In this document: positions 1-26,612 of the stretch, one piece after another | Position numbering within the stretch: the stretch's first letter is position 1 | How the letters are laid out: the number at the start of each line of letters is the position of its first letter | Virus record (IMG/VR): IMGVR_UViG_3300025052_000002 | Span: 1 to 26,612 of that record | Reading direction: 5' to 3' (one strand) | Origin: a virus | Length of the DNA: 26,612 nt | Program-made: the position numbers and the translations under genes | The notes under the pieces: generated by a model | Databases searched by the model: none | What the model saw: the letters and a program-made list of their open reading frames with translations, nothing else | What the model was told of the DNA's origin: nothing

Positions 1-896
1 CGAAGATCCCCAATGGGTCAGAAACACCAAACGAATAACGCTCACGGCTCTTGTACCGTACGTTACCTGTGTTGAAGTCACCATCCATTGCTGTAGTCAA
101 TGGAGAGCGTTCAAAATGTTTCAATCCATTTGGAACATCAGATACCAAAAACCACGCATTTCCATCAGTTAAGTAATGGTTTACGCGATAGCCGTCAGGC
201 ACTGTGCCATTATGCTTAATGGCGTTGATGTCGTTGTCAGCAGTACCCACCCGGTGTTCCGTATCCAAGATACGGGTGGCAACAAACATCAGGTCTGGCG
301 GAACAACCATCCGACGCGGGCGAGCCGCAATCAGAAGACCACGTTGATCCGTCCACTTTGCAATCTGAATGACCGCTGCCTCAAGAGAGGTCTCGTTCAA
401 ATCAGCCGCAGTGGATGGCGTGTTGGAGTTCGTGCCGCCTGACACGAGTGGATGCGCGGTATTAAACAACGTAACACCATCACCCGATTGATATGTCCCA
501 CCGGGCATACCATTGTTCAGGGGATTAGCAGCTTTAACCTGCTTGGTATACGCCATCGCACGAGCGAGCGCTTTGGTATAGCGGGCACTTACGGAATCAT
601 AGAGGTTGTCCTCCATTGCTTCCTCAGTGATCGCAAATCCCATTGCAATCGTTTCGTGGTTATACCGTGCGGTGTAACTCTCCTGCGCGTTGTCATACGC
701 GATTGCAGAACCCTCGTTCTTAACGGGGGCTGCATCAAAACCAGCCAGAGCAACTTCTTCTTCAAAGCTGCGGTCTGACGATTCAGTCTCGTATAACTCT
801 TTGTCCTCTGCTTCGTAGTGGGCATACTCCAGCCCAAACAAAGCATTCAAACCCGGCAAGAGTTCTTTGAGCATTTGCGCTCTTGAAATAGCCATA
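1..896 (-). CDS. Major capsid protein, HK97/gpT-like (partial, runs off left edge)
   Basis: An open frame starts at ATG 896 and runs without a stop to the window edge, giving about 298 residues. The start MAISRAQMLKELLPGLNALF, the stretch ETIAMGFAITEEAMEDNLYD near residue 85-100, the segment with NTAHPLVSGG and the segment with RMVVPPDLMFVATRIL are typical of phage major capsid proteins of the HK97-fold, Mu gpT-like group. It would form the icosahedral shell. The C-terminus is missing. A GGAAGGA Shine-Dalgarno lies just upstream of ATG. It is the last visible gene of the head-morphogenesis run and follows the scaffold and two smaller structural genes, the usual order. Plus-strand frames inside it (176-442, 452-778) are shadows. 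The capsid assignment is firm; the exact family is from memory of similar sequences. Confidence 0.88.
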
Positions 897-909
897 GCTC
901 AATCCTTCC

Positions 910-1515
910 TTAAATGCCGGTCGTATCTTGGTACTGATGAGAGGCGCAGGAGTCGCCAGTGGCATCTCCACCTGAGTTCCATTTGCAGATGATATCTGTA
1001 AAGGCATCACCTACTGCGGAATTAGGCCCGTCAACAAAACCGATAATACGGAGTGGCAGGGTTTTTGTGGTAGCTATCGTAGAAATCGTTACTGAGTTCT
1101 TACTTGTACCGATAGCCGTTGAACCAGCCGTTTGGGTAACAGCAATATTATTACCAAGCGCAGTCTGGGCGAGCGTGCCATCAGCCTGTACTTGCCATAC
1201 AACATTGGGGTCATCCACTACATACGCAAACGCATCGGAAGCAGCCAGATCGGCTGTCCATTGCTGTGCGAAAGTAAGCTGACTTGTGTTGGGGTCGGTG
1301 TAACGACACCCAACGAATATCCCACAGGGGGTCATCGTTGCCGTACCAGCATCTTTTTCAATAGTGCCGGTATTAACAAGTTTGACAGCATCCCCGTAGA
1401 AGATTTGAGTATCGTACCCACTGGCAATACTGATGTGACGAATGGAATCACTCCACGAACCACTACCCAGCAAGCCAATCGGACGAAACCCATATGGCGT
1501 TGCACTTGTAGCCAT
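910..1515 (-). CDS. Putative head decoration / capsid accessory protein
   Basis: This 201-residue protein starts MATSATPYGFRPIGLLGSGS and ends 13 bases before the capsid start. It is rich in Thr, Ala, Gly and Val, with alternating short hydrophobic and polar stretches, as in a beta-rich structural protein. It has no signal peptide, membrane segment or catalytic motif. Small proteins in this slot, directly before the capsid gene, are often head decoration or stabilisation proteins; that role is inferred from position and composition only. A strong AGGAGGATAACGGT leader precedes the ATG, suggesting high expression, which fits a protein made in capsid-like copy number. It could instead be a minor head protein. 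Confidence 0.6.
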   Translation of the reverse strand: MATSATPYGFRPIGLLGSGSWSDSIRHISIASGYDTQIFYGDAVKLVNTGTIEKDAGTATMTPCGIFVGCRYTDPNTSQLTFAQQWTADLAASDAFAYVVDDPNVVWQVQADGTLAQTALGNNIAVTQTAGSTAIGTSKNSVTISTIATTKTLPLRIIGFVDGPNSAVGDAFTDIICKWNSGGDATGDSCASHQYQDTTGI

Positions 1516-1559
1516 ACCGTTATCCTCCTAAAGGATTTGAGTTTAAACCAGACACCAGC

Positions 1560-2022
1560 CTAAGACGGCTTGGTGCCACCTCCGAAAGTCACCCGCGAGC
1601 TTGACTCATTGAGCTTCGGCATACGAGGGTCAGACTCCCGCATATAGTTTTGATCCACAGAATCCAACTGCTTCTGAGACATCTCAGTGTAATACTTCTT
1701 TCTCGCTTCCACGTTCTCTGTAGAGGTCTTACAGAGAAGCAAACCGCCAATCTCTATATTCCCTTTGAACGTGCTATTACGATCTGAAACAAGCATCAAC
1801 TCTGGATGATCTTCAGCCCGACAAGGCTCCCAGCCTTCCCGAAACCGCTTAGATACATTTACATTATCAGCGGTGCCAAGAATGCCAGTCCGAATCCACC
1901 GAAAGGAATAACCATCCTGCGGCGTTGGATCAGGTAGAACCTGTGGCGGCTCCCAAGACTTCTCACGCTCGGAAGCTGCTCTGGTTTCTGTTTCTCTTGG
2001 TTTGCGCTCCGTGCCTTTTCCG

Positions 2023-2030
<8 letters not shown>
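1560..2030 (-). CDS. Conserved phage structural-cluster protein of unknown function
   Basis: The protein has 156 residues. Its N-terminus is charged and Arg/Glu-rich (residues 1-35). A central part carries the motifs FRWIRTGILGTADNVNVSKR and REGWEPCRAEDHPEL, followed by GNIEIGGLLLC. The tail is Met/Lys/Glu-rich, with SDPRMPKLNES and TFGGGTKPS. I recall proteins of this pattern (W-PP-LP, FRWIR, EGWEP, DHPEL, IGGL-L) between scaffold and capsid genes in marine phages, but no function is known to me. It overlaps the scaffold gene by 8 bases, so the two are probably translationally coupled. A head-assembly or capsid-associated role is inferred from position. Confidence 0.72.
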
Positions 2031-2999
<969 letters not shown>

Positions 3000-3003
<4 letters not shown>

Positions 3004-3383
3004 GCTCTTTTCACCCCTCTGGGATCTTGGACAACCGCCAAGGTGGTGTCATCGTTAATCAAACGAAACTCCTGTCCGTGAATAAGAACCCTAGTACCTG
3101 AATACGCCTTCATAATAATCCAATCCCCCTCGTTGCAATAAGGACCACTGGGGAACCTCTTCTTATCTGTATACGCATCAGGCCCCATCTTCAGGATCAT
3201 TCCCGTAATGGAGGCTGTTCCTTCTCTGTCACTGACATCGTCGGGGATAAAGACTCCCCCCTCCGTCTGCTTCTCAGGCTGCTGAAGAGCAATCAGCAAG
3301 TTATAACCACAAGGTTGTGGAAGTTGTGTCGCCTTCCGTTTCTCCTCTAAAACATCTTTCTCTACTACACTATTATCAGACAT
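3000..3383 (-). CDS. GroES-like co-chaperonin (Cpn10 fold)
   Basis: With the ATG at 3383 the protein has 127 residues. This start is preferred to ATG 3410 because AGAGGA lies about 8 bases before it and nothing similar precedes the upstream one. The core pattern is that of GroES/Cpn10: GYNLLIALQQPEKQTEGGVFIP (split here as GYNLLIALQQ then PEKQTEGGVFIP), with the segment after residue 40 matching the mobile loop, then ITGMILKMGPDAY, GDWIIMKAYSGTRVLIHGQEF and a final strand RLINDDTTLAVV. Phage proteins of this type (T4 gp31 is the classic case) cap host GroEL to fold the capsid protein. Its place between portal and scaffold fits that role. It overlaps the scaffold start by 4 bases. Confidence 0.82.
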
Positions 3384-3414
3384 AATTTTCCTCTTGCACG
3401 TTTTTGCCATTGGC

Positions 3415-3460
3415 GGGGTTGACGGACCCCTGCTCGCGGTTTTAGGAGACGCGGGCTCCT
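3415..3460 (-). other. Two short stem-loops between the 65-residue gene and the GroES-like gene
   Basis: GGGGT (3415-3419) pairs with ACCCC (3426-3430) around a 6-base loop. AGGAG (3444-3448) pairs with CTCCT (3456-3460) around a 7-base loop. Both lie in the only sizeable gap (3384-3465) of the late head cluster and would form in the minus-strand mRNA. The second is followed on that strand by AAAACC rather than a U-run, so it does not look like a Rho-independent terminator. A role in mRNA processing or in uncoupling translation is inference. Confidence 0.4.
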
Positions 3461-3465
3461 GAATA

Positions 3466-3663
3466 CTATTCCTCTCCTTTCTCTAAAGCCTCTATCAAAT
3501 CGAGAAGTTCCCGCTCCGCCAGAGCAAGACCCTCAATAATTCCACACATCTTTCGGTACTCATCAAAATTCTGGGCTGAACCAGTGGCAACTACATCTGC
3601 CATCTCATTCATGCGTTCCCGAAGTTTCTGCTGATAAACCTCGAATAAATGTACTTCAGCCAA
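3466..3663 (-). CDS. Small helical protein downstream of portal, unknown function
   Basis: The protein has 65 residues (MAEVHLFEVYQQKLRERMNE at the start, ending LIEALEKGEE) and is predicted to be almost wholly helical and acidic. There is no Cys pair, signal peptide or membrane segment. Its ATG lies 3 bases after the portal stop, so it is co-transcribed and probably translationally coupled. I recall similar short helical ORFs next to portal genes in marine phages but know no function; a head-completion or assembly-helper role is only a positional guess. Confidence 0.7.
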   Translation of the reverse strand: MAEVHLFEVYQQKLRERMNEMADVVATGSAQNFDEYRKMCGIIEGLALAERELLDLIEALEKGEE

Positions 3664-3666
3664 TAG

Positions 3667-6192
3667 TTACTGTCCCCTTTTCTTGCCGCTGTCTATCAAC
3701 GCCTTTCCTGCGTCCCTAACAATCTTGGCTCTTTCTATCGTATCTTTTTTGTTGATCTCATCCTGCTTCTGCTCCATCTCCTGCTGATCCTTAGCAACTT
3801 CGACACCAAGACGCATAGCATCAATTTCAGCCTGCGTGCGAATCCTCGTGGTCTCCGTCTCCTGCCGCATTTCCGCCTTGGCCATATCGCTGACAACACG
3901 AGTCTTGTCAGCTTCTGCTTTCTGCTTCAATTCCTGCGCCTGTAACTGTAGCTTGGCTTGCTGCATTTGAATAACAGGATCTTGCTGCTGCTCCTGAATT
4001 TCTTTCTGGCGAGCTTCTGAAATATTCTTGTTGTACAAACGCTGCGCTGCCTCTGCGACCAAGCGCGAGAGCTTGTTCTCTATCTCTGGAGGCAACTCCT
4101 CGTTTGGTGCAGGCAACTCGACACCCAGTTCTTTCTCTATCTCCTTGCGGTACTGGAACCCTAGATGCTCCTGAACATGAGCCGCCATCGCAGCCGCTAT
4201 CGTAGCAGCCATCGGGCTCTGACCTACCAATTGCTGTATCTTCGGATCTTGGATCGCAGCCATATGAACCTGAATGTGGGCTTCGTGATCCTGTGGAAGG
4301 AAAGCCTTGATTGGCTTGCCGTTTAGTACATCCATATTCTCCGACACGGGATCTCGCGGCTTCTGATCTTCCGACAAAGGAATAATTCTATCCGCATCCT
4401 TGATCCCCAATACATCCAGCATCTGCCGATGCAATTCAGGTAGATCATACATCTGCGGGGCCTGCTGACTTAATGTCAACGCCGCTTGATACTGCATGAT
4501 CCTCTGGCTCATCGTGGAGGAGTTGGGATCGGAAACAGGAATAACATCTACCCGTTTATCAAAATCCTCAGATTGCACCGCCTTCTTGTCTACGTCGTAA
4601 GAGTACCCTTCCTCTGGTGCGTAATCCCTTATCAGATCAGCAATAAGAATAAACTCTCTCTTCATCGCTGCATGGAGCCGCGCCTGTATTGCCGTCATCA
4701 CTTTCATGCTACGCTCTATCAGAGCGAGAGTGGTGCCAACAGGAGCATCCTGCTTCATGTCTCCAATCTTGAGATCAGTAAGCGAAGCGAACCTTCTTCC
4801 TTCCTCGACAATCTCCGTTAACATCTGGTGCAGAACATTCGACGGTTCCTTGTAGGGAAGGAACGTGATGTTATCTTTAATAGCACCGCCCGGTACATCT
4901 ACATCGCGGAACTCACCCGGCATAATAGGAGAATCGTCCCCCTTGATTCTCAATCCCCTCGCCTTCAGGCCTCCCGGCAAATTAGCCAGAGTGCCCGCGT
5001 CAACAAGCTGACGTGTCAGCGACGTTGCCGTCTTGGCGATACCCCCGATAAGATGAATAAGACCAAATCCATAAAAGCCCAGTCCGGGCATATACTGATA
5101 GTGTACGAAATGTATCCGCTTCATGCGGAGGGGGTCATCCTCGTACCAGTTTCTCCGTATTGCCAGTATCTGGTTAGATCCTCTGGCAATCGTTACGACG
5201 TAAGGGAGCGCAATCTCTGTTGGTTCTCCGCTGTCGTCCTTGTCTTCAAACCCGTCCAGATCCAGATTAACGTGCATCTCATAAAGAACATGGCGGTTAT
5301 CGGTATCATAGGAAGGACTGTCTCCTTCCAGTTCGTCGTACTTCTCCTGCACATCACTCTGAAGATCCAAAGGATGGCCCAGCTTGACATCCAGATACAA
5401 GCCAGCAACTTGCAACTTTCTAATGTCATTAGCAGACTTCCGCATCACATGGGTATATCGCTCTGCCGTTAACAGATCGGATGCCCCATAAGAAACAACG
5501 AAGTCCTCGGCTGGAATAAAATGAGCGCAACATCGATCCATAGTGGGATCAAAATATATTTTCTTAAACGCCGACCCGGCAAGGGGAAGGCTGAACAACA
5601 ACTGCTCCATCTCAGGACGGTACTCTGACATCTTCTCCGTAAGAAGATAGTTCATATACTCCTGTACGCGGCTTGCCTGCTTCTCTTTCTCATCGGTAAT
5701 GGTGCCCACGATCTTGGTTTTCACAGGACCGCTGGCAGGAAATACTTCTGTAATCGCCTGAGACTGGAAACGAACTACCGCTTCCGTAAGAATCGGATGA
5801 TGAACGCCACAAGCCCCCGGCCAAGGAGTGGTGCGGTCCTCAATCTTCAGCCCAAGAAGATCAAGCCCCTTAATATAAGTTCTCTCCCAGTCAGCCCGTG
5901 AGTTCTTGTCTGCCTCATACTCTCCAACCAAAGTACTGGCTAACCTCTGAAGACACTCCTTGTCACAAAACTCTGCGAGGTTGTCATCATGGTTCGCAGC
6001 CATTCCCTCCTCTTCCGCCTGCGGATCAAAGTCAATCACAACGCCGCCCTCATCCGTCTGGATAGAGACTGATTCCGGGTTGACCACGGCCACTTCGACA
6101 GCGTTACCGTTCTTGTCAGGATCGATCTCGTCAAACCCTTCAGGACGGTTGGAGAAGTTTGGCGCTTGAGCTATCGCCTTTTCTATCGCCAT
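3667..6192 (-). CDS. Portal protein (P22-type, long)
   Basis: The protein has 841 residues, in the size range of P22-like portals. The N-terminal part carries DRTTPWPGACGVHHPILTEA, followed by a helical stem region and LLFSLPLAGSAFKKIYFDP. The middle has FVHYQYMPGLGFYGFGLIHL and the conserved RQLVDAGTLANLPGGLKARG region, typical of portal wing and clip segments. Residues from about 690 to the end form a very long Gln/Lys/Glu-rich coiled coil (KEIQEQQQDPVIQMQQAKLQ and onward), comparable to the barrel helices of P22 gp1. Twelve copies would form the ring through which DNA is packaged and ejected, bound by the terminase encoded two genes upstream. An AAGGTT lies before the ATG. Confidence 0.9.
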   Translation of the reverse strand: MAIEKAIAQAPNFSNRPEGFDEIDPDKNGNAVEVAVVNPESVSIQTDEGGVVIDFDPQAEEEGMAANHDDNLAEFCDKECLQRLASTLVGEYEADKNSRADWERTYIKGLDLLGLKIEDRTTPWPGACGVHHPILTEAVVRFQSQAITEVFPASGPVKTKIVGTITDEKEKQASRVQEYMNYLLTEKMSEYRPEMEQLLFSLPLAGSAFKKIYFDPTMDRCCAHFIPAEDFVVSYGASDLLTAERYTHVMRKSANDIRKLQVAGLYLDVKLGHPLDLQSDVQEKYDELEGDSPSYDTDNRHVLYEMHVNLDLDGFEDKDDSGEPTEIALPYVVTIARGSNQILAIRRNWYEDDPLRMKRIHFVHYQYMPGLGFYGFGLIHLIGGIAKTATSLTRQLVDAGTLANLPGGLKARGLRIKGDDSPIMPGEFRDVDVPGGAIKDNITFLPYKEPSNVLHQMLTEIVEEGRRFASLTDLKIGDMKQDAPVGTTLALIERSMKVMTAIQARLHAAMKREFILIADLIRDYAPEEGYSYDVDKKAVQSEDFDKRVDVIPVSDPNSSTMSQRIMQYQAALTLSQQAPQMYDLPELHRQMLDVLGIKDADRIIPLSEDQKPRDPVSENMDVLNGKPIKAFLPQDHEAHIQVHMAAIQDPKIQQLVGQSPMAATIAAAMAAHVQEHLGFQYRKEIEKELGVELPAPNEELPPEIENKLSRLVAEAAQRLYNKNISEARQKEIQEQQQDPVIQMQQAKLQLQAQELKQKAEADKTRVVSDMAKAEMRQETETTRIRTQAEIDAMRLGVEVAKDQQEMEQKQDEINKKDTIERAKIVRDAGKALIDSGKKRGQ

Positions 6193-6204
6193 AGGAGAGT
6201 AACC

Positions 6205-6357
6205 TTACGCCTTCTTCTTCTTGAAGCCATAGGTGCCCTTTTTCTTTCTGGTGGCGAGCGCAACCTTACGCCGCTTCGCTAATGGCATTTTCTTTTTCCC
6301 GTACTTCGCTGAAAGCTGCTCATCCTTACGGTCCTTCCATCCTTGCTTCTTTGCCAT
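6205..6357 (-). CDS. Very basic 50-residue protein, unknown function
   Basis: Reading the minus strand by hand between the portal and the phosphoesterase gives a complete frame from ATG 6357 to TAA 6205. The product begins MAKKQGWKDRKDEQLSAKYG and ends in a Lys/Arg-rich tail (MPLAKRRKVALATRKKKG, then YGFKKKKA). About 40 percent of residues are Lys or Arg, and there is almost no acidic charge after residue 15. A very good Shine-Dalgarno (GAGGAG, 6 bases before ATG) supports translation. Such a polycation could bind nucleic acid, possibly packaged DNA or RNA; this is inferred from charge only. The gap it fills would otherwise be 180 bases in a cluster whose genes nearly touch. Confidence 0.72.
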   Translation of the reverse strand: MAKKQGWKDRKDEQLSAKYGKKKMPLAKRRKVALATRKKKGTYGFKKKKA

Positions 6358-6374
6358 CTTCAACTCCTCAATAA

Positions 6375-7412
6375 TCAGGATTTACCCTTACGCCGTAGAA
6401 ACTTCAAAAAATCTACCCCGGTGTCCACATCATGGAATACCGTTATGAGGCCGGGGTCATCATCTTCCCTTTCAGGATTGATCACCGTCATAACGGCTGC
6501 TGAAATATTCTGGTTCCGTAATCCAAGTTGTTTCGCATAATTATCGTAAATCTTGTAAGATGCAACCCGTAACGCATGAGTGATCAAACCTGAGTTGGGC
6601 TGCTTGACCAACTGATACCCTGAAATATGCCTATGACCACTGATTACTATGTGGTCACCGATCCCCATCTGGGCTGCTTTCGCAGGTCCATGAGTGGGGT
6701 TCCACTGAGAATGCCCGCTCCAGTCATGCCGTGCATTAACCCGGACTTCCTTGCCATTAGGAAATGCCAAACTAATTCTGGCACCGTGCGCCTGATAAAC
6801 TCCTGTTTGTTTACGGACCATCCATTCTATCGGATTTCCATCCCCAACCCAGAGATCATGGTTGCCACCAATCAGATATAGCCAGTCCACACTACTGACA
6901 ATCCACTCCACCAGCTTCCACGTTTCCGCTTCAGTAACAGTAGAATGCGCGTGAAGACGAGCGAGCCGTCCAACCCAGTGATCGGCCATATCCCCAACAT
7001 TGGCCCCGAATAATCCCTGCGTCTTGGAGATAACATCGACATGATGTGCAAGCAGATCAATCGAAGTGCCGGGATTATCTATGTGATTGTCCCCCATGTG
7101 GAGAATAGCGATTGGCCCGTCAATATTTACCTTACACTTAATGAGATTGCGGGACTTCTCCGACGCCTCCTTGCGGAGGAACTCCGATCTCCTTCTTTCG
7201 ATAATCTCTTCAAGGGGGGCGGCCTCATCCGCCAGCGCCTTCTTGTCAATATAGAACTCAGGTTTCTCAGCGAATCTTTTCTTGGCAGCATTAATACGTC
7301 TTCTCATCGAAGACTTGGAAACCCCCAAAGAGTCTCCAGCCGCTTTCAGTGAACCATGAAATTCATAGGCCTCTTGGGCCTCTTGTAAATCTTCGTCCGT
7401 AAAACTTGCCAT
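6375..7412 (-). CDS. HTH-fused calcineurin-like metallophosphoesterase
   Basis: The protein has 345 residues. Residues ~8-48 form a resolvase-type helix-turn-helix (LQEAQEAYEFHGSLKAAGDS, then LGVSKSSMRRRI). Residues ~100-275 hold the calcineurin-like phosphoesterase motifs in order: GDNHID (D108, H110), GD at 140-141, GNHD at 183-186, ARHDW around H229, and ISGHRH at 258-262. These residues bind two metal ions and hydrolyse phosphoesters; the substrate cannot be read from sequence and could be DNA, RNA or a small phosphoester. The gene starts 12 bases after the large-terminase stop and lies in the packaging-portal run. Phosphoesterases of this type, with an HTH front, occur beside terminases in other phages; a role linked to DNA packaging or end processing is inference. 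Confidence 0.82.
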   Translation of the reverse strand: MASFTDEDLQEAQEAYEFHGSLKAAGDSLGVSKSSMRRRINAAKKRFAEKPEFYIDKKALADEAAPLEEIIERRRSEFLRKEASEKSRNLIKCKVNIDGPIAILHMGDNHIDNPGTSIDLLAHHVDVISKTQGLFGANVGDMADHWVGRLARLHAHSTVTEAETWKLVEWIVSSVDWLYLIGGNHDLWVGDGNPIEWMVRKQTGVYQAHGARISLAFPNGKEVRVNARHDWSGHSQWNPTHGPAKAAQMGIGDHIVISGHRHISGYQLVKQPNSGLITHALRVASYKIYDNYAKQLGLRNQNISAAVMTVINPEREDDDPGLITVFHDVDTGVDFLKFLRRKGKS

Positions 7413-7423
7413 GTGTGCCTCAC

Positions 7424-8926
7424 CTAATAATACTCAGCACGCCGTGCCTTAAACTCCTCTTCTTCCTCATCACTGGGCACACGCACAAAACCTCCTTGCC
7501 GAAACCGCAACAAAGCCTGCGTGCTACTGTCAACCAAATCATCATGTTCGCCTACAGGGAATGCAGCAAACTCTTCAATAACCGTCTCCGCCCAGTTGGT
7601 CGCTGGAGCCCACACCACCCCTGAAGCAAACAGATCACTAACCGCATTCACGCGGGCAATCTTGTCATTACCTCTGGAAGGCGTGTAGTCACTAACGGGA
7701 ATCCCCATAGCCCGAAGCTCAAAGATCAACGGCGCACCTGCTGCCTTCGCCTCCACTATGCAGGCGTCTGGCTCCCATTGGTTATAGGTTTTCTGAGCCA
7801 CGCTCTTCAGTTCTGGAAATTCCATCCTGTCCTTGAATGCATCAAGCAGGATTATATTGGGTGCCTCCTTCCCCTTGTCATCACTATAAAAAACACCCCA
7901 CGTTGTACACGCAGAGTAATCCGATCTTTCCGTTTTCAGGAAAGCTGTATCCCATGACTGGATTATAAACTCACATACTGGCGGTTCATCCTCTTCCCAC
8001 TTGCGCCACCAGTCACGCTTGATGAGAGCCTGTTCCTCGGCTGTCGGGTCTTGCTGGTACTGCGCAGACCACTTCGCCGCAGGCAATTCCGCTTTCAGAC
8101 TTTCCAGTTCTGATAATGGCCAGTACTCTGGCCACAACGAATTACCTGATGGCAATATCGCAGGTAGCTGGATAACTTCCCATTCATCACTACCATCCCG
8201 CTGGTGGGAAGCCTTGAGTATCTGACCAGCAAGATCGCGCTGATGCCAGCGCGTCATCACAATTACAATTGCTCCTCCGGGCTGGAGCCGTTGACGTGGC
8301 CCGGAAGTATACCACTCGTAGACGGGATCGAAGACGGAGGCATCGGGTGAGCGGGCCTCTTGTTCGCTATGAGGATCATCTATGATTAGAAGGTCTGCGC
8401 CCTTACCTGTCACCGCCCCACCAACTCCGATGGCGAAGTACTCGCCCTCTTTGTTGGTATTCCATCTACCAGCAGCTTTTGAATCCTGCCGCAGGTTAAC
8501 ACCGGGGAATAATTTCTGGAAGTCAGCGTCCCCAACAAGGTTACGCACCTTCCTTCCGAACCCAACTGCCAGTTCAGCAGTATGGGCAGTCTGGATAACT
8601 TTCCTCTCCGGGTTCTTCCCCAAGAACCATGCAGGAAGAAGATAGCTTGCAAATTCCGATTTGGTATGCCGGGGAGGCATATTGATAATAAGCCGCTTTA
8701 GTTTCCCCGCCACCACTCTCTCAAAAGCATCCGCCATAATGGAATGATGGCTGCCCTCAATAAACGCTGGCCACATCCCTTTTACAAAATGAAGGAACCT
8801 TGTCGATGATTTATCTCTTTCGGTTGCATCCTCCAGCTTCTGGATCAGATCAAGAAGCTCCCTCTGCTCCTCTATTGGCAATGCGTTAATCTTGCTGAGG
8901 TAGCTGTGGAGTTGTTGGTCTGGCAT
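7424..8926 (-). CDS. terL: Terminase large subunit (packaging ATPase-nuclease)
   Basis: The product has 500 residues from ATG 8926. The frame is open to 9007, but the 8926 start is chosen because GGAG lies about 9 bases before it and the upstream part contains a perfect terminator-like hairpin and no protein-like sequence. The ATPase domain has a Walker A variant PPRHTKS (84-90), Walker B LLIIDD (179-184) and the coupling motif VMTRWH (223-228). The RNase H-fold nuclease domain has SWDTAF with D326, IVEAKAAG with E392, and HDDLVDS near the C-terminus. It drives DNA into the prohead through the portal and cuts concatemers. The usual PPRHGKS is PPRHTKS here, with the catalytic Lys and Ser kept. 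The small subunit lies about 3 kb away instead of next door. Confidence 0.95.
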   Translation of the reverse strand: MPDQQLHSYLSKINALPIEEQRELLDLIQKLEDATERDKSSTRFLHFVKGMWPAFIEGSHHSIMADAFERVVAGKLKRLIINMPPRHTKSEFASYLLPAWFLGKNPERKVIQTAHTAELAVGFGRKVRNLVGDADFQKLFPGVNLRQDSKAAGRWNTNKEGEYFAIGVGGAVTGKGADLLIIDDPHSEQEARSPDASVFDPVYEWYTSGPRQRLQPGGAIVIVMTRWHQRDLAGQILKASHQRDGSDEWEVIQLPAILPSGNSLWPEYWPLSELESLKAELPAAKWSAQYQQDPTAEEQALIKRDWWRKWEEDEPPVCEFIIQSWDTAFLKTERSDYSACTTWGVFYSDDKGKEAPNIILLDAFKDRMEFPELKSVAQKTYNQWEPDACIVEAKAAGAPLIFELRAMGIPVSDYTPSRGNDKIARVNAVSDLFASGVVWAPATNWAETVIEEFAAFPVGEHDDLVDSSTQALLRFRQGGFVRVPSDEEEEEFKARRAEYY

Positions 8927-8934
8927 GATGCTCC

Positions 8935-8962
8935 AAAAGAAAAGGACGCTAAAGCGTCCTTT
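8935..8962 (-). terminator. Terminator-like hairpin in the terL leader
   Basis: AAAGGACGC (8941-8949) and GCGTCCTTT (8954-8962) form a perfect 9-bp stem with a 4-base loop. Read on the minus strand, the stem runs directly into TCTTTT (8940-8935), a U-rich tail. On the plus strand it is followed by CCCTAC, so the signal points to minus-strand transcription. It lies between the presumed promoter (about 9075-9103) and the terL start at 8926, immediately before the terL Shine-Dalgarno. It could end the upstream 11253-9114 transcript, or act as an attenuator or processing site in the terL leader. The hairpin is seen; the role is inferred. Confidence 0.7.
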
Positions 8963-9011
8963 CCCTACAGAAGGGGTAAACTGCGCGGGTATCGGTAATC
9001 CCGGCACCGAT

Positions 9012-9064
9012 CCAGAGGATTAACGATCAGTCACCGCGAATGGTTAAAATTAATTTTCCTCTGG
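9012..9064 (-). promoter_or_regulatory. Long-range stem at the 5' end of the terL leader RNA
   Basis: CCAGAGGA (9012-9019) and TCCTCTGG (9057-9064) are exact inverted repeats 37 bases apart. A perfect palindrome, AAAATTAATTTT (9046-9057), lies inside. If transcription starts near 9066, as the promoter spacing suggests, the stem would close the first ~55 bases of the mRNA. 5'-terminal stems often protect transcripts or fold into control structures. Only the complementarity is directly visible. Confidence 0.45.
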
Positions 9065-9073
9065 AATGATATC

Positions 9074-9103
9074 ACATTACCCCCCTTGACAACCCACTGT
9101 CAA
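9074..9103 (-). promoter_or_regulatory. Candidate promoter with dyad for the terL-portal-capsid operon
   Basis: On the minus strand TTGACA (9103-9098), an exact -35 consensus, is followed 18 bases later by TAATGT (9079-9074), a weak -10. The -35 box is one half of a perfect dyad TTGACA-N6-TGTCAA (9086-9103), so a dimeric regulator could bind over it. It lies in the gap before terL. The region just below it (9046-9057) is AT-rich. The start site would be near 9066. A sigma-70 type promoter is likely but the -10 is poor. Confidence 0.5.
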
Positions 9104-9113
9104 CACACGGTAT

Positions 9114-9668
9114 TCACCTATTGCCATCAGGACGAGACCAGATTTCATACTTGCAAATATCTTGCTGAGGAGTCATCCACATAGACACCGCCAAGGCGCG
9201 GTCAGGTTTCCCTCCCTTCTGAAGATAATCCTCTCGCCAGTCCATCATCGCAAAGACTGTAGGACGCTGCCTTTCATACTGCTCCCTCCCCTTCTTACAG
9301 GCCCACAATCTCTCCCCGCAAACCAGAACCATCTGCTGAACCCCGATTTCAAAGGCATGATCAATAAAGGGTCTTATGTGCCGAAAGGGAGGATTGGTGA
9401 TAATAATCGGTGCCAACGCGGTATCGAACTCAAAGAAGTTCTGCCCTGAAACAATGTCCGTTTCAATAACAGTGGATACCCCCTTGTTCCTTAATTCCGC
9501 TGCAATCCTGCCATCTCCTGAACAAGGTTCCCATACGATATCAGGCGCACTGCCCCTGTAAAACAGGAACCGATCAATCATGGCGGTTACCACACTCATC
9601 GGGGTAGGGTACAGGTCAAACGGTTTTCTCACCCCTGTCCTCTTTTCTTCTTCCGCGCTGTGCGCCAC
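9114..9668 (-). CDS. SAM-dependent DNA adenine methyltransferase-like protein
   Basis: The frame starts at GTG 9668 (184 residues); a second GTG at 9632, with AGAGGA before it, would shorten it by 12 residues and is a fair alternative. The motifs are those of an adenine-N6 methyltransferase: FDLYPTP at the front, motif I as WEPCSGDGRIAAEL, an acidic residue after the next strand (VIETDI), and motif IV as IITNPPF (the NPPF form of D/NPPY). It would methylate adenine in DNA using S-adenosylmethionine. No restriction partner is adjacent, so it is probably an orphan phage methylase that shields DNA or marks it for regulation. At under 190 residues with no clear target-recognition domain, specificity cannot be read. 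It is the last gene of the 11253-9114 cassette. Confidence 0.82.
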   Translation of the reverse strand: MAHSAEEEKRTGVRKPFDLYPTPMSVVTAMIDRFLFYRGSAPDIVWEPCSGDGRIAAELRNKGVSTVIETDIVSGQNFFEFDTALAPIIITNPPFRHIRPFIDHAFEIGVQQMVLVCGERLWACKKGREQYERQRPTVFAMMDWREDYLQKGGKPDRALAVSMWMTPQQDICKYEIWSRPDGNR

Positions 9669-9689
9669 GGAGACTTTGGCCCCAGCTTC

Positions 9690-9962
9690 TTACGGTAGTT
9701 CAGGGGCCTTGGTTTGCTCCTTCGGCGGTTCGCCATTCTCTTCGCCTCTCAGTTTGTGCCAGACATCAATAGGATAGATGGCCCTTGCCTTCTTCCTATC
9801 CACATAAACGAAGCCCTTCTCTACCAGCCCGTTGATAACCTCATGGCAATGACTAACGCCAGTATTGATACTATAGGAGATATCGCGGTAGCTGGGAGAA
9901 TGGCCATGCCTGTCCCAGTACCTCTTCAGATATTCCAGAGCGTTCTTCTGATAGGGTGTCAT
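9690..9962 (-). CDS. LexA-like winged-helix DNA-binding protein lacking the protease domain
   Basis: The protein has 90 residues. Residues 1-70 follow the LexA N-terminal DNA-binding domain: an N-terminal helix (QKNALEYLKRYWDRHGHSPS), then YRDISYSINTGVSHCHEVIN as the helix-turn-helix, and the wing LVEKGFVYVDRKKARAIYPI. The C-terminal ~20 residues are a polar Glu/Pro-rich tail. The Ser/Lys protease and dimerisation domain of full LexA (about 200 residues) is absent. A stand-alone domain of this kind would act as a small transcription regulator and would not be inducible by RecA-type self-cleavage. It overlaps the upstream zinc-ribbon gene by 4 bases (ATGA). The dyads at 9086-9103 or 11335-11441 are possible targets; this is a guess from proximity. 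Confidence 0.75.
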   Translation of the reverse strand: MTPYQKNALEYLKRYWDRHGHSPSYRDISYSINTGVSHCHEVINGLVEKGFVYVDRKKARAIYPIDVWHKLRGEENGEPPKEQTKAPELP

Positions 9963-10144
9963 TCGGCTGCCCCGTTTACTCCGTTAGTGAATACATAGCT
10001 GGTGCCACACCGAACACAGCGGAAGCTGCCATCGGAATGAACAAAGAAATGAGCGGCTAGTACATCCCACTCCGCACAGGTTTCACAGGTCAGAGGAAGG
10101 GCCTCCTCCCCTTGAATTGGCAACTTGATGATTTCTCCCGTCAT
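9959..10144 (-). CDS. Small zinc-ribbon protein
   Basis: The 61-residue product carries two CxxC knuckles, CETC near residue 20 and CVRC near residue 43, separated by 19 residues that include FFVHSDGSFR. That is the layout of a single zinc ribbon, which typically binds nucleic acid or a protein partner. An N-terminal MTGEIIKLPIQGEEALPLT and a short tail flank it. The ATG overlaps the stop of the upstream gene by 4 bases, and its own stop overlaps the winged-helix gene by 4 bases, so the three genes form a tightly coupled unit. The specific function is unknown; a regulatory accessory role is inferred. Confidence 0.7.
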   Translation of the reverse strand: MTGEIIKLPIQGEEALPLTCETCAEWDVLAAHFFVHSDGSFRCVRCGTSYVFTNGVNGAAE

Positions 10145-10296
10145 TTCTTCTTTCGTGGCTTCCTGCGCCTCACAACCCCTCCACTCTCTCCATCGGGGTA
10201 CACCTCTTTCAGTCTCTTCAGTAGTGCGGTGGAGTATCCCGAAATCTTTGTATTCATTATATGGGCGCTCTCCCTAACTCCATTATTAATAGCCAT
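10141..10296 (-). CDS. Small basic protein of unknown function
   Basis: The frame is open from 10392, but the start at ATG 10296 is preferred: AGAGGAA lies 6-7 bases before it, and it begins just 2 bases after the stop of the DUF1937-like gene at 10299. The product has 51 residues, starting MAINNGVRESAHIMNTKISG, with a predicted helix YSTALLKRLKEVYPDG and a very basic end RRRKPRKKK. The basic tail suggests nucleic-acid contact. No family was recognised. It ends in a 4-base overlap with the zinc-ribbon gene. Confidence 0.65.
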   Translation of the reverse strand: MAINNGVRESAHIMNTKISGYSTALLKRLKEVYPDGESGGVVRRRKPRKKK

Positions 10297-10298
10297 CT

Positions 10299-10754
10299 CT
10301 ATTCCTCTATCAGCAGAACTTGTTTGTTGGTGGTGAGAGCCCAGTCGATCTCCTTCTGAACCCCCGGTGAATCTTCCCATCCCTGCAAACAATACACTCC
10401 CAGCAGGTCACAACGCTTGAAGAACTCAAAATCTATTCTCATCCACCACTGATTATCATGTTCATGCCCACGGTCCTCAATAGCACTCCCATAGGTTATA
10501 GGAGAGAACACCCACACCCCGGCATCCAGCAGCCTGTCGGTGAAATCAATAACCTTCTCCCTGCGCTCCAGAGCCTGAGCCTCACTAACCTTCCAGTTAC
10601 TCCGGTAGGGAGAAGCAAGGTATAGCAAACCCCTGTTCACCTCCGCAACCAAACGAAAGAAATCAGGCCCCGGTATCTCTGTTAAATCCAGAAGAGGGAA
10701 GTCGGTCTGCTTATAAGAATGCCCGTTCCCTTTATGCCAAAATACTTGTTCCAT
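10299..10754 (-). CDS. DUF1937 / nucleoside 2-deoxyribosyltransferase-like protein
   Basis: The protein has 151 residues. From residue ~43 on it follows the nucleoside 2-deoxyribosyltransferase-like fold: LLYLASPYRSNWKVSEAQAL, then VIDFTDRLLDAGVWVFSPIT, a middle HDNQWWMRIDFEFFKRCDLL, and the signature GVYCLQGWEDSPGVQKEIDW near the end. The Glu in VQKEIDWA is in the place of the family's catalytic Glu. In phages, DUF1937 proteins are thought to act on nucleotides or nucleotide-derived signals, but the substrate is not established. Residues 1-40 are an extra N-terminal segment. It lies 4 bases after the upstream gene's stop, in the accessory cassette. Confidence 0.75.
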   Translation of the reverse strand: MEQVFWHKGNGHSYKQTDFPLLDLTEIPGPDFFRLVAEVNRGLLYLASPYRSNWKVSEAQALERREKVIDFTDRLLDAGVWVFSPITYGSAIEDRGHEHDNQWWMRIDFEFFKRCDLLGVYCLQGWEDSPGVQKEIDWALTTNKQVLLIEE

Positions 10755-10758
10755 ACAG

Positions 10759-11253
10759 TCAGTCCCATAAATCCCTTTGCGGATAACCAGAAACGGGCAG
10801 CATTACCTGCTCATAGTCGAACTTCGTTTTGAAGGCCTCTGCTATTCTTATGTGTTTCTCTCCGAATTTCAGAACATCTGCGTTGTAAGTGAAGACTTTC
10901 TGGGGAACAGCTATGCGGCCATACGCGAAGTCAACCCCACCTTGCGTCGGCTTCCACATACCGGAATGCTTGACCGTCGAGTCTTTCGATTCCCTGCGTA
11001 CAACCAGCCCCCACCAGCGAACGGTGGGCAGTTGGTTGGTTCGCGTCAGCCATTTAGGAGCGGTGTTGGGCACGTCAGTCCACTGTGAACCTTGCCTAAC
11101 GAGCCAAATCAAAGCGCGAGCCATGCTTGAATTAAAATGCCGGGGGTATATTTTGCCCCACCTGTCACAACATGGGCAGTAACCACCATCTCCATTTATC
11201 GCATGAAGCCAATCAGCTTTTGAATCTTCAAGCGTTTCTATTACATCTGCCAT
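10759..11253 (-). CDS. Phage protein with N-terminal CPCCDRW motif, unknown function
   Basis: The protein has 164 residues. Near residue 26 it has CPCCDRWGKIYPRHFNSSMA followed by RALIWLVRQGSQW, a pattern I recall in many uncharacterised phage proteins: a Cys-x-x-Cys-type knuckle beside a helix that resembles a winged-helix. Further on, LPTVRWWGLVVRRES, VDFAYGRIAVPQKVFTYNAD and a C-terminal segment KTKFDYEQVMLP complete it. Only one Cys cluster is present, so if it binds zinc, it must do so with His residues or as a dimer. A DNA-binding regulatory role is plausible but unproven. It is the first gene after the 11335-11441 palindrome cluster, and so probably the first gene of the operon controlled there. 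Confidence 0.7.
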   Translation of the reverse strand: MADVIETLEDSKADWLHAINGDGGYCPCCDRWGKIYPRHFNSSMARALIWLVRQGSQWTDVPNTAPKWLTRTNQLPTVRWWGLVVRRESKDSTVKHSGMWKPTQGGVDFAYGRIAVPQKVFTYNADVLKFGEKHIRIAEAFKTKFDYEQVMLPVSGYPQRDLWD

Positions 11254-11301
11254 GAACAGATAGGTAACAGACCATGAACACTATTGCAATATAGAATTAC
11301 A

Positions 11302-11333
11302 GGGGGTCACCTAAACTTGTTTAACTGACCCCC
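11302..11333. promoter_or_regulatory. Two-tier stem-loop in the leader of the 11253-9114 operon
   Basis: GGGGGTCA (11302-11309) pairs exactly with TGACCCCC (11326-11333). Inside it TAAAC (11312-11316) pairs with GTTTA (11319-11323) around a 2-base loop, with a 2x2 internal mismatch between the tiers. There is no U-run on either side, so a simple terminator is unlikely. If transcription starts near 11361, it lies in the 5' leader of the operon. It could equally be a DNA operator. Confidence 0.5.
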
Positions 11334-11334
11334 C

Positions 11335-11441
11335 CTAGGAATACCTAGTTACTAGATATAACTAAATATTATAGCAGAACCTAGTACTAGGTATTCCTAG
11401 TACACTAGACAGAACCTAGAATCTATGCTAGGAATTCCTAG
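11335..11441. repeat. Cluster of three 14-bp CTAGGNATNCCTAG palindromes (operator candidates)
   Basis: Three sites share one consensus: CTAGGAATACCTAG at 11335-11348, CTAGGTATTCCTAG at 11387-11400 (the exact reverse complement of the first) and the perfect palindrome CTAGGAATTCCTAG at 11428-11441. The starts are 52 and 41 bases apart. A further perfect palindrome CTAGTACTAG (11381-11390) runs into the second site. CTAG tetramers are very dense here (at 11335, 11345, 11352, 11381, 11387, 11397, 11405 and on) and rare elsewhere in the window. This is the pattern of a multi-site operator for a dimeric regulator. Two sites flank the minus-strand TATAAT at 11368-11373. Confidence 0.8.
11368..11373 (-). 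promoter_or_regulatory. Candidate -10 box for the 11253-9114 operon
   Basis: The minus strand reads TATAAT, an exact -10 consensus, in an AT-rich stretch between operator-like palindromes at 11335-11348 and 11387-11400. No good -35 lies 16-18 bases upstream; that position is occupied by the second palindrome, so a bound activator or repressor could decide its use. The start site would be near 11361, about 108 bases before the first gene's ATG at 11253. Confidence 0.45.
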
Positions 11442-11498
11442 TTCTGATTTAGAGCGGAGGAAAATTTATTTCTGCTCCACCCTATCCCTCCATCTGGG

Positions 11499-11557
11499 TG
11501 TTATAATCAGGACAAAACTCAAGCCCTGCCAGTCCTCCCTCTGGTGGGGCTCTTTTT
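11499..11557 (+). ncRNA. Possible short plus-strand RNA with its own promoter and terminator
   Basis: An extended -10 promoter TGTTATAAT (11499-11507) predicts a start near 11514. Directly after it, AGCCCTGCCAG (11522-11532) pairs with CTGGTGGGGCT (11541-11551) as an 11-bp stem when two G-U pairs are allowed, followed by CTTTTTATTT, a standard Rho-independent terminator on the plus strand. The resulting RNA would be about 45 nt and non-coding. No plus-strand gene precedes it; both neighbours are on the minus strand. The terminator may alternatively stop stray plus-strand transcription, or work weakly on the minus strand, where two pairs become mismatches. No clear -35 is present. Confidence 0.4.
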
Positions 11558-11561
11558 ATTT
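11522..11561 (+). terminator. Rho-independent terminator, plus strand
   Basis: The stem is 11 bp with two G-U wobbles that form only in the plus-strand RNA, the loop is 8 bases (TCCTCCCT), and the tail is CTTTTTATTT. On the minus strand, the same hairpin has two A-C mismatches and only TGAGTTTTG after it, so it is a weaker terminator for the 11804-11556 gene, whose stop is at its edge. It separates that gene from the operator region. Confidence 0.75.
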
Positions 11562-11804
11562 AAGCCGGTCTCGCAATCTATTAACAATTTCCCAGAGGGC
11601 AGAAACATTCTTCGCACCAACATCCACTTCAGCACGAAGTCTAACTACCTCAATATAGGTATCCCTCTTGGAGAGATCCTCGGTTAGGTTATCCAGATCC
11701 TTACGCAGTCCTACTGTCTCTGCTTTCAATTTTACAATAGCAGCAACAGCTATAAAAATAGTAACCAACTGGTCCCAGTACTCGTTGATAAATGCAGCTT
11801 CCAT
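11556..11804 (-). CDS. Small one-helix membrane protein with coiled coil
   Basis: The protein has 82 residues. Residues ~11-27 (WDQLVTIFIAVAAIVKL) form one hydrophobic helix after a short acidic N-terminus, and residues 28-82 are a charged heptad-rich helix (LRKDLDNLTEDLSKRDTYIE and on), so it is likely a membrane-anchored coiled coil. There is no lipobox or cleavable signal. Such proteins in phages can be holin-like, spanin-like or superinfection-exclusion proteins, but the sequence does not decide. It lies between the small terminase and the accessory cassette. The stop codon is next to a strong hairpin (11522-11561). Confidence 0.65.
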   Translation of the reverse strand: MEAAFINEYWDQLVTIFIAVAAIVKLKAETVGLRKDLDNLTEDLSKRDTYIEVVRLRAEVDVGAKNVSALWEIVNRLRDRLK

Positions 11805-12059
11805 AAAAATACAATATCACTATTAGCTGTATCATATTAAGTGGGTAGTAGTGGGTAGATAAGGGTTCCTCAAAAAGTTGTAATTATTTGAGTGGATTAG
11901 TGTGTAGGGGGGGAGGGGGGCGGCCTCGCGCTCAGGGGGGGCCGGGGGTGGCCTGCCGCCGCTGTAGGCCGCAGTGACAAGGCCCCTAGGCCCTAGGCCT
12001 GCTTTTGCTGGCCGAACGAGGCTGATATGAGGTGCAGTGCCTGAGCTAGGCAGTGAGCC
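11805..12059. other. Non-coding G-rich and palindromic stretch beside terS
   Basis: No convincing ORF is present. Between 11907 and 11948 the plus strand has four G-runs of 7, 6, 7 and 5 bases, enough for a G-quadruplex. GGCCT (11950-11954) pairs with AGGCC (11966-11970). From 11981 a near-palindrome contains CCCTAGG twice in a GGCC-rich context. The 11835-11860 part has the direct repeat GTGGGTAG twice. Small-terminase binding sites (cos or pac) usually lie in or near the small-subunit gene, so this stretch, just past the terS stop, is the best packaging-site candidate in the window; that is inference. Confidence 0.45.
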
Positions 12060-12572
12060 CTAGCCGCTACCGCCAAGGAGGGATGTTAATTTACGCTCCA
12101 GTTCTGCTTTGACCTGCTGCGGGCTCTCATTACTGCTTGAAGTTTCAATCACTGAAGTGAATAGCCGCACCTGACTGTCTTTTCCCAGTAATTCAAGTGA
12201 ACGACAAACCACGGCATCGCTGGTGTCAGGATCTTGGGCGAGGGCTTCCAGCCGCTCCACGATCCACCGCCTTCGGGAGAGGGCTGAGGAAACCGCAGAC
12301 CGCTCTATACTATCCCGATTGGCCTGTAGTCTACGGGCTATCTCAGGGTGACCCATAAGCAGGCTGGCCTCAGTATAGATTGCGCTGGGCTTCATACCTT
12401 TGGCCTCGTAGGCTGTACGGTAGGCATCCGCTTGCGTCGAGCCCTTGATCACCTCCGCAACGAAGCGCTCTTGCTTGGCTGTAAGGCGTCGCTTTTTGGC
12501 TGTAGCCTTGGCTTTCGGCGGGGGCGAATCACCTTCGATGATGTACAAATCAGGCTTCTTTTTATCGGTCAT
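12060..12572 (-). CDS. terS: Terminase small subunit
   Basis: The protein has 170 residues. After a basic N-terminus (KAKATAKKRR), residues ~30-85 match the small-terminase DNA-binding region: LTAKQERFVAEVIKGSTQAD, AYRTAYEAKGMKPSAIYTEA and SLLMGHPEIARRLQANRDSI, the usual helix-turn-helix pattern in which stacked helices recognise repeated sites. The rest is helical and would form the oligomer and the large-subunit contact. It recognises phage DNA and starts packaging by the large subunit. AGGA lies about 8 bases before ATG. In most phages terS and terL touch; here seven genes and two control regions separate them. A candidate promoter lies at 12730-12758. Confidence 0.88.
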   Translation of the reverse strand: MTDKKKPDLYIIEGDSPPPKAKATAKKRRLTAKQERFVAEVIKGSTQADAYRTAYEAKGMKPSAIYTEASLLMGHPEIARRLQANRDSIERSAVSSALSRRRWIVERLEALAQDPDTSDAVVCRSLELLGKDSQVRLFTSVIETSSSNESPQQVKAELERKLTSLLGGSG

Positions 12573-12722
12573 GGTCCTGCTCTCTCTGTGTTCTATCCCC
12601 TGTAATGTACAGTGAGTGGGCGTTGTAGGCCACTGGGATAAGTTGTGTTGTAGTGGGTCTTGTTGTGTGAGACAACATGGCTACGCCCTGCGGCACGTTG
12701 CTTGTTACACGAGGGCCACTGC

Positions 12723-12758
12723 TCTGAAGATTGTAGCAGTTGAGTTGGGTACTGCGAA
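12723..12758 (-). promoter_or_regulatory. Candidate sigma-70 promoter for terS
   Basis: On the minus strand TTCGCA (12758-12753; 4 of 6 to the -35 consensus), a 17-base spacer and TACAAT (12735-12730; 5 of 6 to the -10 consensus) are in ideal register, and the TG of an extended -10 (TGC before TACAAT) is present. The start would be near 12723, giving a leader of about 150 bases to the terS ATG. Confidence 0.55.
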
Positions 12759-13176
12759 TGTTAGCCCCAGCCAGCCAAGCGCGAAAAGTAGAGTGGCAAG
12801 TGTACTTGTAAGGCCCAGCCCGCTCCGGTACACCGCGTAGGAAGTGAAGACACCTACAGCTTTTGAAAGTCAAACCACTCAGTTGCTAGCAACGATGCTT
12901 GCCAGCTAGTCAGCAACTGGGACACCTCAACATCATTCTGAAGATAGCGTGCTGTGCCGTAGGCAATGCCTTTTCAGGCGGCGGTAAGCGGAACCACACA
13001 GTGTGAGTTAGACACCAACCTCTACTGCGACCCATTGCTTGGCAGCGGGCGAGCGGTTTAGTGCGGAGCAAGACGCGAAAGGAATGTTTGTTGTCTCAAC
13101 CCTGAGTGCAAAGGGGTTGCTTGTCACTGACAGATCAAGAGGGAAGACAGTCACTAACCAATGAGAGTTTATGGTG

Positions 13177-13194
13177 CGAGGGCTCAGGCCCTCG
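13177..13194 (+). other. Stem-loop upstream of the first plus-strand gene
   Basis: CGAGGGC and GCCCTCG form a perfect 7-bp stem with loop TCAG. No U-run follows, so it is not a standard terminator. It lies about 70 bases before the first early ATG and is the first of a series of such stem-loops in the early arm. Confidence 0.5.
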
Positions 13195-13266
13195 TATCCA
13201 CAAGGGCAGGCCAGTTCCTGCTCTTCTGGATGCAAACTGCATCAACCACTCAATCAGAGGTGACCA

Positions 13267-13533
13267 ATGGACGGTTTGATCTTCGGATTTGTTGATAACT
13301 TCGTACTGCTTATCGGAGCCTACACCGGCCTCGAAGTAGAGAAGTTCCTACCCAAGCGTTTCCAAGTTGGCGTTGGCGCGGTTGCCGGTGCCGGTATCGG
13401 GAACACAGTATCAGATGCAGCGGGTGCGCTGATCGACCCTGCACTTTTCAGCATGGTCGGCGGCATCACCATAGGATGTTTGATCCCGCTGTTCGCAATC
13501 CCGCTGATCACAAAGATAAGGGAGACTGACTAA
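13267..13533 (+). CDS. Small Gly-rich integral membrane protein
   Basis: The protein has 88 residues. Residues ~4-20 (LIFGFVDNFVLLIGAYTG) and ~62-82 (MVGGITIGCLIPLFAIPLIT) are hydrophobic, and the central part VGVGAVAGAGIGNTVSDAAG is a Gly/Ala-rich amphipathic or membrane-embedded segment with the conserved-looking LEVEKFLPKRFQ in front. I recall similar short proteins in marine phages and some bacteria but no function. AGAGGTGACCA precedes the ATG. It is the first gene of the plus-strand arm, so it may be expressed first; a role at the host membrane is inference. Its stop and the next start share one base (TAATG). Confidence 0.72.
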   Translation: MDGLIFGFVDNFVLLIGAYTGLEVEKFLPKRFQVGVGAVAGAGIGNTVSDAAGALIDPALFSMVGGITIGCLIPLFAIPLITKIRETD

Positions 13534-13765
13534 TGACTGCAAAATCACAGCTTACCGCTGCTATCGCCTACCCCGACACTCTGATCCAGAACATGGCCTC
13601 AGAGGTCGTTGACTATCTTGGCGACACTGGAGTGGTTGAGTTCAGCGACGATGGCAAGGTTCAAATCTTGCTGGAAGCTGCTGCTCAGATTAACCCGGCG
13701 GTGCGGGATGTGGCCGACACATTGGTAGCAACAATCAACCGCGTGAAGGGAGACTGACTAATGAC
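13518..13765 (+). repeat. Pair of identical 20-bp RBS modules
   Basis: The 20 bases at 13518-13537 recur exactly at 13746-13765. Each copy holds an AGGGAG Shine-Dalgarno, the end of one gene and the ATGAC start of the next. The coding sequences on each side are unrelated, so the module itself is what has been duplicated or conserved. Confidence 0.8.
13533..13757 (+). CDS. Small acidic protein of unknown function
   Basis: The product has 74 residues (start MTAKSQLTAAIAYPDTLIQN, end ADTLVATINRVKGD), helical and mildly acidic, with no Cys, membrane segment or known motif. The start is fixed by the TAATG junction with the preceding gene and by the AGGGAG about 10 bases upstream. The short middle DYLGDTGVVEFSDDGKVQIL looks like a beta-hairpin. 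No family was recognised. It forms a compact operon with its two neighbours. Confidence 0.65.
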   Translation: MTAKSQLTAAIAYPDTLIQNMASEVVDYLGDTGVVEFSDDGKVQILLEAAAQINPAVRDVADTLVATINRVKGD

Positions 13766-13970
13766 CACTGGAATGTGGACAAAGAAGGAAACGCAACAGA
13801 CCCTGCGGGAGTTGCGTAAGGCTGGCTACGCTGTCGCCAATGACGATGGCTTCTACACGGTGACAATACCGGGGGAAGACTCAGGCAAGTCATACCTGAC
13901 GGCAATGGTAGACACAGACCTTGCCTTGGTCCTCGTCCGTTATGACCCCTCGCTGTTTGGTAAGGGGTGA
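13761..13970 (+). CDS. Small protein of unknown function
   Basis: The product has 69 residues: a helical front WTKKETQQTLRELRKAGYAV followed by a beta-like part with DDGFYTVTIPGEDSGKSYLT and DLALVLVRYDPSLFGKG. The pattern of one helix, then strands, is that of a small alpha/beta protein; no family was recognised. It starts 3 bases after the previous stop, behind the duplicated AGGGAG module. The 80 bases after it hold two stem-loops. Confidence 0.65.
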   Translation: MTTGMWTKKETQQTLRELRKAGYAVANDDGFYTVTIPGEDSGKSYLTAMVDTDLALVLVRYDPSLFGKG

Positions 13971-13983
13971 GCCCACTGAGGAT

Positions 13984-14023
13984 GGCCCCGTGGTGAGGGC
14001 CGAAACCCAGCACGTCGCTGGGT
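13984..14023 (+). other. Tandem stem-loops upstream of the ardC-like gene
   Basis: GGCCC (13984-13988) pairs with GGGCC (13997-14001) over an 8-base loop. ACCCAGC (14005-14011) pairs exactly with GCTGGGT (14017-14023) over ACGTC. No U-run follows either. They fill the gap between two plus-strand genes and end about 27 bases before the next ATG. Confidence 0.6.
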
Positions 14024-14049
14024 CTGGGTAACCAAACAAGTGAGGGACC

Positions 14050-15003
14050 ATGACCAAAAAAGAGAAACGAGATATCCGCCAAGAGGTCACCGACAAGGTG
14101 GTCGCGGCAATCGAGAGCATGAACGACGGCGACGTGAACTGGATCAAGAGTTGGTTCACGGTTAACGACAGGCCGACAAGCAAGTCGAGCGGCAAGCCCT
14201 ACCAAGGGATCAACTGGTTTATCCTGTCAATGGTACAGTCAATCGAAGGCTACGAGTCAAATCAGTGGGGAACATTCAACTACTGGTTCAAGGCTGGTGG
14301 CGGTGAGCGTGAAGGCAAGACGGTAACCAAAGAGTCGAGGTACTCTGTCAAAGGTCAGAAAGGCACACAGGTGGTGCTGTACAAGCCAATGACATTCACA
14401 GAGACCGATGACACTGGTAAGAAAGTGACCAAGTCGTTCCCCTTAATGAAGGGCTTCACGGTCTTCAACGCCGATCAGGTCGAAGGCTACACTGTTGAGC
14501 CAATGGATATAGTTGGCAAGGTAGATGAGTGTGAGGAGCCAGTGGTTGCGGTTAATAACCTGATGGCAACATTGGGCATTAAGCTGGTACATAAGGACAA
14601 AAATCGCGCCTTCTATACTCCTCCGATTGACACGGTTAACTCGCCGCTGCCTGCTCAGTTCGATAGTGCTGAGGCCTACGCCTGCACTAACCTGCATGAG
14701 ACAGGACACGCCACTGGCCACGAGTCGAGACTGAACCGTGACCTGAAGAACCACTTCGGAGATCAGGCCTACGCTTTTGAGGAACTGATTGCTGAGTTGT
14801 TCAGTGCCATGATGGCTGGCGAGTTAGGCATTGCACCGACACCTCGTGAGGACCACGCCCACTATCTAAAGGGCTGGCTCAAGAAGCTGAAGGAAGACAA
14901 GTTCGCTATCTTCCGGGCAGTCGCAGCGGCTCAGAAGGCCGCCGACTGGGTACACGATGCAACGGAGGTGTCTGAGGAAGACACCTTCGCAGAGGCAGCG
15001 TAA
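14050..15003 (+). CDS. ArdC-like antirestriction protein (ssDNA-binding plus zincin)
   Basis: The protein has 317 residues. The N-terminal half (about 8-145) matches the ArdC/TraC N-terminal ssDNA-binding domain (DUF1738): SSGKPYQGINWFILSM, WGTFNYWFKAGG, VKGQKGTQVVLYKPM and FPLMKGFTVFNADQVEGY are its landmarks. The C-terminal half is a zincin-like metallopeptidase domain with HETGH at 216-220, followed by ATGHESRLNR and a third-ligand region FEELIAELFSAMMA at 243-256. Plasmid and phage ArdC-type proteins protect incoming single-stranded or freshly injected DNA from restriction. Early position fits a protein that acts soon after injection. All key residues are present. Two tandem stem-loops and a GTGAGGGACC leader precede the ATG. 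Confidence 0.87.
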   Translation: MTKKEKRDIRQEVTDKVVAAIESMNDGDVNWIKSWFTVNDRPTSKSSGKPYQGINWFILSMVQSIEGYESNQWGTFNYWFKAGGGEREGKTVTKESRYSVKGQKGTQVVLYKPMTFTETDDTGKKVTKSFPLMKGFTVFNADQVEGYTVEPMDIVGKVDECEEPVVAVNNLMATLGIKLVHKDKNRAFYTPPIDTVNSPLPAQFDSAEAYACTNLHETGHATGHESRLNRDLKNHFGDQAYAFEELIAELFSAMMAGELGIAPTPREDHAHYLKGWLKKLKEDKFAIFRAVAAAQKAADWVHDATEVSEEDTFAEAA

Positions 15004-15030
15004 CTAACACACAGAAAAGGGAGAAGAACT

Positions 15031-15360
15031 GTGGACGTGAACATTATTTTTTGCAGGCACTTGCTGAGTGCGCTCAGGCCTGACCTCGCAAGACTTGGGC
15101 TGCGTACCTTCAAGGATGCCTCGCTCTGTGACTTTTCTTATCCACGAGGAAAGAGTGGGGCTAAGGACTACCACTTTGAGACAAGCCTCAAGCGGTGTGA
15201 CTATGTCGAGGGCGCTGATCGGCACGACAACTACTTCAACATATATCTAGTGGCCGACAACGCCTACGAGGCACGCTACAACGGATGGGTTGCGTATCTC
15301 AGGCACATTGGTGTGCCCGACTATCAGATACCCGGCATCGACGACGTTGATGAGGGATAA
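15031..15360 (+). CDS. Small protein of unknown function (GTG start)
   Basis: The product has 109 residues. GTG at 15031 is chosen because AGGGAG lies about 9 bases before it; a second GTG two codons later is possible. The protein contains RPDLARLGLRTFKDASLCDF near the front and a D/Y-rich C-terminal half with DNYFNIYLVADNAYEARYNG and VPDYQIPGIDDVDEG. It is acidic and soluble, with no known motif. It lies directly after the ArdC-like gene, with 27 bases between, and may share its transcript; whether it shares its role is unknown. Confidence 0.65.
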   Translation: MDVNIIFCRHLLSALRPDLARLGLRTFKDASLCDFSYPRGKSGAKDYHFETSLKRCDYVEGADRHDNYFNIYLVADNAYEARYNGWVAYLRHIGVPDYQIPGIDDVDEG

Positions 15361-15370
15361 GACAACGGCG

Positions 15371-15427
15371 CAGCGGGGCAACCCGCTGTACCCACAAGCA
15401 TCACAGCTTAGGCGGGTGCTTCTGGGT
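15371..15427 (+). other. Two stem-loops in the 15361-15463 gap
   Basis: CAGCGGG (15371-15377) and CCCGCTG (15382-15388) form a perfect 7-bp stem closed by GCAA, a GNRA tetraloop. ACCCACAAGCA (15390-15400) pairs with TGCTTCTGGGT (15417-15427) with one mismatch over a 16-base loop. No U-run follows. They account for most of the 100-base gap. Confidence 0.6.
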
Positions 15428-15463
15428 GCTGACGCACTACACACTAATCAAGGAAGGTGAGAG

Positions 15464-15730
15464 ATGTTGACCATTAAAAAAATCCCACAAGAAGTTTACG
15501 CAGTGGCGCTCGACTATATGAATCTTGATCGGGCGGAAGATAGTGACCACTCTGCCACATATTACGAGATTGTTGATCGTCGCGGTTGGACGGCTTCCGA
15601 ATTGGAGCAGGCGATCTCAGACTATCTGTTGAGTGCTGGATCGTTTGGTGACGGGGGAGAGTTCGAGGACGTTTGTGGTCACAGCTTGAGCCCGTTGCCT
15701 GAACTTATGGATGATGAGGAGGTATCCTGA
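15464..15730 (+). CDS. Small acidic protein of unknown function
   Basis: The product has 88 residues and is strongly acidic toward the C-terminus (PELMDDEEVS). It is mostly helical, with VYAVALDYMNLDRAEDSDHS and RRGWTASELEQAISDYLLSA as the recognisable stretches. No Cys pair or membrane segment is present. GGAAGGTGAGAG precedes the ATG. Its last base is shared with the ATG of the next gene (TGATG junction), so the two are translationally coupled. It ends in EEVS, as does its neighbour, because of a duplicated RBS module. No family was recognised; small acidic early proteins often bind and inhibit host proteins, but nothing here shows that. Confidence 0.65.
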   Translation: MLTIKKIPQEVYAVALDYMNLDRAEDSDHSATYYEIVDRRGWTASELEQAISDYLLSAGSFGDGGEFEDVCGHSLSPLPELMDDEEVS

Positions 15731-15987
15731 TGACTGATATTCTAGGACGTTTACCGTGCAACCATGAATGGTTGAGCGATGGTGATGTGCCGTCTCACAT
15801 CAACGTAGAGAAAGCGGATAGGTATGGCACCCCTGTCTACCGTCCCGACTGCTCTTTGAGTCGGCTGCTCGTGCGGATGAAAAAGCACAACGCGAAAGAG
15901 TTAACCAGTGAGATGCTCTACGAGATCAGGTCTGCTGGTCTACGCATCTACAACCAGTATGGTGAGGAGGTATCCTGATGACTGATA
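15715..15987 (+). repeat. Pair of identical 25-bp gene-junction modules
   Basis: The 25 bases at 15715-15739 recur exactly at 15963-15987. Each copy encodes the end EEVS of one gene, carries GAGGAGG as Shine-Dalgarno, and includes the TGATG junction and MTD start of the next gene. Both flanking gene pairs are otherwise unrelated in sequence. Confidence 0.85.
15730..15978 (+). CDS. Small protein of unknown function
   Basis: The product has 82 residues, beginning MTDILGRLPCNHEWLSDGDV and ending IYNQYGEEVS. It is mixed in charge, with SRLLVRMKKHNAKELTSEML as a basic amphipathic helix. One Cys-x-His (CNH) is present, but no full metal site. Both ends lie in copies of the same 25-bp module, so this gene is bracketed by identical junctions. 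That arrangement would let it be lost or duplicated by homologous recombination without harming its neighbours. No family was recognised. Confidence 0.65.
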   Translation: MTDILGRLPCNHEWLSDGDVPSHINVEKADRYGTPVYRPDCSLSRLLVRMKKHNAKELTSEMLYEIRSAGLRIYNQYGEEVS

Positions 15988-16826
15988 AATTCTTTGAGGA
16001 GATGAGAGCGTTGGAGGAATGGCCGCCGAAGCAGCCGGTCAAAGAGGACAAGCGCGAGAAGTTCCCGTGTCAGCCATGCGCTGGGACTGGCCGCTGGTCT
16101 GGTGGATACAATCAGCATGGCGAGAAGAAATGTTTTGCCTGCAACGGCAAGGGGTTCTTTCTAAGCAGCGAGCATGACCGCCGCAAGGCACGTCAGAAGA
16201 GAGCGGAGAGCAAGTCGAACAGGAACAGGCTGGCTGCTGCTCAGGCTGCGCTCACTGAGGAACACCCCACCTTAATGGGTGACCTCCGGGGGATGACTGA
16301 GTGGAACAGCTTTGCCGCCAGCTTGGTGGAGCAGTTCAATACCCGTGGCTTCCTGTCGGAGAACCAAGTCAACGCTGCCTACAAAATGATCGCCAAGACC
16401 GCCGCAACTAAGAAGGCCAAGGCGAAGGCACGCGATGACGCTGCTGTTGAGGTGGACCTGTCAACAATCAGAGCCATGTTCAACCGCGCCGTTGAGAAAG
16501 GCCACAAGCGTCCGACGTACAGGGCACTGGGCCTGATCATATCCCGCGCACCTGATCATGGTAACAACGCCGGGGCACTCTACATCAAGACAGAGGGCGA
16601 CCAGTACCAAGGCAAGATCACGGCAGAGGATAAGTTCTACGCTGTTAGCAGCGCAGACTCAGCCACAAGCGAGAGCCTGAAGGTGATTGCTGCTGACCCG
16701 ACCGATGCTGCTGTAAAGTACGGACGGCTGACTGGGAATTGCAGTTGCTGCGGCAGAACCCTCACTAACAAACTCAGCATTGAGCGGGGCATTGGTCCCA
16801 TCTGTGCTGACCGCATGGGACTATAG
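15978..16826 (+). CDS. DnaJ-type zinc-finger protein with C-terminal DUF6011-like domain
   Basis: The protein has 282 residues. Residues 31-60 have two CxxCxGxG knuckles (CQPCAGTGRW with C31/C34 and CFACNGKGF with C52/C55), the DnaJ central-domain pattern. Residues ~62-85 are a basic helix (HDRRKARQKRAESKSNRNRL). The middle (100-240) is a Lys/Ala-rich domain. The C-terminal ~30 residues have CSCCGRTLTNKLSIERGIGP followed by IC, the DUF6011 signature: a four-Cys zinc site with the GIGP-C motif. DUF6011-bearing phage proteins are nucleic-acid associated as far as I recall, with no defined activity. No J-domain is present, so it is not a chaperone. The start is fixed by a TGATG junction. Confidence 0.75.
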   Translation: MTDKFFEEMRALEEWPPKQPVKEDKREKFPCQPCAGTGRWSGGYNQHGEKKCFACNGKGFFLSSEHDRRKARQKRAESKSNRNRLAAAQAALTEEHPTLMGDLRGMTEWNSFAASLVEQFNTRGFLSENQVNAAYKMIAKTAATKKAKAKARDDAAVEVDLSTIRAMFNRAVEKGHKRPTYRALGLIISRAPDHGNNAGALYIKTEGDQYQGKITAEDKFYAVSSADSATSESLKVIAADPTDAAVKYGRLTGNCSCCGRTLTNKLSIERGIGPICADRMGL

Positions 16827-16841
16827 AAAGGAAGGTGCGTT

Positions 16842-17072
16842 ATGAAACGCAAGACTAACCCTGTCGCTCGTGCCCTTAGCACGGGCAGGCAGGGTAACCC
16901 TGTTACCCATAGGGATGAGCCCTCCTATGCCCACTCCAAGGGCCGTAGGCGGCATCCTAAACACAAAGGTGCGGCGGATAGCTCCGCCGTATCCACCAGC
17001 ACATCAGATGGGTGTGCTGATGGATGCGAAGGCATCGATGACCAACCAATAGATGAGGTAACTGACCAATGA
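16842..17072 (+). CDS. Small basic NPVA-type phage protein invaded by palindromes
   Basis: The product has 76 residues. The N-terminal 45 residues (MKRKTNPVARAL, PVTHRDEPSYAHSKGRRR and HPKHKGAAD) resemble a group of very small basic phage proteins that begin NPVA and contain THRD and a basic KHKG part; I recall them as 40-60 residues long. The remainder is Ser/Asp-rich, low-complexity sequence. Five inverted repeats overlie the coding DNA (16866-17022), which could explain the extra residues between ARAL and THRD and the odd C-terminus. AAGGAAGG precedes the ATG; the stop overlaps the next ATG by 4 bases. Function is unknown. Confidence 0.6.
   Translation: MKRKTNPVARALSTGRQGNPVTHRDEPSYAHSKGRRRHPKHKGAADSSAVSTSTSDGCADGCEGIDDQPIDEVTDQ
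16866..17022. repeat. Run of five palindromes within one small gene
   Basis: CGTGC/GCACG (16869-16883, extendable to 16866-16886 with a G-U pair), GGGTAAC/GTTACCC (16892-16908, loop CCT), AGGG/CCCT (near 16911-16923), CGGCGGA/TCCGCCG (16972-16989, loop TAGC) and CAGCACA/TGTGCTG (16997-17019), the last overlapping an alternative CATCAG/CTGATG (17002-17022). Stems differ in sequence, and no U-run follows any of them. Confidence 0.7.
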
Positions 17073-17263
17073 AGATGCATGATGTATTTGGATTTGCGGC
17101 ACTCGCTTTCTGGACTGTCGCAACATTCGGGCTGGCTTGGGCAGGGCTCAACAGCCAGACCTTTACCACAACACTGTTCGTTATGACTGTCGCAACATCC
17201 CTCTTCGGATTGATTGCGTTGATCTTCGCCGTCGAGTTGAAGGTGAGAGAGAACAGGCAATGA
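17069..17263 (+). CDS. Small two-helix membrane protein
   Basis: The product has 64 residues with two predicted membrane helices: FGFAALAFWTVATFGLAWAG (about 7-27) and FVMTVATSLFGLIALIFAVE (about 37-56), joined by a short polar loop LNSQTFTTTL and ending in a charged tail KVRENRQ. There is no cleavable signal peptide. The ATG overlaps the previous stop by 4 bases, and its stop overlaps the next ATG by 4 bases. Two small membrane proteins in tandem could act in lysis timing or in blocking superinfection, but in this early-type cluster lysis is not implied; the function is unknown. Confidence 0.65.
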   Translation: MKMHDVFGFAALAFWTVATFGLAWAGLNSQTFTTTLFVMTVATSLFGLIALIFAVELKVRENRQ

Positions 17264-17361
17264 AACTATCTGATTGTGACCGAGAGGTGATCGGAGCCGT
17301 CCTGTTTGGAATTGTAGCAGCGATCCCAATCATGCTGTTAGTAGCTGTATTTATTTTGTAA
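17260..17361 (+). CDS. 33-residue single-span membrane protein
   Basis: The ATG at 17260 overlaps the stop of the preceding membrane-protein gene (ATGA). The product is short: a polar front MKLSDCDREVIGAV, then a hydrophobic helix LFGIVAAIPIMLLVAVFIL to the end. It is in frame with a longer open frame beginning at 17137, but the upstream part is Arg-rich shadow sequence of the previous gene. The tight 4-base overlap, repeated throughout this phage, supports it as a real gene. Function is unknown; it may act with the two-helix protein upstream. Confidence 0.55.
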   Translation: MKLSDCDREVIGAVLFGIVAAIPIMLLVAVFIL

Positions 17362-17372
17362 GGGAGAATGGA

Positions 17373-17570
17373 ATGATGAGACGCATAGCATTTTTCATTG
17401 AGACTATCCCACCCTATGAGGAGCAGCACTACTGGGGCACCTCAGAGGAGGCCGTCATAGCAGAGCTTGAGAAGGAAGGCTACAAGGTAGACTTTATCGA
17501 AAGCACTGCTGGGTGGGAGAGTGAGAGTGGTTGCGGGATGCCTGATCACCCACCGGAAGGAGGTTACTGA
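17373..17570 (+). CDS. Small acidic protein of unknown function
   Basis: The product has 65 residues. Two ATG codons in tandem lie behind AAGGGAGAATGGA, so the start could be either Met. It has a beta-alpha-beta look: RRIAFFIETIPPYEEQHYWG, then TSEEAVIAELEKEGYKVDFI, then a Gly/Glu-rich end with SGCGMPDHPPEGGY. The middle helix-strand (EEAVIAELEKEGYKVDFIE) resembles half of a small alpha/beta domain, but no family was recognised. It lies 11 bases after the small membrane-protein gene. The following 150 bases hold two stem-loops and a promoter. Confidence 0.6.
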   Translation: MMRRIAFFIETIPPYEEQHYWGTSEEAVIAELEKEGYKVDFIESTAGWESESGCGMPDHPPEGGY

Positions 17571-17578
17571 AGAAGCGA

Positions 17579-17658
17579 ATCGGTGATGGCTCACGAGCCT
17601 GAACCGATGTGATTCACAGAGGAGGCACACGCTGTAACCCGCAGTGGGTGCGCGTGTG
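17579..17658 (+). other. Two long stem-loops in the 17571-17722 gap
   Basis: The first (17579-17608) has ATCGGT/ACCGAT outside and GGCTC/GAGCC inside, with a symmetrical 3x3 internal loop. The second (17626-17658) has CACACGC/GCGTGTG outside and ACCC/GGGT inside, loop GCAGT. Neither is followed by a U-run. They lie directly before an extended -10 promoter. Confidence 0.65.
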
Positions 17659-17676
17659 GAGCTTTGTGTCTGTTCG

Positions 17677-17685
17677 TGCTATACT
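17677..17685 (+). promoter_or_regulatory. Candidate extended -10 promoter
   Basis: TGCTATACT matches the extended -10 pattern TGnTATAAT with one mismatch. No clear -35 lies 17 bases upstream, as is usual for extended -10 promoters. The start would be near 17692, about 30 bases before the ATG at 17723, in one of the few gaps of this arm. Confidence 0.5.
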
Positions 17686-17722
17686 AACATCTGCTGTTTG
17701 ACAATGTGAGGAGACCAGACTG

Positions 17723-18292
17723 ATGAATCAAATTCATCAAGACTACAATCGTTGTGTCAACGACAAGTGGACGGCGGCGCTTGCAGAGGAGGGGGCAAAC
17801 AGGAACCCATCCGAACAGGAAGCCATCGCCGCAGTGAAGCGTCTCTATCGTAAGGCGACGGGACGCAAGCTCACAATGCCACTCAAGATTACGAGCGGCA
17901 ATCGATACACTTGGCCGAAGCGGGGTGTCTATTACGTTAACCCTGCTCGCCGTCACTGGGAGATCTCTGGCGGGTGGAAGCATCTCGTGCATGATGTCTC
18001 GCACTACTGCCATTGGCGTTTGCATCCACGAGCGAGGCCACATTCCAACAGTCAGCTTACGATTGAACGGGTGCTGACTGACTATGTCATCGATAACGGC
18101 TGGCTGCACGGCAAGTTGAAGCCGAAGGCAAAGCCGAAGCCACCTGTCGATCAGGTCGCAAAGCGTGCGGCTCAGGTGGATGCCAACATCGCCCGTTGGG
18201 AAACCAAACTGAAGAGGGCACAAGCCGCTCTCAAAAAGTACAAGGTGAAGCAACGGTACTACAAGAAGACATTCCAAGCGCGGGCTGCGTAG
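17723..18292 (+). CDS. Putative zincin-like protein with degenerate HDxxH motif and coiled-coil tail
   Basis: The protein has 189 residues. Residues ~88-125 contain WKHLVHDVSHYCHWRLHPRA followed by RPHSNSQLTIERVLTDYVID. The HDVSHYCHW core recalls the HExxH...H motif of gluzincin/SprT-like metalloproteases, with Asp in place of the catalytic Glu, plus an extra His and a downstream Glu. The region before it (KITSGNRYTWPKRGVYYVNP, ARRHWEISGG) resembles the strand-rich lead into a zincin helix. Residues 130-189 are a strongly basic Lys/Ala coiled coil. It may be a metal-binding but weakly active or inactive protease, or a nucleic-acid binding protein. AGGAG lies before the ATG. The metalloprotease assignment is tentative. 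Confidence 0.6.
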   Translation: MNQIHQDYNRCVNDKWTAALAEEGANRNPSEQEAIAAVKRLYRKATGRKLTMPLKITSGNRYTWPKRGVYYVNPARRHWEISGGWKHLVHDVSHYCHWRLHPRARPHSNSQLTIERVLTDYVIDNGWLHGKLKPKAKPKPPVDQVAKRAAQVDANIARWETKLKRAQAALKKYKVKQRYYKKTFQARAA

Positions 18293-18307
18293 CTCAAGCA
18301 CTCAACT

Positions 18308-18328
18308 GGGGGGGCACGTTGCCCCCCC
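18308..18328 (+). other. 9-bp G/C stem-loop upstream of the 18346 gene
   Basis: GGGGGGGCA (18308-18316) and TGCCCCCCC (18320-18328) form a perfect stem with a 3-base loop (CGT). The next bases are TAACACGGAGG, so it directly abuts the Shine-Dalgarno of the next gene. No U-run follows. Confidence 0.65.
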
Positions 18329-18345
18329 TAACACGGAGGTAACCA

Positions 18346-18861
18346 ATGGTTACACTGACCAAAGACGAGGGGACGATGGAGATGCCAGAGTTCCTTCGAC
18401 GTTACTCACTCGACGGCCTGACTTTGGAGCGGCTGATCGTGATGACTGAACTGTTGCTCTCCCACGTTACGGGGTATGGCCCAGATAATTTCAATCGGAA
18501 AGAGATCGATGAGTTCAAGAAGAATCTCGGTGAGTTGCAGAAGCGGAAGGCCATCTGGCCAGCGCGACAGCATGAGCCCGTCGAGGCTCCCAAGCCAGAG
18601 CCTTTTGATGTGAGTACCATTGGTCTGAAGTTTCCGCTCAAAGAAAGGGTTGGTCTTCAGATCATCAAGGCCATTGAGGAAGGGCACAACACCTTCGCCC
18701 GTCTGCGTAAGGCTATCCCCGTCCTGCACATTGAAGGACAGGACATTGATATGCCCGACCGGGTATTGAAGTCAGCCCTGAATCATCTGATCAGCGGCAA
18801 GCTGAAGCAGGTCAGAGTTGTTAAACTTTCACCAAAAGTTTACGGGGTGCAGCGGAGATAG
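18346..18861 (+). CDS. Unknown protein with C-terminal winged-helix-like region
   Basis: The protein has 171 residues. The front is helical (MEMPEFLRRYSLDGLTLERL, IVMTELLLSHVTGYGPDNFN) with a charged KKNLGELQKRKAIWPARQHE segment and a Pro-rich linker near residue 80. The C-terminal ~75 residues (LKERVGLQIIKAIEEGHNTF, ARLRKAIPV, MPDRVLKSALNHLISGKLKQ, VRVVKLSPKVYGV) have the helix-helix-helix-wing order of a winged-helix DNA-binding domain. No family was recognised. GGAGGTAACCA, the phage's best RBS form, precedes the ATG, and a 9-bp stem-loop lies just before that. A regulatory role is inferred. Confidence 0.62.
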   Translation: MVTLTKDEGTMEMPEFLRRYSLDGLTLERLIVMTELLLSHVTGYGPDNFNRKEIDEFKKNLGELQKRKAIWPARQHEPVEAPKPEPFDVSTIGLKFPLKERVGLQIIKAIEEGHNTFARLRKAIPVLHIEGQDIDMPDRVLKSALNHLISGKLKQVRVVKLSPKVYGVQRR

Positions 18862-18870
18862 CCCCCCTAC

Positions 18871-18927
18871 TCTGTGGACAATGGTGTCCATAGATGATAA
18901 ACGGTGGTGTGCCATGTGGCACATCAC
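18871..18927 (+). other. Two 10-bp stem-loops upstream of the DGQQRL gene
   Basis: TCTGTGGACA (18871-18880) pairs with TGTCCATAGA (18885-18894), loop ATGG, with one G-U. GTGGTGTGCC (18904-18913) pairs with GGCACATCAC (18918-18927), loop ATGT, with one G-U. Both are 10-bp stems with 4-base loops, yet they do not share sequence. No U-run follows. The pair occupies the whole gap before the Shine-Dalgarno of the next gene. Confidence 0.7.
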
Positions 18928-18947
18928 ACAAAGCAAGGAAGGTAACC

Positions 18948-19859
18948 ATGCATAAGTCTATTGATAGACTGATCCATAAGAACACGACTGTCTCTCCATT
19001 TGTCGCTCCCGATAGTGGCGATGACGAGAATGGTGGACTGAAGTTGACTGTCGAGACCATCACCCCGGCTAAGGCGATGGATTATCTGGACGACAACATC
19101 TCTAACAACCGACCTGTCAGTGAGCAGCACGTTGCTGCACTCGCACGAGACATGGTCAATGACCGATGGTCTCAAAACGGAGAGACCCTGAAGTTCTCAC
19201 CGACTGGTGAGCTTCTCGATGGGCAGCAAAGATTGTCGGCCTGCATCACGGCGAACAAAGCCTTCACCACTGCGGTAGTGCGTGGCGTAGAGAGCCTTGA
19301 TGATGTTGACCGTGCCCGCCCACGTACTCTGGCCCATGCACTGGGGATGTACGGGGTCAAGCGGTCATCCAAATTGGGCGTAGTCCTGAACACAACGTGG
19401 CGTTGGGAGAACTCGAACTGGCGGATGCAACAACTGCGTCCGACAATACAGGAAGCGATGATCTTCCACCGTCAACATGAGGCCCTGCTTGGTGCCGCGA
19501 TGCGAGGTGGGCTCCAGTTACGAGAGATGGAAGGATCACTGGAGAATGCATCTCTGGTGTTCTGGCGACTGGCCCGCACCTGCGGGCAGGAGATAGCTGA
19601 ACAGTTGTTCACTCGCCTGTCGAAGAACGACTGGCAGTCCCTTAAAGATCCTCTGTTCCACTACCACTCCGTTGCTATCCGGGCGAAGGCTCAATCTCGT
19701 AAGCCTCACAAGCTGGTAAAACTGAACTGGCTGGTGCGTGGACTAGACGCTGCGCTCAATCGTGAGGATCACGACACCTATCATTTCTTGCGGTGGAACC
19801 CGGCCAATGAACTGCGGTTGTTCACGGGTGAAGAACTCAATGGAAGTGCAAGAGCTTGA
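18948..19859 (+). CDS. ParB/sulfiredoxin-like DGQQRL-motif protein
   Basis: From ATG 18948 (GGAAGGTAACC directly before it) the protein has 303 residues; the frame is open to 18894, but that part contains a stem-loop. Residues ~33-125 follow a phage family related to the ParB/Srx fold: ITPAKAMDYLDDNISNNRPV, SEQHVAALARDMVNDRWSQN, GETLKFSPTGELLDGQQRLS, then VVRGVESLDDVDRARPRTLA. DGQQRL lines the nucleotide or phosphate site in related DUF262/ParB-like proteins. The C-terminal 170 residues are helical. Homologues are frequent in phages, but the biochemical role is not known to me; DNA-binding or nuclease-like activity is a family-level inference. Its end overlaps the next gene by 20 bases. Confidence 0.75.
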   Translation: MHKSIDRLIHKNTTVSPFVAPDSGDDENGGLKLTVETITPAKAMDYLDDNISNNRPVSEQHVAALARDMVNDRWSQNGETLKFSPTGELLDGQQRLSACITANKAFTTAVVRGVESLDDVDRARPRTLAHALGMYGVKRSSKLGVVLNTTWRWENSNWRMQQLRPTIQEAMIFHRQHEALLGAAMRGGLQLREMEGSLENASLVFWRLARTCGQEIAEQLFTRLSKNDWQSLKDPLFHYHSVAIRAKAQSRKPHKLVKLNWLVRGLDAALNREDHDTYHFLRWNPANELRLFTGEELNGSARA

Positions 19860-20181
19860 ACTTATCGCTGCCTTTGAAGAGGGAGAGCTTGATCTCCCAG
19901 AGGTAGTTCTGATGACCCACCTTCTCATCAAGAGGGGGTGGGTCTGGAATATGCCTGCACCATACCAAGCATTGGCGCAGGGCTGGATCGACGTTGGGAT
20001 TCTGGATGATCCAAGGAAGGTAACAATGGACAGACCAAAGATTAAGATCGTCGTGGATGACGGTCACATAGAACAAATTATAGCAGAGAAGGGAGAGTTC
20101 GATGTCACTGTGGAAGAGAAAGACGGTGCTACCAGTACCTTCACCACGTCCCCCAATCGATCAGTGGGTAAGACAGAGTGA
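19840..20181 (+). CDS. In-frame fusion: DUF7417-like N-terminal part plus small C-terminal part
   Basis: The frame from ATG 19840 gives 113 residues. Residues 1-57 (LIAAFEEGELDLPEVVLMTH, LLIKRGWVWNMPAPYQALAQ, GWIDVGIL) resemble a short phage family I know as DUF7417-like: an acidic EGEL helix, then a W-pattern and an A-W-x-x-G-IL end. At codon 63 (20026) a second ATG lies behind AAGGAAGGTAACA, the phage's standard RBS, and begins MDRPKIKIVVDDGHIEQIIA. No stop separates the parts. Probably two genes have become one frame by loss of a stop, or the second is made separately by internal initiation as well. It overlaps the 19859 gene end by 20 bases. The second part has a single beta-hairpin look and no known motif. 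Confidence 0.6.
   Translation: MEVQELELIAAFEEGELDLPEVVLMTHLLIKRGWVWNMPAPYQALAQGWIDVGILDDPRKVTMDRPKIKIVVDDGHIEQIIAEKGEFDVTVEEKDGATSTFTTSPNRSVGKTE
20026..20181 (+). CDS. Internal 51-residue product with own RBS (possible separate gene)
   Basis: ATG 20026 sits 5-6 bases behind AAGGAAGGTAAC, as good an RBS as any in the window, and would give a 51-residue, mostly beta protein (MDRPKIKIVVDDGHIEQIIA, then EKGEFDVTVEEKDGATSTF). It is in the same frame as the upstream DUF7417-like part. Because other start sites in this arm with this exact context are clearly used, independent initiation is likely. Function is unknown. Confidence 0.5.
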   Translation: MDRPKIKIVVDDGHIEQIIAEKGEFDVTVEEKDGATSTFTTSPNRSVGKTE

Positions 20182-20302
20182 ACTACTCTGGTCTGCACAT
20201 GACTCAGCAACTGACACTGACGTTCAGAAGGAGTTCCGATTTAAACTTGGGGCGCTCGCTCGCAAGCACCAACGCTTCTATAACTTGGCGGGGGTGACAT
20301 GA
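20102..20302 (+). CDS. Small basic protein of unknown function
   Basis: ATG 20102 lies behind AAGGGAGAGTTCG, giving 66 residues. It overlaps the preceding gene by 80 bases in another frame. Residues 1-20 look like shadow sequence, while the rest (WVRQSELLWSAHDSATDTDV, QKEFRFKLGALARKHQRFYN) is a plausible helical domain. A later start may be used, but none with a good RBS is visible. Its stop overlaps the next ATG by 4 bases (ATGA), which supports that the C-terminal part is truly translated. No family was recognised. Confidence 0.5.
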   Translation: MSLWKRKTVLPVPSPRPPIDQWVRQSELLWSAHDSATDTDVQKEFRFKLGALARKHQRFYNLAGVT

Positions 20303-20472
20303 AGAATCGAACACACATCTGTCTTTCTCCTCACCATGAGGAGACGGTGAAAGAGTGGGCGGCTGATGGCTACCGAAGTTTCAGTGCCCAGATCAGCCTG
20401 CTAGTCCAGCAGGAAATCAACCGACAAGCAGTTCACGAGAGTGATAACGGAAAGGAAGCACGCGTTGCGTAG
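20299..20472 (+). CDS. Ribbon-helix-helix (Arc/MetJ-like) DNA-binding protein
   Basis: Reading by hand from the ATG at 20299 gives a complete 57-residue frame ending at TAG 20472. The order strand-helix-helix is clear: THICLSPHHEETVKEWAADG, then YRSFSAQISLLVQQEINRQA, followed by a polar tail. The short N-terminal strand (THICLS), the first helix with KEWA, the turn after GYRSFSA and the second amphipathic helix ending QQEI are typical of ribbon-helix-helix repressors, which dimerise and insert the strand pair in the DNA major groove. It overlaps the previous gene by 4 bases. It is the last gene before the inverted block and converges on the gene ending at 20433, overlapping it by 40 bases. 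Target unknown. Confidence 0.65.
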   Translation: MKNRTHICLSPHHEETVKEWAADGYRSFSAQISLLVQQEINRQAVHESDNGKEARVA

Positions 20473-20939
20473 AACGAACTTAGCACTACTAACCCTGTCT
20501 TGAGACAGGATAATGCGGCGGGGCTTGTGACCTTGGCTTCATCCGAAGCCACATGGAACACGAGCCTCGCTGTTTTTCTATTGGTCCTCTTCTGGACCTG
20601 ATGCATTGCCTTCGCAATGCGAGATACCGCAAACATCACCCGTCCACCAGCGGTGCCTCCCCTCGACAACCCCCCCTCTAAAGTGGAGAAGCAAGACTTC
20701 TTACCACCAGCCCTGCCGATGTCCCAACCTAGCTTGAGACCTGCACTGTGCTGGTCTGGCATGATTAGTTGACCGGCTAACAAACGATCCAGTTCACAAC
20801 CATCCAGAACACGCAGCCTTACGGTGCCTATACCTAGGCCTGCTGGTTCAACCTTCACTGCGTGACGCAGTGATAACTCAGGCGTCCCTAGATCAGAGGT
20901 CTCCTTGGATTTCTTCCCAGTCTGTTTGCGCTTCGGCAT
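20433..20939 (-). CDS. Unknown basic protein downstream of primase-helicase
   Basis: The frame is open from 20990, but ATG 20939 with AGGAA 9 bases before it is the likely start, giving 168 residues. The front is basic (MPKRKQTGKKSKETSDLGTP), followed by LDRLLAGQLIMPDQHSAGLK and LGWDIGRAGG, a helix pattern (L-x-x-L-x-x-G-x-I-x-x-x-x-x-x-AG) that I associate with small phage proteins next to replication genes. The C-terminal third is Ser/Ala/Leu-rich and less protein-like, with a perfect hairpin (20494-20509) in its DNA, so the true end may differ, for example through a frameshift. It overlaps the primase-helicase end by 47 bases and the ribbon-helix-helix gene by 40 bases (convergent). No function is known. 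Confidence 0.5.
   Translation of the reverse strand: MPKRKQTGKKSKETSDLGTPELSLRHAVKVEPAGLGIGTVRLRVLDGCELDRLLAGQLIMPDQHSAGLKLGWDIGRAGGKKSCFSTLEGGLSRGGTAGGRVMFAVSRIAKAMHQVQKRTNRKTARLVFHVASDEAKVTSPAALSCLKTGLVVLSSFYATRASFPLSLS
20494..20509. other. Hairpin near the convergent gene junction
   Basis: CCTGTCT (20494-20500) and AGACAGG (20503-20509) are exact inverted repeats with only TG between, so 6 bp would form with a 4-base loop. It lies just past the stop of the plus-strand ribbon-helix-helix gene and inside the 3' part of the minus-strand frame. Neither side has a U-run. It may mark the meeting point of the opposing transcripts. Confidence 0.45.
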
Positions 20940-22614
20940 AGGTTCCTGTCGGTTTATCATATGATAACTCACACACACCCTGATTGCCAATGTGTTTGAA
21001 CCTAACCTTCCAGCAGTGGATCTCGACCATGTCGCTGTCGTTAGGTCGGTGAACTGAGAGGCCTACATCAGCCTTGCTGAACCATGCCGCCGACGAAGAT
21101 ATGTCGTAGCCCTTCGGTACTGGGTAGCTACCATCTGCCTGTCGGTATAGCTTGGCTGGATGGGCTACAAAAAATACAGCGCAGTCATGTGCCGCGCTCC
21201 AGTTCCTCACCTTCGTTAACATTTCAGAGATCAGGTTGGTCTCAGACTTACTACCAATGTTCATGTCTAGGTAGTTGTATGGGTCAATGGTTAAGGAACG
21301 CACGCCCATGCGTTGCACTGCTGCACTACCACGCTCAAGCACTGCATCAATGGTAGCTGAGGTGCCGTCGCTCTGCTCCATAAAGAGGAAGTGATCGTTG
21401 ACCCACGTCAGGCCCCGCTCCATCTCCTCCTCACTCATGCGTGGTGTCGGCCCCTCATGGAAAGGCTTGCCCAATGTTTTCTCTAATAGCTTGGCGACGT
21501 GCATGGGAACAGGGTTTTCAAATGAGCAAACAGCATGACGCCAATCATATTTCTGGCTGAGGTTAAATAAAATCTGGTCGAGGAACTCTGATTTGCCCAT
21601 GCTGGGCACGCCCGTGATCACATACACCATTGGTTTGATGGTGAACAGTTCATCGACACATTCATAGCCAGTACTTAGGCCCTTCCCCTCGCCTTGTGCG
21701 TAAAGAGTTCTGACCTGATCGGCATAATGCTCGACATCATACAGGCCCGCTATCGGCCAAGGCTCCGCCTTCTCAATGGCGTTAGCTAATGCCGCCTTAC
21801 CTAACTGTAAGAGGACATCATTGGCATCCTTACAATTCTCTGGCCATTCAACCGACCAGCACTTGGGCTTACCTATACGTCTCGCCAACTCCTCAGCGAG
21901 GGCGTTGCCGGGACCATCCCTGTCTACAGCTATGACGACTTTGTCGGTTGCCTTCAGTATCTCTGAGGCTGCCCAGATGTAGGAAAACTTTCGGTCCTCT
22001 GTAGGATCAACCCTGTCATCATCACTCACCTTGATGGGGGCCCCATTAGGTACGCTCACACTGGGGATACCTATCTCTGCGAGACTAAGTTGATCTATCT
22101 CACCCTCTACTATGACCAGTGGTTCACCCTCTTTGATCTTCTCGATACCGAAGAAGGTGGATGCGGCACCCTCTTGGGTGAACCCCTTGCTATCCAATGC
22201 ACGCCACTTAACAGCGTAGGTCTTGTTGTTGCTGGGCTCAACGTATGGGAAGCCTGCACACATAACGTCGCCCGCATCTCTGATGTACTTGGTGTCAGAG
22301 AGAATGCCTGCGCTGTTGATAGTCTCGACTGACAGCCCACGGCCCTCAAGATATGTCTGTGCTGCTGGGGCTAGGTCTTTCTTAACGGGTGGAACGAACT
22401 TGACAATGTTGTCCCGCTCCTCCTCCAGCTTGACGCCGCCCTTCTCCCCGCAATGGTGGCAGAGCCAGCGTGCGGTAGGCCACTCAACCTTAACGGCGAG
22501 TACCTTCTCAGTCTGGTTATGTTTCTTTCTTGTGTGTGAGCAGGCTGGGCATACGTCACGGTATTGGCCATCGGCTCGTGCTTGATAACTAGTCTTGATT
22601 GTTTCCTTGATCAT
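20893..22614 (-). CDS. Bifunctional DNA primase-helicase (T7 gp4-like)
   Basis: The protein has 573 residues, close to T7 gp4 (566). Zinc-binding: CPAC (22-25) and CHHC (52-55). TOPRIM: VIVEGEIDQ with E170, and VIAVDRDGPGN with D231/D233; then KDANDVL (262-268). Helicase: Walker A GVPSMGKS (335-342), FENP (365-368) near the catalytic Glu, Walker B SLTIDPYNY (440-448) and VAHPAK (483-488). The C-terminal Arg/Lys-containing part KVRFKHIGNQG matches the RecA-fold end. It primes lagging-strand synthesis and unwinds the fork. It is on the minus strand while flanking early genes are on the plus strand, and overlaps its upstream neighbour by 26 bases. No DNA polymerase is in view; it may lie beyond the right edge. 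Confidence 0.93.
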   Translation of the reverse strand: MIKETIKTSYQARADGQYRDVCPACSHTRKKHNQTEKVLAVKVEWPTARWLCHHCGEKGGVKLEEERDNIVKFVPPVKKDLAPAAQTYLEGRGLSVETINSAGILSDTKYIRDAGDVMCAGFPYVEPSNNKTYAVKWRALDSKGFTQEGAASTFFGIEKIKEGEPLVIVEGEIDQLSLAEIGIPSVSVPNGAPIKVSDDDRVDPTEDRKFSYIWAASEILKATDKVVIAVDRDGPGNALAEELARRIGKPKCWSVEWPENCKDANDVLLQLGKAALANAIEKAEPWPIAGLYDVEHYADQVRTLYAQGEGKGLSTGYECVDELFTIKPMVYVITGVPSMGKSEFLDQILFNLSQKYDWRHAVCSFENPVPMHVAKLLEKTLGKPFHEGPTPRMSEEEMERGLTWVNDHFLFMEQSDGTSATIDAVLERGSAAVQRMGVRSLTIDPYNYLDMNIGSKSETNLISEMLTKVRNWSAAHDCAVFFVAHPAKLYRQADGSYPVPKGYDISSSAAWFSKADVGLSVHRPNDSDMVEIHCWKVRFKHIGNQGVCELSYDKPTGTYAEAQTDWEEIQGDL

Positions 22615-22885
22615 GGTTGGTCACCTCATCTCGTGTGTTTTGAAACAACTGCCCAAGATATACTACTCCCTCTCGTGGGCCAAGCTCTTCTAAATATTTG
22701 GCAGCATCCAGCACCTTCCTTGGGATGACACTCGCCATATCACACACCATATTCAGGTCAACTGTCTGGCGATGGAGGAAGGCAAGGGCATCGTCTCTTA
22801 CCCGGCGGTCATAGCTGAGGGTGTCCCGTAGAGCCTGATAGATGACGGCTTGCCAGAGCCGTTCTTCACCCCCCGTGTTTAGCAA
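22589..22885 (-). CDS. Conserved phage protein of unknown function (start uncertain)
   Basis: The frame is open from ATG 22957, but the first ~24 residues are Arg/Ser-rich shadow of the RusA gene. A TTG at 22885 lies in a translational-coupling position over the RusA stop and gives 98 residues; this start is a choice, not shown. The core GEERLWQAVIYQALRDTLSY, DRRVRDDALAFLHRQTVDLN and MVCDMASVIPRKVLDAAKYL matches a pattern I recall in many phage and prophage proteins (LWxAVI-QA-D, A--WL, F-x-x-VC-x-x-A-x-x-x-P-x-x-V), often near replication genes, with no known function. It overlaps RusA upstream and primase-helicase downstream. Confidence 0.65.
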   Translation of the reverse strand: MLNTGGEERLWQAVIYQALRDTLSYDRRVRDDALAFLHRQTVDLNMVCDMASVIPRKVLDAAKYLEELGPREGVVYLGQLFQNTRDEVTNHDQGNNQD

Positions 22886-23273
22886 TTTTAATGACAGCCC
22901 GTGGCTGCTCCTTGTCAAGCCCGTGGAGGATGACCTTGGCCTTGACCTGCCGATCATTGGTATAGGCTACACCTTGTAGACAATCCATTATCAGGCTCTC
23001 GTCAAGATCGGGGCGGCGGCTGGCGTAAAAGATGTGACAATATAACAACACATCGCCATCGATTAACGGGTCAATAGGAACAGCCTGATCCGCGAATAAC
23101 TTCTCATAGCCCCTCGCCTTGTCCGACTTGATGCTGGCTAATCGTTTGCCGAATCGGACGAGCTTCCTGCTGTTCGCCTTGGACGCAGGCTCACCCAAGA
23201 TCGTAACCTCAAACAACCACTTATCTATTGCTATTAGATTGCTAATGGCTATAGTGTCGGAAGGAGAACCCAT
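22866..23273 (-). CDS. rusA: RusA-type Holliday junction resolvase
   Basis: The protein has 135 residues, typical of RusA (about 120). After a short lead the fold begins LFEVTILGEPASKANSRKLV. The middle has SDKARGYEKLFADQ and PLIDGDVLLYCHIFYASRRP, then the signature DLDESLIMDCLQGVAYTNDR (89-108), in which the Asp residues form the metal-binding active site and D-x-L-QG-x-x-Y-x-ND is the family hallmark. It ends HGLDKEQPRAVIKI. RusA nucleases resolve four-way junctions made in replication and recombination. Its ATG (23271-23273) overlaps the ATG of the plus-strand nuclease (23272-23274) in CATG, so the two starts are divergent and share two bases. A later non-ATG start is possible. Confidence 0.88.
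   Translation of the reverse strand: MGSPSDTIAISNLIAIDKWLFEVTILGEPASKANSRKLVRFGKRLASIKSDKARGYEKLFADQAVPIDPLIDGDVLLYCHIFYASRRPDLDESLIMDCLQGVAYTNDRQVKAKVILHGLDKEQPRAVIKIAKHGG
23228..23255 (+). promoter_or_regulatory. Candidate promoter for the recombination operon
   Basis: TTGCTA (23228-23233), a 16-base spacer and TATAGT (23250-23255, 5 of 6 to consensus) lie just before the nuclease gene. The predicted start near 23262 leaves a leader of about 10 bases that includes part of GGAAGGAG, which is short. The promoter lies inside the divergent rusA coding region. On the other strand TATAAT (23281-23276) lies next to the rusA ATG, which would give a start site within the rusA frame. Confidence 0.45.
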
Positions 23274-24156
23274 GAATTATACCAATGAAACTAATTTGCC
23301 TGACCCTGTTGTCCGAGCCCTCACCTTCTTCCAGAAAGATGAGAAGGTAGAAGGACTTAGGGTTACTACTCTTATCGATGCACCGCAGATCAGTCAAATA
23401 AAGAAAACAAAGGAGTGGCGTAAACAGGCTACTGCCGATGTCAAGGATCTTGGGTGGCTCATGCAGGGCAGCGCCATGCATCTGGTCTTGGAGCAAGCCA
23501 ACGTGGATTCCAATTCTTACGAATCGGAGGAGCGTCTAACCGTCAAGGTGAACGGAACCCTCATTAGTGGAGCAGTTGATCTCCAGTATGTTGATGATGA
23601 TGAGGTAGACCTCTTCGATTATAAACAGACTGGTGTCTATAAGATTATCTATGGTGACTACCGAGAATGGACTAATCAATTAAATGTCTACGCCTATCTA
23701 GTTCGCAAGTGCAAGAAGAGGACTGTGCGTAGCGTCTCTGTCATCGCCATGCTGCGCGACTGGAAAGAGGCAGAAGCAAACCGCAAGTCAGACTATCCTC
23801 CAGCATCTATCATCACTATCCCGCTGACCCTGTGGTCCGAAGAGGAACAGGATGCATATGTAGAAGAGAGGGTGCGTCTCCACAATATGGCCCAGCTTGG
23901 CGCTGAGTTCGATGACCTGCCTGAGTGTAGTGATGCGGAGAGATGGGCGAGACCTGCCCAGTATGCCGTGCTGAAGGGCGACAACAAGCGGGCGCTGAGG
24001 GTCTTCGATACCCTGAAGGAGGCAGACGCATACGCCAAGAAAGATTCAAACAGGCACGTCGAGGTGAGACCCGCGACCTACACTCGTTGTGCCAACAACT
24101 ACTGTGGGGTCGCAGAATTTTGTAACCAATGGAAGGAAGGTAACAATGACCGCTAA
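23272..24156 (+). CDS. PD-(D/E)XK nuclease (RecB/Cas4-type exonuclease)
   Basis: ATG 23272 with GGAAGGAG before it gives 294 residues; the frame is open to 23119, but that part lies over rusA. Motifs in order: GWLMQGSAMHLVLE with H70; ISGAVDLQYVDDDEVDLFDY, where D103, D116 and K118 fit the D...(D/E)xK catalytic set; QLNVYAYLV (136-144), the QxxxY motif of RecB-family nucleases. The C-terminus has C273, C278 and C284 in CANNYCGVAEFC, which recall the Fe-S cluster cysteines of Cas4/AddB-type nucleases; a fourth Cys would have to come from elsewhere, possibly C148. It likely digests DNA 5'-3' to feed the annealing protein encoded next. Confidence 0.82.
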   Translation: MNYTNETNLPDPVVRALTFFQKDEKVEGLRVTTLIDAPQISQIKKTKEWRKQATADVKDLGWLMQGSAMHLVLEQANVDSNSYESEERLTVKVNGTLISGAVDLQYVDDDEVDLFDYKQTGVYKIIYGDYREWTNQLNVYAYLVRKCKKRTVRSVSVIAMLRDWKEAEANRKSDYPPASIITIPLTLWSEEEQDAYVEERVRLHNMAQLGAEFDDLPECSDAERWARPAQYAVLKGDNKRALRVFDTLKEADAYAKKDSNRHVEVRPATYTRCANNYCGVAEFCNQWKEGNNDR

Positions 24157-25000
24157 GAAAGAGGCCACCACATGGAGTGTTCTCTCAAAGATCGATTGCT
24201 CTGATCACGTCGAGAAGAAAGGCGGGTTGACCTATCTCTCGTGGGCGTGGGCATGGAAGATCCTGAAAGAGAACTTCCCCGATGCCAGCTTCGAGAAGAA
24301 CTGGTTTGAATACGGTGACCCTACCCCCTACACCCTGCCGTATGCTTTGGACAAGGGCGGCAACGCCTTCGTTAAGGTGACAGTCACGGTAGCTGGGGTA
24401 GCTATCACAGAGGTTATGCCTGTCTTGGATAATCGGAACCGCTCTGTCCAACGGCCTAACAGTTTCCAAGTCAACACTTCTTTACAGCGTTGTCTCACCA
24501 AGGCCATCGCTTACCACGGCTTGGGCTCATACATATATGCAGGAGAAGACGTGCCCGATGTGGCTGAGGAAGAGGTGGTAGTTGAGGATACCCCAGCCAA
24601 GGAAGACACGCCTGCACCAACGCCTGAAATCTCAGGAAGCCTAGATGAGTGGCGTAAGGCATTCGTTGATAATGACACCGTTGACCAGACGGATGAAGGT
24701 ATTGTTATTGCTGAAGGCAAGAACGTCGAAGGTTGGAAGCATGTGGTCGCCTGTTTTGAGGTCTTCATGCCCAGCATCGATGATGTCTGGGGAGACGGAA
24801 AGACGAAGTACGAGGATGGTGATGCCTGCGTTGCTGCCATTGAAGACTTCTACCTTGTCAACAAGAACAAAGCTATCAAGGCTCTAGGCGAGGCGCAGCC
24901 TGAGATGTTGCAGGGCCTCATTGAAATTTTCAAAGCTGCTAAGATGGCAGCGAAATCTAACAAACCCTTTACCAGAAAAGGAGTGAAGACCGATGGCTGA
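24146..25000 (+). CDS. DUF1071/Sak3-like single-strand annealing protein
   Basis: ATG 24146 behind GGAAGGTAACA gives 284 residues; the upstream part of the frame from 24089 overlaps the nuclease and is shadow. Residues ~25-145 follow DUF1071: GGLTYLSWAWAWKILKENFP, DASFEKNWFEYGD, VKVTVTVAGVAITEVMPVLD, and the end QVNTSLQRCLTKAIAYHGLG followed by SYIYAGEDVP, which is the family's best marker. DUF1071 proteins include Sak3, one of the phage single-strand annealing types. The C-terminal half is an acidic linker (EEEVVVEDTPAKEDTPAPTP) plus a helical domain with GKNVEGWKHVVACFEVFMPS, and differs from shorter family members. With the nuclease before it and the SSB-like protein after, it forms a recombination module. 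Confidence 0.82.
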   Translation: MTAKKEATTWSVLSKIDCSDHVEKKGGLTYLSWAWAWKILKENFPDASFEKNWFEYGDPTPYTLPYALDKGGNAFVKVTVTVAGVAITEVMPVLDNRNRSVQRPNSFQVNTSLQRCLTKAIAYHGLGSYIYAGEDVPDVAEEEVVVEDTPAKEDTPAPTPEISGSLDEWRKAFVDNDTVDQTDEGIVIAEGKNVEGWKHVVACFEVFMPSIDDVWGDGKTKYEDGDACVAAIEDFYLVNKNKAIKALGEAQPEMLQGLIEIFKAAKMAAKSNKPFTRKGVKTDG

Positions 25001-25361
25001 CAAACCAAAGTACGGCGGCGGTGCGATGTTCGTGAACAAGTCTGCGTGCAACTACTTCCCGTGGGACGAAATCAAGCGCAAGCAAGATGCGCGTGGTGCC
25101 AACCCCGAACTGTCGGGGAGCGTGGAGATAACAAAGGCCTTCGTCAAGAAGATGGCTGAGATGTTCAAGGAAGGAGACACCCAACCTTCCAAGCGCGGTG
25201 ATGCCGAAGGGCAAGAGGTTGTCGTGATGGACATTGCTGGGCTACAGCGCACCTCCAAGGGTGGGCTTGAGTACTTCAGTGTGTGGTTCTCCGATGCTTA
25301 CAAACCAAAGGAGCAGGCATCCTCTTCTTCCGACGACGACGATGTCGATATCCCGTTCTAG
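24993..25361 (+). CDS. Single-stranded DNA-binding protein (SSB-like) with acidic tip
   Basis: The protein has 122 residues. The C-terminus SSSSDDDDVDIPF has the acidic patch and DIPF tip of bacterial and phage SSBs, which recruits partner enzymes. The N-terminal 95 residues (KYGGGAMFVNKSACNYFPWD, SGSVEITKAFVKKMAEMFKE, GQEVVVMDIAGLQRTSKGGL, EYFSVWFSDAYKP) are strand-rich, as in an OB-like fold, but do not match a named SSB family that I can recall. It overlaps the annealing-protein gene by 8 bases, with AAGGAG before its ATG. Binding of ssDNA made by the nuclease, and hand-over to the annealing protein, is the expected role; it is inferred from tip and context. Confidence 0.72.
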   Translation: MADKPKYGGGAMFVNKSACNYFPWDEIKRKQDARGANPELSGSVEITKAFVKKMAEMFKEGDTQPSKRGDAEGQEVVVMDIAGLQRTSKGGLEYFSVWFSDAYKPKEQASSSSDDDDVDIPF

Positions 25362-25617
25362 GTCACAGTCCCACCTGAGCAGGGTGCGAGGCCAGCCATG
25401 CTTGATATGTGCTGACCCTCGTACCTCCGCTCACCACGTCACCTTCACTGATCAGCCAGCGTTATCACTCAAGGTCAGCGACTACAATACAGTTCCATTG
25501 TGCCATGCCCACCATATGGAACTCCATCGACACGGCAATGAGGAGCAGTGGTGGGCGCTGCAAGGGATAGACCCAATAAAGTTTATTGAGGAGGTAACCA
25601 GAGACAATGGCAAATAG
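25342..25617 (+). CDS. DUF968-like HNH-type endonuclease
   Basis: ATG 25342 (91 residues) is the likely start; the frame is open to 25234 but lies over the SSB gene there. No Shine-Dalgarno precedes it, so it is probably coupled to the SSB gene, which it overlaps by 20 bases. Motifs: VRGQPCLICADPRTSAHHVT, where a Cys pair and the HH of the beta-beta-metal fold lie; SDYNTVPLCHAHHMELHRHG with the second CxxH-H pair; and NEEQWWALQGIDPIKFIEE, typical of DUF968. It would cut DNA with one metal ion; phage members are often next to recombination and RusA genes and may act as junction- or nick-directed nucleases. The assignment is from motif pattern. Confidence 0.78.
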   Translation: MSISRSRSQSHLSRVRGQPCLICADPRTSAHHVTFTDQPALSLKVSDYNTVPLCHAHHMELHRHGNEEQWWALQGIDPIKFIEEVTRDNGK

Positions 25618-25885
25618 ATACACCGAAGTCGAGGAGCAATTAGTCTGTACCAACTGTGGGAAAAAAGCGGGCGGATACTACGAAACAATAATATTGCCAG
25701 AAGGGAAGCCATACAAAGGCAATTCGAGAGTAGTGTCTCAGAAAGAATACTTCCCCGGCAGTAAGCGCACAGTATGGCGACTGAACCGTGGGACATACAG
25801 GGCGTTTAATTACGGCCAGTTTTGTAGCACACCATGCGCTATACGGTTTGCAAATGCAGCGGTTGCTACCGGATATCGGAGGTAA
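25607..25885 (+). CDS. Small zinc-binding protein of unknown function
   Basis: The product has 92 residues. CTNCGKKAGG near residue 14 and FCSTPCAIRFANAA near residue 72 give two Cys pairs (CxxC and CxxxC) of a zinc-ribbon-like unit with a long insertion between them (LNRGTYRAFNYGQ and onward). The second pair followed by a helix (CAIRFANAA) resembles short TRASH/MYM-like zinc sites. It overlaps the DUF968 gene by 11 bases, and GAGGAGGTAACC precedes the ATG. Zinc-binding is likely; the role is unknown. Confidence 0.65.
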   Translation: MANRYTEVEEQLVCTNCGKKAGGYYETIILPEGKPYKGNSRVVSQKEYFPGSKRTVWRLNRGTYRAFNYGQFCSTPCAIRFANAAVATGYRR

Positions 25886-25888
25886 CCA

Positions 25889-26344
25889 ATGACTAACATC
25901 AAGGATGCCAGCTATGGCTTTGAAGCAGTCAAGTCTGTACTGAGACAATCCAAGGACGGCATTGTTCTGAGCTTGGTCCTCCACCCCAGTGATGTACCTA
26001 CCCCCCTCCTCTCTGATCCCATAGGCTCACGTTACATGGTCGGGATGGCCAGACTTGGCGATGAGGAAGAGATCATAGAGCCTGAGAGCGTGCGTGAGGG
26101 CAAGCGTATGGTCACCAGTTGCGGTGCCCTATGCAGGGACAGTGACTTCCAGAAATGGTTGATGGACAACGGCTTCTCTGGGGAACAAACCGAAGAGGCA
26201 GCAGCAACGAGCGTGAAGCGGCTACTGAAAGTAAAGAGTAGGGCTGAACTGAAAGAGAACGTGGATGCCCAGCAGAGGTGGCTGGTAATACGCCAGCACT
26301 TCATTGACCGGGCAATGCTTATGGAGGCTGACATTGACGGATGA
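25889..26344 (+). CDS. Conserved phage protein of unknown function
   Basis: The protein has 151 residues. It follows a pattern I recall in many phages: a strand-turn start (KSVLRQSKDGIVLSLVLHPS), DVPTPLLSDPIGSRYMVGMA, a middle with MVTSCGALCRDSDFQKWLMD, and an end with KSRAELKENVDAQQRWLVIR. The LHPSDVP, IGSRY, GALCRD--F--WL and SRAEL landmarks recur in the family, which appears in replication/recombination regions; no function is known to me. GGAGGTAACCA lies directly before the ATG. Its end overlaps the next gene by 11 bases. Confidence 0.7.
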   Translation: MTNIKDASYGFEAVKSVLRQSKDGIVLSLVLHPSDVPTPLLSDPIGSRYMVGMARLGDEEEIIEPESVREGKRMVTSCGALCRDSDFQKWLMDNGFSGEQTEEAAATSVKRLLKVKSRAELKENVDAQQRWLVIRQHFIDRAMLMEADIDG

Positions 26345-26612
26345 GATCAAGAGTGAACTACTTACTGAGGCTGAGGCCCTTGTTACTGGCCCTCGTGCTG
26401 AGGCTTACGGAGATGCGGCGGTCAATCACATGAGGATTGCTGACCTGTGGAATTGCTGGCTAAGGAATAGAAGCTGGGGTTCCTCTGGGATCATCACACC
26501 CTATGATGCAGCGATGATGGTCATGCTAGTGAAGGTAGCCCGATGCCAGCAGCGGCCATCGCATGATAGCCACGTTGACATCGCTGGGTATGCAGCCGTG
26601 TTGGAAGATATC
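26334..26612 (+). CDS. DUF6378-like phage protein (partial, runs off right edge)
   Basis: The frame is open from TTG 26334 to the window end (93 codons). TTG is the probable start because GGAGG lies 6 bases before it, and the frame has no earlier ATG; an ATG at 26432 would cut off the conserved front. The pattern LLTEAEALVTGPRAEAYGDA, AVNHMRIADLWNCWL, ITPYDAAMMVMLVKVARCQ and SHVDIAGYAAVLEDI is that of DUF6378, a phage family I recall as helical, near replication genes. Its G-x-R-x-x-x-YGD and DSHVDIAGYA motifs resemble MazG-like nucleotide-handling folds in outline, but no activity is established. It overlaps the preceding gene by 11 bases. Confidence 0.8.
   Translation, partial: MTDEIKSELLTEAEALVTGPRAEAYGDAAVNHMRIADLWNCWLRNRSWGSSGIITPYDAAMMVMLVKVARCQQRPSHDSHVDIAGYAAVLEDI

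Follow-up and report, generated by a model that had tools for sequence, protein, structure and literature searches.

A three-hairpin RNA family repeated at the early gene junctions of a phage lineage

In the presumed early region of a viral genome, most gaps between the genes can fold into stem-loops, which raises the question whether these are unrelated structures or copies of one RNA element, and what such an element would do in the early messenger. The stretch of DNA that was analysed, called the window below, comprises positions 1 to 26,612 (26.6 kb) of the IMG/VR virus record IMGVR_UViG_3300025052_000002. Its left part carries late genes on the minus strand, coding for the portal, the large and small terminase subunits and a GroES-like co-chaperonin, while the presumed early genes run on the plus strand from position 13267 in the right part and are followed by genes for a primase-helicase, RusA and a Sak-type annealing protein. 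The terminase is 54-59% identical to those of phages of 57-62 kb, e.g. 023Pt_psg01, Pelagibacter phage HTVC027P and DSL-LC04. The phage collection held no close DNA relatives of the window, a protein scan with the ArdC-type gene at 14050-15003 returned no relatives and in the SSAP-side relatives L002 and L006 the sequence does not extend into the early region. This early gene combines an ArdC N-terminal domain with a zincin-like metallopeptidase domain (Pfam), as in anti-restriction-type proteins.

An initial annotation, made from the letters of the DNA, had listed stem-loops in almost every early gap and ascribed them to selection for RNA structure. All of the listed stems are present and fold as described, the stem at 13984-14001 counting 5 bp only. 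When hairpins with a stem of at least 7 bp were counted, one G-U pair being allowed, the early gaps (607 nt in total) contained 7 strong hairpins compared to 0.81 in dinucleotide shuffles, a number that was reached in 0/400 shuffles, and leaving out the gaps that bear the element described below still gave 4 hairpins compared to 0.57. Coding DNA of the same early region is near chance (12 compared to 8.2), and the tightly packed operon at 23269-26344, said to lack such stems, indeed shows no excess (2 compared to 3.75 expected from shuffles). Taken gap by gap, the folding energy lies below that of shuffles in 16842-17068 (z -7.4), 18862-18947 (z -3.5), 15361-15463 (z -2.7) and 18293-18345 (z -2.5), but not significantly so in 13971-14049 (z -0.95) and 17571-17722 (z -1.35), and the gap 15004-15030 is without structure. 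The segment 16842-16962, from which copy B of the element is left out, has a z of -4.1 by itself. No U-runs follow the stems and no terminator-like match was found in these gaps, in line with the statement that they are not Rho-independent terminators. The original observation is thus largely right, with exceptions among the gaps.

Where the initial annotation had to be revised is in its view that the stems are not copies of one another, as three of the clusters (13177-13225, 15371-15427 and 16970-17019) have diverged from a single element and represent copies of it (Table 1). They share a 5' arm GGYGCR, a first hairpin closing with YGUAYC, a second hairpin framed by CA, a mismatch and UG, and finally GRUGC-loop-GCAYY, and are 53-61% identical to one another. 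In the family as a whole, the element measures about 74 nt and consists of three hairpins without linkers between them, namely P1 (GGUGCG-stem-CGYAUC), P2 (CA..UG, usually with a 1x1 mismatch) and P3 (GAUGC-GNRA-like loop-GCAUC). The covariance model R1 finds exactly three copies in the window, the next plus-strand score being 5.6 bits, and because of this the other listed hairpins are not considered family members. The putative ORF 16842-17072 (76 aa, MKRKTNPVARALSTGR...) is unusually dense in hairpins, with copy B forming its last third; its stop codon shares the sequence ATGA with the start codon of the gene that follows, and it has no PHROG match.

Table 1. Copies of the element and other hairpins in the early gaps of the window; z refers to the folding energy of each copy by itself compared to shuffles.
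Feature	Position	Strand	Parts	Model R1	z	Context
Copy A	13173..13248	+	P1 13173-13198, P2 13199-13228, P3 13229-13243	67.1 bits, E 1.1e-14	-5.8	leader of the first early gene, 13267-13533 (TMEM65-like membrane protein)
Two hairpins, non-members	13984-14001 (weak), 14005-14023 (7 bp)	+		no match		before gene 14050-15003 (ArdC-type)
Copy C	15367..15443	+	P1 15367-15392 (GCAA loop), P2 15393-15424, P3 15425-15438	60.5 bits, E 3.5e-13	-2.9	between genes 15031-15360 and 15464-15730
Two hairpins, non-members	16866-16886, 16892-16908	+		no match		inside putative ORF 16842-17072
Copy B	16968..17041	+	P1 16968-16993, P2 16994-17022, P3 17023-17036	81 bits, E 6.7e-18	-5.7	before gene 17069-17263; exceptional in overlapping the 3' end of putative ORF 16842-17072
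Two imperfect hairpins, non-members	17579..17658	+		no match		before gene 17723-18292
Single perfect 9-bp hairpin, non-member	18308..18328	+				before gene 18346-18861
Two adjacent 10-bp hairpins, non-members	18871..18927	+		2.6 bits		before gene 18948-19859

The relative L015, obtained via its terminase, contains four copies, each immediately 5' of a Shine-Dalgarno sequence and start codon, and additional copies were gathered by pattern scans of IMG/VR. Most pattern matches in viral contigs were due to chance and were dropped on fold and context, and the single match of the GTDB pattern scan (L146), the context of which holds neither P1 nor a Shine-Dalgarno sequence, also looks like chance. 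With R1, built from 13 seeds and counted at E < 1e-8, 32 distinct copies were obtained in 13 viral records, one to four per record; 19 of these were not among the seeds, many of them being further copies in records already in the set. A second model, R2, detected diverged relatives in record G015 (29.5 and 22.5 bits), one of which immediately precedes a MoxR-like gene and is without the fourth strand. On the minus strand of L312 (G015:C1:1-7500), the gaps near 5546-5620 and 6440-6500 (reverse-complement coordinates) hold diverged relatives in which P2 and P3 are kept and P1 is lost or changed, the downstream genes having a GGAGGUAACC Shine-Dalgarno sequence, which suggests that the family is wider than the two models cover. 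L156, L181, L196, L215 and L223 each carry a copy scoring 56.6 bits together with an identical extra hairpin (ACGAGTCATCAGTGACTCGT) ahead of the Shine-Dalgarno sequence, and at least one of them, L181, is a 57-kb record of a more distant phage group. No copy was present in the cultured phages with related terminases (023Pt_psg01, DSL-LC04 and HTVC027P), nor in several IMG/VR terminase relatives, the records of which may be fragments.

Among the 32 copies, 97.4% of the 798 pair cells hold standard pairs, and both the number of double changes (117 compared to 38.8 +/- 4.5 in shuffles) and the covariation score (0.493 compared to 0.208) exceed the controls, which leave kinship in and were run on an alignment fitted to the model. 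Sliding the partners by 1-3 columns reduced pairing to only 30-49%, and the pair changes are spread across different gene junctions and genomes. The pair cells contain 87 G-U pairs compared to 6 A-C mismatches, and therefore the sense RNA is the folding form; since a G-U pair in the sense strand equals A-C in the template, a hairpin in the template-strand DNA is disfavoured. All copies are moreover oriented with the downstream gene. The compensatory changes in relatives, the G-U excess and the sense orientation at gene junctions bear out the proposed selection for RNA structure. The three window copies thus belong to one structured RNA family situated at early junctions of a phage lineage, its fold kept by selection, and the element very probably does have a function in the viral mRNA.

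In the 26 copies with an adjacent upstream ORF, the median distance from the upstream stop codon to the element is 7 nt (range 3-24), and the Shine-Dalgarno sequence, usually GAGGUGA behind an A-rich linker, follows a median of 14 nt past the element end (range 8-34). Six kinds of junction are shared between phages. One precedes the TMEM65-like gene, with window copy A and its orthologues ahead of homologous genes of L046 and L157, and another precedes MoxR. A third lies between MoxR and a gene of about 300 aa and a fourth between the latter and a DUF2201 metallopeptidase/VWA gene, while the remaining two precede a gene of about 200 aa and a gene of about 100-150 aa. The succession of MoxR, element and the gene of about 300 aa is kept in L156 and L251, where the proteins are only about 21-28% identical to those of most other phages; the 339-aa gene that follows the MoxR junction had no match in Pfam, PHROG or the phage collection. 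Copies at the same junction in different genomes resemble each other more (0.71; 0.72 in the variable stems) than do those of a single genome (0.66; 0.59), and this greater likeness at the same junction points to old, largely vertical inheritance and not to recent transposition. Of the claim that the stems are no mobile repeat, the part that holds is that they have not recently been mobile, given that the copies track gene junctions, while the implied independence of the three homologous clusters does not. A REP- or MITE-like mobile repeat was rejected, as the copies are 53-61% identical, all sense and junction-linked.

The element represents a structured RNA family that is new and is used repeatedly within one phage lineage. 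Rfam 15 gave no family at the gathering threshold and none at E <= 5 in 12500-20900, and searches of open-licence papers yielded no description of the element. Covarying phage-specific cis RNAs have seldom been described. In marine samples, the manA, wcaG and PhotoRC-II motifs occur as covarying RNAs close to phage genes, frequently within potential 5' UTRs (Weinberg 2010, PMC2864571), manA and wcaG preceding metabolic genes in cyanophages (PMC2864571); unlike the present element these are Rfam families, and none matches it at E up to 5. The psaA motif resembles it in having three hairpins in 5' UTRs (PMC2864571), but differs by its UNCG loops and its association with cyanobacterial photosystem genes, and gave no match here. 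The present element recurs at successive junctions of one operon and tracks orthologous genes down to about 25% protein identity.

The function we favour, with a probability of roughly 0.38, is that of a cis-acting cassette which would separate the cistrons of the early polycistronic mRNA by processing, stabilising or insulating them, three roles that the initial annotation had put forward and that are still plausible. P1 would cap the 3' end of the upstream message, and P2, with its conserved pairs and usual mismatch, would be the recognition or cleavage site of an RNase III-type double-strand-specific nuclease or of a comparable protein. P3, whose loop is GNRA-like, would become the protected 5' end of the downstream message, directly followed by the A-rich open linker and the Shine-Dalgarno sequence, so that after a cut in or near P2 the two new ends might be shielded by P1 and P3. 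As the element fills the space between terminating and initiating ribosomes, it would also insulate the translation of neighbouring genes. The unrelated strong hairpins in other gaps of the early operon could serve the same end, and their presence suits a general role in processing or stability. Like the RNase III sites of T7-type phages, which the enzyme cuts at defined bonds, the element is a conserved but sequence-diverse RNA hairpin structure in early intercistronic gaps, shortly before the ribosome binding site; it differs from them in being a three-hairpin family with conserved P2 and P3 bases and interchangeable arms, for which cleavage is only proposed. Known RNase III sites show little sequence preference, and in P2 some pairs are invariant while neighbouring pairs vary freely; these invariant pairs make a specific binding protein fit at least as well as RNase III. 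Against a separating cassette counts that copies also head the first genes of operons (13173; L046:1162), where there is nothing upstream to separate. Simple processing moreover leaves the equal-energy alternative fold unexplained.

This second fold arises from four strands, a (GGUGC), b (GYAUC), c (GAUGC) and d (GCAUC), that can pair either as a:b and c:d, resulting in the three tandem hairpins, or as b:c and a:d, resulting in a closed three-way junction. In 27 copies either fold has 97.3% paired cells and equal covariation scores, and for almost all copies the predicted energies of the two are no more than about 1 kcal/mol apart. Columns 41/76/88 read U-A-U in 27 copies, C-G-C in 5 (copy C among them) and are mixed in none, whereas with either fold by itself one of the three columns would be unconstrained wherever column 2 is G. 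In the diverged relative L035:874-942, a and c have changed in parallel such that both still pair with b, and d is lost. The joint column changes and the parallel arms of L035 suggest that both pairings are kept, and a switch between the two folds is possible. The element might accordingly be a two-state RNA switch or protein operator, in which a phage protein, a ribosome at the upstream stop or a ligand sets the expression of the downstream gene, an explanation that we regard as less likely than the cassette. The C-G-C state may represent just two or three independent events, the Shine-Dalgarno sequence is not clearly hidden (mean 0.38 unpaired), and the resemblance of a to c and of b to d could also be maintained by gene conversion (quasi-palindrome correction), given that the arms are near-identical. 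The more specific proposal that this undescribed phage RNA family is a repeated switch, whose strands would swap partners at successive junctions of the early operon and so make the following gene's expression depend on what state the upstream cistron is in (ribosome, nuclease or phage protein), appears doubtful to us. The two equal folds do make a clear structural test possible, and the element, as a compact and defined part (74 nt plus leader), lends itself to studying how phages separate and balance expression in long early transcripts.

A role as antiterminator or anti-pausing RNA acting directly on RNA polymerase seems improbable. The model for it is the put RNA of phage HK022, which antiterminates through the beta' zinc-binding domain of RNA polymerase. 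Its putL and putR sites are about 70 nt long, contain two stem-loops and lie downstream of the early promoters (PMC9378689); the element resembles them in that its strong stem-loops adjoin one another, span about 74 nt and belong to an early phage transcript, and copy A heads the early operon. However, put RNA folds into two bulged stems plus a triple helix, and a single site per operon suffices for an effect over 10 kb or more (PMC9378689), whereas the element has three linkerless hairpins with few bulges instead of two long bulged stems and occurs in up to four copies per record, which lie at the starts of consecutive genes and are each linked to a Shine-Dalgarno sequence. Terminator-like sites between the genes are, moreover, not above chance.

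Highly improbable is an element acting at the DNA level, either a mobile palindromic repeat (REP-like) or a hairpin promoter such as N4-type phages use, to which the multiple copies per genome, the near-palindromic arms, the DnaA-box-like TATCCAC in strand b and the distant MoxR homologues of N4-type phages would be favourable, but with which the single orientation, the retention at orthologous junctions, the greater likeness of same-junction than of within-genome copies and the sense G-U excess, ill-suited to a template-strand hairpin, are hard to reconcile. A self-cleaving ribozyme, which would have a conserved unpaired catalytic core, was also considered and rejected, as there are few unpaired bases, the P3 loop is variable and no Rfam ribozyme matched.

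Two further structures were noted near early genes. Between early genes of G015, the minus strand of L312 contains at about 5250-5310 (reverse complement) a sequence, CTGGATTGCAAATCCAGACGATGCGGGTTCAAGTCCCGTCCGCTACTCCA, resembling part of a tRNA gene. In the window, the last early plus-strand gene ends at 20472 and is followed at 20489-20580 (+) by a small hairpin CCTGTC..GACAGG and then a long branched hairpin with TTTTT; this segment, with a folding z of about -6 on either strand, probably terminates the early operon at a point where the flanking genes converge.
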